In this document: positions 1-64,000 of the stretch, in pieces
How the letters are laid out: each line of letters opens with the position of its first letter
Position numbering within the stretch: position 1 is the first letter of the stretch
From: Chrysoperla carnea
Lineage: Eukaryota > Arthropoda > Insecta > Neuroptera > Chrysopidae
Direction of reading: 5' to 3'
Assembly (NCBI RefSeq): GCF_905475395.1
Contig: NC_058342.1
Location: 26,074,640 to 26,138,639, forward strand
DNA: 64,000 nucleotides
Made by a program: the position numbers and the translations under genes
Notes under the pieces: generated by a model
What the model was told of the DNA's origin: nothing
The model's database searches: none
What the model saw: only the letters and a program-made list of their open reading frames with translations

Positions 1-637
1 TCGGTTTATCCGTGTTTTCAGGAAAAACTGAAACAAACTGAAAAACAAAACTCTTACTGCCATTTATTGGCGAATAGTAATACTATTATTTTTTTAAATT
101 GGGGGCAATGAACTGCTTTACCGACACTGAAACATTAAAGATAGATTTCAGTAGATGGCGTTGTTACAAGAGTAGTATACAGTGGGTTTTTGTGTAACGA
201 AAAATCAATCTAGCTAGGTTTCATTTTAAGAAAACGTCGTTTTCTCTCGAAAACGGCTCCAACGATTTTCATGACATTTAGTATGTAGTGAATTTCGGGG
301 GGTCATCAAAAATCAATCTAGCTAGGTTTTATTTAAAATAAAAATTTGGATATGAAAAATTATATACATATCTTAAATTTTACATACATTTTTGGGTGAA
401 AAACTACAAAAAACCAAACACATTATTTTCAGAAACCGAAAAACAAAACTACATTAAGTATTTTCCTCACAAATCAAAAAAAAAATTACAAAAATACAAC
501 ACAAAAAAAAAAATTCAAACACGCTTTCAAAATTAAAAAAAAAAAATACAAAAACATTTCTTACAACTTTGTATTTGTTGTAAAAAATAATCTATATATA
601 TTCTTTTTTTTGGTATTTTCCAATTTGGTTTGAATAG
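1..637. other. Upstream intron of X11L
   Basis: No coding sequence is seen. A short direct repeat containing CAATCTAGCTAGGTTT occurs at about 212 and 313. The stretch before the acceptor at 637 is A/T-rich with a T-run suited to a polypyrimidine tract. Confidence 0.6.
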
Positions 638-1012
638 GAATGGCGAAAACCGAAATCCAGGACCATAATGCCTTCATCCACAACAAAATCAACCCCTCCA
701 AAACCTATATTAGCACTATCACCAACTCAACAACAAGCGGTAACGGTGTCAGTGGGGGGTGATCGTTCAAATGGGGCTGGTACAAATGGTTGTGATGACA
801 GTAGTAATAATGTGATACCATTGAATTGTACCGCAATTGTTACAAACAATAATCCATTAATCCAAACAGCCAATAATAATAATAGTACATCCTCACCTCA
901 ACCGCCACAATCCACAAGTCCCTTAACTGAGCAGTCTAATGGCAGTCCATCAGACAAAAATTTATCACCACAAAGCCAGAAAGGGTCCAATACATCTGTC
1001 AAATCTAAAAAG
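638..1012 (+). CDS. X11L: X11L exon: low-complexity linker before the PTB domain
   Basis: An AG at 636-637 precedes an open frame starting [14 protein letters not shown], and the exon closes after SVKSKK at a GT donor (1013). It runs 375 nt and is phase 0 at both ends. The product is a Ser/Thr/Asn/Gln-rich linker ([20 protein letters not shown]) with several SP/TP sites and no folded domain. The ATG at 668 is in frame, but the frame stays open back to the splice acceptor, so it is probably an internal Met. The other forward frame starting at 640 stops within about 120 nt. Confidence 0.8.
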
Positions 1013-4000
1013 GTGTTGTTTCATTAACAATTTTATTTAATTTAATATCGGAGGTTTGCTCTCTGTTTCTTTTTTTTTTTTTAAATATCGTAAATCATTT
1101 TACTTTGGTATATGACCTCGAATGTTCTAAGATATTTACGCAATTTTAGAATTACATCGAAACTATCGAATGAGTCACCATCGTGCAGTCCGCCACCAAA
1201 TTAGCAAATAGTAACATTCATAATAAGAGTAATCACTAGCTAATTCTTACTGATGATGACTACTTGGTAATCGAAAATACGTATTTTAAAAATACAAAAA
1301 ACTGATCGAGGAAATTGGGGCAAAAATCGAAATTTATATCGAATGATCGATCACATTGACTACAGAATCATTGATTGTCAAAACCCGAATTAATCGAGTA
1401 AATAAGACAGAAAAATACTGTAAAATGTTCGAAACCTGCCAAACAGCAACGTTTTCAAAAATCCTTTTTTCTACGTGTTCCTTAGATCATTATAGTCCAG
1501 TCTCCTGGTAGGTTTTGATTAATTTTTTTTTACGAATGACTGGAAGGGTAATTTTATGTGCTGGTCACGAATTTTTAGGCCATTTTGCTCCCTGAGGCGA
1601 GGAAAAAAGATATGGCCATTTTTACCGTTTTGAATAATTTTTTTCGAGTAAGAGGTTGACTCGGAATATATGCCGGAAAAGATAGTGGAGTGTTTCACCT
1701 CGTTAAAATCAACCATTTCCAGAAAATCGTAAAATTGAGGTTTTAAAAAATGCAGTTATTTAAAAAAAATCAAAATAGGCCTTGTAGAGTTTGATCAATA
1801 TTCCGACTTCTGAGCTAATTTAGCAAAAATTCGGGCCACGAAAAAGTGGTTAGTTTTCGAGGTTAGAATTATTTTAGATTGGTCAACATTTTACACGTTG
1901 TTAGAGTTCGACCCAACTTTTGCCGCCATCCGATTTCATTTAATTCATCTAGAACCAGAGATATTGATCAAAATGCGTTTGTGGCTACCTTGTCCTAGAA
2001 AAAAAATTCAAAATATGGGCGGTAGATTGGTTCTTTCAAAGAGGTATAACAAAATAGGGGGTGCTATTTGAAACTTCAAAGTTGGGGTGGATAAGTGTGA
2101 AGGGGAGAAACCTAAAATTTTCTAGGTACCATTTTTGAACTTTCCCTTCGATATCTAAATCGACGTGTTTTCATTCAAAACGATTATTAAGGGTGGATAC
2201 GTTTGAAATGAACACACTGTATAATCAGCTTAATAGTACCTTAACCAGAAGATAAATTAGAAAACTTTATTTCGTGTCGACTTTTGTAATTCTAAAATTG
2301 AGTAAATTTCTTCGGAGACATTCAGTATGTATACCTCTGCTTTTTTTTTCTTTACGCTGACCATATTTAAATTAAGTGCGCAAAAATTTTGACACAACGA
2401 CAAATGGCAGACAAAAAATAAGTTAACATTTTTGATTTGCTTAAAGCTTTTCGCTTTAAATATATTTTTTCAAGTAGTATAAATATGCTTAATTGGCTTT
2501 TTTTTTAAAAGGAATGGCGTAAAAAATATAATCAATTTTTTTCAGGCAAAAATTTTTTTTCTAGATATTTTTTTAATAAGTGCTATGCATTTATTTTTCA
2601 ATCGTGCGCATGTTTTCATTTAGAAAATTGCATGAACTCGATAATGAAAAAGAAAATATATTGTCATAACGCATGCGAACAAAGCTTAGTTTTAGTATTT
2701 AAAATAAATAGCTTTATAAAATTATGAAGAAAAAAATGTATAAAAAACCAAATTTGGTTTTTATTCTTAAAACAATTTAAAAAAAAATTTTTGTTTTTTT
2801 TATTAAAATGTATACTTATATTTGGTTTTTCTTTATTTTCTTGTGCAGGACAAGGAAAACAAGAAGAAGGGAAGAAATAAAGAAGGTAAATCCTTTTTTG
2901 TTATGAAATATTACGTCAATGCCTCCCCCCCCCCACTGAGCTATATTCTATAATCTGTCTACGGACCTTGAATCCTTATAAATCATATCAACGCACGCTC
3001 GTATACACAGAATTAAAAGCACTTTAGAAAAGATGAATCGCTTATTGACATAGGCGTCGCCAAAGGGAGGCGGATAGATGAAATATTACGTCAATGCCCC
3101 CCCCCCCCCCCACTGAGCTATATTCTATTATCTGTCTACGGACCTTGAATCCCTATAAATCATATCAATGTACGCTCGTATACACAAAAATAAAAGCACC
3201 TTAGAAAAGATGAATCGCTTATTGACATAGGCGTCGCCAAAGGGAGGCAGATAGGGGCAGCTCTCCCTCTCTAAAGATTCACAAAAATGGTTCTAAGTAC
3301 CCACGAATTTTTAAACAAAATATTTTCTCCTAAAAAATGACCCCTTTAACCTTCTTAGTATGAAATTAGAGTCAATGAAGCTACATAAAAATTTTCAATT
3401 AATGAAAAACAGCCCTTATTTGGACCCTCAGGGGAAAATAAAGTTATATACAAAAAAATGTTTCAAACAAAAGTTTATTTATAAGAAACATTTTTTACAC
3501 TGACACTTTTGTTCTATCTCTTATGGTTTACAAGATGGGTCTTACGGATCCAAGACCAAATGGATTTTTGAACTTAAACTCATTTTTTATGTCCTGAGCC
3601 CGATATAAACAAATTTAAGTTCAATTTTTGTAACTGAAGTTTTCTGGTGTATACGAGCGTGTTTTTATACAAGTGTGTCATTTTTTTTGAATCCGTATTT
3701 ATATTAAATTCTATAAAAATTAATTTTTGTTTGTTTAAAAAAATGCTTACATTTTTGGATAAAATAATTCGTAAGTATATATTACCCAAGCCAAATCAAA
3801 GGGAGTTGACAAAATTTATAAAAATTGTTTTAAAATACCCTTAAACGTATCTGTATACATATGTCTAGAAAAGTTCCGGAACAGTTCCAATGTCGTATTT
3901 GTTGGGCCTATTCATATACCCCTGAAACCTTATCAAAAATTTTGAATGGAAACTTTCATTATTTATTGCCCAAGTACTCACCGAATAATGTGTTTGTCTA

Positions 4001-7000
4001 CTTAGACTTAGGTTGCGCTTTCGTACTCAGGCAGCGGCAGTGTGAACAATTATAGGGGCGGTAGAATTGATCACATTGTCGTCGCTTGGATAAGAACGTA
4101 GTAACCGACTACACCCACATCAAAAATGTATTTGTAAATATGTTTGTAATTAAATAAATAAGGATTAACAAATAATGATGTGGATGGCCTCTGTTATAGG
4201 CGTATATGTCAGAGAAACGGATGTTAAACCCCATTATGATTATTATTATTATTGCCCAAGTACTCACCGAATAACATGTTTCTAAAAAGGCTAATTTCTA
4301 TAAGAATTTCCGCCAAAGGATTGAGATTTTTTCCTGAGGAAGCAGAGCGTTTCATTCCCGTAAAGGATCCCACACAAATTAAATGTAAATTGGGTCCCGG
4401 TCAATTTGGCTGAAATTGTGAAATGTTATAGATCTCGACATTCTGATCAAAAGTTATCATTGTCCAAAAGTGATTCTTGTGGATAGTTTCGGAGATATAC
4501 AGGGGGAAGTGTGTGATATTGAGTTACCGTTTCTGAGTCTCTAGTATTAGTATTCGAAAGTACTCGGGGTTTTTGTAGTTGCCAAGACTGGAAGATCACT
4601 TATGTCCTAAAATTATTTTGAGGTCAAGTCAAGGTCGTATCACACACTTCTCCCCTGTATTTCTCTGAAACTATCCATAGAATCACTTTAAGTCAATGAT
4701 AACTTTTGATCAGAATGTCGAGATCTATAACATTTTACAATTTCAGTCAAATCGACCGGGACCTAATGATCTGCGAATTTTTTAGCTCTTGTACCCAGCA
4801 TTGCTACGAGTTGCCCATAACTGTAATGGAGTCGAGTTAGCCCGGGCTTACGAGTTTTTTATCAGCTATGTTAACCATGTGATTAAAATATTCAGACGCT
4901 CTGCGAGTTTATCATGTCTTTTACGGGGTTGAGCTATCACGAGCCTATGGGTTTTTTGTCCCTTGAATTAATAATGAAATACCCAGACATCCTGCGAATT
5001 GGACATGTCTCTAATGGAATCGAACCAGCATGAATCTGTTATTTTTTTGGCTTCTACGAGTTAGCCATTGACGATCTATGGGTTCTGATAATCTTTTTCC
5101 AGGGTGTAATTTTTGAAGGATGAATTTCCGAGGATGAAATGACCGGGGGATGAAATTATTGAACAGACGAATAAACAAACTTTCAAATTCATAATATTAG
5201 TATAGCTATGTCAACTCCTAAGTGAAATTTTTTTGATAAAACTTAATTAATTCGTAAAAAATGTTTTATTTAGGACTTCATGAACCGTCAGTGTTAATCG
5301 AAGGAGTTCTATTTCGTGCGAGATATTTGGGATCAACGCAATTAGTCTGTGAAGGTCAACCAACGAAAAGTACTCGAATGATGCAAGCGGAAGAGGCTGT
5401 TTCACGTATTAAGGTATTTAAAAAAAACAAAATTATTTTCTCATTAAAAAACTTTTATTTTTTTACATAATTTTTTTTTTTATAAATAAATTACGCTTTG
5501 GATAATTCTGCCCCCACGACATTCGCTGTGTTTATACATTTACTTTGCACTAATTTTGTAAATTTTTCAAACAGTTAATAAAAATGTAGGATGTTGTTAC
5601 TAATTGGGTTAAAATTTGAAATTGTTTTAATGTTTAACGGGTTAGAGTCCTTATAATTGGTTTTCACATTTTCCTCCCAACTAAAAATTTGTTTATTGCT
5701 AAGGGTCACTGATCTACTTTAATATCTAGCTGATGCAAGCTAGAAAATCCTAAATCTGATACACTTTAGCTTGATACACGCTACAGTGATCCGGTAGTCG
5801 AAATGATTAACCTAGATTTTCAGGGAAAATCCCATAACCTACTCACTTCTCTAACTTTAGTATAAGATCTATCAGTATAAAATACCACGCCCTTTGGCTT
5901 AACCAAGTTCTCATCTCAATCCTGCCTGGAGGGGATCTTTACCGAGAACTTTTTCCGGAAGTTAGGAGAGGATAGAACGTAGTCGACGGATCTTGGAAGT
6001 GAGTATCTTCGTAAGATCCGTGCATGACCATAATGCTTCTCAGTCCAGGGTTAGACAAGATTTAGCATGAGGGCCGCACCTGCTACGCATTTGTCTCCAA
6101 AGAAGTCAGTTGGCAACAGATGGAGAATTACATCAAGTGCTTTAGATGGTGTTGTCCGTAGACATCCCGAGATTAGTACGGATGCTAACTGTTGGACTTT
6201 ACCTAGTACTTTTTGGTGGATTTCTTTTTCTAGTGCGGTTCACCATACCAGTGACCCATAGAATAGTATGCTCCTGATGACCGCAATATATAGCCAGTGA
6301 ACCAATTTAGGGCCTACTGTTTCCCCATGGCCTTTTTGCAAGTGTATAATTCCACAGTTGCCTTTCGGGACCTTTCCAAGAAGTTGGGGGTCCCCATAGT
6401 AGCTTTTGGTCCAGGATGATGCCTACATATTTGGCTTTCTCCGATAGGCGAATTAGCTAGCCCCCCTATGATCTAGCAATGTCCTACCCGCAGATTTCAG
6501 CTGCAACTTAACCAAACAAACAAATCCTTACTAATATACAAATTTTAAATGGGATGCTTCCTTCTATAACCAAAATAAGGACCCTATTTTTTGTTTACTT
6601 TTCTGGGCATTGGCGATTGTCAAAGGGCTAAAAAAAACTCGTGTTCATATTGTTAAGAATGTATAAATATTTGGACCCAATAAAATTATGCACAGTCCAA
6701 AATTTTATATAATTCCAAATTTCGTTTTTTTTTTTCAATGTTTTTTACAAATCATTTTCATAAAATTTCAAAAAATATTTTTATCTATTTTATTTTTTTG
6801 AAAATTGTGTGTGTTTTATGTTGTGGGCATTATTGGAGTTCCAGGCTTCAAAATTTTGTTGTCACCATATTTTTTCATGTAGCCAAAAAAAAAAAAATAT
6901 ATAAATATATTTTTTTAAGACCCAAAACAAAAAATTATTTCCAAAAATAAAGAAAAACTGATTTCCAAAAGTAAAAATAACTTATTACAGTCAAAATCGG

Positions 7001-10000
7001 CTATAGCACGATGTCGCTTATAACGACTCAATCCAAATACTATAACAACGACTTATCGGTTATAACGCTCAACAGTCATTATTATTGAGGCGTATTTACT
7101 TAATTTAGAACCTTATAAACATTGCGGACGCCTCAACTCGACCCTTTGCTATTCCAGTTTGTTTTTTGACAACGGGGCTTTGATTTGTCCTCGGAGAAGA
7201 ATGATTTAAAGTAAAAGTGTTATCAAATTAACTCCTAGGGACATTTCTCTGAAAAATAATTATTCCGTAGAGATAAAAAGATGTTGGGGCGTCTCAAACT
7301 GATCCTTTGCTATTCCAGTTTCGATCTTTTATTTTTCCTCGGAAAAGTGAAAGAGTTCTTCGTTTCTTTCACGAAAGAAAACTATTCCAAATAATCGGAT
7401 GTTGTTGTAACCGGTTTTGACAATATTTTTATTTTACGCATGTGTGTTTTATTATATTTAAAGCATGGAACAAATTTTATGTGCGTTCCAAATTTGGAAA
7501 TCATGTTGATCCAATAGACGTTTATTGATTTATTTTTTTTAGGTAAACCCAACTAAGAAAAAAAAGATTAAGCGAGTTTGGTAGAAAACATGCCACTCGC
7601 TTCATCTTTCCCCCCCAAATAGTTTACAAAAGCGCACAGTAGAAATTACAATGCAATTTTGAAGACATTTTAAAAATGAAAAAAAAAAAATTATAATAAG
7701 ACCTGTAATTTTTTTGTAACGATCTTCTTCTGGCCATAATTTTATTATGTAAATACGATACTTTAGAAAACGGCCATAAGAGATGTCTTTTTTTTTTACT
7801 TAGAATTAGAAGTTTTTGTTTTAAAAAAATAAAAAGGTTGGTGTTTAAAATCCTCCCCTTTCATATTTTTCTTTCCACGATTTTTTTTTCAAGTAAAAAC
7901 GACTATCCGTCTGTCCGTTTTACTATGTTGTATAAAACCTTTGCCCCCCTAAAACCCCTGCCCTTCAAACAAAAACGAAAATAAATAGTTAATCCAAATT
8001 TTTTTATATAAACCGCATAATTAATGATTGTGCGGCGAACGCACGCTTTTATTGGTTGGTTGCCTCCTGCCTGCTATACTTATACATGTACTCTCTTTCT
8101 GTATCTCTATTTCTGTCTCTATTTGTTTTATTTCTTATATATATAATATCTTTGTCTTCACTGTTGGTTATTCGCATCATTTCGTAAACGTGTGCTGAAC
8201 AATTTGAATAAACATTTTATTTTCATTTGTTTTTCTATTTTATTTTAAGTTAAAACCTAATGCATAGAGGTATTTCATCTCCAAAATCGAATCCAGAATT
8301 AATTTTTGGCACAAGGCTTTATTTTACACATTAAAACACATCTTAAGTTATGTGCTTTTGAGTTTAAAGTGATTCAAATACAGTAGAGTCTCGATAATAG
8401 TAATGGGATTTAACCTCCGTTTGTCAGATATCCATCTATAACATAGGCCACCCGCATCCTAAACTACACCCATATACAGGGTGTTCTGTTATTCATAGCA
8501 GAAAATTATACCACTAAATTAAGCTCATCAAGACAAATGGAAAAGCTCTTTACCAAATTTCGATCTGAGGTCTGATTCGGGAGATGTGGCTATGGGAAAA
8601 ATAGAAATATTTATGAATTCACAGACCTATCAAATTCGTTAAATTAATAGATGCCACTTTATAAAACAATAATTAATTGTAAATTGATTTAATTGGGTAG
8701 CGAATACTAAAAAAAATATTTTGTTGTCTTTATTTATAAAGAAAAAAATACTTATTTATCAAATTATTTCACCAATACAGAGACCCTTAGATGTGGGAAG
8801 TTTCAAATTATATATTAATATAGGTACGGGGGGGGGGGGGGATTAAATTGTGCAATACATAATACAAAATCTAAAACATTGTATCACTTTACAACTTCAA
8901 CACAGAATATACATAGTGTGGTTTGTCTGTGAGTATATGTATCTTAGCATGTATTTGATTAAAACGGACTATGGTACGTAATAGGGCGACGATAACGTAG
9001 ATATCGTAGATATCTGAAACTCAAAAACTAGAGCTGATCGAAAGATTCGAATTATATATTTGAGTTTATCATGCCATGTGTAGTCAACAACAGCAAAAAT
9101 TTCGGGCATCATCCTAAGCTGAGTCTTCTGTGATGTTCTGACCTTCAGTTTTTTTCTAAATAAAACTAGGTCATCGCATTCAACGTGGTTTTTAATATAT
9201 GCGAAAATTAATATTTCTTAACTATCCTGAAAAACCTAGATTTTTTGATTAGCTATATTTTTCTTGATACATCGTATTTAGGTTAAATTTTCATGTGCCG
9301 AATGAAATCTTGTTCCAAAAATCTATTTTAGATTCGATTTTATGGACTACTTAACATTTGTTAGCCTTTATTCATTGGGAAATTATTATCATTTTGTTCT
9401 GTTTTTGTTTCAATTCCTTAAGTGGTGTGAAGTCCGTTATTATAAAAATTTATTCCTATAATTCTTAGGTCTGCATGTGTCGTACTTGTTTTCTTAATGC
9501 CGAATATTTCACAAATCATACAACGTACGAATTTTATTCATGAATACTATTTTAGTTTTGTAAATTTATTTTTAATTAATCTTCAAGTTTTTAAATGTAA
9601 AATTTTACGACAGATATTATTTGAGACGAGTTGTGGTATAAACATACACACTAAAAAAAAAAAGTTAAAATAATGGCAACCTCATTCCGAAGTTGGCCGT
9701 TTCATATTGAAATAAATTAATAATAATTTCAAACAATTTCCTAATGATTGCAACAAGTACAGCTAAATATTTTTATGTACAATATAATGGGATTGAATTT
9801 AAAATATGAATTCATTGATACAAAATCACTGAAGTTAAATAAACAAAATCATTACTTCTATGAAAGAGATTAATTTTAAAGTCATGCATTTTATTGATGG
9901 AAGATAAAATTGTACTTAGTTGGAATATATTAATCGTGTAAATAAAACGAATAGACAAATTAAAAGAAAATTTGGTTACTACGAATACATATCTGTCATG

Positions 10001-13000
10001 TCTAGCCAATGTGTGGTTGTGTCAACTTCATGAAGATTGTTGTTGTATTGTTATTGACCACTTGTATAATATATAATATATTTTTATACATATGTAACAA
10101 CCAACGGTAGCCCAGATGGCACAGCGGTGGACTTGAGTTACTGGTTCAAGTCCGACTCGAAGAAATCTAATTTTTTTTAAATAAACCTAATAAATCTGCT
10201 CATGCGGTTGTGTCAATCACATCACTATTTTGTTATAATATTTATAAGTGGTAGAACCAATCAAAAAAAGATTGTTTAAAACTATTTTGCATTTAAAACA
10301 ACAATATTTGAAATTTGTTAGACATTATATTACTTTCATACAAACAACTCATTCGCTTGTGTCAACCACACTACTCAACCCCCTACGATAGTTGTATCAC
10401 TGACAAATCATAAACGACTACAATTATAGAATAGACTCTAGGGGAAATTTTATGAATCTCACATTTTGAAGGAATGTAGTTTAAAAAAAGTCAACAAAAA
10501 TTCTAAAATTCTACACAGAAGATGTAATTATTTCTGCCAGTTTTCGCAAAACTTTTACCTAATTCCAGAATGTCTTTCCATTTACTCTGTAAATTTATTG
10601 AATTAAACATTATAATACAGTTAAGCTGATTGCTGATAAAGAGATATACTTTGCCTTTCATGATAATAATGTAAGACTTTGTACAGTTAAGGTTGACTGT
10701 TTTTTTTAATAAAATTTTTGAGGTGGGGATAATCTGATTTCTGTATCAGTATTCCTAATTATTTCAAAAATTATGTAATGGCTGAAAACATTGATTTAAA
10801 TAGTTAATATCTATCAACTATGCCTCAAGATTATACAGTGGAACCTGGTTAAGTGAGACATCAAGGGACCTGCAAATTTGTCTCACTTATTTACTTTTCT
10901 GAAAAAACAATCAAAAATGAAAAAAATAGGACAAAAATTGTCTACAATATATCAGTGTCCCCTCGATTATTTCATTCTAGCAGCGCCTACGCTCGTGTGT
11001 AATTCGAAATGTCATCGTGTCTCCATATCTGTGATATATATATAATGGATGACGTCACAGAAGTATGACACGCATAAAATTCGAACCGGTGGAATGAGCA
11101 ATTTGATTAAGTTTATTTTTTTACCAAATTACGTTCTAGTTTCTAATTTATAATTTAAATACAATACAGTCAAACCTGGATTAGTAAGAGTTATTGCTAG
11201 GTCCCGTCATTTTAGTCCACCAAGATCTCTAAACGTGAGAGACAGGTACCTCTATAAGGGAAAAAGTCTTTTGCTCTCGCGAACCTGGGAAATTATTTAC
11301 CATAATATTCTGTCGTAAAATAATATTAGTGATTTTTTTTAAATTAATTAGCTGAAATAGACAATAATAGTATGTTATATTAATTCATATAATTTTTCTC
11401 GAAATATTTTCTCATAATCTGAACATTTTTATTCAAATTAATTTCCATATTAGTCTTACGAATTCAAATTCCGTATGTTGCATGTCCGGTGAAATACATG
11501 GTAATAAAGAATATTTTTCATAGAATAAAAGTCGAATGAGATGAATGCAAAACAAGTTTAACTGTACTTAGTAGAGTTAGTCTGCACATTTAGACAGGAT
11601 TCACTATAATTTCGCACTCAGTTTTTTTTTTTTTTTTTAATGAAGAAACGACATAAATGATATAATAAAAAAAAACTCAATGCTTTTCAAAAACATTGAA
11701 ATTAGTTTTTTTTCTTTTTCTGTTTCGCTTTGTACAAAATCCAAAAAAAAAACTTTCTGGAAAGTCCTGTTGCACATTGGAAAATTTTTTGTCGTTTTCA
11801 CATTGTTCAGTGTTGTTTTATAATTATATTAATGATGTGGGTGAACGCACTACTACTAAAGTGTTTTAAAATAGTCCTGTGAAGTTAGGTTTTGACCTCG
11901 AAATTCGGTTATAGCAGACAAATTTTGATTATTCTTGTTTTGTTACATTTCTAATATTATATATAAACAAAAAACTTGTACCTTTAAAATTATCGTTTTG
12001 GGCCAACATCGAAATGTGAAGAGTAAAATTTCGATTTCTAAATATCTAAAAAAATTAAAAAATTTTCGCAAACATTTCAATTCCGTCAAGTTGTGAAGAG
12101 CCCATTAGTTATTAAGATATTAAGGAGGGAAGGTAGTTATTTATAGGCCAAGAGCCTGTGAATTTTAGAAAATTATAAAAACATCACATATCTTCCACCC
12201 TCACTTCCACGGATTTATTTCGAAAAACATTAAAATTCTATTCAAAACGATTCACTTAAAAGGAATTGGTGAATGGAAATTTGCATTTTCGTACAGCTTT
12301 TTGTGTGAATTTTCTCTTAATACCTTCTTTTCTCTCCCGAAAACGGGTATTATTAACTATTTTTGAGCATTGATACCCGTTTCTCCTGTGTTCTTGAAGG
12401 TTTTTGATCCACTCATCAAGGATGACTGGAGTCCATATTTTAAAAAAGTTTTGGTCAAAAGACTAGCTCTTAAAAAATTTTCATTCATATCAGTGTTTGC
12501 GGAAAACGTTTCATAAAAACTGACGGATATATTTAATTGAAAATTTTGCCCAAATTAACGAAATAAACAAAAAAAATATTTCGAAATTTTGGTTAAAGCT
12601 TATTTTCAAAATAACATATAAATCGATACCACACACTTCAGTTTTCGAATAACTAAACTTTCGCCAACTTTTCGACTTTCGCACCCTCCTCCGCCAAACC
12701 CTATTTCTTCCCTCACAATCGTAAGAAACTGAATAGACGCTATAGTCAAAATTTCGAGATTGCAAGATTCGAGGTTGCCTGATTTTTATGTTTTTAAGTC
12801 AAATTTTGACTGTAGTAAATTCTACCCTTCGCATTTTAATGTTAACCCAAATCGGTAAATTTTGTAGGTTTGCGTTTTTTATATATGACTTTAGAAATGA
12901 AACAAAATAGGAATTATCAAAATTGGTCTATTATAGCCAGGTTTCTAGGTTTGGCTTTTATTTATGTTATAATTAATCTCAACTAAAAGGGAGGAATTTA

Positions 13001-16000
13001 TAAAATAGTTAAGGCTAAAAAAAACTCGCATTTCTCTATCCACAAAAAGTGCCAATATTACAGGAGGCATCCAACCAAATATGTCAAAGTTATCGCCAGT
13101 ACGGCCACAGCAGTATGACGTCATTAGGCAGTTACGACAATGAGACAGGAATGGAAGACAATATTGACGATAATGATGATAGAGATAGTTGCGACAATAT
13201 AGCTCCGCCGGTGTCTGTCAACAGTATGACAACACCCGTGGAAGATGTATCTGTGTTAAGTCATATCCCACATCTAACGATGCCAGTATCCCCAGCACAA
13301 TCACAAGTTGTGCCGCCCATGGCTTTGGGTGTTGGGGCAACTGGTACGGTTTTTCGTCTCCAATTTCTTGGATCTGTTGAAGTGGATGAGGAAGGTGGAA
13401 GAAAACGACGTAAACGTCTCAAGAAAGTTATGGTCGAAGAAGCTGTTACAAAAATTAAGGTCTGTCCAAAATAAAACACATTCAATTTTGTAAATGTAGT
13501 TTTTTTTGAGGAAAAAAAAGTTATAATTCAATTTTAGTATAGCAAATTTTTTCCTTTTTATGGTTTGTTGAAAAAATCATTGGTATCCATGTTACGGTTC
13601 CTTGGGCGCTAAGTTTGATTGATAGATTTCATTGGAATTCAATAAAATAAAAATACTTGCCTAAATATTGGATACATCGGTAATTTTTCGAGATATCTCA
13701 AGTGAAATGAATCCATAATTTTGTTGTGATATAATCATTTATTCTCAAACATCATTCTGTGAATGTTTCCAGGAACTGAATCGCCTGGCACTGAATAACA
13801 CAACCAGACTGATGTGGATACCGGGCCACTCTGACACGAGAGGGATCATCTCAAACTATCTTTTTACCTGAGCCTGTCACTCCCATAGCAAGATGTAATT
13901 TAAAGAAACAAGAAATGGCAACGACAAGCCCATCTTGATTACTTTGCGCAGGGCTTGCGACAGGTCAAATAGTGTATAACCATAGCCAGATCTTATGGAG
14001 GATGAAAAACCTTAATACATGTTATTTTAACCTGCAAAAATCTGCAGAGCGTCAGGCTTAGAATGTTTCAGTTCGAAACGTTGGATACATTAATCCTGTT
14101 AGAAATCCTGACGGAGAAGCTGTGGGCTTTCCACCGTTGCGTCTGGCTTGAACAGAATCCTATATCTTTATCTGTTTCGAAATCAACGCTAAATGGCAGT
14201 TTTTGTTTCGAAATCAACGGTAAATGACAGTCTTAACGCCGTTTATTGAATTGCTATTAGAAGAACTCCGAACAATTATTGTTAGTGAGGTTTGGACAAG
14301 AATTTCGTATAATTTGAACGTACGAAACTAAATATGTCTCCATTTTCTACAAAACTTTAAAAGATGGATGCAAATTTAAAGGCGTATATTCGAGGCGTGA
14401 AATCGGGGTATCAAATTTTATCCTAGGCTTTATAGTTTCCGAAAAAATCGATGAAAAAGTGTCAGTTTTTTCTTCGGTGAATTTCAAGTTTTGGCTTATT
14501 ACATCTAATTTCATACGAATTTTATCTGTTAAATTAGTTTAGTAAAACAGAGGACTAAGAAAATTTTTTCTGAAATAACTATTTGATTGATTGTCAATTA
14601 TTGCAAATATCAAAATTTTATGTTTACTCTCTTTTTGATTACCGCTTCAGGTTCTATTAAATTTCGCGATCCAAAATTCCACAGATTTACGAGTGCATTT
14701 CAGATTGTATTTCAATATCTCGAAAAATAGCTGAGATATCGAAAATTTTGATTTGTTTTTGGTTTATCTCCTCGAATTCTAACAGAATCAATCCATCATG
14801 TAAAACTCAACGCCCAAGAAATGATAATATTCTTAAATCATTTATTAATTGGATAATTTCTTAAATTTTTCTCCTATTTCGCTTTCGTGGATAATCAGGC
14901 ATTGGTAAGTTTATTTATTTGCTTAAAAAGTAGATATGGTTTTTGAAATCTCGTCAATAATTCTTAAAGAGATTCAGAAAGTTCCACACAAATTTCTTCT
15001 ACTACAAATAAAGGCAAAGCTACTATTCGACGTTTCTAACAATAAAATAGGAGTGAAATTCATTTAGTATTTGGAAAATTCCTCGAAAATTCTGTTATTT
15101 TGTGATTTTAACGTAATGTAGGTGATATCCATAAAAGGGGATGGGATTGTGGAGGCGAAGGGCTCACATTTATATACATTTCAATATTCCTGAATCGAGC
15201 TACGGCCTGTGACACTCGGCGACAATATTTATATTTATTTATACGTCACCTCTTTTAACAAAACGTAACCTTATAGACATTCCTATTAGCAATGGATATA
15301 TGAACGCATTTCGTTCGAGAAATAACGATTTAACGTCTTTTTTAAATCGCTAACTCGATTTAATACTGTTTAAAATTCTATGTAGATTCAATTCGTCACC
15401 TCTTTCACGAAAACATAACCTTATAGACATCTTTATTAACATTGGATAGATGAACGCATTTCAGACCATCACATTTAAGTTGCCAATTTTTATGGACAAT
15501 CCTGTATTGATTTCCTTAAAATCACGGTTACGAAATTCGTTATGACACTTGTGTCCGTTAGGTTTGTACCATTTCTGGTAAGTTCGTCGCCTTCAAAGGT
15601 TCCTGTAATGTTGCTTTGACCTTGCATACATCATACAACTTATTTATAAAATCAAATTTGATAGAATCTAAATCATTGCATTAATCAAATGCTTGTTCTA
15701 AATTAGGCACCTGATGGCGAATCGCAACCAAGTACAGAAGTAGATCTATTTATATCGACTGAAAAAATAATGGTATTAAATACGGACCTGAAAGAAATTA
15801 TGATGGATCATGCGTTACGAACAATTTCCTATATAGCTGATATTGGTGATTTAGTTGTGTTAATGGCACGGCGACGATTAGTTCCACACGAAATGGAGGA
15901 TCCACCGAAAATAAATCGTACACCAAAAATGATATGCCATGTGTTTGAAAGTGAAGAAGCTCAATTTATCGCACAATCAATTGGACAAGCGTTTCAAGTT

Positions 16001-19000
16001 GCCTATATGGAATTTTTGAAGGCGAATGGTATTGAGGATCATAGTTTTGTGAAAGAAATGGATTATCAGGAGGTGTTAAATTCACAAGAGATTTTTGGTG
16101 ATGAATTACAAATGTTTGCCAAGAAAGAAATGCAGAAAGAGGTAAGTTATTTACGATGTTAATTAAACAAGCGTGAATACAAAGAGAGGCAATTGAGGCA
16201 AATTTTTTTTAGAAATTTAGATTTTTTTCAAAGGGAATTTTGTAACCGATTTGGTTAAATGACTAATAACTAAAGTATTTTTGACTCAAAAAATACAATG
16301 AGGTCTCTTTGACAATTGGAGGACTATATGATGGGTAATATTAGGTAAATATCTCAAAAACTTGTCGCCCAACCGCAAAATCAACAAGATTTTCATGTTC
16401 ATGGATTATTAATACTAATTAGAGTCCAAAAAATATCATAATCTAGCTCATTTGAGGATTTGATGAGTAATTTTTCCAAGATATCTTTAGAATTAGTGCG
16501 AAATAGAAACTTTCCTAGCAGATTTTTGGAAATATCTCGAAAGCTATTTTACTTAAAAATAGGCGTGTATCTATAAGTCTATATTGGGGGATCACAGACA
16601 CTGAAATCCGGATTTATAGTGGTGAGAATCGTTAAATTTTTTGTGTGTTTTCATGTGGGGACCATTACCTAAAAATTTCTTTTTCTACTATTCCTTTTTT
16701 CCCCTTTATCGTATGAGTGCCCTTTTCCTAAAAACTTGTTAAAAATGATTTAATTTAGTTTTTATACCCTAAAACATTTTTTCATAAATAATTTTGTTTT
16801 CACGCGAGGGTCCAAATTATTATATTTCCCCGTTCTCAAAAACTATAAAAGATGGTGAGTTGAAAATTTGTAGGAAGCTTCATTGATTTTAATTTCATAC
16901 TAAATCCATCCGGTAACTGATATTTTAAATTCAGTAGAAGTTTACTTTTTTAAAGCAAGTGGGTGCTTTGAACCATTTTTGTGAATCTCTAGGCAGGGGC
17001 AGCTGCCTCTACTTGCCCTCCCTTGGCGACGTCCATGATTTATTATAATTGATTTTTACTAATAAATTTTTTTCGTTACAGGTCGTTGTACCAAAGTCAA
17101 AAGGTGAAATATTAGGTGTTGTAATTGTCGAATCTGGCTGGGGATCAATGCTTCCAACCGTAGTTATTGCAAATTTAGCTCCAGCTGGTGCGGCAGCACG
17201 TTGTGGCCAATTAAATATTGGTGATCAAATAATTGCCATAAATGGTGTCAGTTTAGTCGGTTTACCATTATCAACGTGTCAAAATTATATTAAAAACTCT
17301 AAAAATCAAACTGTAGTTAAATTAACAGTAGTCCCTTGTGCTCCCGTTGTTGAAGTTAAAATTAAACGACCAGATACTAAATATCAACTTGGATTCAGTG
17401 TTCAAAATGGTGTTGTAAGTTTCATGCGTAAGAACGAACAGTCCCCTCAAATATCTTTTAGAAATTCATTCTTGATTACTGATATTTTGAAAACACAGTG
17501 AAAGTCGGTTTTAGCGACATCTCTTTTAACTACGAATCGATTATTAAGGCAAATTTGTTAGACTCTAACTGAATCTAGTTATAAATACAGTGGAACCTGG
17601 TTAAGTGACTGCTGACTGCGACTTGACCAACTGACCTGCGAATTTGTCTCACTTATAGAGGTATTCCACTTACCCAGTGTCTCAGATATCCATGTATAAA
17701 GAAATATCTGTCTCATTTATAGAGGGTTCCATTAATAGAGCTCAGAATACAGGTTTTTCAGAAACGCTTCTTCCTTCAGAAAAATGTCATTTTTTGACTG
17801 TGTATCTCAAATTCAAAGAATTTCATCTAGAATCATATCTAAAAGGTTTTCTGAGGGGATATTTTAAGTGAGTTATAAATGCAATTGGGATAATTTTGTA
17901 CACAGATATGTAGTTTACTTCGTGGAGGAATTGCAGAACGTGGTGGAGTTCGTGTTGGACATCGTATCATAGAAATTAATAATCAAAGTGTAGTGGCTGT
18001 ACCTCACGAAAAAATAGTAAATCTTTTGGCAACATCGGTTGGCGAGGTAAATATTTTTTTAATACACCTTTCAATTGCAAATTTTTTTTGACATTTTTGA
18101 TAGGTTGTAACTTCGCTCCAAATGTAATCAGATAATCAGTTTCAGTAGAAACTGATTTGGGGTATTGATACATGAGATGCTGATTTGTCTAATATCAATA
18201 TCGTATGACAGATGGATTATGTTTTTCCGAATACGGATTCCGTTTTTCCGTTTTTCTGAGTGCAGATGGATGTATTATGATGGTTTTTCGTGTAGTTACA
18301 GTCGTTCTGATGATGTGCCAGATCAGCAAAAATACAAATATGTGAATATGGCTCATTTCCAAAGATCCGGGAATGTGGATCTTTGATTTGTGGCTCCAAA
18401 TTTCGATTAATTAAATTTCTTGTGAATTTAGTTTTGAACGTCTTCTATTTTTTATAAAATAAAATCATACAAGAGATCCAATTAAAAAGAAACGGATACG
18501 ACCAATAGTGAATTAGCCATATAGCTAGAGTAGCAAATGTTACAGGCCACGCGAAAGAAGTTTTTGATTGAGTCTGCCCAGGGGGAGGAAGGATACAGGA
18601 TTTACACCCAGAGCCACCCATCTCCTTGAGAGAAATAAATCGTTAGGCAACTACTTTTTACAAGGCAACTACGTTTTTTGAAGAAAGTTCACTAACTTGT
18701 GGCCGTGTAGTCTGTGCGTCCGTCAGTCCACGCGACGTCCGTAGGTCCGTCTGTTTTCCGAGTCGGGAGTACGTTAGTCTGTCTGGTGTCCTGGTCAAGC
18801 AGGCTACGTTCCTGCACCGCAGCGATATGGAACCTACGAAAAGACAAAAATAAAGGAAATTTAAGGGCTGTTACTTGAAGACAGTCTGATGCGATCTCAA
18901 TGTACGAAGGGCGCCTATGATGACAGCCTTCTGCATGGCAGAGATAAGGTTACGAAGATGAGACCAGCAGATCGGAATTTGAGAAAGATTTGTCTCGAGA

Positions 19001-19401
19001 GTTGGACGAATTGCGCAAAGGCAATCGATAATGAGAACAACCATTTTGACTGAGTATCCAGTGTGTAGTTGTCGTAGTTCTTGCAGGAGATCAAGATATT
19101 TACTCCGTTTATGCTCCTTCTTCGAGACTATACTCGTTTCTGCGGATGCAGAGAACTCGATGACGTACATAGTCTTAGATGAGATATCCTGAAGCTTAGT
19201 AGTGGAGAGCTCCCTGGTAGTTGGGAACGAGAAATTCCAAAAGATAATGCTTTTCTTGTTCTTGACGATGGACTCTAACTATTATTATTTTTATTATTGT
19301 AAACTGATATCCAAAACAATTATTTCCAGATATTAATGAAAACAATGCCAACATCGATGTTTCGACTTCTAACCGGACAAGAAAATCCAGTGTATATTTA
19401 A
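638..19401 (+). CDS. X11L: X11/Mint/LIN-10 family adaptor (APBA-like), 3' two-thirds of gene, multi-exon
   Basis: Seen: exons 638-1012, 2849-2885, 5274-5413 (or the alternative 13064-13459), 15707-16141, 17082-17414, 17906-18046 and 19330-19401 join in frame with AG acceptors and GT donors. They encode a Thr/Ser/Asn-rich linker, a PTB domain ([64 protein letters not shown]), PDZ1 ([20 protein letters not shown]), PDZ2 ([19 protein letters not shown]) and the C-terminus GQENPVYI. Known: X11/Mint proteins bind NPxY-type motifs such as in APP through the PTB domain, bind synaptic and trafficking partners through the PDZ domains, and their C-terminal tail can fold onto PDZ1. Inferred: a neuronal adaptor for receptor and APP-like trafficking. 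The N-terminal part lies upstream of base 1, so no initiation codon is claimed; the ATG at 668 is internal. All exon junctions are phase 0 except 2885/5274, which is phase 1. The introns are large and full of repeats. Confidence 0.93.
1013..2848. other. X11L intron; no gene seen
   Basis: No supported coding exon. Around 2,140-2,225 a stretch ending in GGGTGGATACGTTTGAAATG followed by ACACACTGTATAA resembles the end of a dispersed insect repeat. The 3' end has a good pyrimidine tract and a TTGTGCAG acceptor. Confidence 0.6.
2849..2885 (+). CDS. X11L: X11L 37-nt exon: basic spacer before PTB
   Basis: The exon is flanked by TTGTGCAG and GTAAAT. It reads [12 protein letters not shown] plus one nucleotide and joins the exon at 5274 to make [14 protein letters not shown], which is the entry to the PTB domain. 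It enters in phase 0 and leaves in phase 1, so it can be used only together with 5274-5413 and must be skipped when 13064-13459 is joined directly to the linker exon. Confidence 0.75.
2903..3253. repeat. Tandem duplication, 175-bp period, with poly-C tract
   Basis: Two head-to-tail copies (2903-3077 and 3078-3253) begin ATGAAATATTACGTCAATGC, each followed by a run of 10 or more C. They end CGTCGCCAAAGGGAGGC. The copies differ at scattered bases. The duplication starts 18 nt after the 5' splice site of the 37-nt exon. Confidence 0.9.
3040..3420 (+). repeat. Dispersed repeat, inverse of a copy at about 16,850-17,037
   Basis: The segment containing GGCGTCGCCAAAGGGAGGCA, GATTCACAAAAATGGTTC and ATGAAATTAGAGTCAATGAAG is matched in reverse complement at about 16,850-17,037, in another intron of the same gene. 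No coding potential is seen. The element class is unknown. Confidence 0.7.
3425..3560 (+). repeat. Partial copy of the CAAACAAAAGTT dispersed repeat family
   Basis: Contains TTTCAAACAAAAGTTTATTT, a later ACTTTTGTTCTATCTC, GGTTTACAAGATGGGTC and TTACGGATCCAAGACC. The same order of motifs recurs at 39,375-39,490, 49,257-49,350, 63,165-63,240 and, inverted, at 56,530-56,600 and 61,255-61,350. Confidence 0.75.
3964..4274 (+). mobile_element. Short non-LTR insertion bounded by a 25-bp target-site duplication
   Basis: The same 25 bases, starting TATTGCCCAAGTACTC, occur at 3964-3988 and 4250-4274. They bracket a 261-bp insert ending in an ATT-repeat tail (about 4,232-4,249). A long duplication plus a simple 3' tail is the signature of target-primed reverse transcription. 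The insert is either a SINE or a 5'-truncated LINE 3' end and has no useful open frame. Confidence 0.75.
4390..4765. mobile_element. Inverted-repeat element (MITE-like), about 376 bp
   Basis: The left arm begins GGGTCCCGGTCAATTTGGCTG-like sequence and runs about 130 bp to GGGGGAAGTGTGTGATA. The right arm is its reverse complement, from TATCACACACTTCTCCCC to CGACCGGGACCTA. The central 100 bp is unique. It is non-coding and sits in an X11L intron. Confidence 0.8.
5274..5413 (+). CDS. X11L: X11L exon: PTB N-terminal half, canonical version
   Basis: The acceptor is TTTATTTAG (5273) and the donor is AAG/GTATTT. With the preceding nucleotide it encodes [34 protein letters not shown] and [13 protein letters not shown], closely resembling the first strand and helix of mammalian X11 PTB domains (YLGSTQL, MMQAQEAVSRVK). 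It starts in phase 1 and ends in phase 0. It competes with exon 13064-13459 for the same downstream exon. Confidence 0.92.
5900..6480 (-). pseudogene. Decayed LINE reverse-transcriptase fragment
   Basis: On the minus strand the translation gives [20 protein letters not shown] followed by VW, a stop, then [10 protein letters not shown]. Further on comes [16 protein letters not shown] with frame shifts. This is the segment after the RT catalytic core in R1/Jockey-type non-LTR retrotransposons (LYTAVVRPILLYGS..VWW). The fragment is broken by stops and indels, so it is non-functional. It is inserted antisense in an X11L intron. Confidence 0.75.
6988..7423. mobile_element. Degenerate inverted-repeat element with CAGTCAAAA..TTTTGAC ends
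   Basis: The left end CAGTCAAAATCGGCTATAGC is preceded by TA. The right end GTTGTAACCGGTTTTGACA is its approximate inverse. Inside are short repeats of TTATAACGAC. Similar right ends occur at about 47,604 and 52,450. This is consistent with a small pogo/Tc1-type non-autonomous transposon; the class is tentative. Confidence 0.5.
7543..7575 (+). CDS. Candidate 33-nt microexon in the X11L PTB domain
   Basis: A strong acceptor (T-run followed by TAG at 7540-7542) is followed by 11 in-phase codons, [11 protein letters not shown], then a weak possible donor CGA/GTTTGG. Read without that donor, the frame continues VW then stop, which would be a truncating terminal exon. Mammalian X11 has a lysine-rich insertion at the same PTB position (after VSRVK), so a basic microexon inserted after SRIK is plausible. 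It could equally be a chance acceptor in A/T-rich DNA. Confidence 0.3.
7576..10100. other. X11L intron; repeats only
   Basis: No supported gene. At 8,381 a CAGTAGAGTCTCGATAATAG sequence resembles a pogo-type terminus. At about 8,475-8,640 lies a repeat starting TACAGGGTGTTCTGTTATTC and containing TTTACCAAATTTCGATCTGA; a relative occurs at about 61,858-61,980. A run of about 15 G occurs near 8,828-8,842. Pyrimidine-rich DNA spans about 8,060-8,160. Confidence 0.6.
10105..10178 (+). mobile_element. tRNA-derived SINE head or tRNA-like fragment
   Basis: A pol III A box (TAGCCCAGATGG, 10108-10119) and B box (GGTTCAAGTCC, 10143-10153) lie at tRNA-like spacing and are followed by a TTTTTTTT terminator at about 10171. 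No acceptor stem can be formed across the ends, so this is not an intact tRNA gene. It is best read as a short SINE or SINE remnant in an X11L intron. Confidence 0.6.
10836..10910 (+). mobile_element. Solitary pogo/Tigger-like terminus
   Basis: TA followed by CAGTGGAACCTGGTTAAGTG and ACATCAAGGGACCTG, nearly identical to the left end of the element at 58,936. A second diverged terminus, CAGTCAAACCTGGATTAGTA, begins at about 11,166. No matching right end was found nearby, so these are fragments. Confidence 0.65.
11200..13063. other. X11L intron; no gene seen
   Basis: Only A/T-rich unique or diverged repeat DNA. A weak inverted-repeat terminus (TAAGTCAAATTTTGACTGTA at about 12,797) resembles the CAGTCAAAA family. 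The minus-strand open frame at 12,511-12,765 has no recognisable features and is not called. A TATTACAG acceptor closes the intron. Confidence 0.6.
13064..13459 (+). CDS. X11L: X11L alternative exon: acidic linker plus second version of PTB N-terminal half
   Basis: The acceptor is ATATTACAG (13063) and the donor AAG/GTCTGT. The exon is 396 nt, phase 0 at both ends, 132 residues. Residues 1-90 form an acidic Ser-rich linker ([27 protein letters not shown]). The last 40 residues, [28 protein letters not shown] and [11 protein letters not shown], align with [14 protein letters not shown]...[11 protein letters not shown] of exon 5274-5413. Both exons splice in phase 0 to 15707. The upstream exon 638-1012 ends in phase 0, so this exon can replace 2849+5274 without a frameshift. 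Inferred: mutually exclusive or promoter-linked isoform. If both exons were included, the PTB start would be duplicated. Confidence 0.8.
13757..14170 (+). pseudogene. LINE fragment: RNase H and C-terminal end (family B)
   Basis: Translation gives [20 protein letters not shown] then PGHSDTRG, the RNase H domain signature of R1/Jockey-like LINE ORF2. After frame breaks comes [17 protein letters not shown] then [19 protein letters not shown]. The tail is shared with fragments at 25,620-25,870 and 45,985-46,180. Stops and frameshifts make it non-functional. Confidence 0.75.
14171..15706. other. X11L intron
   Basis: No gene. An internal direct repeat of about 70 bp with period 150 bp (copies from 15,244 and 15,394, starting CGTCACCTCTTT and ending GATGAACGCATTTC-like sequence) is the only clear structure. 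An AAATTAG acceptor closes the intron. Confidence 0.6.
15707..16141 (+). CDS. X11L: X11L exon: PTB C-terminal half
   Basis: 435 nt, phase 0 at both ends, donor GAG/GTAAGT. It encodes [77 protein letters not shown] and [17 protein letters not shown], i.e. strands 2-7 and the C-terminal ligand-binding helix of the X11 PTB domain, then the linker [20 protein letters not shown]. It is the common partner of both alternative upstream exons. The ATG at 15770 is internal. Confidence 0.95.
16142..17081. other. X11L intron with inverted copy of a dispersed repeat
   Basis: No gene. About 16,850-17,037 is the reverse complement of the repeat at 3,220-3,400 (GGGCAGCTGCCTCTACTTGC, CTTGGCGACGTCCATGA). Confidence 0.65.
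17082..17414 (+). CDS. X11L: X11L exon: PDZ1 and start of PDZ2
   Basis: Acceptor TTCGTTACAG, donor GTT/GTAAGT; 333 nt, phase 0. It encodes [57 protein letters not shown] and STCQNYIKN (PDZ1), then [20 protein letters not shown] (first strand of PDZ2). The match to mammalian X11 PDZ1 is very close (GEILGVV.VESGWGS.LPTV..AN). Confidence 0.95.
17588..17760 (+). mobile_element. Pogo/Tigger-like left-end fragment
   Basis: TA CAGTGGAACCTGGTTAAGTG, then TTTGTCTCACTTATAGAGGT and GTTCCATTAATAGAG. The order matches the first 130 bp of the element at 58,936. No right end is seen in this intron. Confidence 0.65.
17906..18046 (+). CDS. X11L: X11L exon: core of PDZ2
   Basis: Acceptor TACACAG, donor GAG/GTAAAT; 141 nt, phase 0. 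It encodes [38 protein letters not shown] and NLLATSVGE, near-identical to the APBA PDZ2 core. Confidence 0.95.
18047..18870. other. X11L intron, 5' part
   Basis: No gene is seen. Short open frames at 18,165-18,399 on both strands have no features. From about 18,540 the base composition rises in G+C, which fits the LINE sequence that follows. Confidence 0.55.
18871..19270 (-). pseudogene. LINE ORF2 C-terminal fragment
   Basis: The minus-strand translation gives [40 protein letters not shown] and [20 protein letters not shown], ending [16 protein letters not shown]. This resembles the tail found in many animal LINE-type polyproteins (VIE...A..E..KYQDL..E+..LW...V.VV..V.GALG..., ...QK...LGT.R.LR). 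It extends in frame about 100 nt upstream of the Met. It is a truncated retrotransposon remnant, antisense in the last X11L intron. Confidence 0.65.
19330..19401 (+). CDS. X11L: X11L last coding exon: end of PDZ2 and C-terminal tail
   Basis: Acceptor ATTTCCAG. The exon reads [17 protein letters not shown] then ENPVYI and TAA (19399-19401). The terminal PVYI corresponds to the C-terminal tail of mammalian X11 (PLYI/PVYI), known to occupy the PDZ1 groove. Confidence 0.95.
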   Translation: MLMKTMPTSMFRLLTGQENPVYI

Positions 19402-20830
19402 TCGTAACTTATAAAATTATTATATAATAATGTGCAAGTTTTAATATTAAAAAATAAGCTGTGCAACTATTTAGTATGTACTATTTGTCGGACCTGCAAG
19501 TGCCTCGAGGAGTGTATGTGTGTTTAAAAAAAAAAATAATAATAACATTTCTTAAAAATAACTTATTATGATTATTATGATTATTATTATTATTATTATT
19601 AATGTGTTCTCCTTAAAACAAAACAAAACATTTCAAACCTTAAAACCTTAAGACAAAAAAAAATAAATTCCTCTCTTTAATATTATCAATCCCCATCTAT
19701 CTTTCTTCGTTTCTGATAATTCCAACTATTGTATACTAGACAAAGAGATCAAACAAAAAATGTACACTGTCTCACCTTAATTTATCAACCAACCCCCACC
19801 CCCACCCCTTACAAAAATTATATAGCAGGAATGTAGGCAACTTTTTGAGGTTTAAAAAAAAATTGTTTAGGTCATTATTAAAATTGAAATTATATCATAG
19901 AATTATAATACTCGTTATGTAAGCAGTTTTTTTGGAATCAATTTATATTTCATTGTAACATGTTTCAACTGAAACAAAAATAAGTATCAGACTGTTTATA
20001 TATATATACTAAAAAGTTGAAACTGTCATAGAATTAAAAACAAAAATCAATATGTAGGCAATTTTTAATAAAATAATTTTATATTTGCAATTTTCATTTA
20101 TTTGTGGCATGTTTCAGCTGATAAAATCATTATTAGACTGTTATAGAATTACAAAACTTGTTATGTTGGCAGTTTTTTTTTGTAAAATAATTTTATATTT
20201 ACAATTTTAATTTATTTGTGGCATGTTTCAGCTAATAAAATCAAACCAGACTGTTTAATTACATCTTAAAAAGTTGAAACTGTCATAGAATTATAAAACT
20301 TGTTATGTTGGCAGTTTTTTTTGCGATTTAACACAGTTTTTTATTTAAATAATTTTATATTTACAATTTTAATTGATTTGTGACATGTTTCAGCTGATAA
20401 AAATATTATCAGACTGTTTAATTACATCTTAAAAAGTTGAAACTGTCATAAAATTAGAAATCTCGTTATGTTTTTAAATAATTTTATATTTATTATTTTC
20501 ATTTTATTTGTGACACGTTTTTTGTTTGTGAATTTATACAACTTTTACTGCATGTCACAGGTTACTGTATGTTACAGTAACGTGTGTACAATCTTTTACC
20601 CACAAAAAATCTCAAAAGTGTTTTATTCCTGCTATTCTTCTGAAGCTACATGCTATAAACAAAAAAAACTCCACAAATTCGACAATACTTAAAAAAACGC
20701 AAAAAAAAATTTATACTTAAAAAATACAAATGAACAATTAAGTAAAAAAAAAAAAAGAAATGAATATATCAGTACTGAAAATAAATTTTTTATATGTTAA
20801 CAATAAATTCGTTATTTAAATAAAATCGTA
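19402..20830 (+). other. Probable 3' UTR of X11L
   Basis: A/T-rich, no coding. It contains an ATT microsatellite at about 19,567-19,603 and a five-copy degenerate tandem repeat (19,913-20,530). Candidate AATAAA signals occur at about 19,664 and near 20,780-20,810. The true end of the transcript cannot be set from sequence alone. Confidence 0.5.
19913..20530 (+). repeat. Five degenerate tandem repeats with hairpin potential
   Basis: Units start at about 19,913, 20,049, 20,160, 20,302 and 20,464. Shared blocks in order are GTTATGTTGGCAGTTTTTTT, ATAATTTTATATTTACAATT, TTTGTGGCATGTTTCAGCTG, CAGACTGTTTAATTACATC and AAAAAGTTGAAACTGTCATA. The ATGTTTCAACT and AGTTGAAACTGT blocks are mutually complementary (exact in unit 1), so each full unit could fold into a stem-loop. 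Confidence 0.8.
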
Positions 20831-21059
20831 AGTACGAATATATTCATAAAAAAATAATTTATAATAATAGTATATATATCATTGTAAGAGTGTTTACCCC
20901 CTCTCTTAGGTCTAGAGGACCAAGCCTAGTATTTGGCAGTAATTTCAGAACAGCAGGAAAATTGAGAAGCTGTTAATAAGGTCTTGTCAAACAACTTTAT
21001 AAATTACGAAAATAATTTTTCTAAATATATTATGCCACTTGCGTAAAATGCTTGGCAAT

Positions 21060-21290
21060 GAGGAACTGTCTATATTAGGAACTGTAAAAATGAAATGGAG
21101 GAAAAGACGAGGACTGACCTTCTCTAAAATTGTTCATTGAAAGACTGACTCACTTGGGTCAGCAATTTTTTGACGACCCCTCACATTCTAAAGTCAGTCC
21201 ATGTCAAAACATACGATTCTTAAATAGGTCTGAATGGATCATGAAGTAGTGGCTAATGGCTTATGGTCTAAGTGTGTCTTAATCTGAGAC
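21060..21290 (+). pseudogene. LINE 3'-terminal fragment (family A)
   Basis: The end reads FFDDPSHSKVSPCQNIRFLN then RSEWIMK and a stop, parallel to PFDDLSELKSIDVKALLLFL then NSSKWFME at 24,680. The following untranslated stretch (TCTAAGTGTGTCTTAATCTG, GACAGC) is shared too. Frame breaks precede it. Confidence 0.6.
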
Positions 21291-21445
21291 AGCAACTAGG
21301 ACCAAACTTAACATACGGTGACGGACAACGAATAATCACGTTCTTTCGCGTGTCTTGCCACACAATTAAACATTTTTCTGGATTCCGACTAAAGAAATTT
21401 CCGTAGAGGAAAAAGTTGTTATCACGACCTTGACAATAGTATCTC

Positions 21446-21858
21446 AAAGGACCCCGGACCCAAATACATTGATTTTTGGTTTCGGTTAAAATTTTTTGAA
21501 AACTATAGATTAAGGTAGTTTTGATCATGCTGATCAAAAATTTGTAATGGACTCAATCCTCAAAACTTCTAACTCTTCGAACTACGGCCCTTTAAAGATT
21601 AAGCCTACATGATGGGCTCGGAAGGGAAGGGTTTTTGATGATTGAGTCCATATGAACTTTTGATCAGCATTATCAAATCTACCTTAATCCTTTCAAAAAA
21701 TTTTAACCGAAATTAAAAATCAATATCTCATGTAAGCATAATCTTTGAAGGGTCGTAGCTCGGAAGGGAAGGCTTTTTGACGATTGAGGCCATAACAACT
21801 TTTGATCAGCATGATTAACCGAGACGAAAAATCAATATATTGTGTCCGGGGTCCTTTA
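21446..21858. mobile_element. Inverted-repeat element, about 413 bp
   Basis: The left end AAAGGACCCCGGACCCAAAT and right end TGTGTCCGGGGTCCTTT are inverse complements. The complementarity continues inward through TTGATTTTTGGTTTCGGTTA, GATCATGCTGATCAAAA and GGACTCAATCCTCAAAA for about 150 bp. The minus-strand frame at 21,268-21,537 lies partly inside and is not a gene. Confidence 0.75.
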
Positions 21859-22016
21859 ATGTAATTCTGTAAGAACTGTAATACAACGCCTGGTCCAAGA
21901 TCTATCTCTTATCATTCCCCAAAACAAACTCAAACTATCTCTCTCTCTCTAAAAACTCTCTATTTCTCTCAAAAACAAAAAAATTTGTGGTTATAACCGA
22001 TGTTATGTGTATAGTA

Positions 22017-22075
22017 AGAATATATATATATACTTAAAAATATTTATATATAGATATATATATATAATATTAATA
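22017..22075. repeat. TA-rich microsatellite
   Basis: ATATATATATA tracts interrupted by CTTAAAAATATTT. Confidence 0.8.
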
Positions 22076-22411
22076 AAAAAACAAAATGAATAAAATTTAA
22101 AATAAAAATAAAAAAACAAAAACAAAATGGGGCTAACACAGTATAAAAAAAATTAAAACAAAACTATTTCTGATTTTTTTTAAATACAAAAAAACAAAAT
22201 ATTGAATTATCGGAATTGAAAAATGATGCAGATAGGAATATTTAATTTTGAATTTTGAAGTATAATTCCAGAAAGTTTATTGGATCCAATTTGTTTAAAT
22301 ATTATGAACGATAGTTTCGACATCTATGAGTAAATTAAACGAATTTAATAAAAATTATAGTCGATAATGTAGGGAAAAGTGATTGCATATTGGAAAAGTT
22401 TCTCTCTGTGA

Positions 22412-23390
22412 CCGGGGCACCCGTAAACAATAAAATTTATTGTTTCATAACTAAAATATTTGTGCATGAATGCCGCATTCCAAAATCTTTTACAAAAATA
22501 TTACGTAGCCTTTCGTTATCGATAAATAATTAAAAAAACAAAAAAAACAATCGCGTACCGTAAGATTTTTTGAGCTCGATTTTCTTTTGTTAATTCATGT
22601 ATTTTTCGACATAATATATGTATCAATCGACGACACGTTTTCGAAAATACAAGAGTGCGTTGTCAAAATTCCGATTCTAGCCATATTTTCGAAGTAATCA
22701 ATAAATGAGAACCCGGACACCCGTCGACAATAAATTGTACTGTTTTATATATAAAATTATTGCGCATGTTGACGCGTTCCAAAAGTTTTTACAAAATTAT
22801 TGTGCATTATTTCATTCTCGATAAACAATTAAACATGTGTCGGGTGCTGAAACATATTTCGAGATGATTTTTCTATTGAAAATTGATACTTTTTTTAAAT
22901 AAAATTAGTTTCAATCGACGGGGCGTTTTCAAATAACACAAAAGTGCTTAATGAAAGTATTGATTATATCCAATATTAACGAAGAAATCAGTAAAAAACA
23001 ATAATTGTATATCATTGACAAAGTGGGCATCAAAACGAACCTGCGCGCGTATCGTGAGATTGCGGAACATAGAGCCATCTACTGGATCAACACTAACAAG
23101 TGTTTGCAAATACATAGCATTCACGCTGATTTAATGAAATGTCAAACTGAATTATAAAACAATACATTTTATTCACTTTTCAGTTGTTAGCAGACTAAAA
23201 TGGCGTCTACACAACTGCGTTCTTGATTATCGAATTACCCAGTATTCGAAATTAATAATTTTATTGATTACTTCGATAATATCGATAGAATTGGAATTTT
23301 TTCGAAGACGCGCTGCCGATTGATACCAATATTACCTCGAAAATATATAAATTAACGAAAGAAAATCAAGCTAAAAAATCGTACACCCTT
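22412..23390. mobile_element. Long-inverted-repeat element, copy 1 (right end missing)
   Basis: It starts CCGGGGCACCCGTAAACAAT and matches the element at 29,026-30,129 through its whole left arm and centre (ATTGACAAAGTGGGCATCAA, AACGAACCTGCGCGCGTATC, AGAGCCATCTACTGGATCAA) and into the right arm until about 23,390. There it diverges into unrelated sequence. The arms (CGATAAATAATTAA, TCGAAAATAC, ATCGATTG-type blocks) are self-complementary. It is non-coding. Confidence 0.8.
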
Positions 23391-23418
23391 TTTTATTATT
23401 TGTCGCAAATTTTCCACA

Positions 23419-23631
23419 ATTGTTTATCAAGTTGTACAAACTTCGTTAAAAAAAAGTCGAACTCTCAGGGATGTACCTAACCTCCATTTTTGGGAGGTAG
23501 TTTTAATCAGTTTTTTACAAATTACAAAAAAACTGATTAAAACCCCCAACTATTTCCCAAAAAAGAGGATTAGGTACGCCTCTGCGAGGTCGACTTTTTT
23601 TACGAAGTTTTTACAACCTATTAAACAACTG
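23419..23631. repeat. Palindromic repeat around a GTCGACTTTTTT arm
   Basis: The left arm, CTTCGTTAAAAAAAAGTCGA and GGGATGTACCTAACCTCC, pairs with the right arm GAGGATTAGGTACGCCTC and GAGGTCGACTTTTTTTACGA. The right arm alone recurs at about 49,540-49,620 (GAGAGGTCGACTTTTTTACG, CTATTAAACAACTGTGG). Confidence 0.75.
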
Positions 23632-23894
23632 TAGTTCCTACACACTCTGTAAAAATCGATTTTTTTTCGTTAACTAATACATTTATTTTAAATTTTGGGG
23701 ATTCCAATTAATATTCTCGCGGCTATCAAATTGTATTCAATAAAAAAAAACTTAAACCAATCATATTTCAAAATTCACAATTTTCTCTTTTTTTATTTCG
23801 CTTAATAAGAATTAAAATAATAATTTGACAATACAATTGTTGGATTAAAAAATAATAATTTAAAAAATATATATATAGGTGATTATAACCTTAA

Positions 23895-24823
23895 CAGTGG
23901 TGGATTTAAGAGAATAACACGTGATAAAAATTGACACATTATAGAAAAATTGAAGTAAACATTCGAATTATTTGAAGAAAAAAAAATTCATGTGTGTAAG
24001 AAATTATACTTTTTTGGTAACAACAAATAAAATAATTTATAAATAATGAAAACAAATAATACATACTCTAGTTAAAGTATTTATTGTGTTCATAGATGAA
24101 ACTTAATCTGTCATCTATCTATCCTTGTGAGTGACGTTTATCGACTAACTGTAACGACATTGAAGTGCGTTGCATTAACGTAGAATTATTGTCGTTATAT
24201 ACCATTTTCCTCTTTTATTTTTTGCAAATCGTCGGTTTTTTGAATTTTTCCGATTGTTTTTTAAAATAACTTCCCTCACTCCGATTTTTTCGAAAGTATA
24301 TTTTTTTAAATACTATTTTTCTCCTTATTTACTTGTTGAAAAAATCGGATTTATTTTATTTTTTTTATATGAAAATTCTTAGCCTGTACTACTAGGACAT
24401 AATTGTTTGAGTACGATCGGAAGCGTTCCGAAGATCTTATATCACTTCCTATCTATTACCAAAGTTGTTGTGGCTTTTACAGGACACTATTGCAGGAGGT
24501 GTCGCAGTGTGGAGGAGGAAGAGACGATGTCTAATCTTCTCTGTCACTGTCCAGTTCTTGCAATGAGGAGATGGACTTATTTGAGGCAGCCTCCCTTTGA
24601 CGACCTCTCTGAGCTAAAGTCCATTGACGTCAAAGCACTCCTGTTGTTCTTAAACAGCTCAAAATGGTTCATGGAGTAGTGACCTGGGATGGGCCAACCG
24701 TTTTTCGGTATCACAACGGACTCCATGTTCTAAGTGTGTTTCCACCCCCAGGACAGCCACTCTAACCTACCTACAAGGACCTAATTGCTGCATTAAATTC
24801 TCCATCGCTTAAATTCACCACTG
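23895..24823. mobile_element. hAT-like non-autonomous element with 8-bp target duplication
   Basis: The left end CAGTGGTGGATTTAAG and right end CTTAAATTCACCACTG are inverse. Flanks AACCTTAA (23887-23894) and AACCTTTA (24824-24831) form a 7-of-8 target duplication, as made by hAT transposases. No transposase is present. The 3' part holds the LINE fragment at 24,407-24,780, a nested insertion. A relative with CAGTGGCGGATTTAAA ends is at 51,940-52,559. Confidence 0.7.
24407..24780 (+). pseudogene. LINE ORF2 C-terminus with Cys/His knuckle (family A)
   Basis: The open frame reads GHYCRRCRSVEEEETMSNLL then CHCPVLAMRRWTYLRQPPF, DDLSELKSIDVKALLLFLNS and SKWFME, then stop. CxxC...H/CxxxxC knuckles followed by R...L... 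and a final LLxFLNxSxWF are typical of the end of Jockey/R1-group LINE proteins. It is 5'-truncated. The frame upstream of GHYC is not LINE-like. The last C replaces a usual His (NLLCHC). Confidence 0.7.
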
Positions 24824-25162
24824 AACCTTTAAAAATAATAATTTATTGATGAATATTTATTATCAAAGTCATAAATAAATGGTGCTTTCTACTCTTTTTT
24901 TGTTTTTTTAAGACAAATTTTTTATTCTAATTTATACGACTCAAACTCATATGCATGCTTTAAAAAAAATGAGAATGTTATAGGGAAACAAATGACTAAC
25001 TAATCGGCTTGAAGCTGAATAAATAATAAACGGCTTCCAATTTTTAATGCAAAAACAAAAGAACGTTTTTTCACGTTGTTTTATAATCACCTATAGTTAA
25101 AAAAATATTATTCCGGGGAAAGATGCGTGTTTGTTTCAAAAGGACGAGACAAGATAATTATT

Positions 25163-25395
25163 GATAACTGGGAGTTGCAACTCTGCCAGTTGGCTATAAC
25201 AATTCGAAGTAATTATAACAGGATTCTGACCAGTTTTTAGTAGTTCCATTTTAGACTACCAGATGGCAATACTTGTACTTACCTTTTATCAGATAACTGG
25301 TAATGGCAACCAAAGCAACTGGCGATAATAATTCGTACTAATTAAAACAGGAAATTGTCCCGTTTTGTCTAGTTCCAATTTAGACTACCATTTAT
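25163..25395. repeat. Imperfect tandem duplication, period about 130 bp
   Basis: Both copies contain GATAACTGG, CAACT..CCAGTTGGC or ACTGGCG, AATTCG...TAATTA and AGTTCCATTTTAGACTACCA-like blocks. Confidence 0.6.
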
Positions 25396-25619
25396 CAATA
25401 TCAGAAAAGTCGGATGCACAAAAATGACGTTGTATTAAAATTTGTTGATCAAAATTATTTCATTTGGTTGTTCTAAATAAATTTTTAACATGGTGTGCAC
25501 TGAGGAACCCAAAATTTTGGGATTTTGTTGATTTTTCGGGGATATGACAATAGAATATTAAAACTCTTAGATAATGCTCGCCAGAAAGTTACTAAAGCAT
25601 AGTTGAGAAGGGTGGTGGA

Positions 25620-25870
25620 ACTTTTGACAGAACACTGTAGTTTGAACTACCATCTTCATAACATGGGAATTTCTGATGATCCCATTTGTGGGGCCTGTAT
25701 GAGGGACGATGAAAACTCCATACATGTTATTTTCATCTGCAGAAACCTGTAAGGCGCCAGATTTAAAATGTTTGGATCCGAAACCTTGGATTCATCCATT
25801 TTGGGAGACATTCCGATGGAGATGCTGTGACGTCTGGCCTCGACAGAATGCCATAGATTCATCTGTTTGA
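25620..25870 (+). pseudogene. LINE C-terminal fragment (family B)
   Basis: Translation gives VELLTEHCSLNYHLHNMGIS then DDPICGACMRDDENSIHVIF and ICRNL, stop, then ARFKMFGSETLDSSILGDIP. This is the conserved C-terminal CxxC-H-C knuckle of Jockey/R1-type ORF2. It is homologous to 13,950-14,150 and 46,010-46,160. It contains stops. Confidence 0.75.
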
Positions 25871-27087
25871 AATAGCATCTCTTACCGGAGATGTCTCGCC
25901 TTCAATTGTTGAGCATAAACTGATTGCATAAATCCTAAAAGAGAATATAGTAGACAATAAGCACATCCTCGAAAAATCAGTATTGTACCCAAATTTGTCT
26001 CGAATCATTAGGTTCATCTTAAAACATACCTCGTTCAAAATAAGTTTGGAAAACTCAAATTGAAAAATTTTGAACATGAATTCAACATGGACGCAACTTT
26101 TTGTGCCCCTACTAAAATAATTCAGGACGATGAGACAATATTTTCTCTAGAAATTATATTTTTTGTTCGTTTTTACCTAGAACCAAAAAAACACACGCAT
26201 CTTACCTCTCTTTTTCTTTTTTAAAAACATAGTTTTTTGACAAAACAAAAGCAGTTTTTGCACAATGCTGAGCACAAAACCTACACATTTTTAATAAAAA
26301 CAAAAAAAAAGATTTACTTGCACTGTAAAAAAAAATGTTTTCGTTTAAAAATTTTGACCAAATTTTTACGATTTGAAAAAAACAATAATTGAAAATCACA
26401 AGTTAGTTTTTGAAATCAACATATCTGTAAAAAAAAATCTCAGATTAGATCGTGTTTTTCAATTTGTACACTTTTTTTTCGAATCATAACGTCTGTTAAG
26501 GGAACATTTTGAAAACAAAATCTTTCAAGATTTTTTTTAGCTAAAATAAATAGAATATGAATCAAATTTTCACGAAAATACCGCAAAACATCATTGGGCG
26601 ACGGAATTTCGAATTTAGATTGTCATTTTAATTACTTGTGATATGAATTTTAATTCTAAAATTTTTTCCCGAAATTCAGAATGATTTCTTTTTTAGAGTT
26701 CTGTCATTCGATGAAAAAAATATGCTCTCTGTCCTCCAGGGCCGGGCTCCAGCCATAACCTCCAGCCAAACGAACTTTAATTTTAAAAGTTCATTTCGAA
26801 TATTAAATTAGAAAACAGGATAAGATAAATTTCCAAAACTGACCAGATCAAAACAAGAAAAAAAATTTCAATATCTCCGAGTATCATGCCGAAGTATTAT
26901 ACAAGTTTTCATTCAACTAGGTCGAAATTAAAAATTATGTTTTCAACATTTTTAAGGTTTTCACGGGTTTTTTCCAAAAGTATTCAAAATAGATGTGACT
27001 GTACAAGTTTCGATTTGTTGATTTATCGATTCTAATTTCATACCAACTCCAGAACGTGAAATGGGATCAAGAAAAAACATGTTTAAT
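25871..27087. other. Intergenic, no gene seen
   Basis: A/T-rich. Short minus-strand frames at 25,859-26,077 and 26,202-26,399 are A/T-biased and unsupported. CAGGGCCGGGCTCCAGCCAT near 26,738 is an isolated G+C-rich patch. Confidence 0.55.
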
Positions 27088-27300
27088 TAAGCAATATGTA
27101 TAAGAAAGATAATATTATATGGTTGCTTGTATGTGTTTGTAGCTTTGCTCAGTGGCAGTTGTATGACTGACTAATGCACTCTTAAATGACTCCCTCTAAA
27201 ATTTACTTCAAATGCATTAGTCAACCATCAAAGCTACAAACATATACAAGCAAGCATCCAATCAATCATATAAAAGTATCTTTCTAAAACACATTGCTTA
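27088..27300. mobile_element. Inverted-repeat element (MITE-like), 213 bp
   Basis: The left arm TAAGCAATATGTATAAGAAA...GGTTGCTTGTATGTG...GTAGCTTTG is mirrored by CAAAGCTACAAACATATACA...GTATCTTTCT...ACATTGCTTA. The arms are about 65 bp and the centre about 85 bp. Confidence 0.8.
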
Positions 27301-28144
27301 TTGTAAATGTACTCTCTCACATTTATTGACGTAGCATGCGAAATGATTTATCAAACGAATTGTATATTAGTCGGGAACCATCTAGTGTAAGGTTATCTAC
27401 AAAGTTATGCTTAACTAACGGAGGTGACTCTGATATGGCCACATAAGATTCAAAATCAATCAGTTTTAAATGACGCACAATTTCTTGAATAAAAACTTTC
27501 CGATCCATTGATAAAACAATTAAATTGTGGTATCATCTAGAGTTTCAAAAGAAAAACGCACAAAATTTATAGAAAACTAGTTTTAATACACGAATAATTA
27601 CCATGACCTTCTAGAAAATTCTATTATATTTTCCGAAATTACTTAAATTAATCGTTTGATTTATTTTCTTTGAGCCTATTCTCGATGATCCAATCGTTTC
27701 GAGCTTTCAATTTTCGTCGGAAAATGATGATCTTAATAAATGGAAATAATAGATAATTTGTCTAGTTTATTCCTTACAAAAAAATGCCTACCAATAAAAA
27801 TTTTGCTCTCAAGAAGACTGGATGGGACTGTAGTTAAGGATATCCTGATTACCTCAAGCAATCAGCCATAGCAGGGTCTGTCATGATAGGGTATATTTTC
27901 TTGTTAATCAGTCGTTGTCAGAAATCCATACCGGCAAAAATTTGCGGGTGCCCATGCTTATGAATGCAAGGCTGTTATAAAATATTCGACTTTCAAAAAA
28001 TCAATATCGCCTCGTTCAAACTACTCCTAAAAGTTTTACATTCATACAAAATTAACAAAGGGAACTATTTCGTTACAAATCCGAATAATTTTCGTCCGAA
28101 ATAAGCTTACGTCCCGGAGATATAACCCAATTTATCCTAGTTCA

Positions 28145-28520
28145 GGATTCAGACAGAATTTGAGATAATACCTACAAAATTTTCTTTATAATTTCGACTA
28201 AAAAAGGCCTATGGCCGATAATAAGGTGATTTTGAGTGCAAAATCTAGGCGTTTCGGGAACTTCCTCCATAAAGCCATGGAGTTCTTATCCTGGTTTTTA
28301 CCCGTAATCTGTGTTTGATCTGCGCTCGTGTATATAGCGGCAGAATTTGAGAGAATACCTACAAAATTTTGTAATAATTTCATCTAAATATATCAGATAA
28401 AAAACAGAATTCAGAGTGCAAAGCAATCTAGGCATTTAATTTTGCCTAAAGCAAAGATCAGAGCCTTCTTCCACGAAGTCACGGATTTCTAATCCTGGTT
28501 TTTTCCCGTTATTTCAACTC
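28145..28520. repeat. Imperfect tandem duplication, period about 190 bp
   Basis: CAGAATTTGAGATAATACCT and CAGAATTTGAGAGAATACCT each precede ACAAAATTTT. Later GAGTGCAAAATCTAGGC and GAGTGCAAAGCAATCTAGGC, TCTTATCCTGGTTTTTACCC and TCTAATCCTGGTTTTTTCCC line up in the same order. Confidence 0.75.
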
Positions 28521-29025
28521 AATGTAAGATTATAAAGTGTAAAACTATATTTTACAAAATCCTTTAGTCGGTTTGGGGACGGGGGAGGTCACGACTCCCT
28601 AGATCTGCGCATGTGTAGATCAGTTATTGCGAACTAGAAAATGAGATTCATATTCTAACTACATACTCTTTAAAAATTCTGAGAAACAAAAAATTCTCAA
28701 ATATGATTAAATTAATATAAAAAAAAGTCATATCTGCTCCTTTAAAAAAAATGCATTAAAAAAACAAGTAGATTAAAAAACAAACAAAAAAATATGAAAT
28801 AAATTTTTATTTATATAAAAACAAAAATTACTCGTTGACTGAGGGTAAATTTAAATTTAAAAAAAATTAAATAGCTGCCTTGAGTGAAACTTAAATGTAA
28901 TTTTAACAAAAAATTTAAAGTTTATTGTCCCAAAAAAGAACAAAGTAGTTATTATTAAAGCATATTCTACAATTGTCGTATGTCGTATGTTGTTTATCGC
29001 GATGCATGTGATAAAATAGGCTAAA

Positions 29026-30129
29026 TTTCCGGGGCCCAGGCACCCGTAAACAATAAAAGTTATTTTTTCATAATGAAAATAATTGCGAAAGGGCGTCGCA
29101 TTCTAAAAACCTTTGCAAAATTTATTGTGCGTCTATTCGTTATCGATAAATAATTAAAAAAAAAAAAACATCCGCGTACTTTAAGCTTTTTTGAGATCAA
29201 TTTTTTTTTTTTTTTTGTTAATTCATATATTTTCGAGATAATTTGGGTATAAATCGATGTCGCCTCTTCGAAAATGTAAGAGTGCTTTGTCCAAATTTCG
29301 ATTTTATCTATATTAACGAAATAATCAATAAAAAACAATAATTGTAATCCGTACACCTGTCGGCAATAAAATGTACTGTTTTATATATAAAATTATAGCG
29401 CGTATTGACCGCGTTCCAATTCATACTCGATAAACAATTAAACATGTGTCGGGTGCTGAAACATATTTCGAGATGATTTTTCTGTTGAAAATTGATACAT
29501 TTTTTAAATAAAATTAATTTCAATCGACGGAGAGTCTTCAAATAACACAAAAGTGCTTAATGAAAATATTGATTATATCAATATTAACAAAGAAATCAGT
29601 AAAAAACAATAATTGTATATCATTGACAAAGTGGGCATCAAAACGAACCTGCGCGCGTATCGTGAGATGGCGTAACATAGAGCCATCTACTGGATCAACA
29701 CTAACAAGCGTTTGCAAATACGTTAGCATTCACGCTGATTTAATGAAATGTCAAACTGAATTATAAAACAATACATTTTATTCATTTGTCAGTTGTTAGC
29801 AGACTAATATGACGTCTACACAACTGCGTTCTTGATTATCGAATTGCCCAGTATTCGAAATTAAATAAATTTTTATTGATTACTTTGATAATATTAATAG
29901 AATCGAAATTTTGACAACGCCCTCTTGTACTTTTCGAAAACGTGCCGTCGATTGATACCAATATTATCTCGAAAATAACTAACAAAAGAAAATCGAGCTT
30001 AAAAAATCGTACACTATCGACAACGAATAGACGAGCAATAATTTTCGAAAGGAATGCAGCGTCCTTGCGCAATTATTTTAATTGTGAAACAAAAAATTTT
30101 ATTGGTTACAGGTGCCCGGGTCACGGAAA
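29026..30129. mobile_element. Long-inverted-repeat (foldback-type) element, copy 2, full length
   Basis: The ends TTTCCGGGGCCCAGGCACC and GGTGCCCGGGTCACGGAAA are inverse. The arms extend inward roughly 400 bp each with many matched blocks (ATCGATAAATAATTAA, CGATGTCGCCTCTTCGAAAA, AATCAATAAAA), around a core shared with 22,960-23,260. Outside it, CTACAATTGTCGTATGTCGT at about 28,970 faces ACGACATACGATTTCAATTG at about 30,210, so it may be nested in a still larger inverted repeat. Short open frames on both strands are by-products of the arms. Confidence 0.75.
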
Positions 30130-30234
30130 TCAATTATAAGATATTGTAGATAACCTCACATAATTGTAAAAAATGGCTTTTATTGCGTATTCGTACAACA
30201 TCCGACAAACGACATACGATTTCAATTGTAGGAT

Positions 30235-33200
30235 AAGTTTAAAAAACGGTTTTATTTCGTACCCATACGGTCGAGTCAATTAAGATATTCGTGTTATTTC
30301 CGAAGCTTTAAATATAGAATTAAGAATATTTCGTAATTCTAAGTGTTTGTATGAAGAAGGACTTTTCACATCTTCCGTGAAGTCGAATTAAAATTGGATA
30401 AAAATTCGAGTTATGGGCGTATATTTGCTTGGAAAAAAAGATCTATTCAAAAAAAAACCTTACATTGATAGGAAGAGAGGTTAACTCCTTCAGTTTTACG
30501 GCGTCAAGGGATGGAGATCTGTCTGAATAAAGAATGGAAGAATCAATTCCTCCCTCCTTCTTGTGTGGGGTATTTTTGGATAAGTTTTTAATAATAGAAT
30601 AAAAATCTTTTCTCCCCTTCACGCCAGATATAAGTTCCCGAAGGTGTGTAATCAGGACACACGGTTTTACAAAATTTAAGAAAACCTGATCAAAAACAAT
30701 TCTGTTTTTAAAGTCTACAAAGTTTTACGGAATATTTAACCTCAATTGACTCGACTAAACAATTTTATTTTCAATTGTTTATAAAATGTTTATATTTAAA
30801 AGAAACAAAAAAACTAAATAAGGCTTTTTAAAAAAAATTTGACGGAAAAAATAATTAATGGTACCCGTAAATGTCTTAGTAAGTAAAAAAACAAAAAAAA
30901 CAAAGTTAAGTTAAAAAATAAATTATCATTGGTGCTGTTAAAGCTGCAAAACATAATTTTTAAAATAAACTAGCTCAATCAAAACGGAAAATGTGGTACG
31001 TTTGGAATGCTCAGCATTGTTGAGTTTACTTACCTATGGAATGATAATTAATGTTAAACAATCGTTATAAAATTCTAAAACAATTTTTCCACTTAAGTTT
31101 TGATTGTTTAATTATTTCTTATCAATAATCACATTTTGGTTGAGCTGAAATCACTAATTAATAAAAGACGCATCAAAGGTTGCAAACAAATTTTTATTTT
31201 TGATCAAAATGCTGGACTATTTGGTTATTTGAAAACGTATCTTGATCTCGCTGTATTTCAAAAGTGTTGAAACAATTCGAAAATCTAGGATTGGACAAAC
31301 ATATTTTAGAACCTCGAAATTTGTAAGGTCTTATTTGATGCGAAGGTATGCTTGCTGGATTTAGATTCTCAAACACATTTTTAACCTTCTAACTCAATTT
31401 GGAGGGACTACTGAGGTTCAGCCACTGAAAAGTCTTTAAAATAGTAAAAAGCATGATATTGCAATATAAAAAGAGAGGAAAGTGGTCTGGGAAGTTTAAT
31501 TTGAAGGGTCTAGTTTGGGCAAGCCACCGATCACAAAGTTCATTATGAAGTGTTATATTATCAATAAAAGCGCGTTCGTTTGTTATTATAGTTACATCTT
31601 GGGCTACAATTTACATTTTGAAACAATTCACAAATCCGTTAGTCAAAAAAGCGAACCGAAGCAAAAGACAGAAACAAACAGCAATTTCCTATCACGAAGT
31701 ATAGATACAAGGAGCCCGAACGTAATGTAATGTTGAACGAATGGTCCCAATTTAAGGGATAGATAATAATAACATCGATACGTCCTGAATTCTCGCGCAA
31801 CTAGTGGCAGAAAAGAGAACTATGATCTGGCTTTGATTATTGTGTACATTAATACCATGGAAAAACCTATACCGTTCGGACTCCTTGTATCTATAGTTCG
31901 TGATTTCAATAATCAGGAAGTCTATGGCCTTATTAACATTTCTTTGATACATGCAAGTTCGCCACCCCTGGTCTAGAGAAATACGGAAAGCCTTAATACA
32001 AGCAAATAAATCATTTTCTCCCTGGGAATTTCCTTCAAATTAGTAACCAATCCTATATCTCGAATTTAAGTTTATTTGGACTAAAGAGCGCTGCTAGATA
32101 AAAAGCTCTTAAGAAAAAACTCAAAAATAAATCGAACTAGGTTTTTCGAATTATCTCAACATTTTTGAACAAGTTAAAATGTCCGACAACCGAACTCCAT
32201 GTAAACAAATTGCTGTTCCAAACAAGATGTCAGTAGTGTTTTGTACCGGGATAGTGGAACGAGTGTAAGGCGCGTATGTTCTTATTTATTTCATGCAATG
32301 TACTTCGGTGCAAAAGGAACACTAGCGACACTAGTGGTATAAATAATTTCTACCAATATTGACAAATTGTGTTAATTATTCCACTTGAGTTCAGTCTTCA
32401 TGAAGCTAAGATAAAAATTACGAAGCATTTTGATGTTGAATTAAAATTTAGAAAGCAATTTTTTTGCGATCTTTTATTAATTAGGACTAAACAAAAAAAA
32501 ATTCATTTTCAATTTTGTCATTTTCACCAAAAAAAAAAACTACCATTTTTCTCTCCTAGCAATTGTTAAATTAAATCACTGGATAATTCTAACTTCATTC
32601 ATTTGTTTCTATACTATATTTTTAAGCGATCATATCAAATTGTGTTAATGTGTTTGGAGGCGGCAATTTTGAAACGTGCACTAAATGCGACAATAAGTAA
32701 ATTGAAGGGATTTTTACCGTGCGTTGAATGTGTAAATGTTTTGTGTTATTATCATCAGTGTGTGACCAAAAATTTTGCGTACCACTGGTATACATTTGTG
32801 TTACGTTTCCGAGATTCCGCACTACGCAACATAGAGGGCTTATAAATATGGTAATATTAAAAAATTTTTGAATATACAATTTGACAAAATTGAACTTTTT
32901 TTTTTTTCTGTTTTTTATATCGTTTATTATTTCAATTTTTAAATTTTTTCATATAACATATTTTTATAAAAAACCACTGTCTGAATTACGAATTATATTT
33001 AACGAGATTATTACGAACATTTTCGATTTAGCTTCGAATAACAAAAGGGGTACCACAATCGGGTCCCTCCTTAAAAACAACTCGTCACTTGGACACGAAT
33101 CGTATCCCGGTAAAAGATGTTGTTACAAACAGGTTTCAATCGAGGTCAAAAGCAACGCAGAAAAATCATAGCTTCTTTGTCGTGATTAACATTTTCGATT

Positions 33201-34780
33201 CGTATAAGAAAAAGAGTACCGCAATCGGGTTCCTTGCACCTAGACCTAAAGATTCTCTGTACCCTCCATAAAAATAACTCATCATTTGAAAACGGAGTAT
33301 ATTCCGGTAAAAGGTGCTGTTATAAAGAAAAGAAACTACAATTTTCGTTTGAGGCCAGAAACATTCCAAAAAACTGACAGCTTCCGTTCCCAAGATCAAT
33401 AGGTCAAAAGTTTGTGACCTTAAATATTCTATATCTGACTCCTTGGTGTAAATAACATATATAGAGGTTTCATTGTTCCCCCGTGAGTTCATCTGAGATC
33501 CCCAATTAATCCGAGAAAAAAGAAATCTCACTTTTAGATACCTTGTGGCTTCTATAAATGTAACTCGGCCATTAGAAACTACAATAACGCCTATTTATAG
33601 AATCAGCTGAAGGTTTTTGATAATATTCTGGGCCCATAACCAGTTTTAGAGAATGTAATTCAGGTGATAATGTCCGTTTAAAAGCCCTTTTTTAAATTAG
33701 AAAAGTCAGTAATCTCTGTCTCAGATAGGAGAGGCTGTAAAGGTTAGCAGACACAAAAAGGTAATTTTGTGGTATAAAAAAGGGTAAAAGAGGGCTGGCA
33801 AGTTGGTACTTCCAAAAGGGACATTCTTGATATTAATTGAACCTACATTTCGATTTCCAATTCCCTAGCGGTCTCCCCCTTCCGAACCCCAACTTCTAAA
33901 ACATCAGTCCGCCTTATATACAAAACTGCATGGCGATTTTCATCTTATTTGAACTGAAGGAAGTTGTTGAAAAAGCCGAAACGTTTGGACTCACTTCAAT
34001 TCGTTGACCTTCGATACAGTACCTAAGTTTATATGTTCAGGGAAAATATGACTAACAAAGCATATCATCGAATAATCGAATAAAGCCCCGTTAAACATAA
34101 TTCAAAATTTCAATAAAAACAAAATACTATCAAAAAAAATTACATATAAATATTAAATTTTAATATGACGACTGGTCTAAGTAAAAAAAAGTGTGATTGA
34201 AAAGTTAGGAAAAGATTTAAAAATTGTGTATATTTTAAACTCGATATATAACATATTCGTAAAAACAAAACAAAGAAAACATTATACATACCTATCTCTT
34301 TTTATCAAAAAACAAGTACATACATCATTTAAAAAACAAAACAAAAAAAATGCAATAAAAATGCATGATGAAAAAAAAACCCAGTGCATAAAATAAATAA
34401 AAATATTTAAAAAAAAAAATATTAAATTTAAAAAATTACAAAAAAAAATATGAACAAAAAATTATTATTGAATATTTTCAAATACTGTGTTTATATTTAA
34501 ATACAAAAAACAGTATTGATAATTAATTAAAATATCCTTTTTATTATTTTATTTGACATTTTGTGGACAAATTATTAATTAAGATATTCAGAAAAATCAT
34601 AAAAAAACGTTTTTCTTTTTCCATTAATTTTCAATACTGTTCCAAAAATAAACAAAAAACACAAAAAGCTTTGTTATCTAGTCAAAAATGTATGGGCGCA
34701 TACATACAAAATAATATATAAATAAACAATTTAGTGTCTCACTGTATTTAAAATTTGTTTTTTTTTTTTTTTGAGTTCTC
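30235..34780. other. Intergenic, repeats only
   Basis: No supported gene. An inverted pair of 32-bp arms (31,691-31,722 and 31,873-31,904, ATCACGAAGTATAGATACAA...) matches at 30 of 32 positions. Two imperfect copies of a block with ACATTTTCGATT, GGGGTACCACAATCGGGTCC / GAGTACCGCAATCGGGTTCC and CCGGTAAAAG..GTTGT/CTGTTA lie at 33,010-33,170 and 33,185-33,360. The rest is A/T-rich. Frames such as 33,166-33,531 (minus) cover these repeats and lack any motif. Confidence 0.5.
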
Positions 34781-34794
34781 TTCTTCTTCCTACT

Positions 34795-35149
34795 CATGGA
34801 GGTTAGAGAGAAGGAGAACGATCGCTACGCGCTAAAGCATTAGCGCGTCTGTCCCTGAAAATTTGTAGAATTTATAGTTCATTTTTCAGTCACCAGCCGC
34901 GCTTTTGTCGGTAAGTAGTATCTGCGAAGTTAGCTGTTTATGAGTACAAGTAGATGAAGTTAGTTGCATAATGTTCAAATTGAATGATATTACACGTATA
35001 TTAAACGTTGATAGATCATTTGAAATTAGCGCACAACAGCCCGCTTTTAATGAGACAACTTAGCGATCGCAGCGCCTCACTTATTTTGTCCATATTTCGG
35101 GGACAATATTTTCTATAGCGATCGTTCTCCTTTTTCTATAACCTCCATG
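34795..35149. mobile_element. hAT-like MITE, copy 1 (355 bp)
   Basis: The ends CATGGAGGTTAGAGAGAAGG and CCTTTTTCTATAACCTCCATG-like sequence are inverse, with AGAACGATCGCTA / TAGCGATCGTTCT following. Flanks TTCCTACT and TCCCTACC agree at 6 of 8 positions. It is highly similar to 59,635-59,959. The centre contains a 29-bp or so segment (near 34,990) absent from the other copy. Confidence 0.85.
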
Positions 35150-35164
35150 TCCCTACCTTTAAAG

Positions 35165-35415
35165 TATTCGCCATGGGAACTGATTCTAGCGCTATCTGGT
35201 GGTAGAAAATAGAAGCTGTCTATGACAAGTCAAATTTCAACAGAAATAAGAAATAAATCACATCACACAGTTTAAATAATTTTTTTTTTATTTCACTCAT
35301 TATCAAAATATAATATATAAACAATTCAATCATAGCCATGCATTAATTTGACTTGTCTAGACAGCTTCTATTTTCTACCACTAGACAGCGCTAGAATCAG
35401 TTTCCATGGTGAATA
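35165..35415. mobile_element. Inverted-repeat element (MITE-like), 251 bp
   Basis: The left arm TATTCGCCATGGGAACTGAT, TCTAGCGCTATCTGGTGGTA, GAAAATAGAAGCTGTCTA is mirrored by TAGACAGCTTCTATTTTC, TACCACTAGACAGCGCTAGA, ATCAGTTTCCATGGTGAATA. The arms are about 70 bp. It lies 15 bp from the hAT-like MITE. Confidence 0.85.
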
Positions 35416-35471
35416 GTATTCCCATACAGATAATTCCATAGAGCAGTGTTCACAACCTTAAGTGAGGACAT

Positions 35472-36430
35472 CCAGTAGCGTAGCTCGCCTTGGAGGGGTC
35501 CTGTATCAAAATTAGGAACCCTGGTAGAAAAATCAGTTTTAGCTACGGCCATAGCTCCTCAAGAAACATTTTTATAGTACGACAAATAATCTCCTAAAAA
35601 TTATATGGTACAAAATTTGGCCCTGTTATCTTTTACATCCTGTACTTCCATATTTGTGAACAGGTCCGCATTTAAGCAAAATTTGTATGGGGTAAAGTAA
35701 TCAAAAATTCTAAAAAGCTAAAATTAAAGCTTTAATAAAAGACAACGGAGCCTGAACTACAGATATAAATGGACTATAGCCGCATGGGCATACGATAATT
35801 ATTTGTCTAAGTGTCAATTAAATTCAATAATATTTTGGGCTAAGACGTTGCAGGAGTAGGGTGCAAAATTTCCCAGCTAAATATAAAGACAAATAATACT
35901 TAGCCATACGCCTAAGGCTGAATTCTAGGGCTGTCAGTCTATTTAGGGAACAAATATTTACAAAAATATGAAAAAGGTTTCGAAATATTTTTTAAAAGAT
36001 ATAAATAGTCTGATGTACTACATTTCGATCGCTTAAAAGTAATCACAGTTTTAGCTACAGGCTTGGATAGCTCCTCAAGAAAACTTTTTATACGACAAAT
36101 AATTCTAAAAATTATATGGTACACAATTTGGCGGTGTTTAAAATAACCACTACCCTCCATGTTAAAAATGGTTGCAGCGTCAACTGGATAAATAGATGAA
36201 CGCACTCTAAATAAAACGACATCGTCTGTACTTCTACTTCGATTTATGAAGTCGATAAATAGCAAGTTAATGTAATCGAGCCAAGAAAAAAAACATTGAC
36301 CCTTGTAATTCATATATCCTTAATATTTTCAAATCGAGTTAAGGTATGCACTAAATGCACAATAAACTAAATAGCTTGATTACAGTGGCCTAGGTTGCCT
36401 TGGAGGGGCCCTGTATCAAAATTAGTTGGG
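35472..36430. repeat. Direct-repeat region
   Basis: CCTTGGAGGGGTCCTGTATC / CCTTGGAGGGGCCCTGTATC occur at about 35,492 and 36,396. The block AGTTTTAGCTAC..GCTCCTCAAGAAA...ATTATATGGTAC occurs at about 35,536-35,625 and 36,048-36,135. The minus-strand frame 35,939-36,313 falls in the second copy and shows no recognisable domain, so it is not called as a gene. Confidence 0.6.
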
Positions 36431-36715
36431 TGGTCCAAATTAAGGATAAAGATTTCTCACAAATGAAACAAAAATGTATGCATTAAATTAAATTAAATAT
36501 GGTCTGATGGCCTTTCCTGCCCCATCGAAGTCCTTAGATAATTTTTTATCAGTTTTCATTTTAAAGTTCAGCTTATGCGGTTGTATCTGGAAGGATCAAG
36601 AATAGAAAGCATGCTGTTATTACCTCCGGAAAACCGGATGCATGGCAATTGAGCTTTGTCAGCAATAATTCCATGACTTCCTTAATGGAATCCACCCTCT
36701 ACCTTATTTTCAGGT

Positions 36716-36752
36716 TATAAATACACCTTGTTTGTGACAATTATATTCACAC
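36716..36752 (+). promoter_or_regulatory. Core promoter of the small secreted-protein gene
   Basis: TATAAATA at 36716-36723, with an initiator-like TCACAC at 36747-36752 about 31 bp downstream. This is ideal TATA-Inr spacing, 28 bp before the ATG at 36780. Confidence 0.55.
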
Positions 36753-36779
36753 ACCAACAAGTAATTTTGAGTAATAAAC

Positions 36780-37139
36780 ATGAATCAAAAATACATTTGT
36801 ATTACAACAATATTTTTATATTGTTTTGTGTTAGTTAAAAGTGCTTCAATAAAATTTCATGATCACATTAACCCAGTCCACAACCACATCGAAAATTCTG
36901 ATTTTCAAGCTCTAAGCAATAATGGTTATTTGAAGAAAACTTACATTAATTTTTATATGAATCAACGTAGATTTCGTGTACATAATATAACTTCGAAACC
37001 AAACGTGATTGAAGACACGTTAAGATTTTATTATAATAAAGCGTCAAGACCACAGAATATCCCTCATAAATATCCAAATGTGGAACAACAAGAACTAGAA
37101 AAATTTCCATGGCAACCAGATCAACCCAATGTTGAATAA
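36780..37139 (+). CDS. Small secreted protein, unknown function, 119 aa
   Basis: Not recognised. Seen: single open frame with a hydrophobic leader (YICITTIFLYCFVLVKSA, residues 5-22) consistent with signal-peptide cleavage near residue 22. The mature chain of about 97 residues has no cysteine. It has a His-rich start (FHDHINPVHNH, residues 26-36), one N-glycosylation sequon (NIT, 69-71), a middle rich in Arg/Asn/Tyr and a Pro-rich acidic C-terminus (NIPHKYPNVEQQ, WQPDQPNVE). A TATA box lies 64 bp upstream of the ATG and AATAAA at 37393-37398. Inferred: an extracellular peptide, peptide precursor or effector-like product, expressed as a single-exon or last-exon gene. The 3' flank is partly duplicated at about 38,045-38,190. 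The opposite-strand frame 36,946-37,155 is a shadow. Confidence 0.6.
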   Translation: MNQKYICITTIFLYCFVLVKSASIKFHDHINPVHNHIENSDFQALSNNGYLKKTYINFYMNQRRFRVHNITSKPNVIEDTLRFYYNKASRPQNIPHKYPNVEQQELEKFPWQPDQPNVE

Positions 37140-37392
37140 ATACAACAGACGACAATTTCTTGGAATTATGTATGCAACAGATACAGAATATGGATTCTTT
37201 TTCTTGTCAATATTTACGAAATATTCAACAAAAACTTCGACAAATTACGAAAAAAATGCGGAAATATTGTAAATGATAATCCAATATTTTAAATGTAATG
37301 TAATGTAAGGTTTTATTTAAAAAAAAAAAATTTTAATCGGGCATTACCTATTTGCACTTAAAAAAATTATATTTAATAATTTATTAGTTAAC

Positions 37393-37398
37393 AATAAA
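37393..37398 (+). terminator. Candidate polyadenylation signal
   Basis: AATAAA about 250 bp after the stop codon of the secreted-protein gene, in A/T-rich DNA. Confidence 0.4.
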
Positions 37399-37583
37399 AT
37401 TTTAAACATACTTGTTGTTAATAAATAATATAAATATAAATATAAAGAAAGCATTTTGTTTTATTCTTCAAAATTAACTTAACAAAAATTAATCTGAAAA
37501 ATATAATTAAAAAAACATTAGAAATCTTACAAAAAAGAAAAAAAGCATACAAATGACTCACTTTCAATAATTTGTTGAATCGT

Positions 37584-37854
37584 ATCCTCAACTTTTTCTC
37601 TGTTACTGCCCGGCGCTCACACAGCAGCGAAAGAAATGGTTTGGTCCGGCCATAGTCGAACCAGAAGAAATTAAGAAACTCAGCGCTAGGCAGATCCTGG
37701 GTTTCAGTACATCAGTTGGTTATAATAGCCACTGAAATGCGTAGCGGGGATAGAGTACAAGGGTCTATTTGGCTAAGTGCTCTGAACCATTGCTTCGAGG
37801 CCCAATGCTCGAGCATGGCCCGCTAACCTCTATACTCATACTCATCCTCAACTT
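37584..37854 (-). mobile_element. Possible truncated retroelement with 11-bp target duplication
   Basis: ATCCTCAACTT occurs at 37584-37594 and 37844-37854. Between them lie about 250 bp of markedly higher G+C than the surroundings. On the minus strand it translates with phrases such as LEHWASKQWFRALSQ and LCERRAVTEK but has stops. Class unknown. Confidence 0.4.
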
Positions 37855-38190
37855 ATTGTTGAGCAATTTCCATTGTCCTACAATAATAATTATCTGGAGC
37901 TAAAAATAATAAAAAACCTTTAATAAATTATTCTAAAAAAAATAACAAAATTGAGACTTACTGAAAGTTATTACTGTTATTAGGTAGACTAACTCAAATA
38001 GCCTACTCTCATGAGGGTAATGGTCCTCAATTAACCATATTGCCGCGTCTCGGGCATTGCCTATTTGCACTTAAAAACAAAAATTACACAATTAATAATT
38101 ATTATTATTATTTCTTAGTTAACATATATACAATAAAATTTTTGAAACCTACTTGTAAGTAACAAATAGTGTAAATGTAAGTATACTGGA

Positions 38191-39119
38191 AGCACGCGGT
38201 TGTGACGTGTACGAAGTATTTCGTTAGTAACTAGTGACATCTACTTGAAACGTTTACATTCTAAAGACCGTTTGACACTACAGATTATCTGATTCTAAAG
38301 ATCAGATAACACTACAGGTTTATAATGATTATATTTTTGATTTTATTTTTGAAGTCTTGACGTTTATTTTTGATGGTTATGCCCAATTTAGCAAACGAAA
38401 AAAAAAAAAGGAAAATGATTGCACGTTGAAATTTATTAATATAAAACATTTAAAAATATATAATTCATTTAAAACTTAATAAAAATAATTAATAAACAAT
38501 TAATTAATGAATGTTTAAGTGTTAAGATATATTAGAAAGACAATGTTTACAATGACAAAAACGTCTTCAAAAAAAATAACAATTTCAACATCATTAGTAG
38601 TTCATTTTGATCGTTATAAATTTTGTTTTTTTTTAACAACTTTGCTGATTTTCAGTCATTTCTCGATTTATTTCACTTGACATGAAAATTTATTTTTATT
38701 TACGTCAAGATAAAATTATCTTGAGATCTCCAATTCATTTCAGCGCACGAATCACATTTAAATTGAAAAACAGGCGCATTCCACTCAATACTGAAAGGAT
38801 AAGAGTCCCCAAAGTTTTTACATTGATGATTCTTTTTTCTATTTCATTCCTAATTTTTAATGTTTTTCGTGGAATAGTTATTTTCAGCTATAAATATTGC
38901 TGAAAACTAAATTACGCAACAGAATATCGACTACTAATATTAAAGGAGCATTACACACTAAATCTGAAATAACCGATTGCCACTCATTTGAAACCACAGA
39001 AAAGGACATGAAGAAATGAATTTGAGACTCATTTTTCTTTTTCAGACTCTGAAAATACTGAACATGAGACCACTGGGGATGAAAGTGGAAAATAATTTAC
39101 TTTGATTTATGTTTTTTAT
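38191..39119. other. Intergenic, no gene seen
   Basis: A/T-rich. The plus frame 38,682-38,903 has a hydrophobic C-terminus but no promoter, start-context or homology support and is not called. Confidence 0.5.
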
Positions 39120-39640
39120 TATGCTATAATATCAATATTATAATAAAACAAGTGAAAACAAACAACTGACTGAGTTAATTGTTGAAATACCATTTAAAGA
39201 AAGTGTTGATTACGTAACCGTTTGTTTTTTTACGTCATATAAGTAAAGAAAGATAGCCAAACATGCATACATACATGTCAAACACACTTAACTAATATTC
39301 CCATGTAATACATACTATATAATTTGCGCCTAATTTGCGCTCTCACGGGTAAACAGTGATGGTTACGAACAAATGTTTCAAACAAAAGTTGTTTGTTTTT
39401 TTTTTTTTTAAGATAATATTTTTTTACATTTAAACTTTTGTTCTACCTCTAATGGTTTACAAAATGGATCTTACGGACCCAAGACGTACTTGACCTATGT
39501 TGCTCATTGACGAAAACGACCTTCCTTTTTATGTCCTGAAAAATTTTAGCTTGATATTTTTTTCGTTTTTGAGCTATCGTGTTGACAGAAAATGAACGAA
39601 AATCATAAACACCTATACCAAAATTTGGTTTGTAGCGTCA
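39120..39640 (+). repeat. Dispersed repeat family, longest copy
   Basis: Order of blocks: ACTGACTGAGTTAATTGTTG, AAAGTGTTGATTACGTAACC, TACGTCATATAAGTA, ATTCCCATGTAATACATAC, TTTGCGCCTAATTTGCGCTC, TCACGGGTAAACAGTGATGG, TTTCAAACAAAAGTTGTTTG, ACTTTTGTTCTACCTC, GGTTTACAAAATGGATC, TATGTCCTGAAAAATTTTAG. Related pieces in this window are at 3,425, 49,120, 56,520 (inverted), 61,245 (inverted), 63,000 and 63,475. No ends or coding region could be defined. Confidence 0.75.
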
Positions 39641-39965
39641 ACAGTTTTAAGCGTAACAATCTTGGGATTAAACTTAGTATACTTTTATCTATTTCATATA
39701 TACATGATATAAAAATGTATGTGAGTCCTACTACCGAATAAATGTGGTTAATTGTTTGAATTACATGAGGAAAGTAAGAAATCTGCCTTTTTTCACTTTA
39801 CCGACTGTTTTCTCCCATTTTTTTTTTTTCTTTTTTTTTTTAATAATGAGCGGCTGATTTTTTTTGTTTTTTTGGGTTGACAAACTTGCATTGCTTAGTT
39901 TGGATGATTTAAAAGTATACCTTTTGGCAGACTGTACTACGCAGAATTGATAATAATTTTAAAAA

Positions 39966-41354
39966 ATGGCAAATAATTCGTTTGAAGATACAAATAATCA
40001 TTTATTTATCAATAAAGAAAATATTAAACCTGAAAAAAAATTACATACAAAAGTGATTATTAAAAATGAACTTGGACTCAACGACAATGCAAAAAGTGTA
40101 AAATTAGAGCCTGTTGAAGAAAATGATGACTATTTGTACGCAAATATAAAACTTGAAAAGGAATTACTAACAGAATTAATGATTAAAGATGAAGAAAAAG
40201 AAGACAGCATGTTAGAACGAGAACCAGTTCAAATTGAAGAGGTGTTAGATGGCAAAGCCAAAAGTGTAAAATTAGAGCCTGTTCAAGAAAATGATGACTA
40301 TTTGTACGCAAATATAAAACTTGAAAAGGATTTACAAACAGAATTAATGATTAAAGATGAAGAATTAGAAGAAAGTATGTTAGAACCACAACCAGTTCAA
40401 ATTCAAGAAGTGTTAGGTGAATCTGTTTTAGAAGAAAAACGATTTTCTTGTGATATTTGTACTAAAAGATTTACTACGAAAAGTTCTTTAGTTAATCATA
40501 AAAAAGTTCATCGTGAAGAAAAACGATTTTCTTGTGATATTTGTACTAAAAGATTTACTACGAAAAGTTCTTTAGTTAATCATAAAAAAGTTCATCGTGA
40601 AGAAAAACGATTTTCTTGTGATATTTGTACTAAAAGATTTACTACGAAAAGTTCTTTAGATAATCATAAAAAAGTTCATCGTGAAGAAAAACGATTTTCT
40701 TGTGATATTTGTACTAAAAGATTTACGAAAAGTTCTTTAGTTAATCATAAAAAAGTTCATCGTGAAGAAAAACGATTTTCTTGTGATATTTGTACTAAAA
40801 GATTTACGAAAAGTTCTTTAGTTAATCATAAAAAAGTTCATCGTGAAGAAAAACGATTTTCTTGTGATTTTTGTAATAAAAGATTTACTCAGAAACATCA
40901 TTTAATTCAACATAAATTGATACATACTGGTGAAAAAACCTTTTGCTGCGATATTTGTACTAAAACCTTTGCTCGCCGTAGTTGTTTGATTAAACATAAA
41001 CGTGTCCATACTGGAGAAAAACCTTATCTATGTGATATTTGTAATGAAAAATTTTCGCAGCGAACTTGTTTGATTAAGCATAAACGGATCCATACCGGTG
41101 AAAAACCCTATTCATGCGATATTTGTACTAAAAAATTTAGTCAACGTAGTACTTTGGTTTCCCATAAACGTATACATTCAGGCGAAAAACCTTTTATTTG
41201 TAGTGTTTGTAATAAAGCATTTACCCAACAAAGTTCTTTATATTTACATAAAGTTATACATACTGGAGAAAAACGGTTTTCTTGCGATATTTGTAACAAA
41301 AAATTTATTGGGAAAACTCCTTTAGTCAGACATAAACAGATTCACAATCGATAA
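39966..41354 (+). CDS. C2H2 zinc-finger protein, 11 fingers, 462 aa
   Basis: Single open frame. Residues 1-158 are acidic and disordered. They contain an internal duplication (42-94 and 98-150: SVKLEPV.ENDDYLYANIKL repeated) and seven psi-K-x-E motifs (IKNE 32, VKLE 45, IKLE 61, IKDE 73, VKLE 101, IKLE 117, IKDE 129), the SUMO-acceptor consensus. From residue 160 come 11 tandem C2H2 fingers. Fingers 1-5 (FSCDICTKRFTTKSSLVNH) are near identical with HREEKR linkers; fingers 6-11 are diverse with TGEKP-type linkers. Fingers 4 and 5 lack one residue between the second Cys and first His (11 instead of 12). Inferred: nuclear DNA-binding transcription regulator, lineage-specific. It is a paralogue of the gene at 44,757. 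No KRAB, BTB or ZAD domain is seen. A further 5' exon cannot be excluded, though the ATG is clean (AAAAAATGG). Confidence 0.88.
   Translation: MANNSFEDTNNHLFINKENIKPEKKLHTKVIIKNELGLNDNAKSVKLEPVEENDDYLYANIKLEKELLTELMIKDEEKEDSMLEREPVQIEEVLDGKAKSVKLEPVQENDDYLYANIKLEKDLQTELMIKDEELEESMLEPQPVQIQEVLGESVLEEKRFSCDICTKRFTTKSSLVNHKKVHREEKRFSCDICTKRFTTKSSLVNHKKVHREEKRFSCDICTKRFTTKSSLDNHKKVHREEKRFSCDICTKRFTKSSLVNHKKVHREEKRFSCDICTKRFTKSSLVNHKKVHREEKRFSCDFCNKRFTQKHHLIQHKLIHTGEKTFCCDICTKTFARRSCLIKHKRVHTGEKPYLCDICNEKFSQRTCLIKHKRIHTGEKPYSCDICTKKFSQRSTLVSHKRIHSGEKPFICSVCNKAFTQQSSLYLHKVIHTGEKRFSCDICNKKFIGKTPLVRHKQIHNR
40443..40856 (+). repeat. Coding minisatellite of five zinc-finger units (84/81 bp)
   Basis: Three 84-bp units and two 81-bp units, nearly identical at nucleotide level (TTTTCTTGTGATATTTGTAC ... 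CGTGAAGAAAAACGA). Unit 3 has one change (Val to Asp codon). Units 4 and 5 share a 3-bp deletion, so one was copied from the other. Confidence 0.95.
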
Positions 41355-41403
41355 AAAGCAGAATAAATTTAAAAAAATAAAATGAAATCGCCGTTGTAAA
41401 AAT

Positions 41404-42786
41404 GTTGAATTAAATGTTTAAATTGAAATTTTCTTTTTTTTCTTTCTGAATCAATTTTCATCAAAAAAAGGTTGAAATACCGAAGCAACATTTGTTTTAT
41501 AAAGTGGTTAGTTTAGTTTATAATTTACAAAAAAATTTCATTGTTTAAATTAAATCGAAAATGTTTAATTAAATTGAAAATGTTGAATTAAATGTTTAAA
41601 TTGAAATTTTCTTTTTTTTCTTTCTAAATCAATTTTCATCAAAAAAAGGTTGAAATACCGAAGCAACATTTGTTTTATAAAGTGGTTAGTTTAGTTTATA
41701 ATTTACAAAAAAATTTCATTGTTTAAATTAAATCGAAAATGTTTAATTAAATTGAAAATGTTGAATTAAATGTTTAAATTGAAATTTTCTTTTTTTTCTT
41801 TCTAAATCAATTTTCATCAAAAAAAGGTTGAAATACCGAAGCAACATTTGTTTTATAAAGTGGTTAGTTTAGTTTATAATTTACAAAAAAATTTCATTGT
41901 TTAAATTAAATCGAAAATGTTTAATTAAATTGAAAATGTTGAATTAAATGTTTAAATTGAAATTTTCTTTTTTTTCTTTCTAAATCAATTTTCATCAAAA
42001 AAAGGTTGAAATACCGAAGCAACATTTGTTTTATAAAGTGGTTAGTTTAGTTTATAATTTACAAAAAAATTTCATTGTTTAAATTAAATCGAAAATGTTT
42101 AATTAAATTGAAAATGTTGAATTAAATGTTTAAATTGAAATTTTCTTTTTTTTCTTTCTAAATCAATTTTCATCAAAAAAAGGTTGAAATACCGAAGCAA
42201 CATTTGTTTTATAAAGTGGTTAGTTTAGTTTATAATTTACAAAAAAATTTCATTGTTTAAATTAAATCGAAAATGTTTAATTAAATTGAAAATGTTGAAT
42301 TAAATGTTTAAATTGAAATTTTCTTTTTTTTCTTTCTAAATCAATTTTCATCAAAAAAAGGTTGAAATACCGAAGCAACATTTGTTTTATAAAGTGGTTA
42401 GTTTAGTTTATAATTTACAAAAAAATTTCATTGTTTAAATTAAATCGAAAATGTTTAATTAAATTGAAAATGTTGAATTAAATGTTTAAATTGAAATTTT
42501 CTTTTTTTTCTTTCTGAATCAATTTTCATCAAAAAAAGGTTGAAATACCGAAGCAACATTTGTTTTATAAAGTGGTTAGTTTAGTTTATAATTTACAAAA
42601 AAATTTCATTGTTTAAATTAAATCGAAAATGTTTAATTAAATTGAAAATGTTGAATTAAATGTTTAAATTGAAATTTTCTTTTTTTTCTTTCTAAATCAA
42701 TTTTCATCAAAAAAAGGTTGAAATACCGAAGCAACATTTGTTTTATAAAGTGGTTAGTTTAGTTTATAATTTACAAAAAAATTTCA
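41404..42786. repeat. 178-bp tandem array, about 7.8 copies
   Basis: Units begin GTTGAATTAAATGTTTAAAT at 41404, 41582, 41760, 41938, 42116, 42294, 42472 and 42650, an exact 178-bp period. Copies are almost identical; a G/A difference (TTTCTGAATC in units 1 and 7, TTTCTAAATC in the others) is the only obvious variant. The last unit is cut at 42786 by a SINE-like sequence. The array starts 50 bp after the zinc-finger stop codon. Confidence 0.97.
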
Positions 42787-42985
42787 GCTGATAATTTCAT
42801 TTATCATTTCCTCAATTTCAGAGGCTGAGTGCACCTCCTTCATGCATATACCATGCACTACACCAGCCCATCACAACTATTAATTAAATTAATTTTGTTG
42901 CGACGGCGGAAATCGAACCCGATACCCTAAGCATACCGCGGACGAAATTGGTTACGCCTGAACCAACTGAGCTAATAGGGCGACA
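42787..42985 (-). mobile_element. tRNA-derived SINE
   Basis: The minus strand reads GTCGCCCTATTAGCTCAGTT (A box TAGCTCAGTTGG), then CGGGTTCGATTTCCGCC (B box GGTTCGATTTCC), then a non-tRNA body containing GATGGGCTGGTGTAGTGCAT and GGTGCACTCAGCCTCTGAAA. The 5' GTCGCCC cannot pair with the sequence after the T arm, so it is not an intact tRNA. It abuts the truncated tandem array. No clear target duplication was seen. Confidence 0.65.
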
Positions 42986-42993
42986 ATATGGCG

Positions 42994-43711
42994 ACACTAG
43001 GGAGGCGGTACAAACATATCCTGCCATCTAGAGGATCTTTTTTTAATCTTCAGAGGAAAAAGGCTAATTCCTAAATCAATTTTCTCACTTTAGAATTTTA
43101 CATTTTTAAATAAAATCTAGATGTTTTTAAAGTCAGCTATCTAAGTGAAGTAAGTATTCGATGGGCGCTCAAATAACATGTAGTAGGCATTGACAGGGAG
43201 CATATTAGGTGAAGGGAAGCAAGCATATCTTCAAATTGAGTGTAGGCGTTGAGTGAGTTTATAGGTCCTACCGAATAAGGAGTGTATTTCGAAGTATTTT
43301 AATCCAATGAATTTTTAGCTTGTTCATCGCTCGAATTGGAGAGAAATTTGTTGTAAACAAATTAATTGTTTTTACGGTCATAGCTCCTAAACTATTGAAA
43401 ATTTTAGGAAACTATTTGTACCATTTTATTCTACATGAAAAAAAAAAATGTCATTTTTATATTCGTCTTGATACGACCAAGAGAATCGGAGATATGGTTA
43501 AAATTGTAAACAAAAATGATATTGTATAAGTTCGGCGCGAAGCGCTTGGTTTGAAACGTCCGTAGATTGGCCAATAAATAATATTTTTGTACTTTAATTA
43601 ATGTTGTGCGAGTCCTTAGCGATAGAAAACCCCATATAATTAACCTTTTTCCTCTGAAGATTAAAAAAAGATCCTTTAGATGACAGGATATATTTATACC
43701 CCCCCTAGTGT
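42994..43711. mobile_element. Terminal-inverted-repeat element, 718 bp
   Basis: The left arm (42994-43069: ACACTAGGGAGGCGGTACAA, CCATCTAGAGGATC, TTAATCTTCAGAGGAAAAAG) and right arm (43638-43711) are about 75-bp inverse repeats with few mismatches. An extra, direct-oriented piece of the same terminus follows at 43713-43759. The interior has no transposase; the 69-aa frame at 43,320-43,529 is unsupported. Confidence 0.85.
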
Positions 43712-44039
43712 TCCCATCTAGCGGATCTTTTTTTAATCTTCAGAGGAAAAAGGCTAATTATATATAACCAAAGATATTGTAATTATTTTATCTATGTATA
43801 TAACAAAATTGCAAAAATGTTCTAGTTTACGAATATTTTTATATTTTTTCAAATATCTCTATTAAAACTTGAGTTATTTCAACCGAACGCGAATGTATGA
43901 TGAAATTTTGCGTAAAATCGTGTAACTTGAAAAACTTACCTGTACAATATAACGTAGTATACCATTACAATATGGCGTTGATTTCTAACATCATGAGCAC
44001 TGGCCAGTATACTGGTTAATATTACGGAACACACCCTAT

Positions 44040-44490
44040 ATATTATTATATTTATGTAAGACACTAGAGTGATACCCACACGCTTCGCTGGGTTTAAAAG
44101 TAAAAATTGATAAAGATTGCTCCCGCTTATCCCTTTTCTATAACACTCGAAATAATGGTGGGGATTGTTTTACACACGTAAAATATATTATTTTTTTAAA
44201 TGTATAATAGTAATTATTCATTGAGTATATCAGAGAAGATGGCCTTGAAATGTTTTATATTGACTATTTTTACAGAAATCTGTAATTTATGGTAATTTCA
44301 AATGTCAAATTAAATTAAATTTTTGTATTTCTTTTTAATATATCTTTATAAATTATAGCTCATGTGTTATTCTGATATATCAGCTATATTACTGTATGGT
44401 TTCATTAAAAAACATTCGCTAGTTTAAGCGTGAAAGCGTAACAAGCAAACAAACATGCTTACTTTCGCATTTATAATATGTAGAGATTTT
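44040..44490 (+). repeat. Degenerate dispersed element (CACGCTTCGCTGGG / AGCGTGAAAGCGTAACAAG)
   Basis: It opens GATACCCACACGCTTCGCTG and closes GCGTGAAAGCGTAACAAGCA then CTTTCGCATTTATAATATGT. This pattern resembles common non-autonomous or RTE-like repeats in insect genomes. No coding region survives. Confidence 0.4.
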
Positions 44491-44756
44491 GATTATATTT
44501 GCACGTAAATTTATGAAATATTCCACCAAAATTAAACATAAAATATTAAATTATAAATTTTGTAAATATAAATAGTTAATCAATAATTTTTAAAGTTTAT
44601 TGTTCAAACTTACAAATTGAAACCTAATTTTTTCCGGGTTTGTTGTGAGTGCTTAGTGGAACGCACTCTGAGAGAGAAATGTTGATTGACAATTTCAAAA
44701 CAAAATTTGAGTTGTAGTAAAAAATTGATATTTACAATTTTATTAATATTAAAAAA

Positions 44757-45935
44757 ATGACAGATAGTACATTTCCTGATATAAATAATCATTTGCTTAT
44801 TAATGAACAAAATATTAAAATTGAAAAACAAACAAAACCAGAATTAATATTTATTAAAAATGAAATATTAGAAGACAATCTAGAAATGAAAGAAGATCAA
44901 AGCAGTGATACAATGCAAGAAATATTTGAAAACATTGAAAGTGTTAAAGTTATTGCCGGTGGAATAATTAAAAATGAAATATTAGGTGACAGTAGTGAAA
45001 TGATGAAAGAAAAACACAACAGTAGCGTTACTACGAAATGTGAACAAATTCAACGAAAAGAGGAACATTTGTCTGTGATTAAAAATATGAAACTTGAAAA
45101 AGAATTACATACAGAATTAATGATTAAAGATGAAGAATTAGAAGAAAGTATGTTAGAACCACAACCCGTTCAAATTCAAGAGGATCCGTTTTCATGTGAT
45201 GTTACTGATCAAAGCAATTTAGTTCAACATAAACTTCTTCATGGTGGAGAAAAATCATTTTCATGTGATACTTGTAATAAATCATTTAATACCCAAAGTT
45301 ATTTGATTAAGCATAAACGGACTCATACTGGAGAAAAACCATTTTCATGTGATGTATGTAATAGAAAATATAGTCAGCTAAGTACTTTAGTGAGACATAA
45401 ACGGACTCATACTGGAGACAAACCATTTTCATGTGATTTGTGTGATAAGACATTTACTCTTCAAAACAATTTAGTTCAACATAAACGTACTCATACTGGA
45501 GAAAAACCTTACTCATGTGATATTTGCAATAAAAAATTTCGAGTTCAAAGCAATTTAATTCAACATAAACGAACTCATGGTGGAGAAAAACCATTTTCTT
45601 GTGATTTTTGTAATAAATCGTTTACTACTCAAAAAAATTTAATTTTACATAAACGAACTCATACGGGGGAAAAACCATTTTCATGTGATATTTGTAATAA
45701 AACATTTAATCAGCAAACCCATTTAGTTGGACATAAACGAATCCATACGGGAGAAAAACCTTTTTCATGTGATATTTGTAATAAAACATTTACTGATAAA
45801 AGTAATTTGGGTAAACATAAACAAGTTCATAGCGGTGAAAAATTTTCATGCGATATTTGCTTTAAAATGTTTAATACAAAAGGTGGCTTAATTCAACATA
45901 AACGGATTCATACTCAAGCTAGAAGCACTTGCTAA
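44757..45935 (+). CDS. C2H2 zinc-finger protein, 8 intact fingers plus 1 broken, 392 aa
   Basis: Single open frame from ATGACAGATAG. The N-terminal 142 residues are acidic with psi-K-x-E motifs (IKIE 20, IKNE 33, IKNE 71, MKLE 111, IKDE 123). The stretch TELMIKDEELEESMLEPQPV (119-138) is identical to the neighbouring zinc-finger gene, and the start (DINNHLLINEQNIKIEK) parallels DTNNHLFINKENIKPEK there, so the two are tandem paralogues. A first finger at 145-162 (FSCDVTDQSNLVQHKLLH) has lost five residues including the second Cys. It is followed by eight complete fingers (CDTCNKSF ... CDICFKMF) joined by TGEKPFSCD-type linkers, then TQARSTC. Inferred: nuclear transcription regulator. No other domain is seen. 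The minus frame 44,610-44,831 is a shadow. Confidence 0.88.
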   Translation: MTDSTFPDINNHLLINEQNIKIEKQTKPELIFIKNEILEDNLEMKEDQSSDTMQEIFENIESVKVIAGGIIKNEILGDSSEMMKEKHNSSVTTKCEQIQRKEEHLSVIKNMKLEKELHTELMIKDEELEESMLEPQPVQIQEDPFSCDVTDQSNLVQHKLLHGGEKSFSCDTCNKSFNTQSYLIKHKRTHTGEKPFSCDVCNRKYSQLSTLVRHKRTHTGDKPFSCDLCDKTFTLQNNLVQHKRTHTGEKPYSCDICNKKFRVQSNLIQHKRTHGGEKPFSCDFCNKSFTTQKNLILHKRTHTGEKPFSCDICNKTFNQQTHLVGHKRIHTGEKPFSCDICNKTFTDKSNLGKHKQVHSGEKFSCDICFKMFNTKGGLIQHKRIHTQARSTC

Positions 45936-45984
45936 AGTATTGTTCACATTAGGCGAGTAATTTAGTCATAGACATAGAGACAGG

Positions 45985-46180
45985 ACTGAACGTTCCTATC
46001 TAACTAAATGGGACTCTTGACAGGACACTGTCACCTTCACAATATGGAGATCTCTAATGATCTCACTTGTAGAGCCTGTGTGAAGGATCACGGAACTTCC
46101 AAACATGTTATTTGCACCTGGAGAAATCTGTAAGGTATTAGATTCAGAATGTTCGAGTCTTAAACCTGGATTCGAACTAA
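45985..46180 (+). pseudogene. LINE C-terminal fragment (family B)
   Basis: Translation gives GLLTGHCHLHNMEISNDLTC then RACVKDHGTSKHVICTWRNL, stop, then GIRFRMFES. It shares the CxxC-H knuckle and order with fragments at 25,620 and 13,950. It begins 50 bp after the zinc-finger stop codon. Confidence 0.75.
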
Positions 46181-46280
46181 GTAATCACTAAAACAACAAA
46201 ATAATATTTGTGATTTAGACTACACAACTGATGTATGGAAAAATAACCATAATTAACGTATATGTACTAATATTATGTGT

Positions 46281-46329
46281 GTCGTTGCGAAACCACGTAT
46301 CAATTTATTCGCCGTGGTTTCGCAACGAC
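46281..46329. repeat. Perfect 17-bp hairpin
   Basis: GTCGTTGCGAAACCACG and its exact inverse CGTGGTTTCGCAACGAC are separated by 15 bases, in a local G+C-rich patch. Confidence 0.9.
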
Positions 46330-46399
46330 TAGAAGTCAAGTGGTATATGATTATTATTGGAAAATCTATTATAAAGGGGTTTAATGCTATAATAGTCTA

Positions 46400-46886
46400 A
46401 GAGCTGGTCGCCACCTTGGCTAAGATACTCGCCACAAAGCTACAATTTTTTTTGTATGATTGATTTAATTATAGTTAAGTATCAAAACGTACTTCTGCCT
46501 GAGGTAACGCCGTTTGCAAGAATACCCCCTCTTTTTTTATAATTGTTTCATACGTCTGCCATTTACATATGTTTTAATTTAGACAAGTATTTACAACCGA
46601 GAAAATCTGCCAATTTTTTTACACGCTTAAAATAGCATGAATTAAAACATACGTAAACGGCAGACTTGTTAAAGTATATTATAAAATACGTCCGTTTGTC
46701 ACAATTTTAAACACACCTGACAGGTACTTCCAACCGCGAGAATCTTCTGCCATTTATTTTATGAATTCCAGGTAATATAAATTAAAACATATGTAAACGG
46801 CAGACAAAAGTACGTTTTGATACTACAATCATACAAAAAATTGTAGTTTTGTGGAGAGTACCTTAGTCAAGGTGGCGACCAGCTCT
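46400..46886. mobile_element. Inverted-repeat element, 487 bp
   Basis: The left arm AGAGCTGGTCGCCACCTTGG, CTAAGATACTCGCCACAAAG, TACAATTTTTTTTGTATGAT is mirrored by ATCATACAAAAAATTGTAGT, TTTGTGGAGAGTACCTTAGT, AAGGTGGCGACCAGCTCT. Inner paired blocks include ATGTAAACGGCAGAC, occurring in both orientations. The minus frame 46,829-47,014 overlaps one arm and is not a gene. Confidence 0.85.
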
Positions 46887-46889
46887 CCG

Positions 46890-49110
46890 CCTATAAGGAG
46901 TATAAGGTAAATAAGCATTACAAAACAAAAATGTACAGATTGGTTTATTTGAAAGCATTCTTGAAAACTGCGCAAAATAATTTGACAACATATATAAACA
47001 ACAAGTTTTTTCAAAATTTCTAAAAAACATAGATCAAAGGGCCGTAAAAAATCGTTATAATAATTTTATTGGACCCAGGCGGTGTTTTATTAATTTTTTT
47101 GAATCTATTTTTATTTACATTCAGTCTTTAAATTCATTTAACTATACAAGGCGCTGCCTTTCGGCATCACAATTCATTTTTATTCCCAAGATCTCCCAGA
47201 ATTTTTCACTCCAATTTGAGACAAACAAAATAAATGTTTCAAATAACTTATAAAATTATGTGACTTGATTAAGTTTCGCCGTCTGGGTACCTGGAGAGCG
47301 TTAATCAAAAATATACATTAAAAAATATCGACTAAATCATCTTTCATGTTTAAACATTCAAAATCAGTTAAAATGACGAATCAGTTATTATAACGGAATC
47401 AATGCGTCGGTAAAAACAAGTTGAAATTCGAAACAGTCCAGTTGTGGCGAACCGGGCTCTTAGTTTTCCTCGAAGAGCCATCAAATTAACTCCTAATAGC
47501 ATTTTTCTCAGAATATAATCATCGCAAAGAAAATGTTCATATTGCTTATAACGACCATAATTATAGGTTCTCTTAATGTCTTTGTAACTGGTTTTGACTG
47601 TATTTTTCCTCGAAATTGTTAAGCATTAATCAAATATTTATATTTTTTACTTTTATACTGGTTTTCTTCCAAAAAAATTGTAATAAAGCAAATTTAAATT
47701 AAAAGCTTATGTTTTAAAATTCTTGATTTAATTTTCAGCCAAAATTATTTGAGTACTCAGAAAAAATTTTTGTTTTTATAAATACAATGTTTGACGGAAT
47801 CGTATCTACTAAAAACACGTTGACGGAGACGCTGTTAATGAAGCGAATACTATTCTAAAGGTATGTCCCGTAATATTATAGTCTGTGACGATAATCACTT
47901 TAAAAAGAAATCGGTAGTGTATTCGATGAGTATCTACAAACTGGCGATTTTGCGTCATCTTGACACCAAAATATGTTCATTATAAAAAGTGCTCATTTAC
48001 TTTTCTCGAGTTGCTAATTCGGCAGATTGCCGGCACTAACCGAATATAACCACAGATATCTGTGTGTATGATATCTATTATCTATGAATATAACTAAGGT
48101 AAACCATCTATATATATATGTGGTTTGATCGCTCGCCATTTTGATGCCGATGTCAAATAAACAAATATTATTTTTAAGTGAACATAAGTTCTAACAATAA
48201 TTATATAAACGTCACACGAAAATTAACGAATTTTTGTCAAATGTAATCGTATTTTATGGGCATATATTCTATAAAACTGCGTACAAATTTTCGTGTTACA
48301 ATGATATAATAAATAAACTAAAATAACTTACCTTGACTCAAAACTAATATTTGATAACATTTTGTTAATTTGACATCGGAATAAATTTGGCGGACGATCT
48401 TACTCACATATACATTGAGCCCTAGTATTTTTTCAGATTTTTCTAGTGTTTTCCTGTCCAATTTTGTAGATAATAGTATTCTTTACAACTTTTGTTCAAA
48501 AGTTTTTTTGTTTTTTTTTTTTTTTTCTAATGGCACTATTTTCACTCATGTTGTACAGCTTTGTGGAACTTACGATTGAGGTAAATCTAAAATATTTAGC
48601 TCAAAACCTTGGACTCACTTTAGGAGAACTGAACAAATGTTGAATCTGAATTGTTGCCACCTATTTGCGCACAAATTCAAACTGAGGATATAAAACTTAG
48701 TGTACCAACTCTTTGAAGTATTTTTTCTTTGAAACTTAAGAAGGATAAAAAGAGGATAATTAGTTTAATTACTAAAAATAAAATCCCGATTATATAATAA
48801 ATTTTCTATATTTTCGGTGACTTTTTCAAAATTCTAAATAATTCCCATTAACACATAGGCACTTGAAACAAAAATATTTTCTAGTAAGACGTTAATTAGG
48901 AAAATTTTGTCCTTGGTGGAAAAGTTCTCTCGTGAATACTATAATGCCCTATTTGATAGCTCAAACTGACTCAATTTTTTTAAGTGTCCATTTCCTTAAA
49001 AAACTTTTTCTGACGGTCCCGTTTCAGCATTAGACATTAAATAAAGCTTAATTTTCGCAGGATCGCGTTTCAAATGTGCTCCTGAACGTAAAAGTGCAGG
49101 TTGTCGGCGG
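46890..49110. other. Intergenic, no gene seen
   Basis: A/T-rich. At about 47,455-47,612 lies a diverged pogo-type right end (TATTGCTTATAACGACCAT, TTTGTAACTGGTTTTGACTG then TA). Confidence 0.55.
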
Positions 49111-49119
49111 GTAAGTCGT

Positions 49120-49350
49120 TTCTCGTAGCTCGCTTTCGTATTTCGCGAATGGTTTACAAAACCACCCGTTGAAGCTATCTGCAAGTTTTCAACTTTCTTT
49201 TCTTTTACAGTTTTAGAGAAAATGTACACGAAACGTTTCGTAGAAAATGTACGAAAGAATGTTTCAAACAAAAGTTGTTAATTTTTTTATAAGGAATAAC
49301 TTTTATATTTAAACTTTTGTTCTGTCCGTAACGGTTTACAAGATGGATAC
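49120..49350 (+). repeat. Dispersed repeat family, partial copy
   Basis: CGCGAATGGTTTACAAAACC, ATCTGCAAGTTTTCAAC, TTTCAAACAAAAGTTGTTAA and ACTTTTGTTCTGTCCG occur in this order. The same order is found inverted at 56,525-56,725. Confidence 0.7.
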
Positions 49351-49539
49351 TTTTTCATTTGATTTTAAAATCGGCATATCTCGGTCAATTTTGAAGGTAG
49401 AAAGTCGAAAAAAATGTCCACAATTAAATCAGCTAAAAATTTTAGTGGAACTTTTTTTTTTGATACATTAGTTCTTTTACTTTTTTTTTTTTATACATAG
49501 GTCGTTTTATTTGATACATAGTTCTTTTCTAATTTTTTA

Positions 49540-49625
49540 AAAACTGATTTAAACCCCCGAAAAAGAGGGTTAGGCGCGCCCCTGAGAGGTCGACTTTTTT
49601 ACGACCTATTAAACAACTGTGGAAT
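49540..49625. repeat. Half-copy of the GTCGACTTTTTT palindrome
   Basis: AAAACTGATTTAAACCCCCG, AGAGGGTTAGGCGCGCC and GAGAGGTCGACTTTTTTACG match the right arm at 23,545-23,631. Confidence 0.7.
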
Positions 49626-49629
49626 ATTT

Positions 49630-51939
49630 CAAAGATGCATGAATTTTTTTCTTTGAGATATTTAGTTTCATTGTACTATACAATCAATGCGCTGATAAGA
49701 TTGTAATGTGAACATTTATAGAGTGAGAAATATCAATAGATTTTTAGGACAAAATCGAATCGCGTATACTCCGAAGATATTGATTAATGTATGGGATATA
49801 TTAGATAGTGTATTTAGAGTACAGTTTCGAACTACTAATCGAAAAATGTTAGCCAAATGAATATTATGTAAAAAAAAAAAGTAACACAAAACCATTGTCA
49901 TGCGCTGAGAATGGGTGTTTATGGCTTAAATCGATTCTTAAAGGGTTTAACACGAACACCAATCAAAAGGTCTTTCGACCAAATTGTTTGCAAAACTGTA
50001 TTTAAACGATATTTGGAATCAAAGTTTTCACCTCACATCGAGATGAAACTTTTAATCATCTAAGTAAGTGGGGTATCTTTAGGTCTTTAACCTTCGTAAA
50101 CTCGCCCATGGGTCTCTCAGACCAACAAACCAATTTATATAATATAAGATAAATGGCTTTTGCATTTAATACATGCGGGATCGACTTAATCCTAACTACC
50201 CCCATTCTACATGCATTCCAATAGTTTTGCGTCCGAAATGTGTTTAGATTCCGAAATGTGTTAAGTAGTTTCTGGTCTATTGTCAAGTTTTTTTAATATT
50301 CTCTCTTTTTGAATAGCCCAAATTCTTTTTCGAAATTCCTTATATCTTCCAGAAAAATTTCTTTAATTTGCGAATTAATTCTCGATTGGATTAGATTCGT
50401 TGATTGATGGAGGCCCCACCCTGCACAATATATATATATATTTTTTTTTTTAGAATAAAACGTTTTAAACAAAAGTAGTAAATAATTTTATTATCTACAA
50501 GTTTTAAATAACAACCATTTTTCCAAAATAAAATTGATAAAACCATTCGAGACTCATTTTCAAATTTGTCTAAAATGCCTATCAAAAAAAATGCCTACTC
50601 TATCAAAAATTGCAATACATTCGTGAAGCCAAATTTTTTAATGTATTTTTGCTCGGTAATTACAACAACAAAAAAAGGATATTTCGATTATTATGGAAAA
50701 TTATGGTTCCAACTATTTTTGGATATAAAACCTTAAAAAATTTATCTTTTTCCAATTTACAACGAGTCGGAATAATAATAAAGTGTCTCATTTTTTCCAA
50801 AATTGTTTTTCCTGAAAACTTTACTAATAATTTAATAAAAATTAAGATTCCAATCGTAAATTTAGCAAATTTCGCACACAATTAATGCAGAAATAAATTA
50901 TCAAGATTATTTACATTCGGAGAAATCGATGAAAAATCAAATTATCATTTTCCATGACAGATACTAAAATTCGGTGATTTTTCCAGGATTTTAAAATTAC
51001 CTAACATTTCAAAGTCAATTATTACCCTTTACCCGATAGCTTTGAAGTGCCCCCAACCCAACCTGTCTTTTGACAGGTTGTCATCGTTTTGAAAGTCATC
51101 CAATTAGCTTCTAGTAATGATATGGACCCCCCTAAGATATTAACAATGGTAGAAATTTGCAACACCATAAAATAAATTGGATTCCCATCGTAAATTTAGT
51201 AAATTTCGCACACAAATATAATAATTCGCGAACAAATATCTTGAATAAAAAAACGTAGGGTCAAATGATAATTTCTGTTTTTTGCCTAGTTTTATTTGGA
51301 TGATTAATTTTCAACTTAATTTAAGCCCAAGAATTTCTTAAATTTAGTAAATTACCCCAGGTAACTTTAATTTTTTATGGTTAATACAAATCCTCGCAAT
51401 TCGACACCTTATTTACGACCTCACCTATTTTCCTTACAAAACATGCCAATTCTATCGTCCTGAAATTGGAAACTTCGAGAAAATCGTGCTATTTTTCCAG
51501 ATTGAAAAATAAAATAAAGAAAAACTTGGATGATCGTTAATTTTACATCCAAAAAAAAAAGATCCATAATTCAACATAATTTCCGATATTTATTTCGCAA
51601 ATTCAAAACATGATTTTCGAAATTGATGTTTTACAAAATATATACAAATTATAGATGAAAATTTTACAGGTTTTTTTTATACAAAGAAATTAAATCCTCT
51701 CGAAAAGTTTCGAATATATTCGTGATCACCTTTTGAATTGCGATTTCGACTGAAAATTAATAAAAATTTCACACTAAAAAGACAAATTTTTATGTAGTTT
51801 TTAAAGCCGCATGGTTTTTTTTTCAATCCATCTTAAAAAGAATTACAATTTTTAAAATATTAAATTTTTACAGCGCAGATATTAAAATTGATCGAGCTGA
51901 AACCTGATGTGATTTTTCTCATAAATATATTAAATATAT
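49630..51939. other. Intergenic, no gene seen
   Basis: A/T-rich. The open frames on both strands at 50,610-50,885 are mirror shadows without motifs. The block ATTCGGAGAAATCGATGAAA ... GCCCCCAACCCAACCTG at about 50,917-51,065 is repeated at about 52,065-52,245. Confidence 0.55.
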
Positions 51940-52559
51940 CAGTGGCGGATTTAAACGGTCGATAAAGGAGCAATTGTCCCTTAGCAGATGGGCCCGAAAT
52001 CCCTCAAATAACTATAACCCAAAAATGAAGGTTTTGTGGCTAAAATTAATACATAATGTATACATTCTGAGAAATCGATGAAAAATCAGATCTTCAGAAT
52101 TCAATTCTAGAAATTCAAAAGTATTTTTATATCCATTTTCCCTTGTACCAAATACCCAGATTTTTCCAGAATTTTAAAATTCTCACACATTTCAAGGTCA
52201 ATCATTACCGTGAATCCGATTTCGTTAGGGTGCCCTCAACCCAACTGTTTCGTATTCCAACCTATCTTTTAACGATCGGGCGTCCATTTTGTTCGCAGAA
52301 GGATGATTTCTAATGAGAGTCATCCAGATTACCCTCCTAATGATATTTCTCTCTGGAAGATAGTTATTCCATAGAAGAAAAATGTACATATCGCTTATAA
52401 CGACTATGGGATATAACGACCATAATTAAACAAGGTCATCATAACCGGTTTTGATTAAACGAGTAAGTTTTTTATAAATAATTCGAATGTTTATTATTTA
52501 ATGTAAAAATTCAATAAAAGAATTGCCCCCATACTTTTTTATGCTTAAATCCGCCACTG
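51940..52559. mobile_element. hAT-like non-autonomous element, second member
   Basis: The left end CAGTGGCGGATTTAAAC and right end GCTTAAATCCGCCACTG are inverse. Flanks AAATATAT and AATTATAC agree at 6 of 8 positions. It contains a pogo-like end (TATAACGACCATAATTAAAC, ATAACCGGTTTTGAT at about 52,425-52,454). No transposase. Confidence 0.6.
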
Positions 52560-52820
52560 AATTATACAAATTTTCATCAATTTTTTATTTTTAATAGAAT
52601 TATGTAAAAATATTATGGCGTGTGTATGTGTGTTTTTTTTTTTTTGATTTTATGTAAAAACGTGTTCAGATGTGTTTTATCCACAGCAAAAAATTCGGGT
52701 CACTATATTTTTTTTTTTTTTTCAAAAAATGGTTTAAGTTTTTTTTTTTCATGTCTTTCAACACACAAAATACAGTATTCAAAAGAAGCGATATTAAATT
52801 TAGTTTTATAAATTTTTTTT

Positions 52821-52826
52821 TTTATT
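52821..52826 (-). terminator. Candidate polyadenylation signal of the Ubc13 gene
   Basis: AATAAA on the minus strand, 14 nt past the stop codon, in an A/T tract. Further A/T-rich candidates lie downstream. Confidence 0.35.
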
Positions 52827-52839
52827 TGATTTTGTTTGT

Positions 52840-53295
52840 TTAATTGTCCATTGCATATCGTCGTGTCCATTCTTTGGCATTCCTGATAGCTTCCGCCTCG
52901 TTGACTTTCCATAATTCAGCAACATCGTTCGCTAATGGATCATCCGGATTCGGTGCACTTAATAGCGCTTGAATTGATAATAAAACTGTACGTATTTGTA
53001 ATGCAGGACTCCATTTATCTTTTAAAATATCCAAACAAATTCTGCCTAGCCTATCGATATTTGGATGATAGATTTTGGTTATAAAACGTACTTTTGGTGC
53101 TGACATTGGATAATCTTCTGGTAAAAATAATTCTAATTTAAATAAACCACCTTCGAATGGTGAATCCTCTGGTCCAGTAACAATTACATGAAAATATCGA
53201 GCATTACTATCATCGGGTACAGCACTTATACCAGGCACTGGTTCCTGCATTAAACGTTGAGTTTCTTTGATTATTCTCCTTGGTAAGGCCGCCAT
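52840..53295 (-). CDS. UBE2N: Ubiquitin-conjugating enzyme E2 N (Ubc13 / bendless), 151 aa
   Basis: Full-length intronless frame. Seen: [12 protein letters not shown] at the N-terminus, [38 protein letters not shown], the HPN motif (77-79), catalytic Cys87 in [20 protein letters not shown] and [18 protein letters not shown], ending RRYAMDN. This is near-identical to animal Ubc13 (152 aa in human). Known: Ubc13 pairs with a Uev/Mms2 partner to build Lys63-linked ubiquitin chains in DNA-damage tolerance and NF-kB/Imd signalling; the fly orthologue is bendless, needed for synapse formation. The start Met is fixed by homology. A poly(A) signal AATAAA lies on the minus strand at 52821-52826. It could be the ancestral locus or a retrocopy; it is intact, so probably functional. 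The small frame 52,703-52,912 is a shadow. Confidence 0.96.
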
Positions 53296-55949
53296 TATAA
53301 CTAATATTACTTATTGAATATAAACTACAATGTCACTTAATATTAAATTTTTTTCTTTTCTTATTGTTTATTGATTTATGCAATTATTTATACCACTAAT
53401 TACTTTGTCAAGTACTTAACAATTTGCACATAGTTTTTTTTAATGTAATTTTAAATGAAATATTAATCGCCAATCCAGTGGCAATGACGTTTCACTCCGA
53501 AATGTGCAAAGCGGTATAGAAATGTAACTACCATTTTGTCCATAGAGTTCTAGTATTTCATGTTTTACACAAAGCTTATCACAGATGGCATTACTCAGTT
53601 TAAAATAAGCAAATACATATTTAAAAAGTATCGAAAACTTCAAATATTTTAGATTATATTTTTTATTAGTTTATCTATTTTGGACCAAAAACACAAAAAT
53701 TCAATCAATTCTTAGATGAGTAATTTTCGAGACATCGAGGTATATCAATTTGAAACATGACTTTGTGTAGGATTTGAAGCGCAATGTAAAAAACTATTTA
53801 TCTTATCATCAAATTAACCCAATTTTTGATCAAAATTACCTAAAACAACAAGTTTTATCGAATTTCGAAACAAAAATTATTTTTCGATTTGTTCAAAGGA
53901 AGTTATGAAAATTGCTAAATATCGATGAAAGTTTGCATTTCCGATTTCGATAAAACTCAGTATATAAAATAATTTGACTCAAAGAATACAAAAATAGAGT
54001 TCATTTCATGACTGTAAAAATAGTTTCTGAGTTATAGGTATAATCGGACCAGTTTCAGTCCATATCTTGGGATCTATTCATCTACTAGTCAAAAAAAATG
54101 GATTTTGGTCAAAAATTATTTTGCGATTTTTTAAAAGGAGTATCTCTTAAGAATCCCTGATGGAAAAAATATTTGAAGAAAGAATTAGAAGTTCTGAAAA
54201 AGTCTTAGGAACTTTGAATTTCTCAACGTTTTCGGACTAGTCTAATTCAGAGTTATTCAGAGTTCTTAATACTTTTTTAAAGTTTCTAAGACTTTTTCAG
54301 AGTTTCCTAAGACTTGTTAAGACTTATTATTTTTTCAAATATTTTTTCCACCAGGGTAAAATTGCAAGCAAATTGAAAAATGTCAAAACAACTAACGGAA
54401 TTAATTGTTTAAATATCATAAATATACCGAGTTGAGTATAAAACTTTTGCTGTTAACATTATTGCGACTCTATATAATTTTGGATTTATTTTGGATTAGA
54501 TTTAATTGTGATAAATCCCTAAAATTTATTTAAAAAAATATTAAAAAAAAAAAAAAGTGTCTGTTTTTCAAATTCAAGTATACAAAATGAACATTTGGTT
54601 ATCTTTGAATTATTTTTCTATTCCTTAAGCTTTAAAAAGTAGATTTTTGGTCGTTCGCGCGATCGAATTGACTTTTAAGGTAAGATCCACGCTCTTAAAA
54701 TTCAACCATATATCTGTTCTTCGTTGTTCAATGTTGAGAAATCGTGTATTTTCCATATTGAAAAATCTCCATAGCGAAAACTCTTGCCAGTAAGTCAATG
54801 AAATCGTCTTATCAACGATGCACCATGCAGAACGAAATTTTTCATAACAGTCTTAATGCTAGCTAAACAATAATCTAACTTGCATTTTCTTAGTAATTAA
54901 GACTTACGTTGATTAAATAAAGTCTCGATGGTTTACGTCTTACCTTTAAGGTGTGGAGATATTATGGTATTTGTACTTGTGTTTGGATATTTGGATCCAT
55001 AGGGCCGTGGAGGTAAACTTGGCGTTCAAGTCCAAGCAAAATGAGGGTATGTGCGGACTTAAGGTACTATGTGGTGGTATTTGGTTGGAGATAAAGGAAG
55101 TTATTTATAAAGTTGAAAACAGAACAAGCGGCTAGTTAAATGATAATTTTAAACAAACATGATACTATTTTTTTAAAAAGCACCATCTACAATGCATCAG
55201 GTTTCTCTATAATAAGACAACTAGAGCTCTGTGATATATTAATATTTAAAAATAAATTATTTTCGAATCGAACTCATTTTTTGATTATATGTAAGTAAAA
55301 GACGAATATTTTTGTCAACAAAGTTCACGATTGTTCTCAGTTTAAAAAAATAAGTTGATATAAAAATAAGTTATATAAAAAAATAAAACAATAAAAAGAA
55401 CTTCGTAATAAGTCCACAATGATATTAAAAATTGTCATTGTGTTTGGAATAACATCAACTGTGGTATGACTGATATATTATAATATCAAAAAAAAAACTT
55501 CGGATTTTATCATTTATTAAAGACTTTTTGACAATATTGTACAAGAACTTTGTGTAAATTGAAAGTGTATAAATTATTTAAAACAATTTTTATGTGAAAT
55601 CAAAAAATAATTTTTGAAAAAAATTTGAGGGTTAAATTTATTTGTAGCTGAACTGTCAAATGTGGGAGACATTACGAAACGGTCGCGTGTTCATTGACTG
55701 ATGGGATTTGATGACAATGGCGGCTACTTACTTTCAAATGTTATCATATCTCGTATATATTTTGCAAACATAGTATACAATTATCACGTGCTGTGTGGCA
55801 TAAACATGTGCTCCAAAATTTGTGTAGCCAAACCATTTTTGGTTAATTATTTATTTTAATAAATATATACTTTAGTGCAATTTTTTTTTTGATATTTTTT
55901 AAGCAAAATTGTTGAGTATTCTTTTTTTGAGTGTGGTTTTTAATGTAAT
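53296..55949. other. Divergent intergenic region between Ubc13 and the SLC25A32-like gene
   Basis: It must contain both promoters, but no clear TATA box is seen. It contains a MITE (54,155-54,356). The 60-aa frame at 54,953-55,135 has no support. GATGACAATGGCGGCTACTT at about 55,710 is a candidate upstream or 5' UTR element of the carrier gene, by position only. Confidence 0.5.
54155..54356. mobile_element. Inverted-repeat element (MITE-like), 202 bp
   Basis: CCCTGATGGAAAAAATATTT and GAAAAAGTCTTAGGAA at left are mirrored by TTTCTAAGACTTTTTCAG and AAATATTTTTTCCACCAGGG at right. Confidence 0.8.
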
Positions 55950-56121
55950 ATGCTAGTTGAAAAAATGAATACAACTACAAATGGTAGTAAAACAGCCGCA
56001 CGATCAACAAAAACTTCACTTCCAAATGTTAAAATTGAACATTTGATTGCTGGAATTTCTGGTGGTGTTACATCCACATTAATTTTGCATCCTTTAGATT
56101 TAATCAAAATTCGTTTTGCTG
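55950..56121 (+). CDS. SLC25A32: SLC25A32-like exon 1
   Basis: 172 nt ending in phase 1. It carries a 25-30-residue polar N-terminus with Thr/Ser/Lys, TM1 and the [10 protein letters not shown] signature. The Met choice is open between 55950 and the in-frame ATG at 55965. Confidence 0.85.
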
Positions 56122-59100
56122 GTAAGTTTTTACGCATATTAATATATTTTTTATTGAAACAGTCATGATTATTCGCTCTTTGCGTATTAAGTTGGTTAAT
56201 TGCATTATTTGAATCGAATTAATGTGGGTTTTCGGATTTGTTTTAAATAACTCTCAGCATTACGTTCCGCTGTAGCCACATTCGGACAATTCAAGCACTT
56301 AAAAAAGAATTAAAGACAATAGTAGAAATGATATCAACACCTGAATTGCCAGTTTACTATTTTAGTCTTTGAAACATTTTCCTTTTGTTGTTCCTCCAAG
56401 CGTTTTCGCTTTTCATCTTCCCTTTCCCGCATGGATTATCACAAACTAAGCAGATATCGTTAATTTATTATAGCACAACGAAATTAAATAAAAAATCATG
56501 GCAATAAGGAAAAAAGCCTTGCAAAAGGTAGCAAAAATTATTCCTTATAAAAAAATTAACAACTTTTGTTTGAAACATTCTTTCGTAAACATTACTGTTT
56601 ACCCGTGAGATCGCAACTTAGGAAAAAACTTTGGTGTACATTTTCCCCAAAGCTGTGAAAGAGTTGAAAACTTGCAGATAGATTCAACTAGTGGCTTTGT
56701 AAACCATTCGCGAAAAACGAAACTTAATTCTGGAAAATACTTTCAAAAATTACGAAATTTTTGAAAGTCTTAAAAATTATTTTTATGACGTTCTCACGGG
56801 TAACCATTGATGAACTCCTGAGGTCGATTTTTCGGTATAAATTTTTAAAACCTTATAAACTGTGAGAAATTTAAAGAAGCAACCCTTTTTTCCTTTTAGA
56901 TATTTAGTTTCATTGTACGATTAAGATATGATCAACTGAGATTCCCTATTGAGTCAGTATCTCCCACTTTACCTCCCCTAAATTTCTCGAACATTCGATA
57001 TTTCAAATGAGTTCTGCAAGAAAATTTTTTTTAATTTGTTACCCAGATCAGTGGATACAAATCTATTAGAAAAAAAATTCTGTGCAGTTTTTTTGTCGTT
57101 ATAGACAGCAAAGCTTTGTTATTTATTTGGGGTGCTGATTATAAATTTGAATGAACTGAAGATTATGTTAAGGTGATTGTAATTCTACAGCATTGTAAAA
57201 AAGTTTTGGTTTATTTCATGGTAAATACATATTAACCAAATACATGCTTTGTAGTAAAATAATGAGTTATTTTTGGTTTTACAATACCACGCAACTAAAA
57301 AAATTATATAATATATTGTGTGCAAGTGAGACTTATAAATTTGATAATATAGATATCTCTCTTCAATCATCAATACTCTAACTATAGTCGTCTCTGTTCA
57401 TCAAATGATGGATCTTCGATGAATTCATAATTAAATTAAAATTTTGTTATTATATCATCGACAACCTTATATTTTTATGGTATTCTTATAAACTACAAGA
57501 TTGTTTAAATATTTTAGATAGTTTTTTTATCACACTCTCTAGATTTTTTGATATATAAATATCCAATTGAAAAGTATAACCTATATGATTCATCATTTTT
57601 TCAGTCAATTTTGAACGATAAAATAATAATCAAAAGCCCGGTGGCCTAGGAATTTTTTGTGATTTTTGGAAGCTTTGCTAATCAAAAAATGTATTAAGTT
57701 TTATCGAAATCCCCAGTATTATTCAATTCTTGCATATCTCCTTAATCCTCGCCGTTTTCGAGGTGCAAGTGTTTTTAAATATATGTATTAAACAGGGTGT
57801 CTTTTTTCAGTTGACATATGCTTCAAACTCGATAAATAAATAATTTAATCGAAGGAAATATTTTTTTCATCGAATAATGTTAGTTTCAAAGGCACACATC
57901 TTATAGCGGCATCGAATTCGATCTAAGTTTTCAGGTTCAATTTAAGCCTCACTCTGATTCATAACTTTAAATTAGAAAGTTGTTCTTTATAAATACGCAA
58001 ACATCTTTTGTATTGTTTCAACAGTTTAATCTTATATATTAATACTCTAGCAAGTTTTTTCTGCCCTACCCTTATCTTCCTTATTCCTTTATCAAATTCC
58101 ATGATTTACCCCTTATTTTCAAGTTTGTTATGTCTAAGTTTGAGGAAAAATATACTCACGGTCTAAAAATGTACCGCTTAGGAAAAAACACGCTAGACGA
58201 AACTTGAACGAAAAAACATCATAAATTTAAATAATAAGTTTATTAGGCACACATGTTAGATTTTACAGATGCTCTCCTAATACTCTAAATATATAATATT
58301 CAAAACATTATTAGGCAAACATGTTAGTTTTTACAGATTCTCTCCTAATAATCTAGATATATAATTACTATTTTTAATACATGTTCGCCTAATATTCATT
58401 TAGTGAACTTTTGATTTTTTTCACCACTTTTCTACGAAACATGTTGTTTGTTGTTTTTAGCCACGTGTTACTGTAACTACGAGAGCGGAATTCCGCGCGG
58501 GTCGAGCTAGTTATTGTTATATAAAAAGAAATTGAGGAAATAATTATTTGAATATTTGAACGAGTCATACAAATAAGAAATGTAATCGGTTAATGGCTGA
58601 TGTAACTTTACTAAATAAAAATTATGAAATGGCCTTGAATATGTAAAATTCAATCAATAACTGTCATTTTTTCTAACATTTGATTTTCACCCATAGAGAT
58701 AATACCATAGAGCTACAAAGTCGTCGCCAAATGGTTGATCGCAGTAGAGAGACATTAGAGAAAGTAGTCGCGTGTAGTTGTAGAGAGAGACAGATACACG
58801 GAAAGATTACGGACATTATACCTTAAAATGTTATAAATATGGAAATAATATGCAAGCGTACATAATTTCAAATAATTTCAGTTTTGCCTTGAATTAAAAA
58901 AAAAAAAAGAAACTTGTGCGGTGTTTATTTAATTACAGTGGAACCTGGTTAAGTGAGACATCAAGGGACCTGTCTCACTTAAAGGGATATTCCATTTATC
59001 TAGTGTCACAGTTTTCCAGGTTCAAATAAATATCTGTCTCATTTACAGAGTGTTCCATTAATAGAGGTGAATACAGGTTATTTCAGTTATAGAAGTGCTT

Positions 59101-62100
59101 TTATTAAATAAAATAACGTATTATCAATATCATTGCTGCTACAAAAATTATGAAAACCGAGCCTTCGTGCGAAATCTTGTACCTTTTCTTTAATCATCGA
59201 TACACTTTCCGGAACGTTTTTGTTACGAAGTTGCTTGAACCATGTTAGTTAACACTGTTCAAGTTCAGGATATTCTGATAAACGTACACGTTTTAGTTTT
59301 CATTGTTCTTCAGAACATTGTGATTGAATTTTATCTTTATTCTGAATTATTCTACAAAGAGTAGATTTAAATCTCATTAAATTCGACACAGACTCAACTC
59401 GCGTGTCTTCCCACTTTCATAAACAGATATTAACTTCAGTTTTTCACGCGTTGATAACGAATTGAGCCTTTGTTTCGGAATTTTCCAAAAAAACTTGAGG
59501 ATCAAAAATAGTTAAGTGCGGAATTTGCGGGTAGAATAAGAAAAAAAAGTAAGTAAACAAACAAAACGATGTTATCTCAGTTACAGAGGTTAATGTATAT
59601 AAAATTCACTCGCTGTTTCAGTTATAGAGGTAACCATGAAGGTTATAAAGAAGGAGAACGATCGTTACGTGTTAAAGCATTAGCGCGTCTGTCCCTGAAA
59701 ATTTGTAGAATTTATAGTTCATTTTTCAGCCACCAGCCGCGCTGTCATCAAGAAGTAGTATCTGCGAAGTTAGCTGTTTATGAGTACAAGTAGATGAAGT
59801 TAGTTGCATAATGTACAAATTGATATATCATTTCAAATTAGCGCACAACAGCCCGCTTTTATTGATACAACTTAGCGATCGCAGCGCCTCACTTATTTTA
59901 TCCATATTTCGGGACAATATTTTCTATAGCGATCGTTCTCCTTCTTTATAACCTTCATGGAGGTAACTATGACTATAAAATCGAAAGAACGAATCCCAGA
60001 TATAGAGGTTTACTTATAGAGTTTCGGTTATAGAGGTTTCTAATTTATCCAGGCCCCACTTATCCAAGTTCCACTGTATATGTATACCATACATTCTCAC
60101 ATCACCCCGTTAACTTTTGATACAGTACATAAGTCTTTATTTTCGGGACATACATGACTAAAAAGTTAGTAATTACAGCAGAAACCTTGAATTTAATGAC
60201 ATTAAACTTCAAAGAGAAAGAAATGTGATATTTTTTTAAAATTTAATTATTGTATTTAACACTTACAAGATTTGATACAATCTGTATGACGATTTCTTTT
60301 TAACCGACTTCAAAAAAAAGGAGGAGGTTCTCAATTCGACTGTATTCTTTTTTTTTTTTAATAATAGTAGTATCAGGTGTTCTGAAGAAACGGGTTACTG
60401 AAATCGATATAATTATAGAATAAAATGATTATTTTTAAAATACAATATCCATTAATTTTAATTTACTTAAGCTGTTATCATTAGGAAATATTCACTGTAA
60501 ATATTGGTTTTGGAAATATTATTACGACTACGACCTTCTGTTACAAAAATATCAAATCACACACACACACCCCCCCCTCCCCTCCATCATAAACGATTAC
60601 GAATAGATACTTTCAATTTATTTTTAATATTTTAATAAAAAAAAATTTTAGTCATCTTATCCCCGAAAGTGTAGACTTATACATTGTATCAAAAGTCAAC
60701 GGAAAAGAGAACTTTTTTTTTACGGAATTCCCTGATATTTTCAGGTTTTCCAGTAATGTGGGGACCATTTAACTTACATACTGATTTTCAACCCTCCAGT
60801 TCAATTTGAAGAATCTATGAAGGAGGGATTTCAAACAAATATTTCCAAAATCTCTTAAATAGTGTTCGAGGGGCTAGGAAACGGATTGATAACACATAAA
60901 TTCGTTTCCCTACTTCAAAGATACTTCAAATTTAACTGGAGGGTTGAAAATAGATATGTACGTATATTTAATACAGTGGAACCTTGATAACTCGAACCTC
61001 AAGGGAAATTAAGTTTTGAGGTAATGAGTTTTTGACTTCACAAGTAATTCGAGATACGACTAAAATTTCGACTGAGAAAGGCGCGATCGTATTTTATTAA
61101 CTATGACTTACGGAGTTTGCGTTTTGAACTTCGCAGAGAAATAACATTTTGATACATTTTTTTTCGAGGATTACGACTTATCGAGGTTCCACTATATTAC
61201 GATTATCCATGTTCGTTATTTGTAAAATTTTTCTTACACTTTTTTTCAAAGCAAGTTATAAACTATTAGAGATAGAACAAAAGTTTAAATATAAAAAATA
61301 TTCCTTATAAAAAAATAGACAACTTTTGTTTGAAACATTTTTTCGTAAACATTACTGTTTACCCGTGTGGGCGCGAATTAGGCGCAAATTGTATAGTATG
61401 TATTATATGGGAATATCAGTTAAATTTATGTGGCTATCTAAGAGTGGGTATCTTTCTTTATTTATATGACGTAAAAAAACAAGATTCCTTAATCAATATA
61501 TAATATCTGTCTATACATGGTATTTCAACAATTAACTTAGTCAATTGTTTGTTTTCACTTGTTTTATATAAATATTTGAAACAAATTGTCAAATTATAAA
61601 CATATGTGTTATTAAAAACAAGTGAATTTTTTTTATCAAGAATAATATTGTTTACGTACGATAGCTTCTAAAGTAAACATTTACATGTCGGCTCGTTTTA
61701 TTCATTTTATTGGCTTAATAATAATCTTTTTGCTGGGTTAAACCATAAAAAATGATACGCATAAAATAACCCTGTTAAGTGTGTCGCAAAAGCTTAGCAT
61801 TATATTTCTATTGACTCTGTTAAAAAATAGTATTAAATTTTCAATGTAAACCATATACAGAGTGTTCTATAATTGTCTGCAGAACTTTCGCTTCCCGAAT
61901 AAGCAAAGAAAAAAAGAAAGAAGATGTTCTTTACCAAATTTGGATCTGAAGCCTAATTTACGAGATAATTAACCTACTCTTATGTTAATCAATTAATAAA
62001 AAATAATTTCAAAAAAAAAATTCATCCAATAAAACACTACTTAAACAGAGGATGTGTTTTCATATCATAGTGTGGATGAGTGACCTAAATGCAAAATTAC

Positions 62101-62353
62101 TACTCTCCTATATACTTAAAGTTTAATTTTGTCCAAAAATAACAATTTCTGAATGAAAATTAACAAAAATTTATTAAAAATAATTCTTATTTGTTTCAGT
62201 AAATGATGGACGAACCGCAGTTGTACCACAGTATTCAGGGTTAACCAATGCCTTTGTAACGATATTTCGACAAGAGGGTCTTCGTGGATTCTATCGAGGT
62301 GTTACACCAAATGTTTGGGGTTCTGGTAGTGCTTGGGGATTTTATTTCTTATT
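55950..62353 (+). CDS. SLC25A32: Mitochondrial carrier, folate/FAD transporter type (SLC25A32), first two exons
   Basis: Exon 1 55950-56121 (donor G/GTAAGT) and exon 2 62200-62353 (acceptor TTGTTTCAG, donor GTGAGT) join in frame. Product so far: a polar N-terminus, then [69 protein letters not shown] and [12 protein letters not shown]. This shows the first Solcar repeat: transmembrane helix 1 with the PxDxxK signature (HPLDLIK) and the following matrix helix and TM2. The match to the human mitochondrial folate carrier (HPLDLVKIRFAV, DGLRGLYQGVTPN.WG) is close. Known: an inner-membrane carrier for folate or FAD. ATG at 55950 or 55965 may be the start. The rest lies beyond base 64,000. Confidence 0.9.
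56122..58935. other. SLC25A32-like intron 1, 5' part
   Basis: No gene. An inverted copy of the dispersed repeat family lies at 56,525-56,725 (CAACTTTTGTTTGAAACATT, GTTTACCCGTGAGATCGCAA). A direct duplication with period 68 bp lies at 58,241-58,376 (TATTAGGCACACATGTTAG / TATTAGGCAAACATGTTAG, TCTCCTAATACTCTAAATAT / TCTCCTAATAATCTAGATAT). Confidence 0.6.
59150..59450 (-). pseudogene. Transposase remnant, CENP-B-type DNA-binding region
   Basis: The minus-strand reading has [16 protein letters not shown] (first helix-turn-helix, then a stop), later [20 protein letters not shown], stop, [16 protein letters not shown], stop, [18 protein letters not shown] then IKEKVQDFA. The pattern matches the N-terminal Psq/CENP-B-like domains of pogo/Tigger transposases (..LE..L..WF...R..N.P.S...I..KA...A). 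Multiple stops are present and the catalytic DDE part is absent, so it is dead. Confidence 0.75.
59635..59959. mobile_element. hAT-like MITE, copy 2 (325 bp), nested
   Basis: Ends CATGAAGGTTATAAAGAAGG and CCTTCTTTATAACCTTCATG are perfect inverses. Perfect 8-bp duplications GAGGTAAC flank it (59627-59634 and 59960-59967). The interior matches 34,795-35,149 almost base for base (AGCGCGTCTGTCCCTGAAAA, GATCGCAGCGCCTCACTTAT). The plus frame 59,569-59,793 is spurious. Confidence 0.92.
60079..60973. other. SLC25A32-like intron 1, middle part
   Basis: No gene. A CA tract followed by a C run lies at about 60,556-60,576. A diverged inverted pair around AACCCTCCAGTTCAATTTGA (60,790) and AAATTTAACTGGAGGGTTGA (60,927) suggests another small fold-back element. 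Confidence 0.5.
60974..61194. mobile_element. Pogo-like MITE, 221 bp
   Basis: CAGTGGAACCTTGATAACTC at left and CGACTTATCGAGGTTCCACT at right are inverse, flanked by TA. Non-coding. Confidence 0.8.
61245..61570 (-). repeat. Dispersed repeat family, inverted copy
   Basis: Reverse complement of the 39,120-39,440 block order (GAGATAGAACAAAAGTTTAA, CAACTTTTGTTTGAAACATT, GTTTACCCGTGTGGGCGC, TTGTATAGTATGTATTATAT, CAATTAACTTAGTCAATTGT). Confidence 0.8.
62200..62353 (+). CDS. SLC25A32: SLC25A32-like exon 2
   Basis: 154 nt, enters in phase 1 and leaves in phase 2. It covers the matrix helix and start of TM2 ([37 protein letters not shown]). Confidence 0.88.
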
Positions 62354-62603
62354 GTGAGTAATTTTATTGTTTTTATAGTTATTACATTTTGTTTATTTTT
62401 TTTTTTTGGCGTGGAACCTAAATTTTTATACCATGTATATAAAATATGCAAGGTATACTAAGTTTACTCCCAAGTTTGTAACGCTTAAAAACATGCTTTA
62501 AACAAAATTTTGGTAAAGGTGTTTATAAAATCACCTAATTAATCCATTTCCGGTTGTCTGTCTGTCGTCTGTCTGTCCGTATGTCATCACGATAACTAAG
62601 CAT

Positions 62604-62662
62604 GAGTTCCAGTTATGGAGGTTCTTACTTATCCAGGTCCCACTTAACCAAATTCCAATGTA
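62604..62662 (+). mobile_element. Solitary pogo/Tigger-like right end
   Basis: AGTTATGGAGGTTCTTACTT, ATCCAGGTCCCACTTAACCA and ATTCCAATGTA match the last 60 bp of the element ending at 60,076. Confidence 0.6.
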
Positions 62663-63581
62663 TATTTAAGTTTTTGATGCGGAACCCTAATTATAAAAAA
62701 ATTAAAATACAACCCATGTTATTCGTTGCTATAATAGGTGAAAGAATTTTTAAATCTTTGAAGTATTTTTTGAGTTTATCCATTACAAACAAACATACAA
62801 AAAATCAAATCTTGTCTCTTAGTAAAATTAGTTGAGATTAATGAGTGTAGATAACCTATTGATATTTTAAAGGCGAGCCCCTTTTTTTTGATAAATTTTA
62901 ATATCACACAATTATTGTTTATTGCATCATCAGATTCCAAAAGCCAATCCAAGCGAAACACCAAAATTTGTCAGCTTTTCTTTAAAAGGCATAAAAAGAA
63001 GTGAAAATAAACAATTGACTGAGTTAATTGTTGAAAAACCATGCATAGACAGTGTTGATTACTCTATCACATTACACATACATAACTGATATTCCCATAT
63101 GATACATATTATACAATTTACGTCTAATTTGCGCCCTCACGGGTAAACAATGATGTTTACGAAAAAGTATTTCAAACAAAAGTTGTTTATTGGATAAGGA
63201 ACATTTTTTACATTTAAAAAATTTTGTTTATACGTGCAATTTTGTAAAATTTTTGAACTTTAATTGGGTTAAAAAAGATAATGAAATTGTTGAAAAATAA
63301 CTAAGTATCAACATATTTTGGTAGACACATCAAAAATGAAAAACATCTTAAAATTATTTTCAAAACAGATTATTTCTTTTAAAACCAAAAATTTTGCTTA
63401 CTGGCCTTTAATGAGGGACTTTGATTTATATAAAATATTCAAATATTTGAAATATATTTTAAAAATATGGTTTCATAATAAAACATGTGAAAACAAACAA
63501 TTGACTGAATTAATTGTTGGAATACCATGTATAGACAGTGTTAATTACACAATCGTTTGCTTTTTACGTTATGTAAGTATG

Positions 63582-63760
63582 TTATCTATGAGTCACTCAT
63601 ACCCGACTATTTGTTAAAGCTTGAGGCGCCTAATATCAAGAATGAATCGAAAAATAATTAGGCATGTGGAGTAGATGATGCGTTCCGATTCATTTTTGAT
63701 ATTTTAAATTGAGCGCCTCAAGCTTTTACAAATAGTCGGGTATGAGTGACTCATAGATAA
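63582..63760. mobile_element. Long hairpin / small inverted-repeat element, 179 bp
   Basis: The left arm TTATCTATGAGTCACTCATA, CCCGACTATTTGTTAAAGCT, TGAGGCGCC pairs with GGGAGCGCCTCAAGC-like right arm sequence ending TATGAGTGACTCATAGATAA. The arms are about 70 bp with few mismatches around a 40-bp centre. Confidence 0.85.
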
Positions 63761-64000
63761 AATTATTTTCTACTTTTAGTACAAATAAAAGCTTGTCCCT
63801 TAAAAATTATTTTAAATTATATTAAAATTTTTAAGTCAATTTTTTTTTGGAAAATTTCTATTTTGTTAACTAAATAATCCCAATATTGAAGTTAAGAATT
63901 AAAGAGTTGATTAAACCAATTGTCATCATTGTTTTTTATAAAATTTTTAATTAGATTAAACTAGTTTTTATTTTGTCATAACTAATTAACAATTAAACAA

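Follow-up and report, generated by a model that had tools for sequence, protein, structure and literature searches.

A second, divergent exon for the N-terminal half of the PTB domain in the X11/Mint gene of Chrysoperla carnea

The window, meaning the whole analysed stretch of 64,000 nt from Chrysoperla carnea (GCF_905475395.1, NC_058342.1:26,074,640-26,138,639, forward strand), carries an X11/Mint (APBA) gene on its + strand. The gene model comprises 13 exons, of which five lie outside the window on its upstream side; isoform A draws on 12 exons and isoform B on 11, and in-silico splicing, with the five upstream exons included, leaves both free of stops through QENPVYI*. Membership in the X11/Mint family is indicated by a PTB domain followed by PDZ domains and a C-terminal tail. 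Pfam recovers the PTB and one PDZ, and the best matches in the PDB are the PTB domains of human APBA1/X11/APBA2. PDZ2 and the tail QENPVYI* are read in frame and are taken to be the corresponding X11/Mint features. Four of the five upstream exons, scanned against Pfam, gave no domain above its cut-off; the authors of PMC11405698 state that their alignments revealed no conserved signature of either the Munc18- or the CASK-binding region. Both a genome-wide profile search and a query with the alternative PTB point to a single X11-type gene in the assembly. The 64-kb window gave no matches in Rfam or tRNA scans.

Within the window, the series begins with the common upstream exon E1 (638..1012, EWRKPKSRT...NTSVKSKK), which continues the upstream exon L003:9288-9370 without a stop and ends in phase 0. 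E2a (2849..2885) is a basic microexon of 37 nt that leads from phase 0 to phase 1 and is required before E2b. It rests on a frame check and on splice-site scores (acceptor at the 99.8 percentile of AG sites, donor at the 98.5 percentile of GT sites), which here and below come from a generic weight matrix. E2b (5274..5413) encodes the canonical N-terminal PTB half (Pfam PID; human APBA1 4dbb, E=5.9e-12) and ends SRIK|. The alternative exon E3 (13064..13459), identified by homology, open frame and codon score, ends TKIK|; its 5' border is uncertain. Both exons have AG and GT borders and, as the original prediction stated, end in phase 0 before the exon at 15707, E4 (15707..16141), the common C-terminal PTB part recognized by Pfam PID. 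E5 (17082..17414) encodes PDZ1 (the frame 17049-17501 around it scores 64.3 bits for Pfam PDZ) and presumably the start of PDZ2; E6 (17906..18046) continues it in frame with what we take to be the rest of PDZ2. The last exon, E7 (19330..19401), is in frame and ends ...QENPVYI*. For the Mint family, PMC11405698 describes an autoinhibitory element conserved at the C-terminus.

E2b and E3 are both coding, lie within one X11/Mint gene and share the junction before E4. Their peptides agree at 15 of 37 aligned residues (Smith-Waterman score 63 across 39 columns), over the extent of homology originally proposed; none of 5000 shuffles reached this score (maximum 44), and shuffling only the last 40 residues of E3 gave at most 46 against E2b. 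Among 1079 stop-to-stop frames of at least 30 residues in the whole window, the E3 frame is the top match to the E2b peptide, E2b's own aside, and the next scores 34. In Pfam PID, E2b covers profile positions 1-34 at 38 bits and E4 positions 45-139 at 98.9 bits; E3 scanned alone also covers 1-34, at 14 bits, under the cut-off of 20.9, and stands at the margin in the genome-wide PID search (20.8 bits, 21.3 with neighbours). After in-silico splicing, the canonical PTB scores 143.1 bits and the alternative 121.9, against 100.1 for E4 alone; both halves thus raise the score when joined to E4, which supports homology and a common end point. A PDB search with the E3 PTB half gave no match, and one with the whole exon gave two (E=1.1 and 1.2), outside the PTB half or in non-PTB proteins. 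No relatives were found in the viral contigs and genome contigs collections.

The origin of E3 probably lies inside the gene, since its best match is E2b (63, next best locus 41); among the loci of the PID matches, derivation from another PTB gene was rejected on these scores. The score of 41 with a Numb-like exon falls inside the shuffle range (300-shuffle maxima 43 and 47). An ILRAQYLGSTQV exon reaches 38, which its shuffled versions did not attain (maxima 30 and 33), but the match spans only 17 residues, and it matches E2b better (44). The genome-wide PID search gave 16 matches in the assembly, and its figures are lower bounds; PTB genes are intron-split, and some N-terminal halves were possibly missed. 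A second X11 gene in this assembly was likewise rejected: the alternative-PTB query found E3 and E4 only (4 candidates scored), and by eye none of the other PID matches is X11-like, a few short ones being unnamed. Several of them resemble, on inspection by eye, ced-6, Shc, Numb, JIP, capon, ARH and Fe65.

E3 consists of a 93-residue leader and a divergent N-terminal PTB half of 39 residues (13343..13459). The leader contains 13 D+E, 2 K+R and 19 S+T, which bears out the acidic, Ser-rich leader of about 90 residues originally described. E3 is free of stops over its 396 nt, whereas none of 16668 intron stretches of that length is, and its codon score, 0.301 per codon, lies above that of every one of the 2385 sampled intron stretches (0.043 for the best of them, with stop codons dropped). 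In this comparison and in the codon-score windows discussed below, the windows overlap, and the counts are no independent tests. The length of the frame by itself carries less weight, simulated sequence containing on average 0.17 stop-to-stop frames of at least 151 codons per 64 kb. We regard as very improbable a reading in which E3 makes no second PTB adaptor, being either a relic or an obligate tandem companion of E2b. Tandem inclusion is in frame, and the PTB part of E3 is far more diverged from human X11 than that of E2b; such divergence in a relic should, however, have brought stops. We give about even confidence to E3 being a working alternative X11/Mint exon that swaps the PTB half, with a lean towards an alternative first exon starting at the in-frame ATG at 13115..13117, a candidate start codon for a short isoform.

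On the originally proposed model, E3 is an internal exon that replaces E2a and E2b through a 1012-13064 splice, and the product would be a Mint of full length carrying the alternative PTB half together with the leader of 93 residues; we regard this as possible but doubtful. The expectation that 638-1012 may join either 2849+5274 or 13064 directly is correct as far as both joins are open, isoform B (E1 joined to E3) over 1222 residues; tandem inclusion of E2b and E3 and skipping of both are equally in frame, and mutual exclusion is not enforced by frame. No stop interrupts the E3 frame back to 13063, where a plausible acceptor lies (94th percentile of AG sites), and the E3 donor is at the 95th percentile. 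As homologous exons of one gene with compatible phases, E2b and E3 resemble tandemly duplicated mutually exclusive exons in their common 3' phase (0). They are unlike the usual exchange pair in lying 7.6 kb apart, in having unequal length and different 5' phases (1 for E2b, 0 for E3 in the PTB frame), and in the lack of frame-forced exclusion. Docking/selector pairing near the exons, a device that a subset of such pairs uses, was examined as exact pairing in three layouts and is no better than chance: the longest dual complement measures 8-9 nt, and 200 shuffles gave one at least as long in 131, 22 and 136 cases. The 5' end of E3 also gives, in its codon scores, a hint of an alternative start. 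In the PTB frame its first 17 codons look non-coding, with a score so low that only 5 of 1129 coding windows share it (19 of 1132 with each window left out of training). The signal, itself noisy, climbs near ATG 13115, and the window from there scores 0.31, a value that 38 of 3653 open intron windows attain. The accepted exons E1 (-0.06) and E2a (-0.33) are likewise low at their start, and in the same frame 17 codons of mostly intronic sequence at 13040 score 0.49; the codon measure is therefore noisy, and this evidence was partly sought after the pattern was seen. An out-of-frame ATG at 13081 lies upstream of ATG 13115, and its frame overlaps it, which speaks against this start. Joining E2a to E3 loses the PTB frame. 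E3 might nevertheless be spliced after E2a in phase 1, the phase of E2b, through a one-base frame change (in the assembly or the individual) or as an unproductive splice, which we consider improbable. Read in phase 1 from 13066, the sequence scores 0.52 per codon over 15 codons, a value reached by 8 of 4123 open intron windows, and 0.42 over 17 codons, reached by 10 of 3653; it looks coding for about 17 codons before a stop at 13141-13143. The stretch is short, several frames and windows were examined, and homology between the very start of E3 and that of E2b was rejected as unsupported, the similarity not being significant.

The groove that binds cargo lies outside the exchanged part. In Mint2, the groove strand beta5 is Y459-D462 (PMC8291497); its counterpart is YIAD at 15830-15841, within the common E4, so that basic NPxY/APP cargo recognition should be kept in the alternative PTB. 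The alternatives would differ in strand 1 and in a helix, helix 2, as predicted, but the ligand-contacting beta5 is common to both, which weakens the proposed difference in PTB ligand specificity. What E3 would alter is another face, made up of strand 1, helix 2 and a loop that turns strongly basic. The stretch RKRRKRLKK, correctly noted in the second exon and located at 13400..13426, has 8 of 9 basic residues and would occupy the surface loop between strand 1 and helix 2, judging from the fold. A basic linker, KKDKENKKK (6 of 9 basic), is present in the canonical form as well, where it spans the E1/E2a junction, so the contrast is one of the position of charge, not of basic versus neutral; this weakens the suggested difference in membrane affinity. 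PMC10820826 describes a second peptide site on the Mint1 PTB, opposite the NPxY groove.

The idea of one gene with two adaptors is therefore partly supported: one gene with two homologous N-terminal PTB halves stands, and exclusive exchange is not frame-enforced. In the preferred reading, E3 would replace strand 1 and helix 2 of the PTB while the common E4 keeps the groove gripping the NPxY tails of APP-like proteins, giving an adaptor with similar cargo and a different second face. That face would present the 8/9-basic loop preceded by an acidic, flexible leader in place of the basic E2a linker. By analogy with NUMB exon 3 and Mint1 exon 6, the most likely effect would be a shift in the membrane or second partner that holds the adaptor; the RKRRKRLKK loop might instead serve RNA binding or as a nuclear signal. 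Entry at ATG 13115 as an alternative first exon would yield a short Mint without the long N-terminal region, and promoter choice would simultaneously pick the PTB half.

Several known systems are comparable. In the same family, Mint1 lacking exon 6 binds Rab6, collects at the Golgi and still binds APP, according to PMC3667844. A primer printed there, translated here, places exon 6 at SRIK|AP, the same junction as in E2b and E3, and the splicing (Mint1 versus Mint1_826) likewise affects the PTB while sparing APP binding; exon 6 of Mint1/X11alpha is, however, an 11-residue in/out insert after helix 2, whereas E3 is a homologous whole strand 1 - helix 2 half with a new leader. NUMB exon 3, according to PMC11889595, extends helix 2 with a charged loop off the peptide site. 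In cells, plasma-membrane localization is confined to the NUMB PTB that contains exon 3; both forms bind PI(4,5)P2 in vitro, and the membrane difference has no established cause there. Like E3, NUMB exon 3 is a spliced, positively charged loop off the groove, and it alters membrane association and partners; it differs as an insertion in another PTB family, of the chordate lineage and absent from fly Numb, whereas E3 is a replacement. Lipid-binding PTB domains of the Dab1/Dab2/NUMB type have a basic cluster off the groove, comparable to the 8/9-basic stretch of E3 if its surface placement is right.

No alternative PTB half for insect X11L is named among the matches listed from the open-licence PMC literature (at most 15 to 20 per search; for one search, 15 of 107), and five short E3 strings were absent from the open-licence PMC literature searched; an E3-type isoform may already be annotated in gene-model databases (RefSeq, FlyBase), outside that search. 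APP-family proteins, neurexins and calcium channels are ligands of the Mint adaptors. On a bolder reading, less likely than not, promoter choice in one gene would yield two Mints: a long one of neuronal type that keeps the conserved PTB half, and a short one, lacking the N-terminal partner regions, whose PTB has a membrane- or partner-binding basic loop. Half-domain exchange with the cargo groove kept would show one gene separating cargo choice from location, and the junction held in common with the smaller mammalian Mint1 switch would mark an old hot spot for adaptor tuning. The pair of long and short Mints would be the one-gene equivalent of the vertebrate long/short Mint paralogue split and of the two Drosophila Mint genes, Mint A and Mint B, which we take to be X11L and X11Lbeta. 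The Drosophila duplication, reported in PMC11405698, resembles the present case in providing two Mint forms in an insect, with two genes there and one in Chrysoperla carnea.

The 3' part of an X11/Mint adaptor gene occupies the first 19.4 kb of the window (31% G+C, in an assembly of 559 Mb and 337 contigs); its likeness to fly X11L points to an insect gene. Extending 100 kb upstream (segment L003, in its own coordinates) located five further coding exons just before the window (L003:4148-4592, 5169-5680, 6577-7150, 7845-8147 and 9288-9370), which read stop-free into exon E1 (638-1012) and on through the window exons to a last exon ending in QENPVYI and its stop. The canonical form joins E1, the microexon E2a (2849-2885), E2b (5274-5413) and E4 (15707-16141), which encodes the C-terminal part of the PTB domain (Pfam PID 98.9 bits) and is followed by a PDZ domain frame (17049-17501, Pfam PDZ 64.3 bits). 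In a PDB sequence search, the best matches of the canonical PTB domain are human APBA1 (4dbb, E=1.1e-54) and other X11 structures.

In the putative alternative form, E3 (13064-13459) takes the place of E2a and E2b before E4. E3 is a real, well-formed alternative half-domain; its expression, its function and its splicing or start route we infer. The homology of E2b and E3 over about 37 residues, claimed in the original prediction, is borne out by 15 identities in 37 aligned residues, with a score of 63 that 0 of 5000 shuffles reach. The two exons also share the phase-0 end ascribed to them, E2b closing on SRIK and E3 on TKIK, with APDGESQP of E4 directly next. At positions 1-34 of the Pfam PTB profile E2b scores 38 bits and E3 a weak 14; the domain score is 100.1 bits for E4 alone, 143.1 with E2b and 121.9 with E3. 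In the PDB, E2b by itself retrieves four human X11 PTB sequences (E=5.9e-12 to 4.4e-11), and the E3 PTB half by itself retrieves none. The low profile score and this missing match mark E3 as a strongly diverged copy.

E3 runs stop-free for 132 codons; of 16668 length-matched intron stretches, none does. At 0.301 per codon, it also has a higher codon score than any of the 2385 sampled intron stretches. In simulated sequence, frames this long occur 0.17 times per 64 kb, so their length by itself does not decide the matter. G+C at third positions is raised in E3 (48/132) relative to the remainder of the gene (263/1149, p=0.001), an excess confined to the leader (13064-13342; 0.42, against 0.23 in both the PTB part, 13343-13459, and the rest of the gene). 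The cause is possibly a constraint on RNA sequence with a regulatory role, or a separate origin of the leader.

Most surveyed invertebrates are reported to have one Mint, and D. melanogaster two, by duplication (PMC11405698). A PID profile search of the assembly gave at least 16 matches, and the matches listed for the alternative-PTB query were E3 and E4 alone; on these lower-bound counts, the Mint gene here appears to be the only one of X11 type. Compared with each PTB locus recovered, E3 does best with E2b (63); a Numb-like exon follows with 41, inside its shuffle range, and then another exon with 38, which rises above its shuffles over 17 residues and is closer to E2b. Internal duplication would be the simplest origin of E3.

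The APP tail binds Mint2 by pairing with strand beta5, which was probed at Y459-D462 (PMC8291497). The counterpart, YIAD, lies in E4 (15830-15841), so both forms should keep the NPxY groove. Judging from the PTB fold, E3 probably replaces strand 1 and helix 2, with RKRRKRLKK (13400-13426) between them. The canonical linker is also basic (KKDKENKKK across the E1/E2a junction) and the E3 leader is acidic (13 D+E and 2 K+R in 93 residues), so the switch would take positive charge out of a flexible linker, place it inside the domain and add an acidic leader. The proposed change of strand 1 and helix 2 probably holds; the proposal of different PTB specificity is weakened by the shared groove, and that of different membrane affinity by the basic canonical linker.

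Known PTB adaptors offer parallels. Without exon 6 (11 residues within the PTB domain), the isoform Mint1_826 gains Rab6 binding and collects in the Golgi area, with APP binding kept (PMC3667844). The isoform primer printed there, translated, spans SRIK/AP, the same junction as E2b/E4 here. NUMB exon 3 lengthens helix 2 and adds a charged loop remote from the peptide groove, and only the PTB domain with exon 3 locates to the plasma membrane in cells; both versions bind PI(4,5)P2 in vitro, and the cause of the membrane difference is left open there (PMC11889595). A second peptide binds the Mint1 PTB domain on the surface opposite its groove (PMC10820826), and changing two lysines of the Dab2 PTB domain, Lys53 and Lys90, abolishes PtdIns(4,5)P2 binding (PMC2778132). 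By analogy with these cases, we infer that E3 may alter location or a second partner, not basic cargo recognition. Fly X11L is reported to undergo a slight shift of a 3' splice site linked to 3'UTR choice, a different event from E3 as far as described (PMC10484994). Among the matches listed in searches of a subset of open-licence papers, none describes an alternative PTB half.

E1 joins in frame either to E2a plus E2b or directly to E3, as predicted. Forms with both alternatives or neither are also in frame, so frame does not enforce exclusion; E2b alone and E2a plus E3 break it. Two frames compete over 13064-13143. The first 17 codons of E3 score intron-like in the PTB frame (scores this low occur in 5 of 1129 coding windows, or 19 of 1132 with each window left out of training), which becomes coding-like from about the in-frame ATG at 13115. 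The phase-1 frame, the phase ending E2a, is coding-like over 15 codons (equalled by 8 of 4123 open intron windows) until a stop at 13141-13143. These frame-specific scores are hints only; low scores also occur at the starts of E1 and E2a, and a window at 13040 that is largely intronic reaches 0.49. We lean towards E3 as an alternative first exon, because it has an ATG and leader of its own, lies far from E2b and differs from it in length and 5' phase. Two features speak against this, a plausible acceptor at 13063 and an ATG at 13081 that is out of frame; a TATA-like motif at 12999 is of a kind frequent by chance in such AT-rich DNA. No docking or selector RNA pairing stands out near E2b and E3.

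Within the E2b-E3 intron, an ATG-initial stop-free stretch (6067-6258) is coding-like (0.26 and 0.15 in overlapping 40-codon windows) and may be either an exon belonging to another transcript or an unrelated frame. Interspersed repeats lie in the two introns flanking E3 (9648-10044 and 13862-14183); other copies in the 164 kb examined match them at about 70-84%. Beyond the gene, two C2H2 zinc-finger frames lacking stops (39963-41351, 463 residues; 44721-45932, 404 residues) resemble each other in their N-terminal stretches, and a third that looks similar by eye is on the opposite strand, some 63 kb upstream of the window. A ubiquitin-conjugating enzyme frame free of stops (52843-53310, minus strand; 156 residues), possibly an intronless retrocopy, spans nearly the full Pfam profile (UQ_con 166.8 bits).
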